From the NCBI GenBank assembly GCA_019695175.1, contig JAIBAM010000002.1, forward strand, positions 1 through 64,000: a stretch of DNA of 64,000 nucleotides, in the 5' to 3' direction. The first letter of the stretch is position 1. The number at the start of each line of letters is the position of its first letter. The notes beneath the pieces were generated by a model that saw only the letters and a list, made by a program, of their open reading frames with translations, was not told the origin of the DNA and did no database searches. Origin of the DNA: Bdellovibrionales bacterium. GTDB taxonomy: Bacteria; Bdellovibrionota; Bdellovibrionia; Bdellovibrionales; UBA1609. Both the position numbers and the translations under genes were made by a program. This document shows, one piece after another, positions 1 to 64,000 of the stretch.

Positions 1-374
1 ATCCATCTTTTCTGCTTTAGGAGTAAAACACCAAGAAAAACCTTACTTTCTCGAAACGTAGGGAACTAAACTGTCCCTAAGTTATTGAAATGACTTGCGT
101 TCATTTCCAAATCGACGAAGTCAGGAGAAATCAAATCGCAACACTTCTTTTACCGAAAGTATCGCTGGCAAATGAAAATCCATGTGCTCACCATCTTCAC
201 CAATGGCGACTTCACTTGGGAAGGAGCTTAATTTGAAAATTCTCGATAGTCTAATTTCATCTCTAATAGCATATCTGGATTTTTATCAATAAAATCTTTT
301 ACTGTTGATTTAGATTCTTTTGTTTTAAAAAACTGACTTAATTTATCAATAACATGACTGGGGATTTCTAATAA
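1..374. other. Gene-poor stretch with decayed coding frames
   Basis: No complete gene is visible. On the minus strand the frame of the 375-617 ORF continues after its TAG for 48 codons to a TAA at 228-230. A second open frame without a start runs from 282 to a TGA at 121. Both have protein-like composition but I recognise neither. They probably belong to the same decaying element as 375-862. Confidence 0.4.
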
Positions 375-617
375 CTAAGCACCATTATTATTTTCATCAT
401 CGCTATTTCTATCGTTTGATTTTTGACCCTTTAACTTCTTCAAAGTGTCCAGTGGGATACCAAGCAATCGATGCACATCTTCCCAGGATAAATCGAACTC
501 TTCTTTTTTTAAGATTAAATAATCTTTAAACTCTGAACTCATTTGATGACGTTCATTTTTAATCCAGCAATCAGGATTATTAATCCTAAACTTTGAAATA
601 CTCGAAGTAAAACTCAA
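375..617 (-). CDS. Small helix-turn-helix-like ORF, probable transposase remnant (second part)
   Basis: This 80-residue frame has an HTH-like segment at about residues 27-65 (SWEDVHRLLGIP followed by DTLKKLK), the type seen in transposase N-termini and small DNA-binding helpers. The listed start is a TTG without a clear ribosome binding site. The frame is in fact open upstream to 659, into the A7 run that ends the 623-862 ORF, so the two frames could be one protein joined by a -1 shift. A TAG closes it at 375-377, but the same frame then stays open to 228. No DDE catalytic residues were recognised. It is either a programmed-frameshift IS protein fragment or a pseudogene. Confidence 0.4.
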   Translation of the reverse strand: MSFTSSISKFRINNPDCWIKNERHQMSSEFKDYLILKKEEFDLSWEDVHRLLGIPLDTLKKLKGQKSNDRNSDDENNNGA

Positions 618-622
618 TTCAT

Positions 623-862
623 TTAGTTTAACTTGTAATTCAATATATTTTTTTGCTCTTTATTTTGGGGCTTTGAAAATAATGATTTTGCAACCTGTCT
701 CACTGAGCTCAACATTGAGTGATGCTCAATTTCCAAAGCCTTACAAACCTCACTCATTTCCTTCTCACTATATCTTCGACTCGAAGGCTTTAAATACTCC
801 TTAGATTTTCGAATATCTTCAAGTAATTTTAAGGTTGTTTCTTTATCTTTTGTAAGATCCAT
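623..862 (-). CDS. Small HTH-like ORF, probable transposase remnant (first part)
   Basis: The frame encodes 79 residues, is lysine- and glutamate-rich, and has a pattern (SSRRYSEKEMSEVCKALEIE) reminiscent of the first helices of transposase OrfA-type HTH domains. It starts at an ATG preceded by AGAAAGAAGAGAG, a purine-rich ribosome binding region. Near its end the minus strand has seven consecutive A (648-654). A -1 slip there continues directly into the 375-617 frame, as in many IS elements that make transposase by frameshifting. I cannot name the IS family and saw no terminal inverted repeats. Confidence 0.45.
   Translation of the reverse strand: MDLTKDKETTLKLLEDIRKSKEYLKPSSRRYSEKEMSEVCKALEIEHHSMLSSVRQVAKSLFSKPQNKEQKNILNYKLN
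648..654 (-). other. A7 slippery run joining two frames
   Basis: Seven A on the minus strand lie at the end of the upstream HTH frame. A -1 shift fuses it in frame to the downstream HTH frame, giving a product of about 165 residues. It may be a programmed frameshift site or simply a homopolymer indel in a decaying gene. Confidence 0.4.
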
Positions 863-1014
863 ACAGCTCTCTTCTTTCTAGAGAACTGATGACTTATAAA
901 GTTAAACTAGACCATCAAAAAAGTGCCTTGTAAAATCAACCAATACACCTAATCATTCTGGAGTACTCCCTTTTTTTTCTACCACTTTCGGGACTCGGCC
1001 GGTTCTTCTATGGA

Positions 1015-1845
1015 TTACTTCTTGTTCAACCATTGAAGAACCGGAGCAGAAAACGCTTGAATTAAAGAAGTCGCCCCTCCCTCCATAGGTATAATAAATG
1101 AATTGATTCCGAAAATTGTATATTCACCTTTCTCTTGGTGGCAAAGCAATGGCCCGCCGGAGTCACCAGGGTTCAATTTTTTCTTGGATATAAATACAGG
1201 TTCTTCTTTATCTAACACTAATTCTGGACCCGAACTCACTATAATTTGATTGTTTGAATCAAGCTGAACAAGAATGCATTCTTTTTCATTAACAATTTCG
1301 GATGGTACCTTGGTTGTTAATCCTAATCCTGGAATATCTGAAATTTGATCGGAGTTGACAACCGCCAAATCAATCGGAAAGGGAGGCAGGTCAGACATCG
1401 AAAGCATCCGCACTAACATGGCTTCAACATGATTTTCGTATGTAGGATGAATTTCAATCTTATCTAAAGCTACCTTTGTCGAAAATTGCAGATTGCCTGA
1501 GCCACATTTAATTTCGGAAACCCATTCTCCAGTTTTAAAAAGATTATTCCAGTATTCCCTGTCGGCGGCGGCCTTTAAACTCAGACTAAGCCTTAAATCA
1601 TCCCGTACTTTTTGCGGAGAACAATGAGCAGCAGTCAATATCTTTGCAGGCTGACCAATGCCAACTGTGATAAGAACCCCCAGGCATTCGGCCACCTTGA
1701 GGTATTCTGTGATTTTATAATCATCCGAAGAGGTCGTTTTGATCAAGGTGGATATTCGACAAATTTGTGGAATAACTGCAAATACCTCAAAGGGAATGGA
1801 GATCGAAAAAAAAATAATCACCAATGAAACTGCAAATCTTTTCAT
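1015..1845 (-). CDS. Secreted trypsin-like serine protease (S1 family)
   Basis: This is an exported chymotrypsin-fold endopeptidase. All three catalytic elements are visible: the His in TAAHC, the Asp in PIDLAVV and the Ser in PGDSGGPL. The ATG at 1845 is chosen over an upstream start at 1875 because AAGGAA lies 5 bases before it and the protein then begins with a good signal peptide (MKRFAVSLVIIFF to about FEVFA). Cysteines around the active site could form disulfides. Mature size is about 250 residues, normal for a bacterial S1 protease. It sits alone between decayed elements and could be horizontally acquired. Its substrate is unknown. Confidence 0.85.
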   Translation of the reverse strand: MKRFAVSLVIIFFSISIPFEVFAVIPQICRISTLIKTTSSDDYKITEYLKVAECLGVLITVGIGQPAKILTAAHCSPQKVRDDLRLSLSLKAAADREYWNNLFKTGEWVSEIKCGSGNLQFSTKVALDKIEIHPTYENHVEAMLVRMLSMSDLPPFPIDLAVVNSDQISDIPGLGLTTKVPSEIVNEKECILVQLDSNNQIIVSSGPELVLDKEEPVFISKKKLNPGDSGGPLLCHQEKGEYTIFGINSFIIPMEGGATSLIQAFSAPVLQWLNKK

Positions 1846-2028
1846 AAAATTTCCTTGCGATAGGTTTAACGACAAACGAACACCATCGTCTGAATCGCAA
1901 ATAGAATGCCAAAAGATTGATATTTAGGATGGCATTTGCTTGATTTCATTAAAGTCGATGCCTATAAGCAGCCCCATAGTGTCACAAATTGGCACCTTGA
2001 CAAAGTACCACGTGTATTACTTAACGCT

Positions 2029-2135
2029 GTGGACATCACTTGGGATCCAGCCAAAGGATCCAGTCAAAGCTGATACCAATTTCAAGAAACACGGGATCTC
2101 ATTTGAGGCCGTCGGCGGCTGTCGTTTAGTCCGCT
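2029..2135 (+). pseudogene. brnT: BrnT-type (DUF497) toxin remnant, frameshifted
   Basis: The plus strand from a GTG at 2029 reads VDITWDPAK and then, after a +1 shift, ADTNFKKHGISFEAV. Together these match the conserved N-terminus of the BrnT ribonuclease toxin family (WDPxKAxxNxxKHGVSFE). The shift is explained exactly by a 13-bp tandem duplication at 2043-2068. After FEAV the family similarity fades and further stops appear (TAG at 2127), so the toxin cannot be made. No BrnA antitoxin was recognised. The open frame extends upstream of the GTG to about 1921, but that part does not resemble BrnT. Confidence 0.6.
2043..2068 (+). repeat. 13-bp tandem duplication inside brnT remnant
   Basis: GGATCCAGCCAAA (2043-2055) is followed directly by GGATCCAGTCAAA (2056-2068), with one mismatch. 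Its length, not a multiple of three, accounts for the frame change in the BrnT coding sequence. Confidence 0.85.
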
Positions 2136-2396
2136 GTAACAGTTACAATCGAGAACGTCAAACCTGTCCAATCTGCTGGGATTGGACAAACGACTCCAGT
2201 ACTGATAACAACGGTTTGTAACCATTGGGATGTCTGTCTGACTTCAGGTCATTATAGTTTCCATAGTTATCGGGGAGAATACAGGATTAGAACCACAATT
2301 CCAGCAGAAAAATTTCCAAGGTGGATGAGTAGGGATTATTTGGATTTAGTATTAAAGGATTTTAGAACTCACCCATTAAAATTCAGTTGGGAATGA
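2130..2396 (+). pseudogene. Orphan open frame, 88 codons, no start codon
   Basis: Between a TAG at 2127 and a TGA at 2394 the frame is open for 88 codons with natural-looking protein composition (segments such as GHYSFHSYRGEYRIRTTIPAE). There is no ATG near the beginning, so this is likely the tail of a broken gene. I do not recognise the family. The 24-bp palindrome at 2165-2188 lies inside this frame, which could mean it was inserted there or is part of the gene. Confidence 0.35.
2165..2188. repeat. 24-bp palindrome, copy 1
   Basis: Perfect 9-bp inverted arms, TGTCCAATC and GATTGGACA, flank a TGCTGG loop. An identical copy lies at 2617-2640. The two sites share no obvious flanking sequence beyond the 24 bp. 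Confidence 0.9.
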
Positions 2397-2571
2397 ATAT
2401 GCTAAAAAGATCACTTCATATCCAAATTTTTCAAAATATTTATATAAAAAATATCGTAACCGCTCAGATCGCTCCGCGAGCGCAAGAAGATGTTTGACGA
2501 GAGCTTTTACGAAAAATTCGAAAATAAATAAAATCAACATTTTTTACAAAAATAAAAATCAATGGAACTCA
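2397..2571. other. Non-coding A+T-rich stretch between remnants
   Basis: No gene is visible. It is strongly A+T rich apart from a small GC-rich hairpin at 2470-2482 (CGCTC, loop CGC, GAGCG), which lacks a T-tract and is not a convincing terminator. Confidence 0.5.
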
Positions 2572-2730
2572 TTAATCGATAAGATCACAAAGAAATCTTA
2601 AAATTCCTAGTTTATGTGTCCAATCTGCTGGGATTGGACAATTTATGCTTTTTTTCGAACCATTCGCTCCTGGGGCAACTACAACTTTGATTCTTTCAGG
2701 ATCTTCAAAGAACACAGCATAGCCTGTGTT
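2572..2730 (-). pseudogene. C-terminal remnant of a VOC/glyoxalase-type protein
   Basis: The minus-strand frame from 2730 to a TAA at 2572 begins NTGYAVFFEDPERIKVVV. This matches the last beta strands of vicinal-oxygen-chelate proteins (YAVFFxDPDGIKLE). A TGA precedes it at 2731-2733, so the rest of the gene is missing. The downstream part of the frame contains the second 24-bp palindrome and does not look like VOC. It lies just downstream of the histidine kinase gene on the same strand and is interpreted as a gene fragment. Confidence 0.5.
2617..2640. repeat. 24-bp palindrome, copy 2
   Basis: This is identical over 24 bp to 2165-2188. It lies within the decayed VOC frame and no T-tract typical of an intrinsic terminator follows directly on either strand. 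Confidence 0.9.
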
Positions 2731-2735
2731 TCATT

Positions 2736-5700
2736 CTACAAATCCATGTTCGGGTTTGAATATTTTCTTTTATTAGTAAATTGAGAAAGGCACCTACTTA
2801 AAGAATCACAATCCAAGGGTTTGCGCAGATAATCATCAAAGCCAGCATTCAAACATCTCTCTTTGTCACCCTTCATGGCATGGGCTGTGAGCGCCACGAT
2901 TGGTTTATAATATTTCCTCTCCCGCAATCGTTTTAAGACCTCAAATCCATCCATGTCGGGCATTTGGATGTCGAGCAACAAAACATCAAAATTCATGGTG
3001 ATAGCTTTATGAATTCCATCCATTCCCGTTGCTGCTGAATCATGGGAATACCCCAGCCCATTGAGGTACAAACTAACAAGGGTTCGATTGTCCTTGGCAT
3101 CGTCAATAATAAGTACACGAGGACCGTGACTCTCCAACAACTTTGGTGGTTGCTGGATTATTAAACCATTCTTCCCAAAACTCCTACCATCACTTTCTAT
3201 AGTAGGATTGACGTTACACTCCTGTGGAGTGGTCACCTTTAACGACGCAATAAAAGTACTACCAACATTGAGTTCACTTTCTTTTAAAATAATGTCTCCA
3301 CCTAAAAGTCGAGCTAATTTACGGGAAAGAAAAAGTCCTAAGCCAGTACCCCCAAAACGTCTTGTTGTTGAACTATCTGCCTGTGAAAAGGGAAAAAATA
3401 AGTTTTTTCTCTGATCTGAGGATATGCCAATACCTGAATCCTGAACAACAATCGTCAGCTGACGAGTTTGATTTGACAAATCTGCTAGTGAAATCTGAAC
3501 TCTAACAAAACCCCGCGCTGTAAATTTGATCGCATTACCAATAATATTAATTAAAATTTGTCGAACTCTTGTTGGATCCGAAATAATTTGATTTGGAATC
3601 TCCGAAATAAATTCAGTAAGCAATTGTAATTTCTTCTCTCGAGCTTTAACGCTTAAGAGGGTGTGCACATCATCAATTAGTTTTTTTATTGAAAACGGAA
3701 TCATTTCCAAATGAATATGATCTGATTCAACCTTTGCTAAGTCTAAAATTTCATCCACAATTCGCAAAAGCTGTTCCGCGTTGCGAATGATGGTGGCCAA
3801 AAAAACGTTTCGATCGGTGGCCTCATTTGGACGGCTTAACAGAATTTCTGCAAATCCTAAAATAGCTCCCAATGGAGTTCTTATTTCATGACTGATATTC
3901 GCTAAAAAAGCACTTTTTGTACGATTGGCTTCTTGGGCTTGTCTAAATAGTGTGGCATTTTCAATTGCCAATGAAGTTCTTTTTGCCAAATCTTGCGCGA
4001 TCGATAAATCCACTTCATTATAAATTCGATTGGTTTCTATTGATAATAAACTCATGACCCCAATCACTTTGCCATACGTCATAAGCGGTATAATCATAAG
4101 GGATTTTGGTTCTTGGTTGTTCCATTTATTGAAGATATTTTTTTTACCAAATTTTATATCCAATATTTCATTGGACAGATTGGTATAAATTTCTGAACTG
4201 GAAACACGCAATAAATACGAACTCTCTTCACTAAGACTGTGACTCGATCCATAATTCATTTGAACTATAGGTTCCACACTGATGTGTTTATTTAAATCCT
4301 TGCAGACGGTTATTCTTTCAATGGATTCACTGATACGATCAAACAAATCGATGCAACAAAAATCAGCAAACTGATTGACGATGACGCGAGCAAAGCCCTG
4401 GAGCATGGGGTGAATATTTAACGTTTCATTAAGAGCACCACTCGCTGCAGATAAAAAAACAAAACGTTCCGCGCTTTTTTCAGCTTCTCTCCGTCCGGCC
4501 TGTTCTTGAAGAAAACTTAGGCGTTGAGCTTCAGCCACTTTTCTTTCGGTAATATCTTCTGTGATCCCCAACAAATACCTGGGCTCACCATCAATTCCAA
4601 GAATAGGAATTTTTCTAGTGTGAATATATTTAAGCCCTTTATCTGTTGAGACAGTCTCCTCAGGTAAATCAACAAGAACTTTCCCCTCAATTACTTTTTG
4701 ATCTTGGGCAATGATTTTTTCCGCCCACTCTTTTGGATAGAGGTCATAATCACATTTACCGATCAACTTTTCCCTAGCCAACCCTAAAATCATCTCACTA
4801 GCTCGATTAAATCGCACATACTTTAAGTCTTTAGCACCTTTAACAAAAATCATGCTTGGAATATTTTCAATAACCGAATCTAGAAAAACCTGAGATTGGC
4901 GTAGCTCTTCAGCAGCAACTTCACTCGCAGCAATAAGACGTTTGAGTTCTTGATTGGCTGTTCTTAACTCTTGAGTTCTCAACAGAACATGCTCCTCCAA
5001 TCGACTGTAGGCATCTACCAAATCCAGCTCCGCTCTTTTTCTTTCACTGATATCTAAAATGAAGGTGGCAATAAGCTCATTTTCCATTTTTGCCCCACCC
5101 ACCAGAACAGGGACTCGCAAACCATTTTTACTAAAATATTCCTTTTCAAAAGGGGTCACCACTCCATGGAGTTTCAGATCATCCATAGCCAACAAACTTC
5201 TTTCTAAAAATTCTGGCGGGGTGATGGCATGTAGAAAAAGTCCGTTTTCCTTCAAATCGGAGCGACTCCAACCAACCATATTAAGAAAATAATCATTGGC
5301 TTCCAAAATTTTGCTTTTGAAATCAATAAAAACTAAACCAATCATATTGGCTTCAAAAACAGAGCGAAACTGAGCCTCACTTTGCCGCCAAAACTCTTCA
5401 GTCATTTTTAATTCTGTGTAAGCTTTTTGAGCTCGATCTTTCGTTCTTTGTAATGATTCAATGATGAGGATGACAAAAGCCCCATCTATAACAAACAATA
5501 CCCCCCTAATTAAATCACCCTTATTAAGAGATAAATTTGGATTATTGAAGTAATAATAATCATACAAAGCAAAAAGTATAAAGGACGTTAAAGATAAAAA
5601 ACCATAAAAACGGCCCCAATTCCAAGTGCAAAAAAGCACGGCACTAAATGATAACCACAGAGATTTATCAAATTCAAACCAGGCCCCAAGGCAATTTTTT

Positions 5701-5771
5701 AAAACATAAATAAATAAAAGGGGTAACAAAATAGCAATTAGAGGAGACCATTTTTTTAAAAAAGTTATCAA
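2736..5771 (-). CDS. Hybrid sensor histidine kinase/response regulator
   Basis: The product is a 1011-residue membrane-anchored two-component hybrid. Domains in order are: about four N-terminal membrane segments (residues 8-110), PAS (about 130-245), a coiled coil, a second PAS (about 295-410), GAF (about 440-600), HisKA with the phospho-accepting His in SHEIRTP (about 626), HATPase with the N-box NIIGNAIKF and G-boxes DSGIG and GGTGLGL, and a C-terminal receiver with the phospho-Asp in LLLDIQMPDMDG (about 932) and Lys in YLRKPLD. It starts at TTG with GGAGA upstream. No separate response regulator or output gene is adjacent, so the phosphorelay probably ends in an unlinked partner. The signal sensed is unknown. 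Confidence 0.93.
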   Translation of the reverse strand: MITFLKKWSPLIAILLPLLFIYVLKNCLGAWFEFDKSLWLSFSAVLFCTWNWGRFYGFLSLTSFILFALYDYYYFNNPNLSLNKGDLIRGVLFVIDGAFVILIIESLQRTKDRAQKAYTELKMTEEFWRQSEAQFRSVFEANMIGLVFIDFKSKILEANDYFLNMVGWSRSDLKENGLFLHAITPPEFLERSLLAMDDLKLHGVVTPFEKEYFSKNGLRVPVLVGGAKMENELIATFILDISERKRAELDLVDAYSRLEEHVLLRTQELRTANQELKRLIAASEVAAEELRQSQVFLDSVIENIPSMIFVKGAKDLKYVRFNRASEMILGLAREKLIGKCDYDLYPKEWAEKIIAQDQKVIEGKVLVDLPEETVSTDKGLKYIHTRKIPILGIDGEPRYLLGITEDITERKVAEAQRLSFLQEQAGRREAEKSAERFVFLSAASGALNETLNIHPMLQGFARVIVNQFADFCCIDLFDRISESIERITVCKDLNKHISVEPIVQMNYGSSHSLSEESSYLLRVSSSEIYTNLSNEILDIKFGKKNIFNKWNNQEPKSLMIIPLMTYGKVIGVMSLLSIETNRIYNEVDLSIAQDLAKRTSLAIENATLFRQAQEANRTKSAFLANISHEIRTPLGAILGFAEILLSRPNEATDRNVFLATIIRNAEQLLRIVDEILDLAKVESDHIHLEMIPFSIKKLIDDVHTLLSVKAREKKLQLLTEFISEIPNQIISDPTRVRQILINIIGNAIKFTARGFVRVQISLADLSNQTRQLTIVVQDSGIGISSDQRKNLFFPFSQADSSTTRRFGGTGLGLFLSRKLARLLGGDIILKESELNVGSTFIASLKVTTPQECNVNPTIESDGRSFGKNGLIIQQPPKLLESHGPRVLIIDDAKDNRTLVSLYLNGLGYSHDSAATGMDGIHKAITMNFDVLLLDIQMPDMDGFEVLKRLRERKYYKPIVALTAHAMKGDKERCLNAGFDDYLRKPLDCDSLSRCLSQFTNKRKYSNPNMDL

Positions 5772-6269
5772 AACAGAATCTCCATTTTATCCAAAAAATT
5801 CCCATCAAATGAATGAGATTTTTATCGAACAATCAAAATCGGCAGTCACAATTCTCACCGAGCGACTGGAGAAGAAACATCCTGAAAGAAGGCTTGGAGT
5901 TACTGCCACTTTTTTTGAATACTGGCAACTTTTTATCTGCAAACTATCTACCCATCATCTAAAATTTAGATTCATTATCTAATATTTAATTAGATAAAAT
6001 AAATTTATATAAAAAAGTTGTTTATTAATTGATTTCTGGATTTTTATAGGGTAGATCTCCATCCCTCTTTGATAAACAAGGGTTATTTTGGTGCAGGACT
6101 TAAGTCAATTTAGAACCAATTTCTATCAAATTTAAATGTTATTTTAATTCAAAAACCCAGACCTCAACCAAGAATCTGTTCGGAAACACTTTTTTAGGCG
6201 GTATGGATTAAAGAATCCTTTTTAAAGAATAGTAAATAATTCCCCGAAAAGAAGATCGGAGGATTTGCA
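5772..6269. other. 498-bp divergent intergenic region
   Basis: The region lies between the divergent kinase and GYF-protein genes and should contain both promoters. It is A+T rich, especially 5990-6030. No operator, small RNA or tRNA could be recognised. GGAGG at 6257-6261 is the ribosome binding site of the 6270 gene. Confidence 0.5.
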
Positions 6270-7241
6270 ATGTCGAAGTATATTGTTTCCCAACAAGGAC
6301 AAGAAATCGGACCTTATACAGAGGATGAAATTCGAGCACTTCTTCAATCCAAACAAATTCAACCGATTGATTACATTTATGACGAGGAAATCCAAGATTG
6401 GGTTTTGATAATGGATAAATTTGATTTTCGACAAATAATCCCTGGCCACAGACCGAACCCCATGGCCACAAAAGATAATGTTGATATTTACCCACAGCTC
6501 CCAACTAAAGTGATCCAAATTCCAAAAAATCAAGCTCCTTTACTGAGTATGGAGCCCAAAACATCTACTTTGAGCTCGGAACCTACCCAGTCCCCTTCTC
6601 CTCCCTACAATCAAGTAGTGTTTAATTCTGGGGTGGCGAATTTAGAGCTCAGACAAGTTCAAGCAGGGGCGATACAAATCCGTTTTGAGGAAAGTACTAT
6701 ACCTCAGATTTCCCTTCCGGAAACACACGTAATTCAAATTCAAGCAGCTCAAGCCCATAGCATTGAGTGGAAAGTTCCACCTTCTGTTATTTCCGGAGAA
6801 ACGGTCAATGTGGAATTTTATGCTTGTGATCACTTTGGGAATTCCACCACTCAATTTGAAAACAATTTAGATTTAGTAGTTCATTCCCAGCATGCGCCAC
6901 AACATCATAAAATCCAATTTCAAAGTGGGGAAGCTAAATGGTCTTTCACTCCAACTCTTACCGAAACCATTCAATTGGAACTACATGACACCTTACAACT
7001 GGGTCTTCATCTTCCAGGACCGCAACTTATTCAAATTAAACCAGGAGCTCTGGCACGTTTTGTTTTAGAATCACCTCCCGAAACCATCGCCGGTGAAAAC
7101 CTGTCACTTACCATTAAGGCTGTGGATAAGTTTGGGAATTTAGTCGTGGATTTTAAGGGTGAAATCGGTTTAAAAATTTCACTGGATCAGAAACCTCAAC
7201 AAAAAGTAAAACCTATTGGGTTCCCAATCAAAAAAGTTTAA
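6270..7241 (+). CDS. GYF_2-domain protein with two Ig-like segments
   Basis: Residues 1-60 form a GYF_2-like domain (QGQEIGPYTEDEIRALLQ, then an Asp-Trp pair near 48), a module thought to bind peptides or mediate protein contacts. A Pro/Ser/Thr-rich linker follows (about 75-115). Then come two segments of similar design, each with a GE(T/N)xxxxxxAxDxFGN motif (about 172-215 and 270-305), typical of bacterial Ig-like or invasin-type beta sandwiches. There is no signal peptide or membrane helix, so the location is probably cytoplasmic. A GGAGG sits 8 bases before the ATG. Function is unknown and the domain calls are from motifs only. Confidence 0.7.
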   Translation: MSKYIVSQQGQEIGPYTEDEIRALLQSKQIQPIDYIYDEEIQDWVLIMDKFDFRQIIPGHRPNPMATKDNVDIYPQLPTKVIQIPKNQAPLLSMEPKTSTLSSEPTQSPSPPYNQVVFNSGVANLELRQVQAGAIQIRFEESTIPQISLPETHVIQIQAAQAHSIEWKVPPSVISGETVNVEFYACDHFGNSTTQFENNLDLVVHSQHAPQHHKIQFQSGEAKWSFTPTLTETIQLELHDTLQLGLHLPGPQLIQIKPGALARFVLESPPETIAGENLSLTIKAVDKFGNLVVDFKGEIGLKISLDQKPQQKVKPIGFPIKKV

Positions 7242-7274
7242 AAAATTTAGTTTCTTTATACCTCGGAATGGACT

Positions 7275-8606
7275 CTAAAGAAGGGTCCCCCCAAGAACCA
7301 CACTAGCCACTGAAAAGTAAATGATCAGTCCTGTCACATCGACCAAGGTAGCTACTGCCGGAGCTGAGGCTGTTGCAGGGTCCACCCCCACTCTCCTGAG
7401 TAAAAATGGAAGCATGGCGCCCATGAGTGAACCCCACAAAACCACTCCCACCAGACTTAAAGAGACAGTTATTGCTATAACCACATAATGTTGCAGATAA
7501 ACAGGGTCTTTAATGGGCCAAAATACAACTCTAAGCATTCCAATGAAACCCAGTAAAGCCCCTAAAGATAACCCGGTGAAAACCTCTCGAATTAAAACTC
7601 TCCACCAATCTTTTAAGCCCACTTCCCGAAGGGCCAGCGCTCTAATGATCAGCGAAGATGCCTGAGACCCAGAGTTCCCACCGCTACTAATGATAAGAGG
7701 TATAAATAAAGTCAGTACCACGGCCTTACTAATCTCATATTCAAAGTAACTCATAGCTGAGGCTGTAAAAAGTTCACCTACAAAAAGTATGGTCAACCAC
7801 ACGCCTCGTTTCTTAATCATATCAATAAAACTTATTTTCAAATAAGGTGCGTCTAACGCCTGCGTACCACCTAGTTTTTGAATATCTTCAGTGGCTTCTT
7901 CTTCAACAACCGAAACAATATCATCTACGGTAACAATCCCTTTCATATGATCGTTTTGATCCAAAACAGGTAGAGCCAATAAATCATATCGGGAAAACTG
8001 TCGTGAGACTTCTTCCTGATCCACATTGTCTCGTAAAAAAATCAAATCTGTTTTCATGATCGTTTGAATCACTCGATCAGGGGGAGCCAAAAATAAATCT
8101 CGAAATGAAACCACACCTTTTAACTTTTGCTCAAAGTCCAAAACATAAGCGTAATAAATAATTTCTATCGGGTTTCTAGCTTGAGCCCTAATATAGCGAA
8201 TGGCTTCTTCAACAGTCATTTCAGGGCGCAGACGGATGTAACGCGGATTCATCAGCCCCCCCGCGTCATCCTCGGCATAGGCTAACAATCCAATAACCTC
8301 ATGCCGGGTCTGGGAATCCAATAGAAGCAGAGCTTCCTGTCGTTGTTCTAAAGGGAACAGTTGAAACAAATCAGCACTATCATCTGGGGCCAAAAGTCGG
8401 ATCCAGGATCTTTTTTCCAAAGGGGAGAGCTCGCTGAGAAGTTCATACTGATAAGGAGCTTTTAAATTTAAAAATAACTCCTCAGCATCCGTTCGCAAAA
8501 GTTGATTAAAATATTCTTTACGATCCTCTAGGTTAAGTTGGCTCCAATGCTCTATCAGAGAAGTCACTGAAGATTTGTCGATTTCTGGCTGTGTCTCCAT
8601 GATCAT
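7275..8606 (-). CDS. mgtE: Magnesium transporter MgtE
   Basis: This is an inner-membrane Mg2+ channel or transporter. The 443 residues show the family layout: an N-terminal superhelical domain (about 1-130, with repeats such as LFQLFPLEQRQEALLLL), paired CBS domains (about 131-255), a connecting helix, and five membrane helices (about 275-443) with the conserved end PATASAPAVATLVDVTG. The cytoplasmic domains normally close the pore when Mg2+ binds. Length is typical. ATG at 8606 is used here (a second ATG lies two codons later), and it overlaps the stop of a possible small upstream ORF as ATGA. Confidence 0.95.
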   Translation of the reverse strand: MIMETQPEIDKSSVTSLIEHWSQLNLEDRKEYFNQLLRTDAEELFLNLKAPYQYELLSELSPLEKRSWIRLLAPDDSADLFQLFPLEQRQEALLLLDSQTRHEVIGLLAYAEDDAGGLMNPRYIRLRPEMTVEEAIRYIRAQARNPIEIIYYAYVLDFEQKLKGVVSFRDLFLAPPDRVIQTIMKTDLIFLRDNVDQEEVSRQFSRYDLLALPVLDQNDHMKGIVTVDDIVSVVEEEATEDIQKLGGTQALDAPYLKISFIDMIKKRGVWLTILFVGELFTASAMSYFEYEISKAVVLTLFIPLIISSGGNSGSQASSLIIRALALREVGLKDWWRVLIREVFTGLSLGALLGFIGMLRVVFWPIKDPVYLQHYVVIAITVSLSLVGVVLWGSLMGAMLPFLLRRVGVDPATASAPAVATLVDVTGLIIYFSVASVVLGGTLL

Positions 8607-8677
8607 CTTCCATCGTAAATAGCCTTAAGGTTACGGGCAAAACCATCTTTACGACTGCAACAGGTACACCCGTCCAT
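8603..8677 (-). CDS. Possible 24-residue small ORF coupled to mgtE
   Basis: ATG at 8677 opens a frame (MDGCTCCSRKDGF...) ending in a TGA at 8603-8605 that overlaps the mgtE ATG as ATGA. AAGG lies about 11 bases upstream of its start. Three cysteines sit in the first seven residues. The overlap suggests translational coupling or a leader role for mgtE, but the frame is short and could be chance. Confidence 0.3.
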   Translation of the reverse strand: MDGCTCCSRKDGFARNLKAIYDGR

Positions 8678-8720
8678 TATAGTTTGACCTTGTATTATTC
8701 TTTCGGCGCACCATAGCTGA

Positions 8721-10067
8721 TCATTGAGTAACAATCAACTGACGAAAAAAAGAAACCAGAGCGGCTTGAGCAGTTAATGGAGAAAGACCCTGACTTTCAG
8801 CTAAAAACTGAGCTAAATCAATAATAGATTTCTTTCCATCGATTTTTGAAAAAATATGACTCTGCAGTTCTGTTGCAAATATATATTGTTTAAAATAATC
8901 CGGACCCGGCAATGGAAGATTTACATTTCTAATCCATTCTGGATCATAATAAAACGGAGAGGGTTTTTCCATAGAAGCTATTTTATCTGCTAAAAAACAC
9001 CAGATAGACTCTGTTCTCTTTTGTCCACTATGAGGGGACTGAAGGTAGGGTACGATTGCTCGTTTTTCCTTTTTCAAATGAAATCCCTGACTCTTAACTA
9101 TTTCTTGAGCTTCCTCAAAACTCCACTGTTGCGCTAAAGGAAAATTTAAAAATCCATAGGGTCCAAAATTAATCCACTGCCCCTGATCGCTTAAGACCGA
9201 ATTAATTCTTTTTGCCATTTGATCTAATTTTTGTGGAATCACATCCACAAACCAGGGGGTGATCACGGTATCGAACGTTCCTGCCAAAAATGGCAAATTC
9301 ATTCCATCCGCCAGCATCCAAATTAAATTTTGAGGAGCGGGAGTGACTCCCCCACAAACTCCCTTCACCGCCACTAGATCTAAAGAAAGTGGCGCGATGG
9401 GAAACTCATAAAACTCAAGGGAGGCACCACTGGACATTTTTTTGCCGAATAAAAGTAAAAGTGGGTTGATATCCAAAGCGACAATAATTTGATCCGATTG
9501 AACCTGCAAAGACAAATCATAGGCCAATCTACTAGCGCCGGAACCTAAAATCAGCACATGGCCTAAATTTCTAGAACTGTTTAAATCCATTATTAGATCT
9601 AAACTGATCTTATTTTCTTCATCGCCCCAACACCAGTCGCGATGCAAATTGGTATAATAACCCATAAGGTGCTGTTGCAAAGGAAGGGAACTTTTCAAAG
9701 CCTCATGATGTTTTAACTGCAGTGGGGATTTTTTTAAAAATGATGCCATTATTTCTTTCAAACAAGATTGATTGTGCAATAACCCCTGGTGCAAAAGATC
9801 CCAACGCTTTCGTGACAATAGATCAGAGCGTTGATTACTGAGTAGCTCCAACTGGGAGGCCTGATTCCCCATAAGTTGAATTTGATAATCAATTTTTTGC
9901 TTCCATTCATAAAGAGCCACGTCAGGATGGGAAAAAAGAAAAGGAATTCCACTCACCTCAGGGAATAGTGTGTGGCAAGTTTTACAGCAAAATTGACCTG
10001 CCTTGGAAACAAGAACAACTTCACAGTCCGGACAAGTCACTTTCCCCAATAAAAAAGAATCCACCAC
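8721..10067 (-). CDS. SAM-dependent methyltransferase-like protein with zinc-ribbon head
   Basis: The N-terminus (residues 8-45) has two CxxC pairs (CPDC, CKTC) and a LFPEVSGIPFL pattern, as in Trm112-like zinc ribbons found at the head of some methyltransferases. The centre has a Rossmann SAM motif (HVLILGSGASRLAYDL), an acidic strand end (VALDIN) and LADGMNLPF, a normal class I methyltransferase core. The last 75 residues (QLxSHIFSKIDGKKSIIDLA...) resemble a PqqD or winged-helix domain. The gene starts 5 bp after the end of the 10073-13069 gene on the same strand. The substrate cannot be inferred. Confidence 0.72.
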   Translation of the reverse strand: MVDSFLLGKVTCPDCEVVLVSKAGQFCCKTCHTLFPEVSGIPFLFSHPDVALYEWKQKIDYQIQLMGNQASQLELLSNQRSDLLSRKRWDLLHQGLLHNQSCLKEIMASFLKKSPLQLKHHEALKSSLPLQQHLMGYYTNLHRDWCWGDEENKISLDLIMDLNSSRNLGHVLILGSGASRLAYDLSLQVQSDQIIVALDINPLLLLFGKKMSSGASLEFYEFPIAPLSLDLVAVKGVCGGVTPAPQNLIWMLADGMNLPFLAGTFDTVITPWFVDVIPQKLDQMAKRINSVLSDQGQWINFGPYGFLNFPLAQQWSFEEAQEIVKSQGFHLKKEKRAIVPYLQSPHSGQKRTESIWCFLADKIASMEKPSPFYYDPEWIRNVNLPLPGPDYFKQYIFATELQSHIFSKIDGKKSIIDLAQFLAESQGLSPLTAQAALVSFFRQLIVTQ

Positions 10068-10072
10068 AGTTT

Positions 10073-13069
10073 TTACAGACCTTTTAAAGTTGGGGTAATT
10101 TTTAACTCCACCATTTGTCCCGCTCGATTCACCTTTATGTTTGTCATCTCATTGGCTTTTATAGATTGAAGACAATAAACATAATCTTGAAGATTTCGAA
10201 TGGGAATCCCACCCAATTGAATAATAATATCGCCACTGCGCAGTCCTGCTTTTTCCGCTGGAGATTCTTTTTTGGTCCCGGAAATTCGAACTCCACTAAC
10301 CTCTCCCTGTGAGTAATCCGGAATTGTCCCAATATAGAGTCTAAAACCGCGTCCCTCGTTGGGACTATAGTTCCCCTCCACCTTTTTGTAGGTTAACCCT
10401 GCTGACTTAGGCGACGCAATTTGCTCCACCAAATGACTTACAAAACGAGTTGTTTCCAGAAGCCCGGCATAGTTAATGGTGTCTGATGTATCCCGAGGTG
10501 TATGATATTCGGCATGGGCTCCAGTGAAAAAGGAAATGACCGGGATTTCTTTTAGGTAAAAGGAAAGCGCGTCCGTAGGCAAATACGGATCCGAAGAAAG
10601 AGCTATTGGAAGATCATGTTTCACGGCCACAGGTTCAATATAACCCGACCACTGCTCTGCCGAACCGACACCCTGAATATAAAGTTTATTATTGAGTCTA
10701 CCCACCATATCCAAGTTCACATAACCCACAATATTTTTGACCTCAGGAGCTTTTAAAAAGGCGTTGGCCCCCAACAAACCCATTTCCTCCCCTGACCAAA
10801 CTGCAAAGGCCAAATTATATTTGAAATGCAAAGACCCCTCGCGATTCTTTCTGGAAAAATATTGCGCCAACTCAAGGACTGAAGCCACTCCTGAAGCATT
10901 GTCATCAGCACCATAATGAACTTTACCGTGTTCAGTTGTACTGGCCAGGGATTGTCCTTGATTCCCATGACCCAAATGGTCCCCATGGGCCCCAATCAGG
11001 AGTGTTGATTTTGCCCCGGGAACCTTTATGAAAGCGACCACATTTGAGGCGGACTTATGAGTTGTCTCCAAATCCACCTGACCTGAGATTTTCATTGCAC
11101 CGCTAAAATCAACAAACTCTCCCTGATCTAATATTTTTCTCGAATCTACTAAGTTAAAGAAAGGCGAAAAAATTTTTTCTGCCACGGCACTTGTAAACTG
11201 CACCACCGGAATACCCACATCCGCAACCGCTCCTGATTGCGAGTGGTTGGATAATTGACTTCCAATAATTATGATTCCTGAAGCACCTGCTTGTCGTGCG
11301 GCTATGGCTTTGTTCTGAGTTCGAGAGAAAAAATTCAAGTGGAAGCGTTGCTCATTGGTTAAGTTGGCTGGCATGTCCTCAAAAACAATGACCCACTTAT
11401 TCTTTACATTAAGCTTTTGGTAGGAATTGTATGAATACCCATTTATTGAGGGGGTGGCGTTGATTCCGTAACCTGCAAAAACCCACTCCTGGCCCTGGAA
11501 AGACCCTACATTACTGCTCAATAAAGGAATCCAGTCCTGATTCAAACTTAACGTGAAGGTTTTTTTGTCCAACAGTAACTCCACATGGTTCTTAGGGCCC
11601 ATGTGGATTCCTTCCACAAAAGCATATCTTGACAAAAACCCTTTAGGAAAAAAGGGGGTCAATCCTTCTTTTTTAAAGTAATTCCCAATGGCCGTTTGAT
11701 AAATTTGTTCTTCTTTTGATCCTGTTTCTCTTCCCGACATTTTTTCATCACTTAGGTGTCTCACCCAAAACTTAAGTTCTGACTCGGTAATGGAGGCTCG
11801 AGGCGGAAAGGGATAAGTGATATTTTTATCCACTGGTAGTCCTAATAATTTCCTCGCAAGGCCATCATCCCAAGCGGATAAATAAATTTGAGAGTCACCT
11901 TTCTGATTTCTTTTTGTCCACGATAAATGCTGTCCATCGGGTGTAAAAACAGGAAGTCCGTCAAAACCTGAGGATTGAGTCACGCGAACAGGAGCATGGG
12001 TTCCATTAGAGTCCACAATGAATAATTCAAAGTTGTCGTGTCCATACAGACTACTTGTAAATACAATATATTCACCACTTGGATGATAATAGGGAGCCCA
12101 CGACATTACATTTAACTTTGTAAGTTGCTTTTGATCCGAACCATCACGATTCATGGACCAAATTTCTGCAGTTCGTCCATCTTCGGCAAAGTGACGCCAA
12201 ACAATCTTTTTTCCATCGGAGGAGAAAAAGGGTCCTCCGTCATAACCATTCATCGTAGTTAAACGGCGCACATTTTTTCCATTGGCATCCATGAGATACA
12301 AATCCATAAAGTAGGATGGATCTTTCTCTCGTTTTTCTAAAATACTCGCGAAGTTTTCACCCACATAGGCTTGTCGATTGGATGCAAAAACAATTTCATT
12401 CCCCTCAGGAGAATAAGAGGCTTCCGCATCGTAGCCTGGAGTTAAAGTCAAAGGCTTTAATTTTCCGTTTTTCAAATTCACTTCAAAAATATCATAGTAC
12501 TCATCATAACTCCATGAGTAGGGTGCAGGCTTACCACTTTTACGAATTTCCATTTCCTGTTTCGCTTTTTCTTTCCAATGCGGATCTAAATGGGTGCTGG
12601 AAAAAAGTGCTTTGTGTCCATTTGGGTGCAACCAAGAACAAGTGGTTTTTCCATTTCCATTGGAAAGACGTTTTATATCTCCTGACTCCAGGTCTTTTAA
12701 ATAAATTTGGTAAAAGGGGTTCCCGGTCTGACGTTCACTTTGAAAAATCATTTTTGTTCCATCGGAACTAAAATACCCCTCCCCGGATCGATTTCCCTGG
12801 AAGGTCAATTGACGAACTTCACCTTTAAGCGGAGTGATAAAGGCATTTTCCAAAGAGGTTGCTGGGAGAGATGCTGGTGTTCGCACACTTGCTGTCATGG
12901 AAAAATGCCCTGAATTTTTGGGTAAAGCCTCAACCTTATCACCACTAAAGGATGTATTGCTGCCGGAACCATCGATATGTTGAACACCACTTGAAGGATC
13001 AACAATCAATGACTTGTGTTGACAAAATGTTAATAGGACTAGGATTAGTAAATAAAAATAGACTCTCAT
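10073..13069 (-). CDS. Lipoprotein PD40 propeller / M28 aminopeptidase / PDZ protein
   Basis: A signal peptide ends in a lipobox (LTFC, Cys16), so it is an envelope lipoprotein. Residues about 85-410 contain several TolB/PD40-type beta-propeller blades (for example SPEGNEIVFASNR, SSDGKKIVW, HPSGEYIVFTSS). A PA-like insert (about 560-650) is followed by an M28 zinc peptidase core (about 690-880) with GAHGDH, ADDNASG, SGEEMGLLG, NLDMVG and a later HAEYHTPRDT, giving all expected metal and catalytic residues. A PDZ domain closes the protein (about 905-995). At 998 residues it is larger than ordinary M28 enzymes. It probably trims peptides in the periplasm or at the surface, and the propeller may select substrates. 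Confidence 0.88.
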   Translation of the reverse strand: MRVYFYLLILVLLTFCQHKSLIVDPSSGVQHIDGSGSNTSFSGDKVEALPKNSGHFSMTASVRTPASLPATSLENAFITPLKGEVRQLTFQGNRSGEGYFSSDGTKMIFQSERQTGNPFYQIYLKDLESGDIKRLSNGNGKTTCSWLHPNGHKALFSSTHLDPHWKEKAKQEMEIRKSGKPAPYSWSYDEYYDIFEVNLKNGKLKPLTLTPGYDAEASYSPEGNEIVFASNRQAYVGENFASILEKREKDPSYFMDLYLMDANGKNVRRLTTMNGYDGGPFFSSDGKKIVWRHFAEDGRTAEIWSMNRDGSDQKQLTKLNVMSWAPYYHPSGEYIVFTSSLYGHDNFELFIVDSNGTHAPVRVTQSSGFDGLPVFTPDGQHLSWTKRNQKGDSQIYLSAWDDGLARKLLGLPVDKNITYPFPPRASITESELKFWVRHLSDEKMSGRETGSKEEQIYQTAIGNYFKKEGLTPFFPKGFLSRYAFVEGIHMGPKNHVELLLDKKTFTLSLNQDWIPLLSSNVGSFQGQEWVFAGYGINATPSINGYSYNSYQKLNVKNKWVIVFEDMPANLTNEQRFHLNFFSRTQNKAIAARQAGASGIIIIGSQLSNHSQSGAVADVGIPVVQFTSAVAEKIFSPFFNLVDSRKILDQGEFVDFSGAMKISGQVDLETTHKSASNVVAFIKVPGAKSTLLIGAHGDHLGHGNQGQSLASTTEHGKVHYGADDNASGVASVLELAQYFSRKNREGSLHFKYNLAFAVWSGEEMGLLGANAFLKAPEVKNIVGYVNLDMVGRLNNKLYIQGVGSAEQWSGYIEPVAVKHDLPIALSSDPYLPTDALSFYLKEIPVISFFTGAHAEYHTPRDTSDTINYAGLLETTRFVSHLVEQIASPKSAGLTYKKVEGNYSPNEGRGFRLYIGTIPDYSQGEVSGVRISGTKKESPAEKAGLRSGDIIIQLGGIPIRNLQDYVYCLQSIKANEMTNIKVNRAGQMVELKITPTLKGL

Positions 13070-13203
13070 AGATCCCCCTAAGATTTATGAAACTATAAAG
13101 ATATCGATCTTATGAAGCAACTGAGAGCTGTTTCGGAAATGATGCGTCTAGATGGAGGAAGTGATCAAATAGCAAGTACCGACACTGAAATTTTGGATCT
13201 CTC

Positions 13204-16200
13204 TTACTTAAGAATACCTGAGCAGTCTTTTCCTATTGTTTTTTCTTCTGAAAAGCCACTTGATTCCACTCCTGCTATTGGCGGTGATGGATCCAACACA
13301 GTTAAACCTAAAGGCTGAGACGAACGTCTTAAGAACAAACTCCTAAAAAAAGTTTGAATAGCCTCCTTTCGATTGTTCCACGCCCAGCGAATAGTCTCCA
13401 AAAATGAAAGTTTCAATTGTGCCCTGTAACTGTCAATTTTTTCTCGGACACGAGATTCTAATTCTTCTGAAGGAGTGCGCCAATTCCTTGGCTCTCCACT
13501 TACAAATTTTTGATATTGATTTAATTGGATAATCCCCCTAAAAAAATCGAAATATTTTATATCCACTTCAAATCCTGCGAACTCTAAAGCGCTCAATAGG
13601 GCGAAATACGCAGTTTCAGATTGAAGAGCCCTATCAGGGAAAACCTTTTTCAAAGCATTTGTCAGTTGAGATGTGGTCTTATCATCCAATGAATGCATCT
13701 GTTGCAATTGATTGGCTATCCAATGGACAGATCCAACCTCCTTCGCGATCTGAGAGAGGGCGAACATATCAATAACATGTTGACGTTCCTTGTTAGTTAT
13801 TTCAAGAAGCTGGCCAAAGTCAATGGGGCTCAACTCAATTGATTTAATGGTTAAGAGACCATCGCCATTTGTTTTGTTGATATGAATACGATAGTTACCC
13901 GCATGTCGGTCAGGATCAAATTTTATCAAATCCTGTTCACCAAATAAGATATCTCGCTCCATTTTAAGAATCTTTTCAGCCAAAAGTTTCTTAAGTTCAT
14001 CAGATAACGTAAAGAAACCTACACCGCGCGCATACTCTGCAACAATCAAACGATCTTTTGCCAAGATTTCACGCGGGACCGCCACTTCAAATATGTGATC
14101 AGAAGCCTGAGCGTAGATCGTTTCACGAGCTAGGCGGGATCTTTTGACTTCATCAGATACTATAAGCTCCCTCTCCACTGCGCGCTTCGAAGCGTTCACG
14201 ATAGAGGCAAAAACCGAATATTTTGTGCCATATTTTTTAGTCAGAAATTTTACCATTTCCGTTAGTAATAAAAACTCCATTCGAGTATGGGCTAGTGCCT
14301 CCAGGCGAACAATTTTTAAGACAATATCAGCTCTCGTCGCCCCATCAGAAGCGAGTATGGCGTACTTCAACGAAGCTGCGCCAAGCAAGTGTTTCAACTT
14401 GAAAGGTAAATTATCACCAATTTTAAAACCGTAAATGCTTCGCAAGTCAGCGTATTGGGTTTCTCGCATTGGCACATTGGCGCGCTCCTGAAGTTTACGT
14501 AAAATTTCTGTTTCCTTTGCAGGCAACAACCCACTCGTCGCGATAAATTGTCCTATCTTAATTCCGGTCGCTCCGAAAATCTCCAAAATCTGTTTAAGAA
14601 TCTCACCGATCGAAGTTTGTTGATTTGGTGGAGTAGCCAGAAGATAACCTAGAACGATCGATTGCAGTCCGTTGTTGTTAGTAGCTTCCAAGGCATGCAA
14701 GAACCCCTCTAAAAGTTCTCTCGCTATCCGTGCTTCATTTTCTGCAAAGTTTCTCATCAAGTGGTCAATAATCGTTTTTGACCAACCTTTTCTAACATCA
14801 ACCTTTGCAAGAAGACCCGACGGCGAATCTAAAAAGGATTCTATCAAGCCAGTCCTAGCCTCAACAGGTAATACTTCAAACATTCTCTTTATGCGGAAAA
14901 CACCTATTGTTCGGAAACCTTTTTTTATAGTGGCTGAGGGAGCTCCTTCTCCACGAAGAAATAAAATTAGATTCCATTGGTCCACGAGTTCCCATTTCAA
15001 ACCTGCTTCGAGTAAGCCAGAGAACACGCGTAAACCAAAGTCCTCCTGCTTTTCTCCACCGGCACTAACTATTTTTGCCTCATGAAGTTGTCGGCTTTCA
15101 ATATCAGTACTGTTGATTTCAATCGAAATTTCTTCGATCAACTCAGCAAAACATCGACCGCGCTCGGGCAGTCTTTTCTCTAAGTATTTCAGAATCTTAT
15201 CTAACAATCTTTTGCGAAAATTAGGTTTTTCAGAAAACAAAAGAGCCTTGTAAATTCTGCTTGATTTCAACTCATCGCGGACGAGTTCAATTTTTCTTTC
15301 TGGCTCCCAAATTCGCCCTTCCAGCAGGGCCACATCTACAAGCTTCTGCTTCTGACCCTTATCCTCATCCGCCAACGTATAAATTTCCTCAAATAAACGA
15401 TCCGTTGTTGAGGTTACCCCTCTAGAAGTTAGCTTTTGCCAAAGATCGAATTTTTCATCAAAATTCTGCGGCAAAAAGCCTTTTGTTCTTAAAACTCTAA
15501 GAATCAGATCATGATATTTCTCTGCTGATCCGGGTTCGAATTTCCATACGTTTGGGAACTGTTTTTGTAGTTTTCTAAAGGACTCGTCGAAAAGTCTTTC
15601 TAACGTAGAAAAATGGCTGTTCCAGTTCATCTTTGGCCATAAGATATCTTGATCTAAAAGTAAGTCTACATCCTCTCTGGTTTCGAACCATTCAGGATGC
15701 TCTAAAATGATGTCGACAAGCATAGGAGCTAGTGTCTCCATATCAACGTTCCGTGGTTTTAAATCATTGATCAGGAAAGACACCAGTTGTTGTAACGATT
15801 TGAACTTTTGCAAATAATCTTTCAGGAATCTTTCATTCTTTTCCTCTAGCCAAAGCCTTGCACTCATCGTTATTGAGAGGCCCACCGGTACCTGATTAAA
15901 TAAAGTATGATGAGCGACTCTATCTGCTGGGTTCATGATTAATTGATATAGGTTATCAATTATAATGGCCCAATTGAGTTTGCCTCCTCGATACTTACGC
16001 TTATAAGTACCCATAGTTTCTATTTTAAGCCTGGTAAGCAAGCGCTTAAATGTTTTCGCTTCCTCAGCATTAGCTCGATTCGGAAAGAGAACGTAATCTG
16101 TCACTCGATTCAGGTTTCTTTCGAGAAGATTGAAGGCTGTGTCTCTTTGCTCAACAAGGAATAGATTTGAAATCAAAGATAATAAATCTGATTCAGAGAT

Positions 16201-17949
16201 TGTTTGGCGACTTAGCCACTGAAGCCTTAAGCGATATTGCCAAGAGGATTCGTCCTTCTGCCTTACCGGCTTGAGGTTCCACCCGTCAATCGAGACAAAT
16301 CTTAAAAGAGACTTGTAAATGGGTTCATACTCATAAGCGGCTGCCGGTATTTTATCAAATGCAATATCAAGCCTCTGCCTATCACACTCAGCAAAATTCT
16401 GATTAATTTCATCTAAAAGCTGTTGAGTCATATTAAAATATCCTGTCAGAGCCCAGCTAAGTCCAGATAGATCGCGTACACGTATGAGACTTGTATCAAA
16501 TAATTCAATAAGACCCGCCATATCTTCGGAAATAAAAGAAAGCAATTGAACGGGAAGATTAGGGTTAGACTCACTATTAGTTGCTATCATCTGCTCATAG
16601 GTGCGATTATGCTTTTGCAATTGTATTTTGTATTCTTTAAGTGAATGAAATTCATTGGAACCAGTGACCCTATTATAGATCTTCTTCAGCCCAAGAGTCC
16701 CAGTAATCGCGTATAAATTTGCCCAACCGATGTGATCGGAAATTATATTCAATGTCCAGGAAAGCCCACCATTAAACCCTTCCTTAGTAGCGTTGATGTA
16801 GTAAAGAATAATTGCCCCAATGGAATCTGAATTTTCACCTGCGACTTGATTCATAATCTGGGATACCGCCAGATCCGTAATCGATGCGCCAAAAATAGCC
16901 ATCGCGAGTTGATCAACTGCCGAGTAGGCAAAGAACCCCAACACCGCGCGATGGAACCACATTGATATGAGGGGCGTTAAAACAATTCCTATTCGAAAAC
17001 GCAGCATATTGATGGTGGCACTAAAACTCGTGAATTCCTGAGTGTTTTCCACCAAGTCAATTTCCTTGGAACGTTTTACTATCCACCCTTTTATTGCGGA
17101 CATCCGTACCTCAGCAACCGGATGGGTCGAAAGATATTCAAAACTATGCTTAAAAGTCCTCCTAAAAATTCTTGTATCCCAAGAGTCCGAAAACTTCCGA
17201 GCTACTCGCCGATGATAGTTGTATCCAGCCCAAGGATTATATTTGCCGAGAATCAATCTTTCCGTTGCTCCAATATCAGCGCGTATTTCTTCGCGCTGGG
17301 ACTGATTGAGCCCTTTATAACCAGAAAGTGAATCTAAAAACTCTTGAAATGCAGGGTCGTCTGTAAGGGCCCTCATATACCCTGGATTGGCATGAGTCGC
17401 CTCATGAGCCATCACAAAGGCTAATTCGTCGACATTTTCAGAACCATGAAGAAGACCCAGGTTGACCGTCATCTTTCCAGATGACAGGATAGATGCGTTT
17501 GGAACTGGACTAGGTGAAACCCTAATTTCGTAAGTTGTCCGGTCTTTCTCGACTCGGATTCGTTCCATGATTTCTTTGAGAAACGCTTTAAGGGATCGAC
17601 CATGACCAAGGATCAATAATTTCGTAAATAAGCCCACTCGATGAATGACAGCCATCTTTTCAATTTCTTCAAATGTTGATTTCGCCGCCTCATGGACAAT
17701 TGCGTTTGGCCTTTGATCCGCAAGAGCGGGATCTATTTCAAATTTTTGAAGTTCATCATGTTCACCGACAGGTTGTTCAGCCATGACAGATACTGTAGTT
17801 CTCTCCAAAGAAGTAACATGTCCCGGAGGGGAATCTTCAGATCTTGCAAACGCTGGCGTTAGGATTATATCAATGGCCAATAGAGTAGTGAGAATTCGAA
17901 GTTCAAATGACATAGCTTTTAGAGAATGCAAAGGAGGTACCACTTTCAC
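13204..17949 (-). CDS. Giant exported M48-like metallopeptidase fused to an ABC1/UbiB-type kinase module
   Basis: The 1581-residue protein has an N-terminal hydrophobic segment that looks like a signal peptide if translation begins at the ATG at 17913 (MSFELRILTTLLAID...PAFA); a GTG lies at 17949. A peptidase part shows HEATH (about residue 182) with a downstream REEIRADIGATE, the HExxH plus ExxxD arrangement of M48 enzymes. One or two hydrophobic stretches follow at about 315-360. About 700 residues of alpha-helical sequence with no recognised family come next. At about 1120-1400 the ABC1/UbiB kinase hallmarks appear in order: KIGQ, GAASLKYA, the Lys in ADIVLKIV, AEYARGVG, DPDRHAGN and PIDFGQL. 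No partner gene is evident. Cellular location of the kinase part is puzzling if the signal peptide is real. Confidence 0.7.
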   Translation of the reverse strand: MKVVPPLHSLKAMSFELRILTTLLAIDIILTPAFARSEDSPPGHVTSLERTTVSVMAEQPVGEHDELQKFEIDPALADQRPNAIVHEAAKSTFEEIEKMAVIHRVGLFTKLLILGHGRSLKAFLKEIMERIRVEKDRTTYEIRVSPSPVPNASILSSGKMTVNLGLLHGSENVDELAFVMAHEATHANPGYMRALTDDPAFQEFLDSLSGYKGLNQSQREEIRADIGATERLILGKYNPWAGYNYHRRVARKFSDSWDTRIFRRTFKHSFEYLSTHPVAEVRMSAIKGWIVKRSKEIDLVENTQEFTSFSATINMLRFRIGIVLTPLISMWFHRAVLGFFAYSAVDQLAMAIFGASITDLAVSQIMNQVAGENSDSIGAIILYYINATKEGFNGGLSWTLNIISDHIGWANLYAITGTLGLKKIYNRVTGSNEFHSLKEYKIQLQKHNRTYEQMIATNSESNPNLPVQLLSFISEDMAGLIELFDTSLIRVRDLSGLSWALTGYFNMTQQLLDEINQNFAECDRQRLDIAFDKIPAAAYEYEPIYKSLLRFVSIDGWNLKPVRQKDESSWQYRLRLQWLSRQTISESDLLSLISNLFLVEQRDTAFNLLERNLNRVTDYVLFPNRANAEEAKTFKRLLTRLKIETMGTYKRKYRGGKLNWAIIIDNLYQLIMNPADRVAHHTLFNQVPVGLSITMSARLWLEEKNERFLKDYLQKFKSLQQLVSFLINDLKPRNVDMETLAPMLVDIILEHPEWFETREDVDLLLDQDILWPKMNWNSHFSTLERLFDESFRKLQKQFPNVWKFEPGSAEKYHDLILRVLRTKGFLPQNFDEKFDLWQKLTSRGVTSTTDRLFEEIYTLADEDKGQKQKLVDVALLEGRIWEPERKIELVRDELKSSRIYKALLFSEKPNFRKRLLDKILKYLEKRLPERGRCFAELIEEISIEINSTDIESRQLHEAKIVSAGGEKQEDFGLRVFSGLLEAGLKWELVDQWNLILFLRGEGAPSATIKKGFRTIGVFRIKRMFEVLPVEARTGLIESFLDSPSGLLAKVDVRKGWSKTIIDHLMRNFAENEARIARELLEGFLHALEATNNNGLQSIVLGYLLATPPNQQTSIGEILKQILEIFGATGIKIGQFIATSGLLPAKETEILRKLQERANVPMRETQYADLRSIYGFKIGDNLPFKLKHLLGAASLKYAILASDGATRADIVLKIVRLEALAHTRMEFLLLTEMVKFLTKKYGTKYSVFASIVNASKRAVERELIVSDEVKRSRLARETIYAQASDHIFEVAVPREILAKDRLIVAEYARGVGFFTLSDELKKLLAEKILKMERDILFGEQDLIKFDPDRHAGNYRIHINKTNGDGLLTIKSIELSPIDFGQLLEITNKERQHVIDMFALSQIAKEVGSVHWIANQLQQMHSLDDKTTSQLTNALKKVFPDRALQSETAYFALLSALEFAGFEVDIKYFDFFRGIIQLNQYQKFVSGEPRNWRTPSEELESRVREKIDSYRAQLKLSFLETIRWAWNNRKEAIQTFFRSLFLRRSSQPLGLTVLDPSPPIAGVESSGFSEEKTIGKDCSGILK

Positions 17950-18313
17950 AGGTTTAACTCAAATTACACTGGTTTTAAACATCAATTCACCCACATTTGC
18001 GAAAGTGCCAAATCAGGCCACTCGCTTGTACAGGCAATCGACAGATCCACCGCTCTTTAGGGCAGAATTTTCCCTCAGTCTACCGCTTTATAAAAGAAGT
18101 TATACCCACAAGGCGGTGACTGAAGAGACCATTGTCATTGTGCAATTTTTAACTATGAATGGAATGAATAGTCACAAAAGAGGTCCAATAAAAAATATTC
18201 TTGATCATCACATAAGACACACAACCATTTAGTAAACGAATCCGTGGTGATAAGTCTCTCAAATAAAATGCAGCAGTCATCCTAAGACAAAAGAAAACCA
18301 AGCTTTTATATTT
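17950..18313. other. 364-bp intergenic region
   Basis: The region lies upstream of the 1581-residue protein gene and downstream of the RND gene. No gene, repeat or convincing terminator was seen. A plus-strand open frame that crosses it (17783-18232) is mostly antisense to the upstream gene and is not accepted. Confidence 0.5.
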
Positions 18314-21300
18314 TCAAGTTAAATCAGCTTCAGGTAGCTTTTCTTTTAAAATAGGATCACGGGGTTTTTCCACCTTATGAGTTGAGAACTCTTCTTTGTA
18401 CCCAACGATAAAAATTCGAGCGAGAAAGTTTTTGCTCCAAACCCGAAAGCGATCGATATATATATAGGCCGCCGGAACGACAACCAGAGTTAGGAGAGTG
18501 GAACTTAATAGCCCTCCGATAATAGCTACGCCCATACTGGTCCTCTGCTTTGAGGCTTCATTCAAACCGACAGCGATCGGAATTGTCCCTGCAATAAGGG
18601 CCATGGTGGTCATAAGAATAGGACGAAGCCGAGTCCTTCCCGCCATTAAAATAGCTTGGGCTCGATCTACTCCCTCTGAAACCTTCTGATTTGCATAATC
18701 CACAAGTAGAATAGAGTTTTTAACTGCAACTCCTAAGAGCATGATAATTCCTATCATAGAAAAAATATTTAGCGACTCTTTTCCTAAGAATAGGGCCACA
18801 AAACTTCCAGCAATGGCAAGAGGTAAAGCCAACATAATGGTAAAGGGAGTTACAAAGGATTCGTACAAACTAGCTAAAACCAAATAAATAAATAATATTC
18901 CCGCCATCATAGCAATAGCCATAGACTCACCGAGCTCTTTAAAATTCTCTGCCTGTCCCACAAAAGCAAAACGGGATTCTGGAAGTTTAAAATCATTAAC
19001 CATAATTCCAGTAATTTCTTTCATAATTCCATCAAGACCGGCTCCCGGAGTAATATCCGCATTGATCTGTACAAATCGGTTCCGATCTTGACGTGTTATT
19101 TTAGAAGGTCCCACGGTCATTCGAGACTCAGCCACATCACTCAAACGAACCAAAGAATTATTTAAATTGGGAACAAATATTTTATTGTATTCTTTTGACA
19201 AGTTTCTTTGTCCTTCCTGCAGTCGAACACGGACATCATATTCAATTCCAGATTCTCTATATTTAGCTGTCTCCAATCCCTCCACTTGAATTCTCAGTTC
19301 ATTACCTATGGAAGCAGTGGAAACCCCCAAACGATGGGCTCGATCGTTATTAGGAACAATGCGAAACTCAGGTTTTCCTGAACGAAAATTGATGTCCACA
19401 TCCTTAAGACCTGTGAGTTTTTTGATTTTTGCAAGTGCTTCAAGCCCTATTTTTTCTAATTCTTTAGAGTCGGAACCGTAAATATTTAGATTGAAGGGTC
19501 TCATGCCTCCGCCAACAGCGTCATAATCTTTAACCGCAGGATTAGCATAGGCATAGGGTTTTAATTGTTGACGAATTATTTCTTTCACATCACTTGTAGA
19601 AAAACCAGGACGCTGTTTGTAAGGAACCAAATGTACATAAATAGAAGCTTCATTCGGGTCTCCATTTTGATTACCTACAACTAAGGCGCGGGTCTCCACT
19701 TGAGGATTTTTTGCTAATAAATTAGAAACTTCAAGGGCCACTTTGGTCATGCTTTCTAAATTGTAGCCAGGAGGCAAATCCAATCCCACACTAAATTCTC
19801 CAGCATCCTGGGCTGGCAGAAAAGTTTTTGGAACAAACCGAACCAAAGAAACACAGGCAATAAAAATCACAAAACTGGCACCCAAAGTGAAAAAAGGTCG
19901 TCGCAAAACAATTTTTACCAGCTTTTCGTACGCCACATCCAATTGATCTTGAAAATAACTAAACCCTTTAACAATCCGACCCAATGTCCAATCGTACAAA
20001 CGATTGGATTTGGTGCCATGGGCTTGACCAGCGAAGTAAGCCGAAAGCATGGGGGCCACTGTAAGTGCATCAAAAAGACTGATTAACATGGCAAAACAAA
20101 CCGTTAAACCAAACTGTTTGAAAAACTGTCCGGTCACCCCTTTAAGAAAACCTAGAGGTCCAAACACAGCAACGACAGTCAGTGTTGTGGCAATTACGGC
20201 AAGCGTGACCTCATTGGTTCCAAATAAACTTGCTTCGATGGGTTTCTTTCCCATCTCTATATGACGAAAAATATTCTCTCGCACCACAATCGCATCATCT
20301 ATTAAAAGACCTACGGAGAGACTTAATGCCAACAAACTCATCACATTAATTGTAAAACCAAAGAGCGCCATTAGAATAAAGGCCCCAATTAATGAGTTGG
20401 GTAACGCCAAACCAGTAATTAAGGTAGATCTTCCATTAGCCAAAAATAAAAACACGACCACCATAGCCAGAACCGCACCAATAAGGATCGACTCATAAAC
20501 ATCCTCCACATTGATTCGAATCCACCGTGATCCGTCCCGTATTACTGATAGTTTAGCTGCAGATTTACTTTTCTCCAATTCACTGTTGATCTGTGACATT
20601 CGTTTTAAAAGTCCATCCACTACGGCGATTGTGTTAGATCCAGATTGTTTGAAGACATATAAAAATAGGGAGGGTTTATCATTTAAGAAAGTTCTTGATT
20701 TCTCATCTTCGAGAGTGTCTAAAACTTTTCCCACATCTGATATTCGAATGGGTTTTTCATTTCCAAAAAAATTAACCACCAGATTTGAAATTTCACTTAA
20801 ACTATGAAACTGCCCCACCGTACGAAAAACTGTTTCCTTTTCTCCCTCGGATTTTTTTCCACTGGGAATATCTTCGCCGGACCCCTTGATTCGATCCGCC
20901 ACTTGCAGCGCAGAAATTTCGTAGCGTTTGAGTTCAGTTCGATCCAAAGCCACTTGAATTTCTCTTTTTCTCCCACCAAGAACTTCAACTAAACCAACTT
21001 GATTTACTTGCTCCAGCTTGGGTTTAATCACTTCCTCTGCCAAGTCATAAATTTGTGCGGGAGGTAAGTCCGCATTCAGTGCCATAATTAGAATGGGTTG
21101 ATCCGAGGGATCAATTCTCCGAATGATTGGTTCCTTAATATCTTTGGGGAGCTTTCTCTTAGTTGAACTCACCCGATCTCTCATTTGTTGTTCAGCATAC
21201 TTTATATCTGTTTCAAGAGTGAATTCCGCAATAACTTGGCTGACACCATCTTGATTTACCGAACTCAACCTTTTAATTCCCGACAAAGTGCTAATTTCAT

Positions 21301-21505
21301 CTTCAAGAGGTTTCGACACCAGTGTTTCAATTTCTGAAGGACCCGCCCCGGGATATGCTGTGGTCACCGTGACGACTGGAAATGTGACATCTGGAAATAA
21401 ATCCACCCCTAGTTTTTTAATCGAAATAAACCCTGCCACCAAGCTGAGTAACACCACACAGGTTATAAAAATAGGTCGACTGATGGAAAGACGCGCTAAA
21501 TTCAT
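18314..21505 (-). CDS. RND family (HAE1) inner-membrane efflux transporter
   Basis: This is a proton-driven drug or solute exporter of the AcrB/MexB class. The 1063 residues contain two repeats of membrane helices and large periplasmic loops. Family marks include FPDVTFPVVTVTTAYPGA after helix 1, the proton-relay Asp pair in LLIDDAIVVREN in helix 4, and GVAVKNSILLVDYAN in helix 10. It overlaps the end of the upstream tolC-like gene by 4 bp (ATGA). TetR, TolC and RND lie together on the minus strand, but the periplasmic adaptor that RND pumps need is not in the cluster. Substrate is unknown. Confidence 0.95.
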   Translation of the reverse strand: MNLARLSISRPIFITCVVLLSLVAGFISIKKLGVDLFPDVTFPVVTVTTAYPGAGPSEIETLVSKPLEDEISTLSGIKRLSSVNQDGVSQVIAEFTLETDIKYAEQQMRDRVSSTKRKLPKDIKEPIIRRIDPSDQPILIMALNADLPPAQIYDLAEEVIKPKLEQVNQVGLVEVLGGRKREIQVALDRTELKRYEISALQVADRIKGSGEDIPSGKKSEGEKETVFRTVGQFHSLSEISNLVVNFFGNEKPIRISDVGKVLDTLEDEKSRTFLNDKPSLFLYVFKQSGSNTIAVVDGLLKRMSQINSELEKSKSAAKLSVIRDGSRWIRINVEDVYESILIGAVLAMVVVFLFLANGRSTLITGLALPNSLIGAFILMALFGFTINVMSLLALSLSVGLLIDDAIVVRENIFRHIEMGKKPIEASLFGTNEVTLAVIATTLTVVAVFGPLGFLKGVTGQFFKQFGLTVCFAMLISLFDALTVAPMLSAYFAGQAHGTKSNRLYDWTLGRIVKGFSYFQDQLDVAYEKLVKIVLRRPFFTLGASFVIFIACVSLVRFVPKTFLPAQDAGEFSVGLDLPPGYNLESMTKVALEVSNLLAKNPQVETRALVVGNQNGDPNEASIYVHLVPYKQRPGFSTSDVKEIIRQQLKPYAYANPAVKDYDAVGGGMRPFNLNIYGSDSKELEKIGLEALAKIKKLTGLKDVDINFRSGKPEFRIVPNNDRAHRLGVSTASIGNELRIQVEGLETAKYRESGIEYDVRVRLQEGQRNLSKEYNKIFVPNLNNSLVRLSDVAESRMTVGPSKITRQDRNRFVQINADITPGAGLDGIMKEITGIMVNDFKLPESRFAFVGQAENFKELGESMAIAMMAGILFIYLVLASLYESFVTPFTIMLALPLAIAGSFVALFLGKESLNIFSMIGIIMLLGVAVKNSILLVDYANQKVSEGVDRAQAILMAGRTRLRPILMTTMALIAGTIPIAVGLNEASKQRTSMGVAIIGGLLSSTLLTLVVVPAAYIYIDRFRVWSKNFLARIFIVGYKEEFSTHKVEKPRDPILKEKLPEADLT

Positions 21506-22932
21506 TGTTCACTCCCATAAAGTTTCATTTGCGCTGCCACTTGTAATACTTCTGCCAAATATCTGAGTCGAAGCGCTTGAGCGCTGATTAAATCCCCTTC
21601 AAATGTCAACACTTGGAAAAGGGTGGTGCGACCCCACTCTTGACGAGATCTCTCATGATCCAACTTTTCTTTTTGGACTTTTTCCAACTCTTCCGCTTCA
21701 GCCAATCTACTTTTGGCCTCTATAAAATGTAACTTCAAATCACGCCAATCCTGTTGCTGCAAAAACTCTTGTCGCTGATAATTCAACTCTGCGGCTCGTG
21801 CTTCTTTTGCATATCCATGCTGCAAATCTGTCATTTGACTCCACGAAATTGGGGTTGAAAATCGCACTCCAATGATTTGAGTGGGTCTGCGCTCCCAACT
21901 CTCTGAAAATGCACTTTGTTTATTTGACTCTCGACTGTTAAAGGCATAAGCGCCATAGACTTCAAGCTGGGGTTGATTTCTTTCCTGACTTACAACAGAT
22001 AGGGATTGCAAAGCCTTACTTTGTTCTCGTGCTGCCAAAACATCAGACCTTACAGGTTCAACTTCTGCGATTTTTAATCCCTTGATCAGTTCCCCTGACA
22101 AAGGCTCTAGGACCTCATCGACTTGATCAGAGTCGACTCCCCGAGCGCTATTAAATGCCAAACTGGCCGATCTCAACTCATCTTGATAAACTTTTAAATC
22201 TAACTGTCTGGCTTTCAATAAGGCCTTGGCCTGAAGAAGATCTGACCTGTCAGCAAGAGATTGATCCACTCTTTTTTTTGCCCAACTATAAATTTTTTCT
22301 CCTCGTGCTAGATTTTCATTCCCCAAGGTGTAACTTTGTCGGGCCAAGTTAAGCCGCCAATAGCTTGTTTCAGCTTGCACCAAGGTCGAAGTCATTTTAA
22401 ATTTTTCTGAAAATTGCTTCGCCTGGGATTGGGCCACTTGGGCCTTCACTTGTGCACGAAGTTCACTCCCAAAATCGTTTCTCCACAAGGATTGGGACAG
22501 TTCTATAGTGGGTCGACCCTCATCATAAGTTGGGAAGAGCCCTTTATAGCTTGTCTCCATTAAAGAATAATAAAATTTACCTTGTAGACCAAATAAAGTT
22601 TGTTTTGATATGCCGGCCATGTAGGTCTGAGTCAGTAACTTTTCGTAGTTAAAAGTAGGAATAAAACTGGGCTTACCGTCATCCTTATACTCTGCGGACA
22701 GAAATAGGTTGGGTTGAGTCAAGAGCTCACTCTCAAGACGATGAACACCAGAGGCCTCAACAGCTTCTTGAGCAGCACGATAGGAATCATTCTTGTTTCG
22801 AACTTGTTCTAAGAACTGTTTCAAACTTATATCTTGAGCAGAATTTGCCAATGGAAAAAGAAACAGACAAGAGACAAAAAAGGAGATTCGAAACCATCGT
22901 CTTAATATTGTCAGAGAACTAAAACAATCCAT
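21502..22932 (-). CDS. TolC family outer-membrane efflux protein
   Basis: The 476-residue product has a signal peptide (about 1-32, ending ANSA) and the long amphipathic helical repeats of TolC channels, with duplicated segments such as YWRLNLARQSYTLGNENLARGEKI and the later SRLAEAEELEKVQKEKL. It would form the outer-membrane duct for the RND pump encoded immediately downstream. The genes overlap by 4 bp, which indicates coupling. Length is typical of the family. Confidence 0.9.
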   Translation of the reverse strand: MDCFSSLTILRRWFRISFFVSCLFLFPLANSAQDISLKQFLEQVRNKNDSYRAAQEAVEASGVHRLESELLTQPNLFLSAEYKDDGKPSFIPTFNYEKLLTQTYMAGISKQTLFGLQGKFYYSLMETSYKGLFPTYDEGRPTIELSQSLWRNDFGSELRAQVKAQVAQSQAKQFSEKFKMTSTLVQAETSYWRLNLARQSYTLGNENLARGEKIYSWAKKRVDQSLADRSDLLQAKALLKARQLDLKVYQDELRSASLAFNSARGVDSDQVDEVLEPLSGELIKGLKIAEVEPVRSDVLAAREQSKALQSLSVVSQERNQPQLEVYGAYAFNSRESNKQSAFSESWERRPTQIIGVRFSTPISWSQMTDLQHGYAKEARAAELNYQRQEFLQQQDWRDLKLHFIEAKSRLAEAEELEKVQKEKLDHERSRQEWGRTTLFQVLTFEGDLISAQALRLRYLAEVLQVAAQMKLYGSEQ

Positions 22933-23027
22933 GCCCCCCCCACTATTTTTACTTCAGATAATTGTCTACTACTAACACCATGAGCCCGTTTTGGGATGTA
23001 ACATCAGCCGCCGCCACTGGCTAAAAA

Positions 23028-23660
23028 TTATTGGGCGCAAATACCATCGCAAAGGACACCAACAAATTGCCCTACAAAATGAGTCAAATATTCTGGATTA
23101 GAAAGTGTCACGCCTAAAATTTCTTTGCGTAAAAAATCCATACGTGTGCACTGACTAATCCCAGCCAGCATAAGGGAAACACAAACATCCAAATCCAATT
23201 CTTTACGGATTAATTTTTGCTCCTGGGCCACAGCCAGAAATTTTTTTACCCTCATAAACATTTCCAGTACTACACCTTTAAAAGCTTCTAAAGCTTGAGG
23301 ATGAGCTCCATCAAAGTCGCGATGAATGATTTTCATCACATCTGGATTTTGCAAGTAACACAAAAAAAACTCCTCAATAAAAAGTCTGATTTTTTTTCTT
23401 AGGTCTTCTTGACTCGTGGGAGTTTGCAAAACCCGTTCGGCAGCTGTAAGCCGTTCTTTTCCAATAAACTCAAAAACGCTACGATAAAGACCCTCTTTGC
23501 CCCCAAAATGGTAACTAATAAGAGCTACATTAACCCCAGCGGCTTCAGCGATGTCTTTTACCGTGGCACCTTCAAGACCTTTTTCCGCGAAAAGTGGTAT
23601 GGCCGAAACCAACAAAGAATATTTGGAATCATTCAAATGGGGATTTTCTAGTCCGTTCAT
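23028..23660 (-). CDS. TetR/AcrR family transcriptional regulator
   Basis: A 210-residue repressor-type regulator. The N-terminal HTH is clear (GATVKDIAEAAGVNVALISYHFGGKEGLY, given here in outline: helix 2, turn, helix 3, then the YHF hinge). The C-terminal helical domain resembles TetR_C for small-molecule sensing. It is encoded 95 bp upstream of the tolC-RND pair on the same strand, so it most likely controls that pump in response to its substrate. No operator palindrome could be assigned with confidence. Confidence 0.9.
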   Translation of the reverse strand: MNGLENPHLNDSKYSLLVSAIPLFAEKGLEGATVKDIAEAAGVNVALISYHFGGKEGLYRSVFEFIGKERLTAAERVLQTPTSQEDLRKKIRLFIEEFFLCYLQNPDVMKIIHRDFDGAHPQALEAFKGVVLEMFMRVKKFLAVAQEQKLIRKELDLDVCVSLMLAGISQCTRMDFLRKEILGVTLSNPEYLTHFVGQFVGVLCDGICAQ

Positions 23661-23781
23661 ACATCACCTATACTCTAGAAAGGTTGAATCAAACAATTTT
23701 TTTACTTACCCCCCCGGATTAACACCAAGGTAAATAGAAAGAAAGGCTGATCTTAACTAGAAAATGAGAAATGTTAAATAG

Positions 23782-24090
23782 TTATTTAACATTGGAAATG
23801 CGAGTCATTTGATCTTCAATTCCGAGTAAAACTTTGAAGTCAGACCCTGGGCGAAATTTTGGGGACCATACAGCTGGAATTTTTATCTCGATACCTGTCT
23901 GAGGATGGCGACCGCGTCTTTCCTTCCGACGAGCTTTCGCAAAGGTCCCAAATCCAACCAGCTTCACCGAATCACCTTTTTTTACCGATTTTTTTATATT
24001 TTCAATAATACAATCCAGAAGCTTTTTGGTTTCAGCCTTTGAAAATCCAGTTTTTGCAGCAACTCGGTCAATGAGTTCTTCCTTGTTCAT
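23782..24090 (-). CDS. HU/IHF family DNA-binding protein
   Basis: A small nucleoid protein of 102 residues. The N-terminus (NKEELIDRVAAKTGFSKAET), VKLVGFGTFAKARRKERRGRHPQTG and IPAVWSPKFRPGSDFK fit the HU/IHF fold with its DNA-binding beta arm and the Pro-intercalating loop. The C-terminus is about 10 residues longer than standard HU (about 90). AGGGGGAGCAGGG lies before the ATG, a strong ribosome binding site. It stands alone as a single gene. Whether it is HU- or IHF-like cannot be decided by eye. Confidence 0.93.
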   Translation of the reverse strand: MNKEELIDRVAAKTGFSKAETKKLLDCIIENIKKSVKKGDSVKLVGFGTFAKARRKERRGRHPQTGIEIKIPAVWSPKFRPGSDFKVLLGIEDQMTRISNVK

Positions 24091-24237
24091 CCCTGCTCCC
24101 CCTGAAATCTACATTTAATTTTGCATAAAGATTGAATGCTAGACATATAGATTTCGTCAATGGGATTTTAGGAACCGCTTAAATTTAGAACACAAATTCG
24201 ACAAATGGATTTTCTTAACAGGCCCAATCCCAATTAG

Positions 24238-24957
24238 TTACCAACTACGACGAACATCGACATATCCCATCTGACTCCCATCGTAGGAAATTGTTAATCT
24301 ATAAGATTGAAGTACAGCCCCATTTGCAACAAGTGCTTCGGCACTTACCACACTAAATATTTTATTATAACCTTCCATTGTTCCATTTGTGCGCAATTCA
24401 AAACCTGAATTGTTATTAATAGGAGCTACACTCCCCACAAAAGGAAGGAACCCGGATTGAGAATAAAAATAGGGATAAAGTGCTAAAGCTCCACTTACAG
24501 GCATTGTTCCCGATGCAAATTGAAACAAAACCGACGCTTGTTGACTCGTTTTACAGTCCCAGTTGTAACCCCCAGACCACCAAGATTGTTCACAGAGTCG
24601 ATTGTCTTTTAATATTTTTTGATACACGCTCGAATTAGTTATCTGTAAAGTCCCTGAATAAGTGTAACTGGAAGCGCTGCCTATCCCACCCAAAACACTG
24701 GAAGATCCAGCAGTACCAGCAACACACTGCCCGGTCGATGATACATATCCATAACTAGAAGAGTAACCCAAAGAAACGCAAGGTTGACTCGGGTAACAAC
24801 CTGTCAGCGATGATATATAAACAAAACCTGAAGAGCACATCCCCGCAGCTACAGCCGTTGAATTATTATTGGAACTGCTGCTTCCTGCGCAGCCGATAAA
24901 AAGAGTGATCATTAAACTGACCCATAATAAATAGAAAATGTTTTTAAACTTTGTCAT
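24238..24957 (-). CDS. Ser/Gly/Tyr-rich lipoprotein of unknown function
   Basis: ATG at 24957 is chosen because AAGGAG lies 8 bases upstream; a GTG three codons earlier is too close to it. The signal peptide ends in a lipobox LFIGC, followed by a Ser/Asn-rich linker. The next 50 residues are rich in Ser, Gly, Tyr and Cys (SGFVYISSLTGCYPSQPCVSL), perhaps a small disulfide-bonded unit. The C-terminus (RLTISYDGSQMGYVDV) resembles that of the lipoprotein at 49316-49975 (QLTIRFEDQMGWIEF), so the two may be distant paralogues. Confidence 0.7.
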   Translation of the reverse strand: MTKFKNIFYLLWVSLMITLFIGCAGSSSSNNNSTAVAAGMCSSGFVYISSLTGCYPSQPCVSLGYSSSYGYVSSTGQCVAGTAGSSSVLGGIGSASSYTYSGTLQITNSSVYQKILKDNRLCEQSWWSGGYNWDCKTSQQASVLFQFASGTMPVSGALALYPYFYSQSGFLPFVGSVAPINNNSGFELRTNGTMEGYNKIFSVVSAEALVANGAVLQSYRLTISYDGSQMGYVDVRRSW

Positions 24958-25280
24958 ACGCAGCACTCCTTAAAGTCAAAAATAGGTCTTTTACTTTCCT
25001 CTAAAGACGTGCTTGAAAAAAATCTTTTGCCCATTATCTTTTGGATCTACTCTGATCTTTTGTGGACCCAAAAGACCCATTCTATTTAGAATGAGCTTTT
25101 TACATTATAATTAATGTTTATTCATAAATGATGCCAACTCTAATACAATAAAAAGCCCTCCCCGTCTTTTGAGCACAAAACTAGGTGCCGAAAAAGGTCA
25201 CATCCTTTTTTTAAATTGGCGTAAAAATTGCAAAGTTTTTCTTCAATTATAAAATTAATAAAAGCAAAGTTTAATAGTTT
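24958..25280. other. 323-bp divergent intergenic region
   Basis: This separates the divergent lipoprotein and exported methyltransferase-like genes. Three ATCTTTTG octamers occur at 25022, 25036 and 25055 with uneven spacing. No clear promoter or operator was recognised. Confidence 0.4.
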
Positions 25281-26165
25281 ATGAGACATTTCGAAGCTCT
25301 TATTCCAGCTAAAGAAATCGGTAAAATTATTTTGTCATTTTTGACTGTTGCACTTGCAACCGATTGTTACTTTTTTTTGTCAACAAGAGGATTTGCTTTG
25401 CCTCAAAATCCTAACCCTCTAACTTGCGCAGCTTTATTAAGAACTCTCCAAATCATCCATAAACGCCCGCCAATCTCAGGTATTGGTCCTGATGGACGAT
25501 GGCATATAGATGGGATTAGTACAGCTGAATCAAGATATGCTGCAGATTTTCAATATATATTAACTCAAACCGTAAACAGCGAAATTATTCGCCCTTTTTT
25601 TAGAGCTTTAATCGATGATAGACAAAGAAGGGGTCATACCACCCATGTTCTAGAACTATTTGGTTCGGGTTTTTTTGTTGCAGATATAGAATCGGTAAGC
25701 TCAATTACAGGACTTAGATTTGAACACTATTCGAATTCTCCAAATCCAAATGTTCAAGCCATTGGAGAACCTTACAGGGATACACCTGAACTGCCTGAAG
25801 TTCTCGGAGATATCTTTAATCCATTAACTTGGCTTAAGTTGAGTAGATCAATGCGAACACGAAAAATTCCAAAAATGGATCTTATTGTAATGAATCCAGG
25901 AAGACCTTGGTTGGGCACTCTTACTCCTGGTTCTTTAAATATGACTAACGATCTTGAGGCTACGGCTCTGGCTTTTATTATCTTAAACGTTGTCAAAAGG
26001 CTAAGTGTTGATGGTCAATTTTATTTTCGCATCCCCTCATCAAACGGAAGTTTTACAAGTCACCCCCTTTTAAAACAACTTGAAAGAGATCTTCCAGGTC
26101 GAAAATTTATTTTTTATTATGATCACACTTTCAATTACCTAAGTGGTGCCCTTATTAAAAAATGA
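25281..26165 (+). CDS. Methyltransferase-fold protein with an apparent signal peptide
   Basis: The 294-residue protein begins with a hydrophobic segment (about 17-38, IILSFLTVALATDCYFFL) followed by a cleavage-like site near GFALPQ. The rest has the outline of a class I SAM methyltransferase: THVLELFGSGFFVADIE (motif I), an EH at the end of strand 2, GDIFNP, LIVMNPG (motif IV, where DPPY/NPPF would be) and FIILNVVKRLSVDGQFYFRIP (the late helix and strand). The glycine-rich loop is poorly conserved. It may be an exported, possibly inactive, methyltransferase-like protein. No partner is evident nearby. Confidence 0.55.
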   Translation: MRHFEALIPAKEIGKIILSFLTVALATDCYFFLSTRGFALPQNPNPLTCAALLRTLQIIHKRPPISGIGPDGRWHIDGISTAESRYAADFQYILTQTVNSEIIRPFFRALIDDRQRRGHTTHVLELFGSGFFVADIESVSSITGLRFEHYSNSPNPNVQAIGEPYRDTPELPEVLGDIFNPLTWLKLSRSMRTRKIPKMDLIVMNPGRPWLGTLTPGSLNMTNDLEATALAFIILNVVKRLSVDGQFYFRIPSSNGSFTSHPLLKQLERDLPGRKFIFYYDHTFNYLSGALIKK

Positions 26166-26641
26166 CAGATTCATATCTTATATATAAGAAAAAAAGTTCG
26201 ACTCCCCCCCGTCTTTGGCGTAGAGCCAAAAAAACTATTACACCTGTTTCTTCCTTCTCTCGAATCAAAATTTTTTTTCTGGTGGGATCCAGAATGATCC
26301 AAAATCCTTGGAGATTCACAACTTTAGAATTCAGCGAAATTGGAATCATGCGAGCATGACCTTGTTCTAGACTCACCTTTTCAATTTTGCATCTCCGTTG
26401 CAACGCCAGCTCTCATTAAACCAAACCCAGAAATTTTCTGACTTTCCAATGTAGCTCTTTCTTGCCTCCTTTAGAGATAAAGACTCCATTATAACTGTAA
26501 GTCCCCGAGATATTTCAAAATGTTTTCATAGAATTTAAGAAGCCAAAAAACTAAAATGGGATATGAATTTTATATCCAGTAGCCGCTGACGCAAAAAAGT
26601 TGTCTACGGTATTCAGGGACTAGAAGGATTCAAACAGGTTT
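26166..26641. other. 476-bp intergenic region between convergent genes
   Basis: No accepted gene lies here. A hairpin at 26214-26230 (TTTGGC, GTAGA loop, GCCAAA) lacks a T-tract on the proper side. A minus-strand open frame at 26155-26403 looks partly protein-like but has no ribosome binding site. It could be old gene debris. Confidence 0.4.
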
Positions 26642-28456
26642 TTAGAGCCGGTGGCATTCAAACCGATCCCTCACTTTGATCAATAATTGATGATCTAAGT
26701 TTGAGGGACAAGAAGAGTTTAGAAGTGGATATAAATGCTTGTTCACAAAAAAGTCACTTCTATAGATCCAAAGAAAGTCAGATTTTTTAAGAAGTGCTTT
26801 CATTGCATCTTCTGTAACAACACTGACCCACACATTTGTTTGTGTCAGTGCAAATGAATACTGACTTTGAATCCGTTTGTATAAATCGGATTTATCTACT
26901 GAATAATACTGAAATTTTTGGTAAATTTCACCATTATCATTTTGTGCAATCAACAACCCAGAACCTTGAGGATCTTTAGAAATTAATGAGCTTACTTCAC
27001 GACTTAAAGGCTCTTCATTAGGAAATGGTTTTAAATAATTAAAATAAAAAAAACCCATAAGTAAAACTGGAAAACAGAACGAAAGATTCTTTGCAATCAT
27101 AGGTCTCATGAATATTTTTATGCGTGCCCAATTTAACAAGAAGAATTCAATAAATAGTAAAGCACCTAAAAATCTGAGTGGAAAGCTAAGGTAAGAAAGG
27201 TACCTATGGAAGGATGCAAGTATACCAGCTTCGTAGTCACTAAAACCATAAATATAATAAAAACCGAGAGTCCCTAAGTAAAGAACAAAAAATGTGCCCC
27301 AAAAAATAAAGACAGCAGCCGTTTTACGATTTTTAATCGCAAGATAAATTCCCCAAAATGAAAAGAGATGAATTATAAAATCTCTTGTAAAATGCAGAAA
27401 AATGTTACCCACAAATTTAGCTAGCAAGAAAGATCGAGCTAAAAAACCTTGCCACAGTCCACCTTTAGCACGAATACTTTCTGTTATAGGAATACTGGGG
27501 GGAATATGGCGTGTGATATAAACCCAGTAGAAATAAAAAACTATAAAGCCAAAAGCTGCCACAACAATATATTTTAAATCTGTTTTTTCGCGCTTCTTCG
27601 GTTCAAAAAAATACCTAAATATCCACGCAACAATCAGGGCTACTGGACCTAAAATCATGTATTGTTTTAAATAGTAACCACCTATCAAAAATACAGCAGA
27701 TATCAGAATAAATGTGCGATGAGAACACTCGCCTCTTTCGAACCTATAAAAAAACAATAGAAAACCCGCCAACATTATGTAGCAAGCAGGCTCAATCAAG
27801 GCACTGGGATAAAAAATTTCTCCACTAAATATAGCCATAAAAATAATCAAACAAAACAAAGAGGGTATCCAAGGCGCTGATAAATTATTTAAATTACTTC
27901 TAACCATTGTTTTTTTTATAAACTCCTCTGTTGGAGGAATTAAAGCCAAAGCAAAAGCAAAGTTCGGTGTGTGTGAAGCTCCTTCTGAAAATGAACTTTG
28001 AATTAAAAAATAGTAAAAACTCTGCCACAACGATAACCCGGGAAGGTAGCTCATGAAGGTCTTGTATGGGAAATCATTAGAAACAATAGCATTATACTGC
28101 ACCATTTGTTTTGGCATGAGCAGCCAATAAGAATATTCATCCCACTGATGAGGAAAATACATTTTTTTTAAAAAGAGATCACAAATTGCGAATACAATCA
28201 AAGCCCCCAACAAAAAAGGTGATTTTAAAAAGCTAAATTCTCGGTCTCTAACAAATCGAACCAGACCGTAAATAGACAAAAGTGAAAAACCCATTGCAGT
28301 CATTTGCAGATTGTGACTGATCAACACAAACAGTGGCGGCATCATTAATAGACCCAGTAGTGGAGACCACAAAGTCATATTTTTTATTCGAAATAGGATG
28401 AGAAATAAATTTCCCAACCCAAGAGATACTAAGAGTATTAACGTTAGCTGTAACAA
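26642..28456 (-). CDS. Polytopic membrane glycosyltransferase-like protein (GT-C type)
   Basis: The 604-residue protein has about 12-13 predicted membrane helices and a soluble C-terminus. The first large loop carries HQWDEYSYW, an Asp-Glu pair where GT-C enzymes such as the GT39/GT83 families bind metal and a polyprenyl-phosphate sugar. The role would be sugar transfer to lipid or protein on the periplasmic side. It is the third gene, on the minus strand, after an LtaS-type enzyme and a GT2 glycosyltransferase, which fits an envelope glycan pathway. Family assignment rests on topology and the DE motif only. Confidence 0.6.
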   Translation of the reverse strand: MLQLTLILLVSLGLGNLFLILFRIKNMTLWSPLLGLLMMPPLFVLISHNLQMTAMGFSLLSIYGLVRFVRDREFSFLKSPFLLGALIVFAICDLFLKKMYFPHQWDEYSYWLLMPKQMVQYNAIVSNDFPYKTFMSYLPGLSLWQSFYYFLIQSSFSEGASHTPNFAFALALIPPTEEFIKKTMVRSNLNNLSAPWIPSLFCLIIFMAIFSGEIFYPSALIEPACYIMLAGFLLFFYRFERGECSHRTFILISAVFLIGGYYLKQYMILGPVALIVAWIFRYFFEPKKREKTDLKYIVVAAFGFIVFYFYWVYITRHIPPSIPITESIRAKGGLWQGFLARSFLLAKFVGNIFLHFTRDFIIHLFSFWGIYLAIKNRKTAAVFIFWGTFFVLYLGTLGFYYIYGFSDYEAGILASFHRYLSYLSFPLRFLGALLFIEFFLLNWARIKIFMRPMIAKNLSFCFPVLLMGFFYFNYLKPFPNEEPLSREVSSLISKDPQGSGLLIAQNDNGEIYQKFQYYSVDKSDLYKRIQSQYSFALTQTNVWVSVVTEDAMKALLKKSDFLWIYRSDFFVNKHLYPLLNSSCPSNLDHQLLIKVRDRFECHRL

Positions 28457-28554
28457 CGCAGCTCCTTTTTTATTTTTACTAAGAATACATTTAAAAATCC
28501 GACATTAGCAACTGGGTCCACAAAATTCGGAAGCTTCTCTTACGGGGTCTAAAT

Positions 28555-29529
28555 TTAATCAATTGGGATATTTTTTTTAAAACTAACAAGAGGATCTCGA
28601 GGGTAATTTTCAACGTCAACGAGTAAGAAGGACAAAAGCATTTGAAATCCCAATATTAAGGGAACCGCCGCAAGAAATAAGGACCCACCACTGGAGGGAA
28701 CCCTTGACATGTGAGACTTATACCAAAGGTACATTGCAAAAAGAGATCCTAACAAAGTAAAAGTAGCACCAAGAACTAACAATAAGGATCCAACGCTAAA
28801 GTCTCGAATAAAATAATTGTAAGCAATACGCTTGCAATAACAGTTTAAGTATTTAAGTGGAAACTCAAACAGTACTTTCGTTATTCTTAAATTTGACTTC
28901 TCGTCTTCATATACCGGCAACATGGGAACATCAACAACAGTGGCTCGAATAACACCCAACCTAAACAACAAATCACTTTCAAAAAAGAATCTATTTGAAA
29001 CTTTTTCTAATGGTAAATGAATGAGAGCTTCGCGATGAATGGCCGTAAATCCGTTGGTTGGATCCATTATTTTGTAATAACCACTGGAAAATTTATTAAT
29101 TATGCTCAACGCAGAATTACCTATCTTACGAATTACCGGCATTTTTTTTAAACCTGAAGGGAAAAAAAATCTATTACCCTTAGTGTAATCAGCTCGCTTA
29201 TCGAGAATGGGGGCGATCAGCTGAGGGATCAAGTCTCCTTTCATCTGTCCATCACCATCCATTTTAACAATAATGTCTGACCTATTAGATGCAGCAAACT
29301 GAAATCCATTGATCGTAGCACCACCAACCCCTAAGTTTTGTAAGTTCTTAAGTACAGTGACTTTAGGCAACGTGTACGAATTCACAAAGTCGCCAGATTT
29401 ATCCGGGCAAGCATCATCAACGACAATAATATGGTCTACGAATGATGGAATCTCTGCAATCACGTTCAATATCGAATCCTTCACACGATAACTAGGAATA
29501 ACAACTGCTATACGATGATTGTTAATCAT
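28555..29529 (-). CDS. GT2 glycosyltransferase, polyprenyl-phosphate sugar transferase type
   Basis: This is a GT-A fold enzyme (324 residues) of the DPM1/GtrB kind, expected to load a sugar from a nucleotide donor onto a polyprenyl phosphate. Visible features are the N-terminal AVVIPSYR, the DDACPDKSGD loop, the DGDGQ metal motif (near 93-97), and the acceptor region KIMDPTNGFTAIHR. Two hydrophobic helices at about 245-270 and 280-305 anchor it in the membrane. It lies 98 bp upstream of the GT-C-like gene. The product could be the donor lipid used by that GT-C enzyme. Confidence 0.85.
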   Translation of the reverse strand: MINNHRIAVVIPSYRVKDSILNVIAEIPSFVDHIIVVDDACPDKSGDFVNSYTLPKVTVLKNLQNLGVGGATINGFQFAASNRSDIIVKMDGDGQMKGDLIPQLIAPILDKRADYTKGNRFFFPSGLKKMPVIRKIGNSALSIINKFSSGYYKIMDPTNGFTAIHREALIHLPLEKVSNRFFFESDLLFRLGVIRATVVDVPMLPVYEDEKSNLRITKVLFEFPLKYLNCYCKRIAYNYFIRDFSVGSLLLVLGATFTLLGSLFAMYLWYKSHMSRVPSSGGSLFLAAVPLILGFQMLLSFLLVDVENYPRDPLVSFKKNIPID

Positions 29530-29622
29530 AAAGTTTTCTCCTCAATTTAAATTGACATCCTTGATGTGGTCCGAAGCATGAAAAAAATATTTTTTTCAAT
29601 TTATATACACAAAATCTGACTC

Positions 29623-31668
29623 TTAATACTTTATTTCCTTCTCCCAGTCATAAAGAGTATTATTAATCATTCCCATATTAAAATAATGAGCTGCTGAGAG
29701 AAGGTATTCAACCAAGGACATTTTTTTTATCTCTTGTTGAGAAATTTTTTGAAGAACTAAATCATAAGTATTATTGTGAGTAAAAACTTCGGAATTAATT
29801 TCCTTCCGATCAAAATAAACCAAGTTTTTATCATCTAAGATCCAGTACCCATCCACCGCGATATAGGCCTTCGGTGACTTATTCAAATCAAAAGTACTCT
29901 GACCTAACAAAAAACGTTTTTTATTTTCAACTCCCAGCCAATCAAGTAACGAAGGCATGATATCAATTTGTTGTACAATTCGACCTTCATCAAAGGGACT
30001 TATTTTTTGTAATTTAATTTTGTTTTCGGTTTCTTGAGGAACATGAATTAGTAAGGGAACTCTGTAGTAACCCAGCACATTTTGATATTTTTTTTGGTCT
30101 GTTTTTTGAGTATGATCCGCAGTAATAACGAATATAGTATTATGAAACCAGGGCTTGGTCTGGGCTGTTAAAAAAAACTGCTGTAAAGCATAGTCAGCAT
30201 AGCCAATAGATTCATGAATTTCCAAAGTTCCTTTTTTAAACCTTCCGCGCAAGTGCTTGGGAATAAAGTAAGGGTGGTGGGAACTCAGAGTAAACACGGA
30301 CAGAAATGCTGGCTTTGGCGCCCGATCCATAACTTGAATTGCATATTGCAGCATAGGTTCGTCGGCTACCCCCCAATAGGGATCGAAATCTTCTCGATTG
30401 TTTTTAGGGTATTGATCTAATCCAATGAAATTATCAAACCCTGCAATATGGGAAAAGGTATCAAAGCGCATGGATCCATTTTTGGCTCCATGAAGGAAAT
30501 AGGAACTATAGCCCTGCTCTCGTAAAACTTTAGGCAGACACTCCAAACGATTGTTGCTAAAACTTGTGGTCAACAGAGATTCCGCCATTAAAGCCGGAAT
30601 ACCACAAAGCACCGCAGGAACTCCATCGATAGATCGACGGGCATTTGCAAAATGATGCGGGAAGAATAATGACTTTTTTGCCAGCTGATCCAGGAATGGG
30701 GTATAACCTGGATAATCATTAGCGGCACCTGTGTATTCCAATGACAAACTCTCCACAATAATCACAACAACATTGTACTCTTTAAATGTTCCCAAGGGAG
30801 GACGAGTCAATATATTGGCATTTTTTAAATTCAATATAGGTTCTCTATCCTCTTTAAAATATCTCGTTGTGTTCACTTCCTCATTGGGGCGACTTTTAAT
30901 TAAGTTAAAGGGCGTATTTGTAGTTAATAACCCCAATTCATGGTGAGAGTTGAAGAAGGCATCCATAGGATGCAATGGTTTGAGCTGAATTCCACCCCTC
31001 ATACCTAAAATAATAAGTGTAAACCAAAGCAACACCTCAAAACATTTTTTAAAAAAACTTAAACTTTTAAAAGTTAAATCTGGAACGGTATGTTTTTTTT
31101 CCTCACTATCTGAAGGATAAAAATAATAAAGCAAACCCAGTAAAAGAAACCACTGAATCAATAAATATCTATAGGTCCAAAAAATACTTAATAAATGTTG
31201 TTCTACATCTTGATGCAATAAAAAATATTCTGAAGACAACCTTTTCCCGATAAATTTACTGAACTCGGAATCGGCAATATTTAAGCCAAGAAAAAATCCA
31301 TTCACACAAACAAAGAGCCCTTTTTCCACCACAAGCATTCTCTTGGAGCTACTAGCAGGACATTGCTCACCTCGTTTAATTTTTTCTTGTATCTTAAAAT
31401 TAAAGGCCGACAAAAAATAAGGCCAACAAAAGTAAATGCAAAACCAAAATAATAAAAAAGGGATATTGATAAAAAGAAGAGCTGAAAGATCAAACCTCAG
31501 TCCAAGAAAAAAAGGTTTTAATAAAGAGCCCAACGAGTGCCGACTGTAAAGCTCCCAATTCCATATTAAAAAATGAACTCGCGTTAAAAAATAGAAAAAA
31601 AGTAAAAACAGCACTCTACGACATGTGACTTGCATGTACTTCGGCAGTGATAACTTCAAATTATTCAT
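29623..31668 (-). CDS. LtaS-family membrane phosphoglycerol transferase-like/sulfatase-fold enzyme
   Basis: The 681-residue protein has about five N-terminal membrane helices (residues 15-245) and an extracytoplasmic alkaline-phosphatase-superfamily domain (about 290-620). Metal site residues are visible in VVVIIVESLS and ITADHTQKT, and SSHHPYF carries the conserved His. The nucleophile position reads ANARRSIDG, so Ser probably takes the place of the Thr of LtaS, as in other Gram-negative members. It may transfer phosphoglycerol or phosphoethanolamine to envelope glycans. It is first in a three-gene group with the two glycosyltransferase genes. A paralogue with Thr lies at 41732-43858. Confidence 0.85.
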   Translation of the reverse strand: MNNLKLSLPKYMQVTCRRVLFLLFFYFLTRVHFLIWNWELYSRHSLGSLLKPFFLGLRFDLSALLFINIPFLLFWFCIYFCWPYFLSAFNFKIQEKIKRGEQCPASSSKRMLVVEKGLFVCVNGFFLGLNIADSEFSKFIGKRLSSEYFLLHQDVEQHLLSIFWTYRYLLIQWFLLLGLLYYFYPSDSEEKKHTVPDLTFKSLSFFKKCFEVLLWFTLIILGMRGGIQLKPLHPMDAFFNSHHELGLLTTNTPFNLIKSRPNEEVNTTRYFKEDREPILNLKNANILTRPPLGTFKEYNVVVIIVESLSLEYTGAANDYPGYTPFLDQLAKKSLFFPHHFANARRSIDGVPAVLCGIPALMAESLLTTSFSNNRLECLPKVLREQGYSSYFLHGAKNGSMRFDTFSHIAGFDNFIGLDQYPKNNREDFDPYWGVADEPMLQYAIQVMDRAPKPAFLSVFTLSSHHPYFIPKHLRGRFKKGTLEIHESIGYADYALQQFFLTAQTKPWFHNTIFVITADHTQKTDQKKYQNVLGYYRVPLLIHVPQETENKIKLQKISPFDEGRIVQQIDIMPSLLDWLGVENKKRFLLGQSTFDLNKSPKAYIAVDGYWILDDKNLVYFDRKEINSEVFTHNNTYDLVLQKISQQEIKKMSLVEYLLSAAHYFNMGMINNTLYDWEKEIKY

Positions 31669-31753
31669 GTCTCTGATGTATCCAAAAAAATAAATAAATT
31701 CTATTTTAAATTACTAACTAAGTTTCATTTTCTTTACAAGCCTTCCAGGCTCT

Positions 31754-33169
31754 TTAAGAGTTTTCTGAGTGGGAGTAAAGAGGTGTGGGATACTTCCCAT
31801 CAAAACAAGCCGCACAAAATTCGTGTTTAGAACCTTGAACTGCTTTCATCATCCCCTCCACGGTCAAATAAGCTAAAGAATCAGCTCCTATATATTTACC
31901 AATTTTTTCCACTGATTGGTGGGCAGCAATCAACTGATCTTTTTGTGGCGTGTCCACTCCATAATAACAAGGACCCGTGGTCGGCGGTGACGCAATTCTA
32001 AAGTGAACTTCCTTTGCTCCCGCTTGACGAATCAGTTGGATAATTTTTTGAGAAGTCGTCCCTCTCACCAAAGAGTCATCAATAACCACAACTTTTTTAT
32101 TTTTGAGAACTTCCATCTGAGGATTTAATTTAATTTTAACTCCAAAACTGCGAATGGACTGACTGGGTTGAATAAAAGTTCGCCCAATATAGTGATTACG
32201 TATGATTCCCAACTCAAAGGGAATACCACTTTCCCTTGAGTAACCAATCGCTGCAGGAACTCCGCTGTCTGGAACCGGAACCACTATATCCGCTTCGGCA
32301 GGACTTTCTTGGGCCAAGATTTCACCCATACGTTTACGAGATTCATAGACACTTAAACCAAAAACTCGACTGTCAGGACGAGCAAAATAAACATGTTCAA
32401 AAACACACTTAGCCAAACGTTTTTCCTGAGTTGGTAAAAACTCTGAGTGTTCTCCTTGGGCATCCACCCACCAAATCTCACCTGGTTGAATTTCACGGAG
32501 ATAATCAGCTCCAATTAAATCAAAAGCACAGGTTTCAGAAGCAACCACATAAGCAAATTCAGATCTCTGGCCGTCTGTTTGAACTGGATTTCTTCTTTTA
32601 CCCAAAACCAATGGCCGGAATCCCAAAGGGTCACGCATGGCAATAAGTCGGTCATGGGTCAATAACACAAAACTATACGCCCCATCCATTTGCAAAGCAG
32701 CCTGTTTTAATCCTTCAATAATATCTTTTTCCGGATTTCTCGCCAGCAAATGGAGAAGATTTTCTGTGTCATTGGTTCCACTAAAAATAGCCCCTCCCTT
32801 TTGTAATTCCATACGAACGGGTTCTGCATTAATCAAATTTCCATTATGAGCCACTGCGATAGGACCTGTTAATAACCCTGCTGTAAGTGGTTGGATATTA
32901 AGATCTGTGGAGCCTCCCGCTGTCGAATATCTAGTATGACCAATGGCCTTATTTCCAGTAAGTCTTTCCAAATCTTCTGCTTGGAAAATATCTCCCACCA
33001 AACCCATACCTTTATGAAATAAGTGCTTTCCCTGATCCAAAGTCACAATGCCAGCAGACTCTTGCCCGCGATGCTGTTGAGCATAGAGCCCCAAGTAAGT
33101 CATTCGAGCAGCCTCTGGATCATTCCAAATTCCAAACACTGCACACTTATCACGCCATTTCTGCAACAA
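31754..33169 (-). CDS. purF: Amidophosphoribosyltransferase PurF
   Basis: PurF catalyses the first step of purine synthesis, converting PRPP and glutamine to phosphoribosylamine. The glutaminase Cys is at residue 9 (RDKCAVFGI), implying removal of a short 8-residue propeptide. Class II amidotransferase motifs (QHRGQESAGI, GHTRYSTAG, HNGNL) are followed by a PRTase domain with the PRPP loop VVVIDDSLVRGTTS and by VPVPDSG. Length (471) is typical of Bacillus-type PurF. It is the last gene of the pur cluster, starting 21 bp after purL. Confidence 0.97.
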   Translation of the reverse strand: MLQKWRDKCAVFGIWNDPEAARMTYLGLYAQQHRGQESAGIVTLDQGKHLFHKGMGLVGDIFQAEDLERLTGNKAIGHTRYSTAGGSTDLNIQPLTAGLLTGPIAVAHNGNLINAEPVRMELQKGGAIFSGTNDTENLLHLLARNPEKDIIEGLKQAALQMDGAYSFVLLTHDRLIAMRDPLGFRPLVLGKRRNPVQTDGQRSEFAYVVASETCAFDLIGADYLREIQPGEIWWVDAQGEHSEFLPTQEKRLAKCVFEHVYFARPDSRVFGLSVYESRKRMGEILAQESPAEADIVVPVPDSGVPAAIGYSRESGIPFELGIIRNHYIGRTFIQPSQSIRSFGVKIKLNPQMEVLKNKKVVVIDDSLVRGTTSQKIIQLIRQAGAKEVHFRIASPPTTGPCYYGVDTPQKDQLIAAHQSVEKIGKYIGADSLAYLTVEGMMKAVQGSKHEFCAACFDGKYPTPLYSHSENS

Positions 33170-33190
33170 AATTTCCTCCTGAGAAACTTC

Positions 33191-35425
33191 CTATTCCCTT
33201 GTGGGACCGTGAAGATTGACTGCTTCATAATTTTGACGAAGACTCTTTATGGGAAGGCGAAGACGACCCATTATTTCCAAATCCACACCGCCTGTTGAAC
33301 CTAGATGTTCCAATAGCAAGTCATCTTCAGCGCGAGAGCGAATAGTGGCCTGAACTCGATTCAACATAGCTGCGGGAACAGCTAAAACCACTTCGTACAA
33401 CCATTCACCAAAAAGAGTTCGGTCTTCACCCACTCGAACTCGAGCTCCAATTCCACCCAGGGACATTCGCGCCAGCGCATAAGCTAAACCAAATTTACCA
33501 ACTACCCTACTGGCTGTGACTAAATCATCTTGGGTGAGTTGTCTGACACAATCGATAAGTCCTCGGGCCCTTTTTAAACTCAGAGTCCCATACCCAAGAA
33601 TCGACGACTCCGTAGCTGCCAAAGTATTTTGTGCGTTAGGTTCAGCCCTAAGACCCGAGATTAATAGCATGGGGGCTCTTAACAATAACACTTCATCACC
33701 AGCTCTAGAAAATACAGACAGGGGGATGCCATTGACTTGCTCGCGAAGGCCCACCACTCCTGTTGCGGGTGTGGAAGTAATATTTTTCCCTTGAGTCTCA
33801 TTATAAAAGCTTACATTTCCGCTAATAATTGGAGTCTCTAACACTTCAGCGGTTTGCGCTAAGTTATCCACTGTGGCAACAAATTCACTCATGATTTCTT
33901 TTTTTTCCGGGTTCCCAAAATTTAAACAATCTGTTGCTGCCAGTGGCTGAAAACCTTTAGCAGCTAATTCTAGGGCAGGATAAAGTAAAGCATCTTTACC
34001 ACCTTCGGCAGCATCAAAACGCATTAAATGAGGTCGGCAACCCAAAACTAACCCTAAGGCCCTTCCAGAATCTGGCAACCGCAAGACAGCTACGCTTTCT
34101 GAAGCATCACGCACTGTCTTAGCTCCTACTCTTTGATCGTATTGCCGATACACCCATTTTCTTGAGCCACCCAAGGGACTTTGCAATAAGTTCAAAAGTA
34201 TTTTTTCAGGATCCGTTTCAGGCAAAACAGTCAGTTTCGCTTGAGCCACGCGGGATTTGACTCTCCAAGGTTCATAGCTTCGATCGTATACTGGAGCTCC
34301 ATCTACTAAAGGACGGGGGTCTATTTTGCAGATGGATTCACCTCGCCACCATAAATCCACATCGCGTCCTGAAACCACTTCACCAATAACCACGGCATCC
34401 AAACCCCAACGTTCAAAAACCCCCTTCAATTTGGCAAAGCGGTGGGGTTCACAAATGAGCAACATCCTTTCTTGACTTTCAGAGAGTAGGATATCTTCTG
34501 GTGTGAGCGTACGATCACGTAGTGGAACACGATCCAGTTCCAATTTTATTCCCACTCCACCCTTTGCTGCCATTTCAAAACAAGAGGAAGTCAAACCTGC
34601 AGCCCCCATATCTTGAATAGATACCACTAACCCCTGTGCCATGACTTCTAAACAACTTTCAATAAGTAACTTCTCGTAAAAAGGGTCTCCAATTTGAATG
34701 GTGGGTTTTTTACTCTGAGCATTGTCCCCAAAAGCTTCACTGGCCATACTGGCACCATGAATTCCATCACGACCCGTTTTTGCCCCCACATAAACCACCC
34801 AATTTCCCACACCCTTGGCCTGCGAAGTCAAAATGGGATCATTAGGTCGAAACAGTCCCAATGCAAGCGCATTAACCAATATATTTTGTTTATAAGAGGA
34901 ATGAAACTCAACTTGACCAGTGACCGTAGGAACACCCACACAATTGCCATAACCCGAAATACCACGCACCACACCATCAACAAGAGATATTTGCTTTGCT
35001 GATTTTTCATCACCAAAACAAAGGTAATTCGCAAGGGCTATAGGACGAGCACCCATGGTAAAAATATCCCTTAATATTCCCCCCACACCTGTGGCCGCCC
35101 CTTGATACGGTTCTATAAAGCTCGGATGGTTGTGGCTCTCCATTTTAAAGGCAATCCGTTCCCCTTTACCTAAATCAATAACACCGGCATTTTCACCCAT
35201 GCTTTGCAAAACTTGATCATTACGATATTTAAATTTACGCAAATGGAGTCGTGAAGATTTGTAACTGCAATGCTCACTCCATAAAGCTGAAAATAAAGCC
35301 CACTCCACACCCTTTGGGGCACGTCCTAGGACTTGAACTATTTTTTCATATTCCGCCAAACTCAATCGATATTGTTTAAGCTGAGAATTTAAAACTCCAT
35401 TTTCAGTTTCAAAATTTGCATCCAT
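33191..35425 (-). CDS. purL: FGAM synthase subunit PurL (small type)
   Basis: PurL makes formylglycinamidine ribonucleotide from FGAR, ATP and ammonia. At 744 residues it is the small form that works with separate PurS and PurQ, both encoded just upstream. Motifs include [10 protein letters not shown] near the N-terminus, [38 protein letters not shown] and, in the second half, NFGNPEK and GNVSFYNE. The two AIRS-like halves are complete. It is followed by purF. Confidence 0.97.
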
Positions 35426-35458
35426 AAAATTAATGTATTTTCCTTTCCAATCAAACTC

Positions 35459-36112
35459 TTAAAATAATGAGGTAAAGAAGCTCTTTCCATCCGTTCCACC
35501 CATCCAACTTGTCATGGCCCGTTCAGGATGGGGCATGAGCCCTGCCACATTTTTATTCTCATTCATAACGCCAGCGATTTGACCAATGGATCCATTGATA
35601 TCCTCCTGATAGGACCACCAAACTTGACCCCGATCCTCAATTCTTTTCTGCCCATCTGCATCCATATAAAATCGTCCATCACCGTGGGCCACCGGCAGTC
35701 GCACACTCACACCTTTAGACTCAGGACCAAAACGACGACAACCATTCACCAATTTCAATTCCACCCACTGATCGATAAACCGCGAGTCACGATTGGGTAG
35801 AAGGGTCCCCGGTAACAACTGTGATTCACACAAAATTTGAAAGCCATTACATATTCCTAAAACCGGCAAGCCTCGCTGAGCGAATTCCCGAACTGAATTC
35901 ATCACTGGAGTTTTTGCGGCTAGGGCCCCACAACGCAAATAATCCCCATAACTAAACCCACCAGGAATAATAACTGCTGTCACATCGCTAAATGAAAAAT
36001 GATCCCCATACCATAACCATTTAGGGGTTAAATCCAAGGACTGGATCGCTTCAAACACATCAAAATCACAATTAGTTCCAGGGAATCGAGTGACACCTAT
36101 AGTTTTATTCAT
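35459..36112 (-). CDS. purQ: FGAM synthase glutaminase subunit PurQ
   Basis: PurQ supplies ammonia from glutamine to PurL. The class I amidotransferase triad is visible: Cys in VLGICNGFQIL, His in LMPHPERAM and the following Glu. The N-terminus reads TIGVTRFPGTNCDFD as in the family. ATG at 36112 is chosen (217 residues); a TTG four codons upstream is less likely. The purS stop codon TAA ends one base before this ATG, so the genes are coupled. Confidence 0.95.
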   Translation of the reverse strand: MNKTIGVTRFPGTNCDFDVFEAIQSLDLTPKWLWYGDHFSFSDVTAVIIPGGFSYGDYLRCGALAAKTPVMNSVREFAQRGLPVLGICNGFQILCESQLLPGTLLPNRDSRFIDQWVELKLVNGCRRFGPESKGVSVRLPVAHGDGRFYMDADGQKRIEDRGQVWWSYQEDINGSIGQIAGVMNENKNVAGLMPHPERAMTSWMGGTDGKSFFTSLF

Positions 36113-36113
36113 T

Positions 36114-36353
36114 TTAATCCACAACCTCTAATTGGAAGGTTTCAGTTAATGGATTGTGTAACAACTGCTCTGCCATTTCTCGAACTTTATTTAAAGCCAT
36201 TTCCCGATCGGCTTCATTGAGAACAACTTCCACATACTTACCCACCCGACAGGAAGTGATGGAATGATTTTGGGAATTAAGTGCCTGCTCTACGGCTCGC
36301 CCCTGAGTATCTAGAACTTCACGTCGCGGCAAAATTTTTACAGCTATTTTCAT
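36114..36353 (-). CDS. purS: FGAM synthase subunit PurS
   Basis: PurS is the small structural subunit that bridges PurL and PurQ. ATG at 36353 gives 79 residues (MKIAVKILPRREVLDTQGRAV), the normal length; an extension to 36392 would lie inside purC. VGKYVEVVLNE and the C-terminal LxxNPLTETFQLEV match the family. Its ATG overlaps the purC stop as ATGA, which indicates coupled translation. Confidence 0.95.
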   Translation of the reverse strand: MKIAVKILPRREVLDTQGRAVEQALNSQNHSITSCRVGKYVEVVLNEADREMALNKVREMAEQLLHNPLTETFQLEVVD

Positions 36354-37117
36354 ATGGACTCCTTTTCCCAACGATCCTTTAGTCTGTTCCAAACTTCTAA
36401 ATATTTTTCTTCAACATTTCCCAAATCCCTACGAAATCGATCCTTATCTAATTTTTCACCCGTTTTAAAATCCCAGAGTCGACAACAGTCAGGTGTGATT
36501 TCATCGGCTAAGATAAGTTCCCCCTGTGAATTCTTCCCATACTCGATTTTAAAATCTATAAGCTCTATGCCAACTGCGGCAAACATGTCTCTAAGGTGTT
36601 TGTTGACTTCCAATGCTTTAGCTTTAATCAATTCCAATTGTTCTTGTGTTTCCACTATTTGTAACATCAATGCTTGATCGTCCGATACAAACGGATCTTC
36701 CAGTTCATCCGATTTATAAAAAAACTCCACCAAGGGCTTCTTCAGTGGGGCTCCTTCATTAAGTTTAAATTTTTTTGCAGTGGACCCAGCCAAGCGATTG
36801 CGAACTACAACTTCTAGGGGAATAATTTTAACTCTGTGACATATCAAACTTTCAGACTCAATACTTGCGATGAGATGATGTTTAATTTGCTTAAGACCTA
36901 AATATTTATAAATCAAAGCAGTCAGATTTCGGTTCAAGGCCCCTTTACCTAAAAAACTCCCTCTTTTTTGTGCATTAAAGGCTGTCAAAGAATCCTTATA
37001 TTCGACCCAAACTAAATCATTTCTATTTTTTAGATTAAATATCTTTTTGGCCTTTCCTTCATAAAGCAAATTTCCTCTGGAGTATTTATTGTTTAGTTCA
37101 TCGGTATTGGTTCCCAT
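36350..37117 (-). CDS. purC: SAICAR synthetase PurC
   Basis: PurC joins CAIR with aspartate using ATP. Motifs include LLYEGKAKKIF at the N-terminus, the central DQALMLQ segment, and IDFKIEYGKNSQGELILADEITPD near residue 180-205. At about 255 residues it is slightly longer than the usual 235-240. ATG at 37117 follows AGGAGG by 7 bases and shares bases with the purB stop (TGATG), so translation is coupled to purB. Confidence 0.95.
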   Translation of the reverse strand: MGTNTDELNNKYSRGNLLYEGKAKKIFNLKNRNDLVWVEYKDSLTAFNAQKRGSFLGKGALNRNLTALIYKYLGLKQIKHHLIASIESESLICHRVKIIPLEVVVRNRLAGSTAKKFKLNEGAPLKKPLVEFFYKSDELEDPFVSDDQALMLQIVETQEQLELIKAKALEVNKHLRDMFAAVGIELIDFKIEYGKNSQGELILADEITPDCCRLWDFKTGEKLDKDRFRRDLGNVEEKYLEVWNRLKDRWEKESI

Positions 37118-38424
37118 CACCAGCCTCCTGTCTCATTATTGAGGGCACCATCAATCAGGGTCTGAATGGCTCGAGCATGATTTTCCCCAGAAAAAATTTT
37201 TTCCAACTCTTGCTGGGTTAATAGACTGGCCACTTGACTATTTTGTTGGGCCGCTTGCAATAAGTGACCATCCTTACTCAAATTATGACTCAGGCTTTGC
37301 ACCAACTGGTAAGCCATTTCACGGGTCATTCCCTTCTGCACTAGACTTAACAACAGATGGGAACTAAAAAGTTGCCCCTGAGATAAATTCATATTGAACT
37401 GCATTTGCTTCACATCCACTTGTAATTGACTCAACAACTGCGCCATGCGGGAAGCCCCGTAGTCCGCGAGAATAAATGCATCTGGAATAAAAATTCTTTC
37501 CACAGAAGAGTGGGAAATATCCCTTTCGTGCCAAAGGGCCACATTTTCCAAGGATCCCGTCAAGTAAGACCTTAACATCCGAGCCACACCCGTGAGATTT
37601 TCAAAACCAATGGGATTTTTCTTATGTGGCATTGCACTGGAGCCCTTTTGGCCCGGAGTGAAGCCTTCACTGACCTCCCTCACCTCCGTCCTTTGTAGAT
37701 GACGAAACTCTAGGGAAAGCCTTTCCATACAGCAACCGATAAGACACAAGGACCACATCACCTCAGCGTGTCGATCCCGAGGAATCACTTGAGTTGCAAT
37801 CACCTCTGCTTTGAGTCCAAGTAAAGCACAAACTTTTTTTTCCAACTCAGGACCCAGGGCCGAATATGTACCAACCGCCCCACTTAACTTTCCCACTTTC
37901 ATTTGCGCTAAAGCACGATCCAACCTTCTTTGACATCTTCTCAGCTCAGATAAATGTCCCGATAACTTTAAACCAAATGTTGTGGGTTCCGCATGCATAC
38001 CGTGGGTTCGCCCGGAACACCAATCCAAACGATGTTTTTCCGTGAGTCGAATCAAAGCTGATTCCCATTTTTTTAAGGAGCTTTGTAAAACCACAGCACC
38101 CTCTGCCATTTGCAGACTCAAAGCTGTATCAAGAACATCAGAGGAGGTCAGTCCGAAATGTAAAAACCGACCGTGATTCCCGACGGATTCAGCCACCTGG
38201 GTGACAAAAGCGATCACATCGTGGCGGGTGGTTTGCTCAATTTTATCAATCGCAGCCACATCAATTTTTGCTTTACTTTTAATAGCTTGAGCGGCTTCCA
38301 CGGGAATCATTCCCATTTCGCCTTGAACTTGAGCTACGGCCACTTCCACTTTTAACATGAACTCAAAACGAGCTTCCGTCGTCCAAATCCGACCCATTTC
38401 TGGTCGAGTATATCGTGTGAGCAA
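37117..38424 (-). CDS. purB: Adenylosuccinate lyase PurB
   Basis: PurB cleaves SAICAR to AICAR and adenylosuccinate to AMP, in each case releasing fumarate. Fumarase/aspartase superfamily marks are clear: TTRHDVIAF, LHFGLTSSDVLDTA, GRTHGMHAEPTTFG with the catalytic His, and the flexible signature loop GSSAMPHKKNPIGFENLTG with the catalytic Ser. Length 435 is typical of the Bacillus-type enzyme. It lies between the oxidoreductase gene (29 bp gap) and purC (overlap). Confidence 0.96.
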   Translation of the reverse strand: MLTRYTRPEMGRIWTTEARFEFMLKVEVAVAQVQGEMGMIPVEAAQAIKSKAKIDVAAIDKIEQTTRHDVIAFVTQVAESVGNHGRFLHFGLTSSDVLDTALSLQMAEGAVVLQSSLKKWESALIRLTEKHRLDWCSGRTHGMHAEPTTFGLKLSGHLSELRRCQRRLDRALAQMKVGKLSGAVGTYSALGPELEKKVCALLGLKAEVIATQVIPRDRHAEVMWSLCLIGCCMERLSLEFRHLQRTEVREVSEGFTPGQKGSSAMPHKKNPIGFENLTGVARMLRSYLTGSLENVALWHERDISHSSVERIFIPDAFILADYGASRMAQLLSQLQVDVKQMQFNMNLSQGQLFSSHLLLSLVQKGMTREMAYQLVQSLSHNLSKDGHLLQAAQQNSQVASLLTQQELEKIFSGENHARAIQTLIDGALNNETGGW

Positions 38425-38453
38425 AGTAACACCTCAATAGTGAATAAACTTAA

Positions 38454-39752
38454 TTACACTTCAATCTGCATGCTTGTCTTTTTCAAAGGAAGCATTTGTT
38501 TTTTTAACAAAACATCAATAATATTTGTTTGGTTTAGCATTCGTCCCGTCCAATCCATATTTTTAATCCATTCCACTCCGTCATGAAAAAAATTTTTCAA
38601 AGGAAGGGCGCTCCAATTCAACCACTGATGGGAATCAAACACTGGGAAAAGAGGGGGACCTAGATCCTCTTCGTTGTAGTGGTAATCTTGAGGTTGATTT
38701 TGTACTCGAGCTTGAAACTGGGGAATTCTTTGATTTACAAAGTTCTCAATTTTTTGCGCCAAACTCTCAAGATAATTGCGTTGAAAACGGCAAGAGACCG
38801 GAACACGGCACCAGACATCGAACAAAGAACTCACTTCACATCTTTGCACAATTAATAAATTATCGTGAGTCCAAGACAAATTCACGTCACCAATCATGAC
38901 CCAATGAAGAGGGAGAACTTCTTTGTAACGCTCATCATTGCCCTGAATTCGCCACCTCATCCAATTCCACTGGGCGGAAAGAATCCCTCTTGGATAAAGA
39001 TGAAGGGATGCAGAAATAGAAAGAGTTTTAGTTTCTGCGCCAGACAAACACCAAACATAGTTTTTTGCTTTGACCACTCTAGAAATAGGTCCACTAATTT
39101 GAACACCCACACAGTCTCTAGAAGCAATGGATACGTCCTCAATTTTCACTTCACTGTAAGTTTCAACTCCTTGTTTTTGACAATTTTCAAGTGCCACCTG
39201 AAGACTCTTTCGGCTCACTCGTCTTAGCGCAAAGGGCGACCCTAAAGGCAAAGGATCCCCAAAGTTCATCGCCACAGCATTATTTTGATAACGGGTAGCG
39301 GCCAACTGGTGGGCAAATTGGACCACCCACGTTTGCTGATAGTCCATGCCAAACAACTGATCTTTTAATGCTTCTTTCTCTTTAAGAGTCAGAGGGTTTT
39401 CTGGAAGATACTTTTTCGCTATCTTTAAAGCCTCAATGGTCTCCAAATGATAAGAAATCAAAGGGCCCCTAAAATCCATGGGCCCCTCTGCGGGCCACAG
39501 GGAAAACCCTCGGCGGACCGGATCCACATAGCTCTCTTGCTGAAGATGCAGTAGTTGGCTTTCGCTAAGCTCATTTGACTGAAAAAAACCAAAGGGTCCC
39601 TCCCAATCTTCAGGCGCCCATCGACCCAAGCTGGTTGTCACATCAAATAATTGAACCTTAAAACCTCGATTTGCCAACTCTGTTGCCATCCAGTTACCAC
39701 GACCAAAAGCGGAAAAAACAGCCACATCGTAGTCAAGATTTTCCTGGTTCAT
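38454..39752 (-). CDS. FAD/NAD(P)-type oxidoreductase-like protein inside the pur operon
   Basis: The N-terminus YDVAVFSAFGRGNWMATELANRG ends in an acidic residue after VQLFD, the outline of a dinucleotide-binding beta-alpha-beta unit, though the usual GxGxxG reads SAFGRGNW. The middle has VETYSEVKIEDVSI and a VWCLSGAE-like strand, as in flavoprotein NAD(P)/FAD enzymes of the amine-oxidase or FAD-oxidoreductase type. I do not recognise a specific family. It lies 12 bp after purM and 29 bp before purB on the same strand, so it is co-transcribed with purine genes. The role in purine synthesis is unknown. Confidence 0.55.
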   Translation of the reverse strand: MNQENLDYDVAVFSAFGRGNWMATELANRGFKVQLFDVTTSLGRWAPEDWEGPFGFFQSNELSESQLLHLQQESYVDPVRRGFSLWPAEGPMDFRGPLISYHLETIEALKIAKKYLPENPLTLKEKEALKDQLFGMDYQQTWVVQFAHQLAATRYQNNAVAMNFGDPLPLGSPFALRRVSRKSLQVALENCQKQGVETYSEVKIEDVSIASRDCVGVQISGPISRVVKAKNYVWCLSGAETKTLSISASLHLYPRGILSAQWNWMRWRIQGNDERYKEVLPLHWVMIGDVNLSWTHDNLLIVQRCEVSSLFDVWCRVPVSCRFQRNYLESLAQKIENFVNQRIPQFQARVQNQPQDYHYNEEDLGPPLFPVFDSHQWLNWSALPLKNFFHDGVEWIKNMDWTGRMLNQTNIIDVLLKKQMLPLKKTSMQIEV

Positions 39753-39764
39753 TCAAAAACCCCA

Positions 39765-40802
39765 TTATTTATCAAATTGATCTGTCGCTAAATTCCAAGT
39801 GGCTTTATCCAAACAAGTCAAATTCTGATTTTTTTCTGAATTCATGGTCACTCGACCGATGATGTATCCGGGACAAGAATTATTATTTGCCACTTGAAGG
39901 AGCTCTTGTGATTTTTTTGGATCCACAACCAGAACTAAACCCAATCCACAATTAAGAGTGGTCAACATCTGTGACCAAGACATCTGCGTCCTTCTTTTAA
40001 CTTCCCTAAAAACTTCTGGAATAACCCAAGAGGGTTGTAAATTTGCTTGAGCTCCCGCTGGGAGCACCCGGGTGACGTTATCCAAACCTCCACCAGTAAT
40101 ATGGGCAATCGCTTTTACCCCACCGACTTCCTTTAGTTTTTTTACCAAGTCGACATACAATCGTGTTGGGGTTAGCAACTGTTCCATCCATTTAGTCAGA
40201 TCCTCAGCAAAAACCTGCCGCAAGAGGGAATATCCGTTGCTGTGACAACCACTGCTGGCCAAACCTAATATAATATCACCATCTTGGACCCGATGAGATC
40301 CAAGAGCTAAAGAACGATCCACAACTCCCACCGCGAACCCAGCACAATCAAAGTCTCCATTTTCATACATTCCAGGCATTTCAGCCGTTTCACCACCAAT
40401 TAAAGCACAATTGGAACTATGACAAGCCTGCCTAACTCCTGATAAAAATTCCTTGGCAGCTTCCAAGTCCAGCTTACCGCTGGCATAGTAATCCAAGAAA
40501 AACCAAGGTTCCGCACCACAACAAATGAGATCATTTAAACACATGGCCACCAAATCTTGGGCCACTCCACCATACTTTTTTGCCTGTGAAGCTAATTTGA
40601 CTTTAGTCCCGACTCCATCGGTGCAGGTGACAAGACAAGGCTCTTTATAATTCTTAAAATCAGCCTTAAACAGAGCTGCAAAACCTCCGATACCCTCAAC
40701 CAGTTTGTCCTGATGGGGAAATTGTGCCGGTTGTGTTTTTCTAAGCCAATCCACTAGACTGTCACCAGCCTCAATATCAACACCTGTTTTTTTATAGTCC
40801 AT
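39765..40802 (-). CDS. purM: AIR synthetase PurM
   Basis: PurM closes the imidazole ring, converting FGAM to AIR with ATP. The N-terminus DYKKTGVDIEAGDSLV is the family signature. The motifs GIGGFAALF, TDGVGTKVKLA, DLVAMCLNDLICCGAEPWFFLDY, GGETAEMPGMY and the later GGGLDNVTRVLP fit throughout. ATG at 40802 is preferred for alignment reasons (345 residues), although a TTG start at 40838 cannot be excluded because neither has a clear ribosome binding site. As the first gene of the cluster it lies only about 86 bp from the divergent outer-membrane protein gene, so the pur promoter must lie in that space. Confidence 0.95.
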   Translation of the reverse strand: MDYKKTGVDIEAGDSLVDWLRKTQPAQFPHQDKLVEGIGGFAALFKADFKNYKEPCLVTCTDGVGTKVKLASQAKKYGGVAQDLVAMCLNDLICCGAEPWFFLDYYASGKLDLEAAKEFLSGVRQACHSSNCALIGGETAEMPGMYENGDFDCAGFAVGVVDRSLALGSHRVQDGDIILGLASSGCHSNGYSLLRQVFAEDLTKWMEQLLTPTRLYVDLVKKLKEVGGVKAIAHITGGGLDNVTRVLPAGAQANLQPSWVIPEVFREVKRRTQMSWSQMLTTLNCGLGLVLVVDPKKSQELLQVANNNSCPGYIIGRVTMNSEKNQNLTCLDKATWNLATDQFDK

Positions 40803-40888
40803 GGGAATCGGTCTATCAGATAAGCCTGGGACTGACAATTTATTACAACACTAGATTTTTAGAACGATAGCCTTTAACCTGAAAATGA

Positions 40889-41653
40889 ATGCTAGAACGG
40901 CATTTTACTCTGATTGGGGGGCAAACTATTTTGATCAAAAAAATTATAAACCTACAATTTGCGCTTTTGATGGTACTCTTTTTCTCATCCCCACTCAAAG
41001 CTCAGGCCCAAGAGGCGGTGGATTCCTACGATCCCTTTGCTGATTACAGTGAGTTCGAAGAGGCCTCCGAGGAGGAAGCTGACATAAACTTCTTTCGCAA
41101 TGGTCGATTTTTTACCATAGGATTTACTGGAGGTTTGCGTGGGTTTACTGAAACCATGGGCCAAACTCAAAAAATGGCTCCCACCTTTGGACTTTATATA
41201 AGTTATTTTTTTGATTTGCGATTTGCCCTCCAATTGGGATTTTTAACTGGAGATCACAAACTGTCGGTTCGTGCTCCCGGAGTTTCCGTGGACGGAAATG
41301 TGGCGATTACCGATATTGGACTAAACTTAAAATACTATCTCAACACCCAGAACGTCACCCGTGGATTGGCGAAATTAAATCCCTACATTATCGGTGGTTT
41401 TTCCCAAGTTTATCGTACCATGACCGTAGTTGGAACACCTGAATTTGGCAAAGAAGGAGCCATGGGATTTAATATGGGTGCCGGAATCGAGCTCCCCATG
41501 TTGCGTAATATGTATTTTGGAGGACAAGCTACTTTTCAATTAGTTAATTTCCAGGACGAAAATTCACAGATGATGGTGAATCAACAAGCTACAGGAATTT
41601 ATAACAAAGGGGACATTCTCAATTTAGTCTTCATTTTGGGGGTGAACTTTTAA
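40889..41653 (+). CDS. Outer-membrane beta-barrel protein
   Basis: A signal peptide (hydrophobic run LQFALLMVLFFSSPLKAQA) is followed by an acidic linker (DYSEFEEASEEEAD) and then alternating polar and hydrophobic strands (FFTIGFTGGLRGF, GLYISYFFDLRFALQLGFL, VAITDIGLNLKYYL), ending in VFILGVNF with the terminal Phe typical of outer-membrane barrels. About eight strands are expected. A TTG at 40931 with GGGGGG upstream may be the real start. It is divergent from purM. Function is unknown; no OmpA-like domain is present. Confidence 0.72.
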   Translation: MLERHFTLIGGQTILIKKIINLQFALLMVLFFSSPLKAQAQEAVDSYDPFADYSEFEEASEEEADINFFRNGRFFTIGFTGGLRGFTETMGQTQKMAPTFGLYISYFFDLRFALQLGFLTGDHKLSVRAPGVSVDGNVAITDIGLNLKYYLNTQNVTRGLAKLNPYIIGGFSQVYRTMTVVGTPEFGKEGAMGFNMGAGIELPMLRNMYFGGQATFQLVNFQDENSQMMVNQQATGIYNKGDILNLVFILGVNF

Positions 41654-41681
41654 AACGAGACCCCACCCCTTTGATAAAGTT

Positions 41682-41731
41682 TTGTAGGCATTGCCAAGAT
41701 CGTCCAAGGCACCCCCAAGATTGTCCTACAA
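41682..41731. other. Inverted repeat between convergent genes
   Basis: TTGTAGG (41682-41688) and CCTACAA (41725-41731) can pair around a 36-base loop that itself contains TGCC and GGCA. It lies between the convergent outer-membrane protein and LtaS genes. No T-tract follows, so it is not called an intrinsic terminator, but a bidirectional structured end is possible. Confidence 0.35.
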
Positions 41732-43858
41732 TTACTGGCGAAGGTTTTCGTCATCTGGGAATTTAAGTTCAGCTTGAAGCCTACCAGAGTTAAACCAATC
41801 GCTGGCCGCTGTATAATAAGCCAGGGTTTTTTCTAAGACAGAGTCTAAAGGATCCACCGTATTTTTTTGCTCCTGGGTAAAGACTTTATCGCCCAAGGGC
41901 ACCGCACGGTCACTAAAAACATATTCTTTTTGTTTAGTTAATTTCTCCCCGTCCACATGAATCTCTTCGATCTTTCGATTGGGAGATAGAATAACCATCT
42001 TTTCCCTTTCCCAATAAGCCACTCGTTGATAGGTCGCCAGAAAAGCCCGTGGAACCGAAGCTTTTAAAATGTCACGTCCAAAAAATCGCGTTTGATAGGA
42101 AAAATTCATCATTCCAAAAAGTGTGGGTGCCAGATCAATCTGACTAGAAACTAAATCCACAGTTTGAGCTTTGATAATTTTAGGTGCGTAAAAAAACATG
42201 GGAATATGATAATCGCTCGGCAAAATTTGTGTTCCACCCGCCACACCTGAATTGTGATCTGCCACAAAAATAAAAAGTGTCTGATCGAACCAAGGTTTAG
42301 TTTGAGCTTGTGCCATAAATTGGCCAATGGCGTAGTCAGAGTACTGAACCGCACCATGACGACTGGTCCCTGATGGAATAGAGACCTTACCCTCTGGATA
42401 AGTAAAAGGGCGATGATTCGATGTGGTTAAAATGAACTGGAAAAAGGGCTTGCGCATTTTAAAATCATGATCGGCCTGACCCAGACTTTGTTGGAACAAA
42501 TCTTCATCACACACGCCCCAAGCATTGGTAAAATGAAGCTGATCCTTGGGAAATTGGGTTTGATCTAACACTTTAAATCCGTTGGAGTTGAAAAAATTCC
42601 CCATGTTATCAAAATAGGATTTTCCGCCGTAAATAAATTTAGTTGAATATCCACGATCTCGAAAAACTGTACCTATATTGAAAACATCCGAACCCTTTTC
42701 TCTTCTAACAATAGATTGTCCTGGGGTGGGCGGAATGGAAAGTGTCACAGCTTCGATGCCTCGCACAGTTCTAGTTCCTGTAGCATAAGCTTGGGAAAAA
42801 AATAAACTCTGTTTGGCCAATCGATCCAGATTAGGGGTCAGATCGCTACGATTGGAGCCCAGGGAAGTCAGAAAGTGGCCACTCATGCTTTCCATCAAAA
42901 CCAAAATCACATTGTACTTCAAACTTCCTTTGGTGCGCTTGATATTTTGCATAATAGAATGGGGGTTTTCTTGGGAAATCAATTCGCGTCGACCAGAATT
43001 CAGTCCTTCTGGTCCAAAGGATTTATCACTTAAAGCGGCATGAAAAGATTCTTCTTTATGAATTTTATAAACTAAATTTGTTGCATCTTTTTCCACCAAA
43101 GCTGCATAAAACCTACGGAAATCAATACTGTTGTTAAAATAGGCTGCAAAAAGGGTGTAGAGGGAATTTTTGGCCAGTTCAGCTTCAGCGGCAGAACTTC
43201 CCCTAAGAACCCTGGATTCGTTAATCCATAAACCCATGACTAATGTAAAAATAATAACCCCACCACTCGCCCACATTCTTTTCTTCAAAGGGAGAATAGA
43301 CCCTTGTTGAGCGGAAGATTCCTTTAAGTTTTCAACACTATTCGAAGGATTATCCCCATTTGCAGGATTAAAAAAGCGCAACCCACCCACCCAGTACCCT
43401 AAACTTCCCACGCCTAGGAAAATAGCAGAAAAAATAGGCACAAGAGGATAGGATTGCCAAATGTTTTCCAAAACTTCCTGGGTATAAACTAAGTAATCAA
43501 CTGCAATGAAGTTAAAACGAGCGTTGAATTCACCGATAAATACAACCTCAGAAACAAGAGTCAGAATCCAAATAAAGAATAAGAATGTAAACGCAATTCT
43601 TTGAAAGTAGGTAGCTCTACGACCCTGAAGCCACGACTGAGGAGAAAACCCCCACCAAATTAAAACGGGAAGTCCCAAAATAAGAGCCACTGTTACATCA
43701 AAGGTCAACCCCCGAAAGATCGAACCTAAAAAAACTTTAGCCTCCAACGGATCTGTCGAAAATAAAATATAATTTATACGAGCGAACCAAGAAAAGAACA
43801 CTGAAACCAACAGAAAAACCAATAGGAATAAAACTTTGGGCGAAAGTAATTTTTTCAT
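41732..43858 (-). CDS. LtaS-family membrane phosphoglycerol transferase-like enzyme (second paralogue)
   Basis: The 708-residue protein has about five N-terminal membrane helices (to about residue 220) and a periplasmic alkaline-phosphatase-superfamily domain (about 315-620). VILVLMESMSG and FVADHNSGV carry metal ligands, TSNHRPFTYP the conserved His, and YATGTRTVRGIEA the probable Thr nucleophile, as in LtaS and OpgB-type enzymes. It would modify periplasmic or outer-membrane glycans. It differs from the 29623-31668 paralogue, which has Ser in that place. Its gene lies between an outer-membrane barrel gene (convergent) and lysC. The substrate is unknown. Confidence 0.86.
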   Translation of the reverse strand: MKKLLSPKVLFLLVFLLVSVFFSWFARINYILFSTDPLEAKVFLGSIFRGLTFDVTVALILGLPVLIWWGFSPQSWLQGRRATYFQRIAFTFLFFIWILTLVSEVVFIGEFNARFNFIAVDYLVYTQEVLENIWQSYPLVPIFSAIFLGVGSLGYWVGGLRFFNPANGDNPSNSVENLKESSAQQGSILPLKKRMWASGGVIIFTLVMGLWINESRVLRGSSAAEAELAKNSLYTLFAAYFNNSIDFRRFYAALVEKDATNLVYKIHKEESFHAALSDKSFGPEGLNSGRRELISQENPHSIMQNIKRTKGSLKYNVILVLMESMSGHFLTSLGSNRSDLTPNLDRLAKQSLFFSQAYATGTRTVRGIEAVTLSIPPTPGQSIVRREKGSDVFNIGTVFRDRGYSTKFIYGGKSYFDNMGNFFNSNGFKVLDQTQFPKDQLHFTNAWGVCDEDLFQQSLGQADHDFKMRKPFFQFILTTSNHRPFTYPEGKVSIPSGTSRHGAVQYSDYAIGQFMAQAQTKPWFDQTLFIFVADHNSGVAGGTQILPSDYHIPMFFYAPKIIKAQTVDLVSSQIDLAPTLFGMMNFSYQTRFFGRDILKASVPRAFLATYQRVAYWEREKMVILSPNRKIEEIHVDGEKLTKQKEYVFSDRAVPLGDKVFTQEQKNTVDPLDSVLEKTLAYYTAASDWFNSGRLQAELKFPDDENLRQ

Positions 43859-43987
43859 TCAAATTCCAATTTACGTTAAAAGTCCGTTCTTCGAACCGAC
43901 TTCAAGGTTTTACAAAACAGCTGTCCTTTAATTTTTTTAAAAGAACCCCTGTATTTTTCTTTTTTCACAAGAGTTTAATGGTTCAGT

Positions 43988-45346
43988 CTAACTCTCAATC
44001 AAAGATTGATGTAGCCTTTTTATTACTTCATTAACTTCATCGGAGTGAACCACAAAACTTAAATTTAGTTCCGAAGCCCCCATGGAAACCATTTGAATGT
44101 TAATATCGCTAAGATGCGAAAAAATTTTCAAGGCAAGTCCAGGCGTTTTTCGTATCCCCCCGCCAACAACGGAAATCATTCCCCGGTGACCATGGACTTC
44201 CACTTCAGAAAAACTTTCCAGTTCCTGTTTTACTTTATTTAGGGCCTCTAAATCCGAGTTAGGATCAAGAGTTAGCGACAAATTGACTTCAGATGTGGCA
44301 ATCAAGTCCACAGATAATTTATGACGGGCAAAAATATCAAATACGGACTTTAAAAATCCATGGGCCCCTAACATTCTGGTAGAATAAATATTCACCAGTG
44401 TAACCTCTTTTTTAAAAGCGATCCCTGTCACCCCCTTGGAACGATAATCTTCGGCATAGGTGATTTCTGTTCCCTGGGCACTGGGATTTTTAGAGTTTAA
44501 AATCCAAACCGATATTTTCTTTTCTAGGGCAGGGAAAATAGTTTTAGGATGAATAACCTTAGCTCCAAAATAAGCCATTTCGGCTGCTTCTAAAAAATGA
44601 AGTTGATCAATGACTCTGGCATTTTTAACAATCCGAGGATCCGTGGATAGAATCCCATCCACATCGGTCCATATCTCCACCTTTTCAGCGTCAAGACCTG
44701 CACCCATGAGCGCCGCCGAATAATCGGAACCACCTCGCCCTAAGGTGGTTGTATTTCCAAAACCGTCACTACCAATAAATCCTTGGGTCACACCCACAGC
44801 TTCATCCAAATGTGGGACAACCTTTTCCATTAAATTATTTCTGGTCAATTCCCGATCAACTTGAGCACTATTAAACTCAGAATTTGTTGCAATGAGATCC
44901 CGTGCATCCACCCAAAAACTCGTTATTTTTTTTGATATAACCCCTTGAACCAAACAAGAAGAACAAAGTTCACCAAAAGATAATAAATGATCCTTTGCTT
45001 TAGGACTCATTTCCCCCAAAGTGAGCTGATTTTCAACCCACTCTATGAGTTGATTTAAAAAATCCTGCAAAAATAAAATTTGTTTATTTGATAGTTTTAA
45101 ATGCTCAGCAACATCCAGGTGGCGATCGCAGATGTCTTTTACCAGCTGACGAGCTAACGGCGACTGTTTTTGTTCACAACACTCTGCTATTTTCACCAAA
45201 GTATCAGTGACTTTTGCCAAAGCAGAAACCACCACCAGCCGTCTTCCAGAACGGGTCCTTACAATATCAACCAATTGATTCATGGCATTGGCATCTTGAA
45301 CACTGGTTCCACCAAATTTTAAAATCGTAATAGGAGAACTTTTCAT
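43988..45346 (-). CDS. lysC: Aspartate kinase LysC
   Basis: Aspartate kinase phosphorylates aspartate at the start of lysine, threonine and methionine synthesis and the diaminopimelate route for peptidoglycan. The amino-acid kinase domain has ILKFGGTSVQ, LGRGGSDYSAALMGAGLDAE and IWTDVDGILSTDPR. Two C-terminal ACT domains (from about residue 300) provide allosteric control. Length 452 is like monofunctional LysC-type enzymes. The ATG is preceded by AAGGATTG. A structured leader with a possible TATAAT box lies about 90 bases upstream. Confidence 0.95.
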   Translation of the reverse strand: MKSSPITILKFGGTSVQDANAMNQLVDIVRTRSGRRLVVVSALAKVTDTLVKIAECCEQKQSPLARQLVKDICDRHLDVAEHLKLSNKQILFLQDFLNQLIEWVENQLTLGEMSPKAKDHLLSFGELCSSCLVQGVISKKITSFWVDARDLIATNSEFNSAQVDRELTRNNLMEKVVPHLDEAVGVTQGFIGSDGFGNTTTLGRGGSDYSAALMGAGLDAEKVEIWTDVDGILSTDPRIVKNARVIDQLHFLEAAEMAYFGAKVIHPKTIFPALEKKISVWILNSKNPSAQGTEITYAEDYRSKGVTGIAFKKEVTLVNIYSTRMLGAHGFLKSVFDIFARHKLSVDLIATSEVNLSLTLDPNSDLEALNKVKQELESFSEVEVHGHRGMISVVGGGIRKTPGLALKIFSHLSDINIQMVSMGASELNLSFVVHSDEVNEVIKRLHQSLIES

Positions 45347-45823
45347 AAAATCAATCCTTACTGTATTGGCTGCATATACTTACAGATTCAGTTTAGATCT
45401 CGTTCAGATCTGGTTTAGAGCTTCAAGTGCCAGCTCTAAAACTTAATTATAATATAAATATAATAGAGGAGTCCTTCTAGCAGGCCACTATCTTCCATGC
45501 AAATGGATTAAGCTATTGATCCCTGTGGGACCTTGCCGAGCTAAGCAGTTTTTTAAAAAACACGAAAAAAATAAGTCTCAATTTGGGATCGATCCGACTC
45601 ATTTTGACACTGGCTAGGGATGAAAAAAATCTCTAATAGAAAATGACTGCCGTTCTGCTTTATCTAAATGGAACTGAACTGATAAGTCTTAAAAGTCTGG
45701 CTTTGCACACTTTTTGCAGAACCAATCATTACCAACAAATTTTAACAAGCTAAACAACTGTTAATTTTTTATTAAATTTCTAGGTTTATTTAAAAACTCT
45801 AGAGGAAGATAACGTGGATTGAT
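45347..45823. other. 477-bp divergent intergenic region
   Basis: The region should carry the promoters of lysC and of the exported protein at 45824. Its lysC-proximal part has a hairpin and AGATCTxAAC direct repeats (described separately). In 45480-45823 nothing specific was recognised. Confidence 0.5.
45414..45451 (-). promoter_or_regulatory. Possible lysC promoter box and 5' leader hairpin
   Basis: On the minus strand TATAAT (45446-45451) lies about 95 bases upstream of the lysC ATG. Just downstream, near the expected transcript 5' end, TTTAGAGC (complement of 45433-45440) and GCTCTAAA (complement of 45414-45421) form a perfect 8-bp stem with an 11-base loop. Next to it are two AGATCTxAAC repeats. 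No good -35 box was found. It does not match the lysine riboswitch as far as I can judge. Confidence 0.35.
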
Positions 45824-46846
45824 ATGTTAAGAATCAAATTTATAATTTCATTTTTCCTAACTTTCACAACCTTAGTGTTCTTACATTTACCCTATGAAGC
45901 CCTTGCTTCTGATCATGAGGCACCAGAGGGACTAAAAAGCCGTTCATGTGCTAGAATACTAAGGGGCCCGTGGGAACAACCTGTTGTTCCTCCCCCACCC
46001 TCATCAGCTGCAGAAAAGCTTGTTAACCTCCACCAGGAGGAGCTGAAGCGTTTATATGCACACCTCCTCCAACCAAAAAAAGGAGCTGGTTCTATCCTGC
46101 CACTTTTGACTTCCTCACCTCCCGCTAACAGACAAGGAAGTCTGGGGGAAAATGTGATGACCTATAAACAATTTTTATTAAAAAGTCAATTTAGAAGGCA
46201 AGTTGCTCAATGGGGAGAGGCTCAAGTACCTATTGAAGACGTTAAAGCTCACCAATTAGCCTTGGCAGCTCTACTAAGGAACAGCAGACCCAGTCAATCT
46301 GCTTTAGAACGTTTGGCTAAAATACATGAATTAGAAGTGGGCTTAAGAATTATAAATGAATTTACCCCCCCCAATAGTTTGGACCTAAATACATGCAGAA
46401 TTATAATGTTTGAGGCGAATGGAAAGTTTCTTTATCTAGTGCTGCCAACCCAGCGGACTGAAGGAACCAGCCCTGCACTTACCATTTTAGCTGGTGCAGC
46501 TGCTCATAAAAATAGGTTTAGTCAACATTTGGATGCAACCGTTAAGGGCGCAAAAAAGTTACTTAGCAAAATGAAGGTTTTGTTTCTCAAAGATCCAAAT
46601 CAAATAAGAATTCAAATATTAGCTACAATTGACCTGGGGGAAAGTACGATAAAGGCCTTCTTAGATGACCAGGACATCACACTAACAGCAGCTGTTTTCC
46701 AGACCTCAATGCCAATAGATGCTCGATTATTTATAAACCCAGGAAAAGAAATTAAAACAGGAGAGTTCGAAAGCCGTCTATTTCCTTTAGCTCATATTCT
46801 TTTGGCAGTCTTTAGTGAAAAAGAAATTGAATTATTATTTAAATAA
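45824..46846 (+). CDS. Exported protein of unknown function
   Basis: The 340-residue product has a clear signal peptide (IISFFLTFTTLVFLHLPYEALA). The mature part starts with a proline-rich stretch (VVPPPPSSAA) and continues with helix-rich sequence (about 60-180) and then strands (CRIIMFEANGKFLYLVLPTQ) with a hydrophobic C-terminus. I do not recognise a domain. It is a single gene, divergent from lysC, and has long intergenic space on its 5' side. It could be a periplasmic structural or binding protein, but nothing in the sequence proves that. Confidence 0.6.
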   Translation: MLRIKFIISFFLTFTTLVFLHLPYEALASDHEAPEGLKSRSCARILRGPWEQPVVPPPPSSAAEKLVNLHQEELKRLYAHLLQPKKGAGSILPLLTSSPPANRQGSLGENVMTYKQFLLKSQFRRQVAQWGEAQVPIEDVKAHQLALAALLRNSRPSQSALERLAKIHELEVGLRIINEFTPPNSLDLNTCRIIMFEANGKFLYLVLPTQRTEGTSPALTILAGAAAHKNRFSQHLDATVKGAKKLLSKMKVLFLKDPNQIRIQILATIDLGESTIKAFLDDQDITLTAAVFQTSMPIDARLFINPGKEIKTGEFESRLFPLAHILLAVFSEKEIELLFK

Positions 46847-46914
46847 TAATTAGTACAAAAAAGTAGCGAGCTAACAAACCTTGATATAATTAAGTTATGT
46901 TGTGTATCTAACCT

Positions 46915-47976
46915 TCACCGAATCAATGGCGTTAGATGCCAAACCAAACGGATCTCATCATTGGGTATTTGTGTCCCTTCCTCTATACTTTTCGTAGCCA
47001 CTAAATAAATTCGAGAAGTTTGATTTTCGCTCCGAAATCCAGTGGCCAAAGAAAATTGACTTTCCAAATTGCCATTTTGACTCCATTGACCATCAAAATG
47101 ATCAAATCTAAAACCAAAAAACCAAGCGTTAACGCTATAATCCACGTCCAAGTGTCCCACGGAAAAGCTTTTTGTTTTCTGATCCTGGATAAGATTTCCC
47201 AAGTACCCTTCCCCAGTAATTTTCCACCTTTTTGAATCCCACATCATAAAAGGCCCCATAATTCTCCATTGCGCGGATCTATGAACATCCACTTCAGCCA
47301 AAGAATCTTCACTTTCCACAGTGCGCTCAGAATTTGTGCTTCCGATTTGCCCCGACAATCCCACAGACCAATGTCTTTCATCCTTCCACCCCCACTTGGC
47401 GGTGTACCATAAATGCCCTTGGGGATTGCCCACACCCACCCCATTGTGAAGCATCAACTGAGTAAAAAAATGATTGTTGTCGACATAATAACTTATCCCT
47501 ATATCGCGTAAAGCCACCACACGACGCTGAAACAAAAGGCTTCTTGGCAAATCCAAATTACTTTCATTTATGTCTCCTTCTAATCCAAACTGTACCGGTT
47601 GAAGACCCGCACGAATACGCCCATAATTAAATTCATATTCTCCATAGGCCTCAATAAAGCCCAAATCCTCACTGACTTGCTTGTTACTGACAAAATGGGC
47701 CATAGGTCCAATAAGTGTTTTGGCTCCAACTGAAAAAACTGTTCTAATGGAGTGATCCATTTCCCAACCCAGAGTGAACAAGGACTCTCCCAGTGCAAAC
47801 TGGGCTTTACGTGGCTCTAAAAACTCAAATTGAGGTCTTAAAACCAAACCTTCAACTTTTAAATCTCCCAACTGTTCTGAAGCCCAAAGTGAATTCATAA
47901 AAAAAATCCAAAAGCACATCCCAAACTTGATCCCACAATGGCTTTTGTTCCTGAACCTTAAAAAACTCGTGGTCAT
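46915..47976 (-). CDS. Porin-like outer-membrane beta-barrel protein
   Basis: The start is taken at the ATG at 47976, which overlaps the stop of the upstream gene as ATGA. A signal peptide (HCGIKFGMCFWIFFMNSLWA) precedes about 330 residues with alternating-strand pattern (IEAYGEYEFNYGRIRAGLQPVQFGLEGD, YLVATKSIEEG, EIRLVWHLTPLIR). Features such as paired aromatic residues at strand ends and the periplasmic turn spacing suggest a 14-16-stranded barrel, perhaps a phosphate- or carbohydrate-type porin. It is translationally coupled to the TIGR04552-like gene, an odd combination. Confidence 0.65.
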   Translation of the reverse strand: MTTSFLRFRNKSHCGIKFGMCFWIFFMNSLWASEQLGDLKVEGLVLRPQFEFLEPRKAQFALGESLFTLGWEMDHSIRTVFSVGAKTLIGPMAHFVSNKQVSEDLGFIEAYGEYEFNYGRIRAGLQPVQFGLEGDINESNLDLPRSLLFQRRVVALRDIGISYYVDNNHFFTQLMLHNGVGVGNPQGHLWYTAKWGWKDERHWSVGLSGQIGSTNSERTVESEDSLAEVDVHRSAQWRIMGPFMMWDSKRWKITGEGYLGNLIQDQKTKSFSVGHLDVDYSVNAWFFGFRFDHFDGQWSQNGNLESQFSLATGFRSENQTSRIYLVATKSIEEGTQIPNDEIRLVWHLTPLIR

Positions 47977-49157
47977 AACCAATGAAGCACCCTTTCCCTG
48001 GCTTTTTTCTTTTGCCGAGCTTTATATTCTGTATGACTGGATGGACCCACCGAATTTTTTTGATAGGTTTGCCAATCAATAATTTGAATTTCGTGGGGAT
48101 AAAAAAACATAAATGGTCTTTGCACTGTATCCCCCTGAGTGCGTACGAGCTGACGGACAATAAATTTTATAAACCGATATTCTTTACTAGAAAAAATATT
48201 TACTTTCTCTCGATAACCTGACGTGGGAGATGTCTGATCTTGGTTCAGTTGATCTAATAATGTTTTATTAATAAAATCATGGACCTCTTGATGGGATAAG
48301 TTTTCCTTTTTTAAACCCATGTGATTTATTAATTCTCCACTCTTTAAAAGGTCCACAAATAAATTCAGTGGAAAAAGAGTGTTTGCTGACTCATCAGGAA
48401 TCAAGTGGGGATAACTTAAAACATTATGCCGAAAAAGCCATTGCAAAACTCGAAAGCAATCATACAAAGAATGAGTCAAAAACCGAACCCCCATTTTGTC
48501 TAAAACACCAAAAGCAACTTCCTCCGGCTTAGCAAGCAGTTTGGTAATTGAAGAATTGGAAGTCTTAAAGGGTTTCACATCAAACCGAAATAATGGAATG
48601 GAATCCTGACCTGATAATGAGCTTTGTGGAGCACATAAACTCACTTGTCCGGCCTCATCCGTGACGATGACCTGACGATATGGTTTTAAAACCTGTTCTT
48701 GAATCTCATCAGAAAAAGCCGTGAATAAATCATTGGTTAAATGTATCAAAACATGGATCACCCGCAAAATAGCGCAGGACCACAACTGCCTTTCTTTGTA
48801 CAGTGGTGATAAATCGCTAGCCCACAACAGCAAATTTACAAAATTTTTAATATATTTTTCTTCCTTAAAGATTTCAGGAATTTGTTCCCCAGGTAATAAA
48901 AGTTGGGTTTGGATATAGGCCAGTGCCCGCCCATAGTAATTCCACAAACGTGCCTCATCAGAAGAATTAAAAATATCGAATCCGTAGGCTTTTAAAAACT
49001 GTGCGGCCTCTTCATCATTTTTAATAAAGAGATAGGTGTGATCTAATACAGACAATCCTCCAATGGCAGTCTTTAAAATCATCACATTGAAATCAAGCTC
49101 TGCTTTAGAAGTGCCCAAAAATCCCTGGGTTAATTTGGATGAAGTATAATTTTCCAT
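47973..49157 (-). CDS. TIGR04552-like protein of unknown function with a RelA/SpoT-like segment
   Basis: The 394-residue soluble protein resembles the conserved-hypothetical families I know as TIGR04552/TIGR04562 in myxobacteria and Bdellovibrio. A central stretch (about 205-265) has FKTSNSSITKLL, then DKMGVRFLTHSLYDCFRVLQWL, an arrangement that recalls the RelA/SpoT nucleotidyltransferase domain (KSxxSIxxKLL...DxxGVRxxxxxxxDCYxVL). This could be a shared fold, but catalytic equivalence is not shown. The C-terminus is basic (KARQKKKARERV). It is coupled by ATGA to the porin-like gene. An inverted repeat flanks its start codon. Confidence 0.55.
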   Translation of the reverse strand: MENYTSSKLTQGFLGTSKAELDFNVMILKTAIGGLSVLDHTYLFIKNDEEAAQFLKAYGFDIFNSSDEARLWNYYGRALAYIQTQLLLPGEQIPEIFKEEKYIKNFVNLLLWASDLSPLYKERQLWSCAILRVIHVLIHLTNDLFTAFSDEIQEQVLKPYRQVIVTDEAGQVSLCAPQSSLSGQDSIPLFRFDVKPFKTSNSSITKLLAKPEEVAFGVLDKMGVRFLTHSLYDCFRVLQWLFRHNVLSYPHLIPDESANTLFPLNLFVDLLKSGELINHMGLKKENLSHQEVHDFINKTLLDQLNQDQTSPTSGYREKVNIFSSKEYRFIKFIVRQLVRTQGDTVQRPFMFFYPHEIQIIDWQTYQKNSVGPSSHTEYKARQKKKARERVLHWL

Positions 49158-49224
49158 ACAAACTCTAGGCTAATGATTTTTTCTCTATTCACAAGCAATA
49201 AAAGTTTCTTGACTTAGAGTTTGT
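49158..49224. promoter_or_regulatory. 10-bp inverted repeat upstream of the TIGR04552-like gene
   Basis: ACAAACTCTA (49158-49167) and TAGAGTTTGT (49215-49224) are perfect inverted copies separated by 47 bases. The inner arm touches the ATG at 49157, so an mRNA hairpin would hide the start region; alternatively it is a protein-binding site. Confidence 0.4.
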
Positions 49225-49315
49225 TCGGAGGTGGCGGGTTCAAAAAGTCGGTTTGGATAACCGCTTAAGTGCGGGACCCCGGAATAATTCCTGAAAGCCG
49301 AGGTTTAAAAATGAT

Positions 49316-49975
49316 TTAACATCCAAAAAAGGCGGTAATGAGAATAAAAAATTGTCCCAAATAAAAATTTCCGCTCCTCGCGTTGTTATGGTAGGAGACA
49401 TCCCCTGAAAAGTACTCGTTATCATAGGTGCCATTAAACTCAATCCAACCCATCTGATCTTCAAAACGAATGGTTAATTGTCGATTGCCATAAGCACTCC
49501 CCGAAGCCCCGCCCATAATATCAAAAGAGTACTTAACATATTGGTTAGAATTACGATTGTATCCCACAATATCCATGGCCAATGCCGAAGAGCTATTAAG
49601 CACATTCCAGTTAGAGTCAAATCTGATACATCCACCAAATCGTATTCCTGTATCATTGTTCAACTCACTTGTTACCGTTCCCAAACTATTTGGATCATCT
49701 GTAGCAGATATAAAATTGTAAATTGAATTATTAAACTGACTTTGATTGAGTCTATTTCCACCGTAAATCGCTCCCCAACCCCCTCCGTCATTTCCAACTC
49801 CTCCATTGGTATTTGGGGAGGGCATAGTTCTATAGTCAGTGGGGGCAATATTTCCCCCTCCTGTGCCTCGAGCCGAGCGGGTTCGAATGGTCTTTGACTT
49901 ATCATCCTTTGACTGACAGGCGAGCAAAGAACCCATCATTAGTAACAATAGAAAATATTTACCTAAATATCTCAT
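49316..49975 (-). CDS. Glycine-rich lipoprotein of unknown function
   Basis: The ATG at 49975 gives a proper lipoprotein signal (MRYLGKYFLLLLMMGSLLAC); the longer frame to 50020 adds an unlikely extension. After the lipidated Cys comes a charged, then Gly/Asn-rich linker (NTNGGVGNDGGGWGAIYGG). The C-terminal part is beta-like (KYSFDIMGGASGSAYGNRQLTI, FEDQMGWIEFNGTYDN). It may be distantly related to the lipoprotein at 24238-24957, based on a shared LTIxxxxxQMGxxx segment. Function is unknown. Confidence 0.65.
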   Translation of the reverse strand: MRYLGKYFLLLLMMGSLLACQSKDDKSKTIRTRSARGTGGGNIAPTDYRTMPSPNTNGGVGNDGGGWGAIYGGNRLNQSQFNNSIYNFISATDDPNSLGTVTSELNNDTGIRFGGCIRFDSNWNVLNSSSALAMDIVGYNRNSNQYVKYSFDIMGGASGSAYGNRQLTIRFEDQMGWIEFNGTYDNEYFSGDVSYHNNARSGNFYLGQFFILITAFFGC

Positions 49976-50229
49976 GATACTAGTAAGTAAGGGCAAGGCC
50001 TGTGCCAATCGACAAATCAAAAGAAAAGCTTCTCCTTCAATTTAATACGACTTTAGGCAAAATCTAAAAAGTGTTCTTGTCTAGTTCATGATAAGTGCCA
50101 CAGATTCAAACCTTAAAATTAATAATACTTAGTTATTTCAATAGGTTATACGTGTCTAAATTTACGACCCCACCAGGAACAAAAAAGGTATTTTCAAATA
50201 AACATTCCACTCTGCGAGAGCCCTTTTAA

Positions 50230-52008
50230 TTATTTTATAGGAGAACAGGAATTAAAATGATTTAAAAAATGGATGAGAGCTTGTACGGGTTGACCATTCG
50301 CGCCTGACTCCAGCAAGGGACCTTCCACACCATCTTTCCAAGCGTAAATATCCAAATGCAACCAAGGGCAATTTTGTACAAACTGCTGTAAAAAAAGTGC
50401 TGCAGTGATCGCACCGCCAAAACCCTCACTCGCATTTACCAAGTCAGCAAATTGCGATTTCAATGCCGTCTGATAAGATTGAAACAAGGGCATGGGCCAC
50501 ATCCAATCACCTCGTTTTTGACTGGACTCCAACATCTGGGCAATCCACAAATCTCGATTGCCAAACAATCCTGCAATACCACTCCCCAAGCCAGCTTTTA
50601 TAGCGCCGGTGAGTGTGGCGACATCAATAAGCAAATCTGGCTTATCTTGTAGTGCTACGGTCATGGCATCTGCCAAAACTAAACGTCCTTCCGCATCGGT
50701 ATTATGAATCTCCACTTTAAGTCCAACCTTTGAATCATAAACATCCCCTGGTCGAAAACTATTTTGTGAAACCGCGTTTTCGGCAAGAGGTAAATAAAAA
50801 TCACAACAGAATTCGGGTTGAGTTTGTGCCACCCACCAGGCCAAACCCACCAACGCAGCAGAACCACCCATATCCTTTTTCATCCAACGCATTCCAGAAC
50901 TGGGTTTAAGATCTAACCCCCCACTATCAAAAGTAATTCCCTTGCCAACAAAGGCCACCTTTTTATATTGGGGTTTATCTTGAGTTTTATATTGGAGTTT
51001 ATTATCAGGTGTTGGGGAAGCCTTTTTAAAATTCTTTTGCTCCCTTGCCTTCACTTTACTTTCCTCAACCCCCAGGCTGTTTTGCAAACACGAAGGGCGA
51101 TAGGACAAATGAACTAAACAAGGTTTATGATTAGCCCCCTGCCCCACCGCAAGAATCAAATGACAATTTTCCGCGATTAATTGATCCTCATTCCATAACG
51201 AAAACTTGAACGAATTTTGTGGAAAAGACCCTGAAGAAAAGATTTTCTCTAAAAGTTCGGCATAACTCCTTGGATGTAAAAGATTTGGCGGCAAATTTGT
51301 GAGATGCCGAGCCAAATTTACCGCAATGGCGATGTTTTTACCCTGACTATAAATTTCCTCTGGAAAAGTTTGACCATTTAAAGTCCACAAAATTTGCAGA
51401 GGAGATTTTTCCAAACGACGAACTTTATTAAACTGGTAATGGGCCATTCCCATCCCCACCAGAGATCCCAAAATAAAATCAAGGTCTTCGCCATAAAAGT
51501 CCACATGAAGAAGATGATTGAGAGCCGCGGCAGTCACTAACCCAAAGGCCTCACCGACTGATTCTCGGGCCTCCAAATAGGTCGAGGAAGATAAGTACCC
51601 CAGGTGTCCTTCAACTTCCCCCACTTGGGAATTGGAAGCCATTTCCTGTGGATGAGCTTCTGAATTTTTTATCTTCCCAAAAGCATGCAGGTAGGTCCTT
51701 ACCACCCAAACAGGTCCATCCTCAGTAAGATAAAAAGACATAGACTTTTTAGATTTTCCCTGGGATGTCGGACTATGAGTTTCTGCCAACAAGTCCTTCT
51801 GAACCCATTGAAAACCCACCTGTGAAGCGAGTTTAGTTTTCACTAAATCCCAATCTTTAGGGTTGGCAACAACAATAAGCCTACCTGCTTTCTTGTTTCC
51901 TTTTGTCTTTTTTATACTTGAAACGGGCGAAGAAAAATCAGGCCAGAACTCCAAAATCTGTTGAATCTCTGGCCACAATGAATGTTGTTGAGTTTTTTGA
52001 ATCTTCAT
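50230..52008 (-). CDS. pepA: Leucyl aminopeptidase family protein (M17)
   Basis: A dinuclear-metal aminopeptidase that releases N-terminal residues from peptides in the cytoplasm. The metal and catalytic residues are all present: VGKGITFDSGGLDLKP, MKKDMGGSAA and NTDAEGRLVLADAM. The C-terminal half is canonical, ending with ALFLQQFV and WLHLDIYAW. The N-terminal part is divergent, and just before the catalytic domain (about residues 325-355) there is a Lys/Gln-rich low-complexity insert (LQYKTQDKPQYKK) that ordinary PepA lacks. ATG at 52008 is preferred; a TTG lies three codons upstream. About 593 residues, longer than the usual 480-500. Confidence 0.88.
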   Translation of the reverse strand: MKIQKTQQHSLWPEIQQILEFWPDFSSPVSSIKKTKGNKKAGRLIVVANPKDWDLVKTKLASQVGFQWVQKDLLAETHSPTSQGKSKKSMSFYLTEDGPVWVVRTYLHAFGKIKNSEAHPQEMASNSQVGEVEGHLGYLSSSTYLEARESVGEAFGLVTAAALNHLLHVDFYGEDLDFILGSLVGMGMAHYQFNKVRRLEKSPLQILWTLNGQTFPEEIYSQGKNIAIAVNLARHLTNLPPNLLHPRSYAELLEKIFSSGSFPQNSFKFSLWNEDQLIAENCHLILAVGQGANHKPCLVHLSYRPSCLQNSLGVEESKVKAREQKNFKKASPTPDNKLQYKTQDKPQYKKVAFVGKGITFDSGGLDLKPSSGMRWMKKDMGGSAALVGLAWWVAQTQPEFCCDFYLPLAENAVSQNSFRPGDVYDSKVGLKVEIHNTDAEGRLVLADAMTVALQDKPDLLIDVATLTGAIKAGLGSGIAGLFGNRDLWIAQMLESSQKRGDWMWPMPLFQSYQTALKSQFADLVNASEGFGGAITAALFLQQFVQNCPWLHLDIYAWKDGVEGPLLESGANGQPVQALIHFLNHFNSCSPIK

Positions 52009-52042
52009 TGACTTCAAGCTGATTTATTTTTTTAAAAAAATC

Positions 52043-52786
52043 CTATTTTTTTGCTGATGGCTTTTTACCATGAGGCATTTCTTTTCCAGTTTCAGCAGGA
52101 GCTCCCTTAATATCGATCAACTCCACTTCAAACTGCAATACAGAGTTACCCGGAATAGAAGGACGACCTTGCTCACCATAAGCCAACTCAGGTGGAATGT
52201 AGAACATATACTTTGCACCCTTTTTCATTAATTGCAGACCTTCAGTCCAACCTTTGATCACAGCATTTAAAGGAAACTCGGCGGGCTGGTTTCGTTTAAT
52301 AGAACTATCAAATTCTGTTCCATCAAGTAAAGTTCCGCGATAGTGCACCACAACCACATCGGTTGCCTTGGGTTGTGCACCATTCCCTGGACTCACTACT
52401 TTATATTGTAAACCAGAGGCTGTTTCCACGACGCCTTCATTCTTTTTATTGGCTACAAGCCAGTCTTTGCCTTTTTTCAAATTATCTCCTGCTTCTGAAC
52501 TCATTTTTTTTGTACGCTCTTCATACATTTTTTGCATGACCTGCGCCATCTCTTCTTCTTTAATTTGGGCTGGTTTGCCAGACATTACATCTTGCATAGC
52601 TGCAATAAAGGCACCGGAATCAATATCAACACTTTGTGACTTTAAATTTTTGGAAAATTGATACCCGATTACATAACTGTATTTTTCTTTGTCTGTCTTA
52701 GGAGACTTAGCTCCTGGGGTGCAACCTGAATTCATAACCGTTAAGACTCCTACACTTAAAATGATTTGCCATTGTTTGAAAGACAT
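52043..52786 (-). CDS. Lipoprotein FKBP-type peptidyl-prolyl isomerase (FkpA/Mip type)
   Basis: The signal peptide ends in a lipobox (NSGC), so it is anchored in the envelope. Residues about 30-110 form the helical dimerization domain of FkpA/Mip proteins (SYVIGYQFSKNLKSQ, AFIAAMQDVMSGK). The FKBP domain (about 115-230) has VHYRGTLLDGTEFDSS, VIKGWTEGLQLMKKG, YIPPELAYG and LQFEVELIDI, with the active-site aromatic and Asp residues. It would speed proline isomerization and folding of exported proteins. The C-terminal tail is short and basic. It is a single gene. Confidence 0.93.
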   Translation of the reverse strand: MSFKQWQIILSVGVLTVMNSGCTPGAKSPKTDKEKYSYVIGYQFSKNLKSQSVDIDSGAFIAAMQDVMSGKPAQIKEEEMAQVMQKMYEERTKKMSSEAGDNLKKGKDWLVANKKNEGVVETASGLQYKVVSPGNGAQPKATDVVVVHYRGTLLDGTEFDSSIKRNQPAEFPLNAVIKGWTEGLQLMKKGAKYMFYIPPELAYGEQGRPSIPGNSVLQFEVELIDIKGAPAETGKEMPHGKKPSAKK

Positions 52787-53104
52787 AAAACTCCTTATTA
52801 TTTTGGGGGCTAGAAAAGACCCAAATTTAATTTCTTAAAAGATTTGCCTCTTTAAATTTTGAACATTGAATTTGAAGGTAACTCAAACCCGTAAATTAAA
52901 CTAGTGCTTTGTCCAACAAATTTATTCATAAGACGATCTAGGACCATAACAAACTTAAGTAAAAAGACAACACGAATTTCAAGCCTCTTGTTGACAAGAT
53001 GTCCTTATCAGTTTCAAAAAGATTCTCGCATCAACATCAAAGTTCATGACGGTCCTTCACCAAAGTTATGGAACATTTTTTGTTTTCACTTTTAAGGAGT
53101 CTAG
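52787..53104. other. 318-bp divergent intergenic region upstream of the cco operon
   Basis: The promoters of the FKBP gene and the cbb3 operon must lie here. No FNR-type TTGAT-N4-ATCAA box was seen. A 14-base palindrome lies at 52986-52999 and AAGGAG near 53094 serves the ccoI GTG. Confidence 0.5.
52986..52999. promoter_or_regulatory. Palindrome upstream of ccoI, possible operator
   Basis: TCTTGT-TG-ACAAGA is a perfect palindrome with 6-bp arms about 105 bases before the ccoI start. It contains TTGACA, which could also be a -35 box, but no good -10 follows at 16-18 bases. Confidence 0.35.
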
Positions 53105-55426
53105 GTGTCCGCTTCGCCGGGTTTTGATTTAAAACTTTTAGATGACCCCTTGTTCCGCCCGCTTTATGTCGATAATGGTACGGATCAATGGCAACTTCAG
53201 CTACTCATTCCAGACGCCCGTTGTGCGGCCTGTTTAACCCGTTTGGAAAATACGGCCCTTCAATTTAATGGAGTCCAATCCGCACGTCTCAATTTAGGTG
53301 AAAAAATACTCACGGTTAAAGGAACGGAGCCAATAGATCTAGCTCCTTTAGCCCACAAATTGACTCTGTTGGGATACCAGGTCACTCCCCTAAAAATAGA
53401 CTCCACAGAAGATCCTTGGAAAAAAACCTTTCGCCATCAGTTGATCAAAGTCGCTGTTGCCGGGTTTTGCGCTGGAAATATTATGTTGCTATCCATCGCC
53501 CAGTATGTGGGAGCAGATCTGTCGGAGTTTAACCTTTTTTTTGGCTGGTTGAGTTTTGTTTTATTCCTCCCTATTCTATTTTTTTCTGCGACCACTTTTT
53601 TTTACCAGTTCTTCCAGAGGCTCAAACTTTTACAGCTCTCCATTGATTCCCCTGTGGTGTTAGCGTTGGTTATCGGAAGTGGGCTTAGTTTGAAAAACCT
53701 TATTTATCGTTCTGGAGAGACCTACTTTGACTCATTGGGCGCGTTAATTTTTTTGTTACTAGCCGCTCGACTTTGGCAGTCTGCCTTACAGAGAAAATTG
53801 TCTCAACCCTTTAAACATCTAGCTTTTTTAAATATCGTGAGCGGCACAAAATGGGATGAAAAAAATAAAAAATACCTAACCGTCCCTGTAAATCAACTTC
53901 AGAAAGGGGATCAGATTCGAATTTATCAAAACGAACGTCTCCCCGCAGACGGAATCCTACTCAATACAATTCAAGAAATCGATGCCTCACTTTGGACAGG
54001 GGAGTCTCTTCCACAAATTGTACATCCAGGCGAACTTCTTTTTGCTGGGACCACAGTGATTAGTGATTTTGCCGATATACAAATAACAGCTGAGACGGCA
54101 GAAAGTCGACTGAGCAAAATGATTCGGGAAATCGAAACCAAACGCAGTCAAACTACCCCATATCAATCTTTTATAGATAAAGTGGGACAAGGTTTTACTT
54201 TTATAGTTTTGGGAGTGGCGGCACTTTTTGTTATCTTCTATTGGTCCACAAATCCCTTCGTCGCGGTTGAAAGGGCACTAGCTCTTTCCCTGCTAGCATG
54301 TCCTTGCGCTTTAGCCATTGCCACACCCTTGGCGTTGAGTCGTGGACTGCAGTGGGCCCAACAAGATGGATTTATTATTAAAGAAGGCTCGACATTAGAA
54401 AAACTGGCCAAAATTAAACAGGTCTTTTTGGATAAAACGGGAACTTTAACTTTGGGTCAAAGCACTGTCATCCAAACTATCCCTCAAAAAATAGATCCAC
54501 AGATATTACAGATTCTAAAAGAGTTGGAATGTCGTTCCCAACACCCCCATGCCAAAGCTATTATGAGATTTGTAAATCAATTCCCTGTATCCTCGGAAAA
54601 AATACCTGTAACTCATTGGCAAGAGACCCCCTCTGTTGGGGTTTCAGCCCATATTTTTGAATGTAATTATTCCTTAAAAGCGACGACACCTCCTCCGGAG
54701 GAATCTGCACCTTCTTTAACTTGGATTGGATTATTCCAATCACCTCTTCAAACGATGGGATCCTTTTCCCAAGAAAATCTCCCTTCTGTTTTAGAAAATA
54801 AAGATTCTGTTAAGATCAAGGAGCTGTTAAAAATTTCGTTACAAGATACGGTACGCCCTGAAGCAAAATCGATCGTTGCCAATTTACTAAACCAAGGTTT
54901 AAATACGTTTATAGTTACTGGGGATCGAAGGTCCGTGGCGCACGATCTTGGCTGTCAGTTGGGGCTAAATCCTAAAAATATTTTTGCCGAATGCTCACCA
55001 GAGCAAAAACAAAATATTGTGGGACAATACAGCTCAACTCTTTTTGTCGGAGATGGCGTGAATGACACTCTTGCCATGGCAAAAGCCCAAGTCAGTATTG
55101 CTGTGAGCGGGGCCATGGAAGCAAGCTTGAAGGTCTGTGATATCTACATTGCTGACCCAAACTTAAATAGTTTAATTAATATACTTCATTTATCAACACA
55201 CACTATGAAGTTGATAAGGAGAAATTTTATCGTGGCACTTATCTATAATCTGAGCGGTGGGTTTTTAGCTCTCTCTGGATTTATCCATCCAGTTCTCGCC
55301 GCATTATTAATGCCACTGAGTTCCGCCACCTTAGTTGGACTTACAATTTTGAGTTCCCCTCCGTTTTTAAAAAAACAATCGAGTTCTGCGAATCCGAATC
55401 ATGAAAAAAGTAGGATCCATTTATGA
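53105..55426 (+). CDS. ccoI: Copper-translocating P1B-type ATPase CcoI/FixI
   Basis: This inner-membrane ATPase supplies copper for cbb3 oxidase assembly. An N-terminal HMA domain carries the CAAC metal site (about 38-41). Membrane helices follow, with the CPC motif in LACPCALAIATPLALS, then DKTGTLT with the phosphorylated Asp, and GDGVNDTLAMAKA. At 773 residues it is similar to other CcoI proteins. The start is GTG, with AAGGAG five bases upstream. Its position directly before ccoS and ccoNO supports the CcoI role over a plain CopA exporter. The stop overlaps the ccoS ATG (ATGA). Confidence 0.93.
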   Translation: MSASPGFDLKLLDDPLFRPLYVDNGTDQWQLQLLIPDARCAACLTRLENTALQFNGVQSARLNLGEKILTVKGTEPIDLAPLAHKLTLLGYQVTPLKIDSTEDPWKKTFRHQLIKVAVAGFCAGNIMLLSIAQYVGADLSEFNLFFGWLSFVLFLPILFFSATTFFYQFFQRLKLLQLSIDSPVVLALVIGSGLSLKNLIYRSGETYFDSLGALIFLLLAARLWQSALQRKLSQPFKHLAFLNIVSGTKWDEKNKKYLTVPVNQLQKGDQIRIYQNERLPADGILLNTIQEIDASLWTGESLPQIVHPGELLFAGTTVISDFADIQITAETAESRLSKMIREIETKRSQTTPYQSFIDKVGQGFTFIVLGVAALFVIFYWSTNPFVAVERALALSLLACPCALAIATPLALSRGLQWAQQDGFIIKEGSTLEKLAKIKQVFLDKTGTLTLGQSTVIQTIPQKIDPQILQILKELECRSQHPHAKAIMRFVNQFPVSSEKIPVTHWQETPSVGVSAHIFECNYSLKATTPPPEESAPSLTWIGLFQSPLQTMGSFSQENLPSVLENKDSVKIKELLKISLQDTVRPEAKSIVANLLNQGLNTFIVTGDRRSVAHDLGCQLGLNPKNIFAECSPEQKQNIVGQYSSTLFVGDGVNDTLAMAKAQVSIAVSGAMEASLKVCDIYIADPNLNSLINILHLSTHTMKLIRRNFIVALIYNLSGGFLALSGFIHPVLAALLMPLSSATLVGLTILSSPPFLKKQSSSANPNHEKSRIHL

Positions 55427-55623
55427 GTGCGCTTTGGATCATGATCCCTATCACTGTTCTCTTAGGCTTATTTTTCCTGATCGCATTTATATGGGCCTCC
55501 CGTTCTGGTCAGTTTGATGATTTGGAGACCCCTTCCCATCGAATCTTAATTGAAGAAGTTCCCACTGAAAATAACACATTGATAACATCATCTTTTTCAC
55601 ACAAAGAAAGGGCCACTTTATGA
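55423..55623 (+). CDS. ccoS: cbb3 oxidase maturation protein CcoS
   Basis: A 66-residue protein with one membrane helix (about 5-28, WIMIPITVLLGLFFLIAFI) followed by WASRSGQFDDLETPSHRIL, the conserved CcoS signature. CcoS is needed to put heme and copper into the CcoN subunit. It overlaps both neighbours, ccoI upstream and ccoNO downstream (ATGA in each case), so it is translated as part of the operon. Confidence 0.93.
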   Translation: MSALWIMIPITVLLGLFFLIAFIWASRSGQFDDLETPSHRILIEEVPTENNTLITSSFSHKERATL

Positions 55624-57740
55624 CTCAGTCGCATTCCTTAGCTGAAGTTTATGACGATAAAATTGTCAGAAGCTTCGTTTTAGCCACTCTTTTTTGGGGG
55701 CTTATCGCTTTTATCGTGGGGCTACTCGCCGCACTTCAATTGGCCTATTGGCCATTTAATTTTAATTTGGAATGGTTGACTTATGGTCGCATTCGCCCTT
55801 TGCATACCAACGCGGCTATTTTTGCTTTTGCGGGAAATGCTATTTTTGCTGGTATCTATTACAGCACGCAAAGATTGCTTAAAACCAGAATGTTTTCGGA
55901 TCTTCTCTCTTCCCTTCATTTTTGGGGTTGGCAAATCTTAATCGTGAGTGCTGCCGTCACTCTTCTTCTCGGATTCTCCATGGGCAAGGAGTACGCTGAA
56001 CTAGAATGGCCCCTTGATATTTTTATCACTCTGATTTGGGTTATTTTTGCGGTAAACTTTTTTGGCACTTTGTCTCGTCGCAAAGAAAAACATATGTATG
56101 TCGCCATCTGGTTTTACATTGCCACCATCATCACTGTGGCTGTTCTCCACATAGTAAATTCCATTGAAATTCCGGTTTCCACATTTAAAAGCTACCCTGT
56201 TTGGAGTGGAATCCAAGACGCTCTCGTGCAGTGGTGGTACGGTCATAATGCCGTGGCCTTTTTCCTCACCACTCCTTTTTTGGGACTGATGTATTATTTT
56301 ATTCCCAAAGCGGCCGATCGACCGGTTTACAGTTATCGTCTCTCCATCATTCACTTTTGGGCGTTGGTTTTCTTGTACATCTGGGCTGGTCCACACCATT
56401 TACTTTACACGGCTCTCCCTGACTGGGCTCAAACCTTGGGGATGATATTTAGTCTGATGCTTTGGGCTCCAAGCTGGGGCGGTATGATCAACGGGTTGCT
56501 GACCTTGCGGGGTGCTTGGCATAAAGTACGAACTGAACCCATTCTCAAATTTTTAGTTACGGCAGTTACTTTCTACGGAATGAGCACGTTTGAAGGTCCC
56601 CTACTCTCAATAAAATCTGTGAGTGCATTAGCGCATTACACCGATTGGATCATCGCCCACGTTCACGGTGGCACCCTGGGCTGGAATGGATTTCTCACTT
56701 TTGGAATGATTTATTACCTAGTTCCACGTCTGTGGAACACCCAGCTCCACAGTAAAAAATTAGCTGAGTGGCATTTCTGGATTGGATTACTTGGAATCAT
56801 TATTTACTACATTTCCATGTGGGCTGCTGGAATTACCCAGGGACTCATGTGGCGGGCCGTGGATGATAAAGGAAAATTAGTCTACCCAGATTTTATTGAG
56901 ACCGTTACTAGAATCGTCCCACTCTATTGGGTTCGCGCCCTTGGTGGAGCCCTTTTTATCGCCGGATTTTTACTCATGATCTACAATATATGGAAGACCC
57001 TTCGTAAGGCTCCCCAGACCCGAAAGGAAGAGATCGTTCCCCAACAAGTCCCACTCAAGACCCAAACTCACCCTGAGACTAGCCACAGAAAACTAGAAGG
57101 ACTGGTCACTGTTTTCACCGTTCTTGTGGTATTGGCTGTCTTGGCTGGTTCCATTATTGAAATCTATCCCACGCTGTCTCTGCACAACTATATCGACCCA
57201 CTAAAGAGAACGCAGCCCTATTCTCCATTAGAAATCGCAGGTCGTGATGTTTATATTTCAGAAGGATGTTACGTATGTCACTCTCAAATGATTCGTAAAC
57301 TTCCAGAGGATGTTTTGAGATTTGGTCCTGCTTCTACGATTGAAGAAAGTTTTTACGATCACCCCTTCCAATGGGGTTCAAAAAGAACAGGTCCAGATCT
57401 AGCCCGCGTGGGTGGGAAATATCCTGCCTTATGGCACTATCGACACATGATGAATCCTCGTGATTTAATTCCCCAATCCATTATGCCCAATTATCCTTGG
57501 TTAGAGCAAAAGAAGGTGGACTTCTATGTTCTTCGTAAAAAATTTTCCGTTTTAAAACGACTGGGAGTTCCCTATGATGAAAACACTGTAGCCAATGCCG
57601 ATAAAATTGCCGAAGAACAGGCCAAAACAATAGCTGCAGAGCTTAAAAATGGTGGGGCTCCTGCTGGTTTGGAAGACAAGGAGATTGTAGCCCTTATTGC
57701 CTATCTTCAAGCTCTTGGGAAAAAAGGAGGCACACCGTGA
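55620..57740 (+). CDS. ccoNO: cbb3-type cytochrome c oxidase, fused subunits I and II (CcoN-CcoO)
   Basis: The catalytic subunit of a high-affinity terminal oxidase is fused to the monoheme CcoO. The first about 475 residues are CcoN with 12 helices: RPLHTNAAIFAF (low-spin heme His), WYGHNAVAFFL and GPHHLLYT (CuB His residues), and WIIAHVHGGTLGWNG (heme His residues). A linker of about 30 residues (KAPQTRKEEIV) leads to CcoO, with a membrane anchor (VTVFTVLVVLAVLAGSIIEIYP), the heme c motif GCYVCHSQM and the Met ligand in SIMPNYPWL. The two subunits are usually separate genes; the fused arrangement is known in some other phyla. All key ligands are kept, so it should be active. Confidence 0.95.
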   Translation: MTQSHSLAEVYDDKIVRSFVLATLFWGLIAFIVGLLAALQLAYWPFNFNLEWLTYGRIRPLHTNAAIFAFAGNAIFAGIYYSTQRLLKTRMFSDLLSSLHFWGWQILIVSAAVTLLLGFSMGKEYAELEWPLDIFITLIWVIFAVNFFGTLSRRKEKHMYVAIWFYIATIITVAVLHIVNSIEIPVSTFKSYPVWSGIQDALVQWWYGHNAVAFFLTTPFLGLMYYFIPKAADRPVYSYRLSIIHFWALVFLYIWAGPHHLLYTALPDWAQTLGMIFSLMLWAPSWGGMINGLLTLRGAWHKVRTEPILKFLVTAVTFYGMSTFEGPLLSIKSVSALAHYTDWIIAHVHGGTLGWNGFLTFGMIYYLVPRLWNTQLHSKKLAEWHFWIGLLGIIIYYISMWAAGITQGLMWRAVDDKGKLVYPDFIETVTRIVPLYWVRALGGALFIAGFLLMIYNIWKTLRKAPQTRKEEIVPQQVPLKTQTHPETSHRKLEGLVTVFTVLVVLAVLAGSIIEIYPTLSLHNYIDPLKRTQPYSPLEIAGRDVYISEGCYVCHSQMIRKLPEDVLRFGPASTIEESFYDHPFQWGSKRTGPDLARVGGKYPALWHYRHMMNPRDLIPQSIMPNYPWLEQKKVDFYVLRKKFSVLKRLGVPYDENTVANADKIAEEQAKTIAAELKNGGAPAGLEDKEIVALIAYLQALGKKGGTP

Positions 57741-57931
57741 AACAGTTGGGCCTTAGTTACTTTACTGATTTACATGTGACCCTTATAGGACTTTTATTGT
57801 TTATAGTAGTTTTTGCTACTATTTCCTTTTGGGTTTTAAAAATGATCACAACCGAGCAAGTGGATCGCTGGTCTCGGTTGCCATTAGATTCCGATTCATC
57901 CTCAGAGCCAAAAACAGGGAGTCACCCATGA
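57737..57931 (+). CDS. ccoQ: Small membrane subunit CcoQ-like
   Basis: A 64-residue single-helix protein (HVTLIGLLLFIVVFATISFWVL) encoded between ccoNO and ccoP and overlapping both by 4 bases. Position, size and topology fit CcoQ, which stabilises the oxidase complex. Sequence conservation in CcoQ is weak, so the name rests mainly on context. Confidence 0.75.
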   Translation: MKQLGLSYFTDLHVTLIGLLLFIVVFATISFWVLKMITTEQVDRWSRLPLDSDSSSEPKTGSHP

Positions 57932-58530
57932 ACTCAAACCAAAATCCCCCATCTCCAAACCAAAATAAATCACTAGTGGACGAAGCCTTAATTGAAGGGC
58001 ACGAATACGATGGAATTAAGGAGCTAGACAACCCCCTCCCCGCCTGGTGGCTCTTTACTTTTTTAATAACCATTATTTTTAGTTTTTTATATTGGATCCA
58101 CTATGATCTTACGGCTACAGGGCCTAGTACCAGTGCCGAGCTGGAAATGGAGCTCTCGCAACTTCAAGCTCTTCATTCTGCAGCCACTTCTAAAGAACCA
58201 TCCGTGGACTTACAGTCCCTCGTTAAAAACAGCAAAGCTTTAGAAGTAGGACAAGGTGTGTTTGCGGCTCGCTGCGCTGTCTGCCACGGTGCCAAGGCCG
58301 AAGGACAAATCGGACCTAATTTAACCGACCGATTTTGGATTCATGGCAAAGGAACACCTGAGGACATCTTACAAGTCGTAAGCAAAGGTGTTTTAGAAAA
58401 AGGAATGCCTTCATGGGAAAGCATGCTTTCTGCAACAGAAATTCAGAGTGTGTCAGTCTATGTGTTTACTCTCAAAAACTCCAATCCCCCTAACGCCAAA
58501 GCTCCTGATGGAACGGAAATCAAAGAATAA
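57928..58530 (+). CDS. ccoP: cbb3 oxidase subunit III CcoP, monoheme form
   Basis: The ATG at 57928 overlaps the ccoQ stop as ATGA; an upstream in-frame extension lies inside ccoQ and is not used. Residues about 15-55 are the CcoP N-terminus (EGHEYDGIKELDNPLPAWW and the membrane helix). One heme motif, CAVCH, follows with IGPNLTDRFWIHG, VSKGVLEKGMPSWESML and ending near SVYVFTL, the first cytochrome module of CcoP. The protein then stops at 201 residues, and the second CxxCH of ordinary CcoP (about 290-310 residues) is absent. Electron entry must therefore pass through one heme here and the CcoO heme. Confidence 0.92.
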   Translation: MNSNQNPPSPNQNKSLVDEALIEGHEYDGIKELDNPLPAWWLFTFLITIIFSFLYWIHYDLTATGPSTSAELEMELSQLQALHSAATSKEPSVDLQSLVKNSKALEVGQGVFAARCAVCHGAKAEGQIGPNLTDRFWIHGKGTPEDILQVVSKGVLEKGMPSWESMLSATEIQSVSVYVFTLKNSNPPNAKAPDGTEIKE

Positions 58531-58585
58531 TATAAATAAATAATATTTAATATCCATTTATTAAAAGAGAACAGGGGTCCTGAAC

Positions 58586-60136
58586 ATGACGACGAAAATT
58601 CCATCACGTGAGCTTCCTGAGGAAAGTTTGGGATCCCTGGACGAATTTGGCAACCGGCTTTTTATTTATCCTGCTACCGTGCGCGGAGCCTGGAATCGTT
58701 TGCGTAAGCGCTTCCACTTTATTTTGTTGATTATTTTTTTGATTTTGCCTTGGTTAAGATGGCATGGGAATCCCCTTTTGCAGCTCGATGTGGTCCATAG
58801 AAAATTTATTATTTTTGGTCTCACCTTATGGGCTCAGGATGGGCCTCTCATATTCTTTGTATTGGCTGGATTTGTGATCACGCTTTTTTTTATAACGTCC
58901 TTGTGGGGTCGAGTTTGGTGTGGTTGGGCCTGTCCACAAACAGTTTTTATTGAAATGGTATTTCGTAAACTAGAATATTGGTTTGAAGGAACTCACCTCG
59001 AAAGACGTCGTTTAAATGAGGGTCCCTTTACTTTAAACAAACTTTGGAAAAAGACAGGCAAATGGTTTGCCTTTTTCATTGCCAGTTGGATTGTTGGAAA
59101 TACCTTTTTGAGCTACTTTGTGGGGACCGAACGTTTGCTGCAAATGATCTCTGTAAGCCCTTGGCAGAATCCGGAAAGTTTTTTAGTTATGGCCTTTACC
59201 ACTCTAGTCACTTTGTTTGATTTTGGTTGGTTCCGTGAACAGTTTTGTATCATTATGTGCCCCTATGGGAGATTTCAATCTGTTCTTATGGATCATCAGT
59301 CCTCCACCATCATTTATGATTACCACCGCGGAGAGCCCCGCAAGGGCAGCTCCAACCTCTTGCCTGGTCAAAAAACAGGTGATTGCATTAATTGTTTTAA
59401 ATGTGTTGCTGTGTGTCCCACAGCCATCGACATACGCCGCGGACAACAGATGGAGTGCATTGCTTGCACGGCTTGTATAGATGCTTGTGATGAAGTTATG
59501 GAAAAAATGCAAAAACCCAAAGGTCTGATTCGCTATGGCTCTGGTGCGGAGCTTGAACTTGTGGCAAATTCCAAAAATTCATCATTGACTCAAGAAAAAA
59601 TATCTTCCACTCCAGAGAGAACAAAAGTCATCACCCCTAGTAAGCCCCAAAAAAAATTTACCACAAGATCTTTAATTTATTTAGCACTCTTGATTATAAT
59701 TAATTTAGGTTTAGTCTACTCACTCTTCAAGAGGCAAACGCTTCCCCTGACTATATTGCGAGGAATTGAAACCCCTTATCGAACCATTCTTTGGAATGAG
59801 AAAGAGCCTGGATTTTTAAATCACTTTCGTTTATCTCTTCAAAATCATTTTCCAGAACCTATCTCCTTTAAAATTCGAGCTGAGGACTTTAATGTCCCCG
59901 TGCGCATTATTATTCCACCTGGTAGCTTTGTGGCATCTGGAACCGCCAACCAAATTCATTGTTTTGTAGAATTCCCCGCCACTCTTTTAGAAAATAAAAA
60001 AGGAGTTTTTGACCTCAAAATTATCGTTGAAGTTTACCGAAAAGATATCTCTCCGACCCTTACAGCAGGGAGTGAAAGTAAACCTTTTCTCATTAAACAC
60101 GAAACCGTTCGCTTGCTTGGATCCGCAGTAAAATAG
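58586..60136 (+). CDS. ccoG: Cytochrome oxidase accessory protein CcoG (FixG/RdxA)
   Basis: CcoG is a membrane ferredoxin-type protein needed to assemble cbb3 oxidase, known to reduce Cu(II) for the oxidase. The 516 residues contain several membrane helices, the conserved WCGWACPQTVFIEMVFRKLEYW and FREQFCIIMCPYGRFQSVLMD segments, and two 4Fe-4S sites in CINCFKCVAVCPTAIDIRRGQQMECIACTACIDACDEVM (described as two Cys clusters, about 268-300). The C-terminus is an Ig-like periplasmic domain, as usual. It is the last cco gene, 56 bp after ccoP. Confidence 0.95.
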   Translation: MTTKIPSRELPEESLGSLDEFGNRLFIYPATVRGAWNRLRKRFHFILLIIFLILPWLRWHGNPLLQLDVVHRKFIIFGLTLWAQDGPLIFFVLAGFVITLFFITSLWGRVWCGWACPQTVFIEMVFRKLEYWFEGTHLERRRLNEGPFTLNKLWKKTGKWFAFFIASWIVGNTFLSYFVGTERLLQMISVSPWQNPESFLVMAFTTLVTLFDFGWFREQFCIIMCPYGRFQSVLMDHQSSTIIYDYHRGEPRKGSSNLLPGQKTGDCINCFKCVAVCPTAIDIRRGQQMECIACTACIDACDEVMEKMQKPKGLIRYGSGAELELVANSKNSSLTQEKISSTPERTKVITPSKPQKKFTTRSLIYLALLIIINLGLVYSLFKRQTLPLTILRGIETPYRTILWNEKEPGFLNHFRLSLQNHFPEPISFKIRAEDFNVPVRIIIPPGSFVASGTANQIHCFVEFPATLLENKKGVFDLKIIVEVYRKDISPTLTAGSESKPFLIKHETVRLLGSAVK

Positions 60137-60290
60137 TCTGTTTAGCTTCTCTCTGAACTCTTTGTTCTTTCCTCCTGCAAGAGTGCAAAAATTCGTGCTT
60201 TCCATAAGCAGAAAGGAGCTTAACCTGCCGCCATTGACTTTAGTTATGTAAAAAATTTAATTAAGTAATATTTTCTTTACCAAGTTTAGT

Positions 60291-60953
60291 TTGGAACTGA
60301 GTCAGTTAGCCCTCGCCCCATTTATTTTAAGACCTTTGCTCACTACCGTCACCCCTCAGCGACAGGACGCCAATTTAACGCCCTTATTATTAGACGATCA
60401 TGATTTTTTTGATGCACTTAGCTTGAGTCGCGAGGCTACTGGTCCAATGTGGTTTGGAATTCATTCACCCACACAGGCTTACTTACAAACTCTAGAGTAT
60501 TTACCGGATTGGGTTGAACTTGTAAAAATCGCTCAACAAAAAAATTTTCATGGACCGAGTCACTCTTCTGAAACTTTGTATTTTAGAAAACTCAAAATTC
60601 TATTTATTCTTCAATTTGAAAAAACTTTTCCTCTCAATTGGTCAAAATCACCACACTTCTTACAAACTGAGTTTCTATTTTTTCTTGAAAACTATATCTT
60701 AATCTTACAAAACATAGAAAGAATTCAGGGTTATCCATTTGGAGCCAGCATCATAAAGCGACCTCAGTTAACTCCGGAAAGTCAAACCAAGTTAAAATAT
60801 TTAGAAATGGATTTAAACGCTCTTTATGAATTAATTTATGGAATTTGGAAACATCAAAAATTTGACGTGCAAAACCTCACCCAAAAACTCAATCAAATAG
60901 ATTTTTTTAAAAACGCCAAGAACTACTTTCCAGACTTCCTAAATAAGAATTAA
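60291..60953 (+). CDS. Hypothetical protein downstream of ccoG
   Basis: The 220-residue frame begins with TTG (ELSQLALAPFILRPLLTT) and has no obvious ribosome binding site. It is rich in aromatic residues and Leu, without signal peptide or clear membrane helix. I recognise no domain. Spacing to ccoG is 154 bp, so membership of the cco operon is uncertain. It is convergent with the surface-protein gene, with only 7 bp between the stops. The missing assembly gene ccoH is not this one, since CcoH/FixH has an N-terminal membrane anchor. Confidence 0.5.
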   Translation: MELSQLALAPFILRPLLTTVTPQRQDANLTPLLLDDHDFFDALSLSREATGPMWFGIHSPTQAYLQTLEYLPDWVELVKIAQQKNFHGPSHSSETLYFRKLKILFILQFEKTFPLNWSKSPHFLQTEFLFFLENYILILQNIERIQGYPFGASIIKRPQLTPESQTKLKYLEMDLNALYELIYGIWKHQKFDVQNLTQKLNQIDFFKNAKNYFPDFLNKN

Positions 60954-60960
60954 ACTCCTT

Positions 60961-63900
60961 TTAAGGCACCACCCATCCCGAGGACAAACACAGTGTCATT
61001 AAGATCATGCGCCAAGCCTCAAAAAGTTTGTCCTTCCCACTTTCAACTAAAATTCCAGCAACGCCGTTTTGTCCAGAGGCTGGTGAAATCGCACGACCTA
61101 ATTCCGTTAATTTAGTAATGACATCACCCGACGGTGTTGCTCCTGGGTAAAATCTTTGAAAGGCCTTCGTTAAGTTTGAACTATTTATATCGGCCAAATT
61201 ATTACTTTGGCTTAATAAATTAGCTCTAGATAGAGCCACTGCAATGTTACCTTTGTCTCCTGAAAGTTTGATACATACAGATGCCCTAACCCCTTCGCTC
61301 ATTATAGTACTGACAGGATTACTAGTGGCCTCCATTTCACTCTCACCCAAATTGACTTTGGGACATATATCCTGAGAGGCCCCCGCCACAACAGAGATTT
61401 TTTTTACTCGTAAGTCACTATTGGATTCATATGTTGTGTCTTGAGGGTTACAAGTAGAACCAAACAAATCAGCCCGTGCAGACAATTTTTGAACATGTGG
61501 AGTTACTTTACTAGCATCGGATCCATAAACTTTATTAAGAACAGAGGCAATATAATACCGATCCCCCTGAAGAGTTTCAAAGGGTTGCGCTTCAATCGAA
61601 GCTCCATTGGCTGAAGGGGGATCATTCGGTGCGTCTTGAGCTAACCAATTTAATATAGTTTGCACCTGGCTTTCAGTTAAAGATCCATAATTACCCTTTC
61701 CCATTTGCACCGAGCCAGTTGAAGTAGTTCGCGGAGTTTGAATGATGGATGCCATTCTAGAATTTATTCCACCCTGAATGGCTGAAAGGGTACTGCTACT
61801 ACCTAAAGGATTTTTAAAAATCCTGATACTATCATAAGTTTTAAAATTCATGCCATGACATCCTGTACAACCAGTAGTATCGGTTTCATTATTATTAGTA
61901 TCAGGTGAGATTATACTCTTTACGGTGGAGTAATAAACTCGAGTTCTGAGATCTCCGGCTCCTCTCCCAGAAATATTAAAAGCTGTTTGTTGATTACTTA
62001 TACCGTTACCGTAACCCACATTGATAGTCGCACGAATTAATCCGTTTGCTGTGGGAGAAAAGTCCACTGATATCGTACAGCTAGAATTTCCCGATAGAGT
62101 ACTGCTGCAGGTCCCTCCAGTTCCAGGAAAAGTTCCTCCAGTATACTTAAAGGCTGTGGCGTTAGAACTGGCGGACAACGCAACGGACGCGCCCCCTACC
62201 GATGTTGTTATGGAAAGACCTGATGCGGCACTACCCCCGCTGTTCCTTATGGTAATTATTTCTCTTCTTCTTTCTCCAACTTTTACTGCAAGCACATTGA
62301 CAGGAGAAATTTCCAGCAATGCATTACTTACGGTACTTCCCGTAAGGCTACTCGTTGCCGTCCTGGCTGCAGCTCCATTGTTGTAATTGATCGTTAGTGT
62401 TCCCGTATGCGCCGAAGCCGAACTTGCTGGTGTGTATTTAACTTTAATAGTGCAGGAGCTTCCTACATTCAAAGAGGTCCCACAAGTTCCTCCACCAGGA
62501 TACCCCCCACCACCACTATAGGAAAAAGATCCACTTAAAGCAGCTCCAGATAAACCACTCAAAGCACTTCCCCCTGCAGCTGCAGTATTACTTAAGGTTA
62601 TAACCTGCTCGACAGCAGAACTCCCGATAGCTCGCGAACCAAAATCAACTGCAGCGGGTGTCAAAGTTGCGACCCCTACAGCAACGGTTCTTCCCGTAAG
62701 GCTACTCGTTGCCGTCCTGGCTGCAGCTCCATTGTTGTAATTGATCGTTAGTGTTCCCGTATGCGCCGAAGCCGAACTTGCTGGTGTGTATTTAACTTTA
62801 ATAGTGCAGGAGCTTCCTACATTCAAAGAGGTCCCACAAGTTCCTCCACCAGGATACCCCCCACCACCACTATAGGAAAAAGATCCACTTAAAGCAGCTC
62901 CAGATAAACCACTCAAAGCACTTCCCCCTGCAGCTGCAGTATTACTTAAGGTTATAACCTGCTCGACAGCAGAACTCCCGATAGCTCGCGAACCAAAATC
63001 AACTGCAGCGGGTGTCAAAGTTGCGGCCCCTACAGCAACGGTTTCACCTGTTAAAGCCTTGGAAACAGAAGTACTCGTTGCGCCATTATTATAGGTAATC
63101 GTTAAACTTCCGCTATGACTGACAGCAATACTTGCCGGGGAATAGCTAATCTTAATCGTGCAAGAGGCTCCAGCCGCCAAACTACCATTAGTTCTGCAAG
63201 TACCATCAGTTCCGGGAAACCCCGCTGTCCCTTTATAAGAAAAAGGACTTGTTAAAGCAGCTCCAGAAATATTTGTAATACTGCTTCCAAGGGAAGTATT
63301 ACTCAAAGTAACTAATAAATCTGTAGGTCCACTTCCAATTGTCCTTTGGCCAAAAGTTAATGTTGTCGGCGATAAGGAAGCAACTCCTGGCGCAATAGTT
63401 TGGGCTGTTAGTGCTTTCACCACAGAAGTATTTACCCTTCCATTATTGTAATTAATCGTTATGTTCACGCTATGTGCTAAAGGTCCATTTGCTGGAGTAA
63501 ATAAAATAACTAAGGTACAGGAAGCTCTAGCCGCCAAACTACCTCTTGCAACACAAGAACCCCCTGTTCCCGGAAAGCTCCCTCCTTTGAATGAAAAAGG
63601 TGCTAGTAATCCGGTAACTTCAATTTGATTGATTGCACTTCCCCCTGCAGCTGCGTCATTTCGTACCCTCAAGGTTAACTCTCTCGCTGAGCTTCCAATA
63701 ACCCCTGAACCAAAGTTCACTGGATCTGAAGAAGGAGCCTCGCCGCTGTCTGCAGAAATTGAAGCAACACCAGCAACCACAGTTTGACCCCTCAAATTTC
63801 TAGATACAGAGGTCGTATCAACTCCATTATTATAATTGATGGTAAGTGCCCCTGAATGACTTCCAGCTACTGTCGTTGCCAGATAACTCACTACGACCTG

Positions 63901-64000
63901 ACAGCTCGAATTTCCACTTAAACTACCTCCTGACACGCATGTACCTCCTTCACCAGGGAAAGTTCCCCCTTTAAATGAGAAGGGTCCATTTATTAATGGA
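60961..64000 (-). CDS. Choice-of-anchor/Ig-like repeat surface protein with a c-type heme motif (5' end outside window)
   Basis: The frame is open through position 64000, so the N-terminus is cut off; GTG at 63936 is internal. From the N-terminal side at least six Ig-like units of roughly 115 residues are visible, each with FSF(K)GG/FPGTGG, a Cys pair (G-T-C... S-C-T-I), P-A..AHSG-L-I-NYNNG and a next-unit start such as LTPAAVDFGSRAIG. These resemble the choice-of-anchor D/HYDIN-type family. After them a segment with CTGCH (coordinates about 61850) and a following cytochrome-like stretch (LGSSSTLSAIQGGINSRM..., MGKGNYGSLTESQVQTILNWL) looks like a monoheme cytochrome c domain. The last 190 residues contain NSNQVTNAVYRG-free, unassigned sequence with several Cys. 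It is probably exported, perhaps surface-located. Confidence 0.8.
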   Translation of the reverse strand, partial: PLINGPFSFKGGTFPGEGGTCVSGGSLSGNSSCQVVVSYLATTVAGSHSGALTINYNNGVDTTSVSRNLRGQTVVAGVASISADSGEAPSSDPVNFGSGVIGSSARELTLRVRNDAAAGGSAINQIEVTGLLAPFSFKGGSFPGTGGSCVARGSLAARASCTLVILFTPANGPLAHSVNITINYNNGRVNTSVVKALTAQTIAPGVASLSPTTLTFGQRTIGSGPTDLLVTLSNTSLGSSITNISGAALTSPFSYKGTAGFPGTDGTCRTNGSLAAGASCTIKISYSPASIAVSHSGSLTITYNNGATSTSVSKALTGETVAVGAATLTPAAVDFGSRAIGSSAVEQVITLSNTAAAGGSALSGLSGAALSGSFSYSGGGGYPGGGTCGTSLNVGSSCTIKVKYTPASSASAHTGTLTINYNNGAAARTATSSLTGRTVAVGVATLTPAAVDFGSRAIGSSAVEQVITLSNTAAAGGSALSGLSGAALSGSFSYSGGGGYPGGGTCGTSLNVGSSCTIKVKYTPASSASAHTGTLTINYNNGAAARTATSSLTGSTVSNALLEISPVNVLAVKVGERRREIITIRNSGGSAASGLSITTSVGGASVALSASSNATAFKYTGGTFPGTGGTCSSTLSGNSSCTISVDFSPTANGLIRATINVGYGNGISNQQTAFNISGRGAGDLRTRVYYSTVKSIISPDTNNNETDTTGCTGCHGMNFKTYDSIRIFKNPLGSSSTLSAIQGGINSRMASIIQTPRTTSTGSVQMGKGNYGSLTESQVQTILNWLAQDAPNDPPSANGASIEAQPFETLQGDRYYIASVLNKVYGSDASKVTPHVQKLSARADLFGSTCNPQDTTYESNSDLRVKKISVVAGASQDICPKVNLGESEMEATSNPVSTIMSEGVRASVCIKLSGDKGNIAVALSRANLLSQSNNLADINSSNLTKAFQRFYPGATPSGDVITKLTELGRAISPASGQNGVAGILVESGKDKLFEAWRMILMTLCLSSGWVVP
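62336..63043 (-). repeat. 354-bp near-identical tandem duplication
   Basis: Copy A (62336-62689) and copy B (62690-63043) agree at every base except one (an A/G change near 62672 versus 63026). The unit is 118 codons, exactly one Ig-like repeat, so the reading frame is kept. The other repeat units in the gene are clearly diverged. Confidence 0.95.

Follow-up and report, generated by a model that had tools for sequence, protein, structure and literature searches.

An M48-type peptidase and an ABC1/UbiB-type kinase module are joined in one 1581-residue protein, predicted to be exported, that is encoded on the minus strand of the window, the 64,000-nucleotide stretch of Bdellovibrionales DNA analysed here. 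By sequence and structural model, the N-terminal domain is a BepA-type M48 zinc peptidase with a complete, putatively active site, and the C-terminal domain is an ABC1/UbiB kinase fold with its catalytic residues kept. The protein belongs to a real family of such giants and is not an assembly error. The ORF was confirmed as the single 1581-codon frame of the original prediction; an alternative ATG start at codon 13 would give a 1569-residue product and retain the signal peptide. Every motif named in that prediction was found (HEATH, REEIRADIGATE, KIGQ, GAASLKYA, VLK, AEYARGVG, DPDRHAGN and DFGQ), with REEIRADIGATE starting at residue 219, GAASLKYA at 1190, VLK at 1210-1212, DPDRHAGN at 1345-1352 and DFGQ at 1377-1380. 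The separation of HEATH from the kinase motifs, put at about 940 residues, measured ~945 to KIGQ. Both sites are complete in the window protein, the first with HEATH and E221xxAD, the second with KIGQ, K1212, E1267, D1347, N1352 and D1377.

Table 1. Features of the giant M48-ABC1 protein, with their coordinates in the window.
Feature	Coordinates	Strand	Basis or conservation
Giant M48-ABC1 protein, 1581 aa	13204-17949	-	GTG start; homologous single ORFs in 30 genomes
Predicted Sec-type N-terminal signal peptide, residues 1-36, h-region LRILTTLLAIDIILTPAFA	17842-17949	-	Hydropathy and delta-G scan
BepA-like M48 peptidase domain, residues 105-300	17050-17637	-	Pfam PF01435 E=2.6e-12; AF2 core; Foldseek BepA 6e-5
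HEATH zinc motif, residues 182-186	17392-17406	-	Read from sequence
ExxAD third zinc ligand, E221-D225	17275-17289	-	Alignment with 3c37
Borderline hydrophobic segment, residues 315-337, possible transmembrane helix	16939-17007	-	delta-G ~0.2 kcal/mol
Giant-specific all-helical domain, residues 765-1112, LxxRGVTxxTD	14614-15657	-	AF2 mostly confident
ABC1/UbiB atypical kinase-fold domain, residues ~1118-1430	13660-14598	-	TIGR01982 2.1e-9; COQ8A fold match 1.2e-7
KIGQ, residues 1131-1134, UbiB-specific KxGQ	14548-14559	-	Q invariant: 29/29 giants, 31/31 exported ~700-aa forms, 6/6 canonical
K1212, beta3 (VAIK) lysine	14314-14316	-	Giants, n=29: K 11, R 8, other 10
E1261xI1263 (ExD, Asp lost) and E1267 (alphaC Glu equivalent)	14149-14169	-	Alignment
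Catalytic loop D1347-R-H-A-G-N1352	13894-13911	-	Asp, His invariant in 29/29 giants
I1376-DFGQ metal-binding motif, D1377	13810-13824	-	Asp invariant in 29/29 giants
C-terminal tail, predicted disordered, residues 1540-1581, end KDC1576SGILK	13207-13332	-	AF2 pLDDT <50

The matches of both domains go beyond what chance would give. In a model of the N-terminal 760 residues, AlphaFold was confident only over the M48 core (~105-300), and Foldseek with this model returned BepA first and 3c37 at 4e-3. Compared with solved structures, the family profile matched the M48 structure 3c37 at 1.4e-24, with BepA weaker, and the ABC1 structure 5yjz at 9e-17, with COQ8A/B weaker; these matches remove doubt over the domain calls. 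D225 is invariant in alignment A6, and HExxH is intact in 20 of the 28 giants that have an N-terminus. BepA (YfgC), a periplasmic M48 protease of outer-membrane protein assembly, shares with the window protein an export signal and the full HExxH and ExxAD motifs, and is the best PDB match of the N-terminal model. The likeness stops short of BepA proper, for which the equivalog model NF052400 gave an E value of 0.085 (11.6 against 570 bits). Unlike BepA, the 1581-residue chain carries an ABC1 domain, and a Pfam search of it detected no TPR domain.

Searched as a single protein, the giant of the window scored just under the cut-off of the Pfam ABC1 model PF03109 (E=8.7e-5, 22.2 against 22.9 bits), a model matched by 15 of 19 family members, and the NCBIfam UbiB model TIGR01982 aligned with residues 1106-1416 (36.5 bits). 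The latter score is far below the equivalog cut-off of 487.55, and the protein is therefore not UbiB itself. An AlphaFold model of residues 690-1581, built with relatives as the alignment, had a mean pLDDT of 82.6 and the predicted kinase fold; COQ8A was its best PDB match in Foldseek, and all five PDB matches below 0.001 were COQ8A or a mycobacterial ABC1 protein. With the UbiB/ABC1 family (COQ8A, UbiB, MSMEG_1954) the domain has in common KxGQ, the small-residue loop, the beta3 Lys, the alphaC Glu, the catalytic-loop Asp and Asn and the DFG Asp. It differs from that family in being part of a chain that is peptidase-fused and apparently exported, in following a helical domain not found elsewhere, in a catalytic loop that reads DRHAGN in place of the usual H-x-D-x-H-x-G-N, in the loss of the ExD Asp, and in ending with a Cys tail where the family has a transmembrane helix. 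The ExD position holds Asp in 18 of 29 giants and Ile in the window protein; only two of six canonical sequences, as aligned, have Asp there, and the position is therefore not family-defining in the alignment used.

For a survey of relatives the helical domain was used alone as a profile (A8), which sidesteps common ABC1 and M48 proteins. This profile has no sequence match in the PDB, and D850 of the LxxRGVTxxTD motif is invariant in alignment A4. It found 42 ORFs or places in 30 of the 369 genomes of the phylum (27 of 182 genera; ~8% of genomes), at most four per genome, with ORF lengths of 1,070-3,350 aa for all except one, which lies at the end of a contig. With the whole window protein as query, 45 of the 369 genomes matched; giant ORFs account for about 30 of these, and ordinary ABC1 or M48 proteins for the others. 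The family of ~42 related ORFs with the same domain pair dispels the idea of a one-off protein. Nothing was found in favour of a fusion of two genes by an error of assembly or gene calling; we rejected this artefact as having a negligible chance of being correct, as uninterrupted homologous ORFs with the same domain order recur across numerous independent assemblies, one of them on a contig of 1.2 Mb. An ABC1 match, a kinase fold and single genes in the homologues, the three points at which the original prediction declared itself vulnerable, were all found. Literature searches, which largely excluded subscription papers, yielded no published M48 peptidase-ABC1 fusion, and the ABC1 architectures catalogued in a 2005 survey comprise Usp-ABC1, RIO1-ABC1 and C-terminal transmembrane forms and no peptidase (PMC1262709), in line with the claim that such a fusion had not been described.

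Giants are patchily distributed, with paralogues in some genomes, and are mostly 15-30% identical in pairs. The one other genome of the window genus (74% complete) lacks the giant protein. When a degenerate form of the loop motif was run against 84,980 species genomes, an approach that may miss diverged members, relatives came only from records titled Bdellovibrionales, Bdellovibrionia, Oligoflexia/Oligoflexales, Bacteriovoracia, 'Deltaproteobacteria' and similar MAG titles; a scan of named genomes with the single protein as query found none, and the alignment-based scan did find them. In L051, two giant paralogues, at 2025-7223 (-) and 7324-12027 (+), adjoin and are divergently transcribed. 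Six ORFs of ~1860-2070 aa in a single genome, G060 (L083-L087), gave weak ABC1 matches and have neither a DxHxxN loop nor HExxH; they were set aside and are possibly other kinase-domain signalling proteins. A mobile or phage origin was rejected, since viral contigs and plasmid collections contained no relatives of the giant and the window protein had no useful PHROG or PADLOC match.

The patchy distribution with paralogues, the presence of predators in the phylum and the large secreted multidomain chain would suit a protein that enters or acts upon a second cell, be it prey, competitor or protist, with ATP available to the kinase there. When flanking ORFs were compared all against all by BLAST, however, the giants showed no conserved neighbours, and therefore no linked secretion or immunity gene at the compared loci; homologues also turn up in members, Oligoflexia among them, that are not known to be predators, and the Sec signal and tail are suggestive of tethering. 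We consider delivery very unlikely, and the 'toxin-like delivered protein' of the original prediction found no backing at these loci.

Most Bdellovibrio-like genomes (G133, G136, G148 and others) also encode a second exported form, a signal-bearing ABC1 protein of ~695 aa that ends in R/S-C-[EQS]-x-V/I-F (L105:2763-4850 (+), L106, L107, L113-L142). These ~700-aa proteins have no M48 domain, giant helical region or internal transmembrane segment. The view that ABC1 proteins otherwise keep to the cytosolic side is not supported here, as exported ABC1 proteins without a peptidase are widespread in the phylum. In common with the giants they have export, a near-C-terminal Cys and the metal-site residues; they differ in lacking the M48 and helical regions, in a separate kinase-tree lineage, and in two substitutions, Arg for the beta3 Lys in 28 of 31 and Thr for the alphaC Glu in 26 of 31, the Asp, His, Asn and Asp of the metal/catalytic site being invariant. 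The L105 protein has a match at 5.4e-23 to phrog_9248, a family of phage proteins that carries no name. A quick kinase-region tree set apart three groups, namely giants, ~700-aa forms and canonical UbiB, and AU tests rejected a single origin both for the exported ABC1 forms as a whole (p 0.004) and for the M48+ABC1 proteins as a whole, L088 among them (p 0.0017). The latter rejection arises because L088 joins M48 to a more ordinary ABC1 domain. Both results are leads, not proofs, because branches are long and the groups were named after the first tree was seen. The L088 ORF (6458-11866 (-)) encodes an exported 1802-aa protein with M48 (HEVGH) and ABC1 (HADLHPGN) motifs that groups apart from the other giants, and is possibly a second, independent M48-ABC1 union.

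Export of the giant, as originally predicted, is indicated by the hydropathy of its N-terminus, and a similar signal is present in nearly all homologues; signals of giants and relatives were called from hydropathy, with a delta-G scan in addition for the 1581-residue protein. The scan, its parameters checked on AcrB and MgtE, recovered 11 of 12 expected helices in the first and four of five in the second. It showed no strong transmembrane segment beyond the signal in the distant giants scanned, and, C-terminal to M48, weakly hydrophobic segments in the window protein's own clade. Cys is also scarce: with tails excluded it makes up 0.20% of the giants and 0.06% of the exported ~700-aa forms, compared with 0.43% in the phylum's canonical UbiB-type proteins and 1.07% in a sample of the window genome, and it is 0.11% in the kinase region compared with 0.47% in six canonical sequences. 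From the family-wide signal peptides, the lack of a strong internal segment in distant members and the scarcity of Cys, we infer that the whole chain after the signal, ABC1 domain included, probably faces the periplasm. A single real transmembrane helix after the M48 domain would instead put the kinase domain in the cytosol, and the borderline segment at 315-337 makes the 'different topology' of the original prediction possible for the window protein. Such a membrane-spanning enzyme, its signal cleaved off, with a periplasmic M48 domain, a helix at ~315-337 and a cytosolic ABC1 domain supplied with ATP, could signal the state of the peptidase across the membrane. The weak segments in the nearest relatives and the retention of the beta3 Lys and alphaC Glu in the window protein are consistent with it. 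We nevertheless judge it unlikely: neither the position nor the strength of the segment is conserved across the family, distant members of like architecture show no strong internal helix, the two segments in L062 would bring the chain back to the periplasm, Cys content is low throughout, and exported ABC1 proteins with a similar Cys tail have neither M48 nor an internal helix. AlphaFold confidence falls below a useful level at residues 325-710, and ~450 residues of poorly modelled helical linker separate the M48 and helical domains.

A periplasmic ABC1 domain raises the question of how a kinase-fold protein works outside the ATP-rich cytosol, on which both the giants and the exported forms bear. 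The periplasm, unlike the intermembrane space, is poor in ATP, and the problem seen by the original prediction is a real one. One solution is that the ABC1 domain is a pseudokinase, a metal/nucleotide fold kept for stability or switching in an envelope scaffold whose only enzyme is M48. The scarcity of ATP beyond the cytosol, the loss of the beta3 Lys in 18 of 29 giants and 28 of 31 exported forms, often together with the alphaC Glu, and the missing ExD Asp of the window protein are consistent with this. It would be unusual for a dead fold, however, to keep the catalytic Asp, the His, the DFG Asp and the KxGQ Gln invariant over so large a divergence, with the catalytic-loop Asn nearly so (26 of 29 giants), and the window protein retains Lys and Glu; we regard a pseudokinase as improbable. 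The nucleotide-site substitutions in relatives give some support to the 'unusual co-substrate' of the original prediction, though less for the window protein itself, in which both residues, beta3 Lys and alphaC Glu, are retained.

The tail of the giants has a conserved feature. Cys occurs within the last 20 residues of 24 of 29 complete giants, compared with 3.8% of internal 20-mers (p ~1e-29, relatedness ignored), and in nine of the 29 it is the sole Cys after residue 45. In a held-out test on giants that only the helical profile later brought up, the tail Cys was present at 12 of the 14 C-termini that are complete. It is also present in 29 of 31 sampled exported ~700-aa forms. Two genomes, sampled at 128 and 222 ORFs, revealed that Cys tails are not general there. 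Canonical UbiB proteins of the same genomes have a hydrophobic C-terminal segment where the giants and exported forms have the Cys tail. We lean slightly towards the Cys acting as an anchor. On its flexible tether it would stand in for the membrane helix that closes ordinary UbiB proteins at the C-terminus, and would fix the giant to a membrane through a lipid or to a partner through a disulfide. Literature searches on a C-terminal Cys signal in Bdellovibrio yielded nothing relevant. Conservation of a near-terminal Cys in exported proteins that are otherwise poor in Cys points, in a concrete and testable way, to an attachment step not recognised before. A wider proposal, which we hold to be doubtful, is that the phylum evolved exported UbiB-fold enzymes on two or more occasions, and that these use a nucleotide-site chemistry other than the usual ATP mode (beta3 Lys and alphaC Glu replaced, all metal ligands kept) and are anchored by a Cys tail of the form C-x-x-hydrophobic-aromatic that a putative attachment machinery recognises. 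Two separate exported lineages, one in Bdellovibrio-like genomes that include cultivable predators, offer material for the question of extracytosolic kinase folds.

Our preferred reading, put forward tentatively, is that the giant is a Sec-exported envelope protein in which a periplasmic UbiB module like Cqd1/Cqd2 is combined with a BepA-type peptidase and tethered by the C-terminal Cys. The Sec signal would direct export, leaving the whole remaining chain facing the periplasm; the ABC1 domain may serve there as a lipid- or quinone-handling module, and the M48 domain could trim or clear a protein tied to this work, as BepA does for outer-membrane proteins. Lipid or quinone handling by the ABC1 domain is itself a conjecture with somewhat less than an even chance. 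The genes neighbouring the giants include none that point to quinones or lipids, and the same genome encodes an ordinary 578-aa UbiB, so that the basic quinone role is already filled, which counts against the quinone reading. Either site is lost in some relatives, and coupling of the two activities is therefore not required family-wide. The UbiB proteins Cqd1 and Cqd2 of yeast face the intermembrane space and control the distribution of CoQ, placing a UbiB domain on the periplasm-equivalent side of the inner membrane as proposed for the giant; unlike the giant, neither is described with a peptidase domain or a Cys tail in the portion of that report drawn on here (PMC8346625). By uniting a UbiB-type protein with an M48 quality-control peptidase in one chain, the giant finds an echo in the mitochondrial intermembrane space, with its UbiB proteins Cqd1/2 and its M48 peptidase Oma1.

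Several other genes in the 64-kb window were recorded. The next gene downstream, 134 bases from the giant (10073-13069 (-)), encodes an exported 998-aa protein with PD40 beta-propeller repeats, an M28 peptidase and a PDZ domain. It is followed at 8721-10067 (-) by a 448-aa protein that matches carnosine N-methyltransferase (CARME, 4.3e-10), a family with a mainly eukaryotic association. At 55620-57740 (+) lies a 706-aa fused cbb3-type oxidase subunit with COX1 (CcoN-like) and FixO (CcoO-like) domains, and at 60961-63936 (-) a 991-aa protein with ASH/HYDIN-like Ig repeats.
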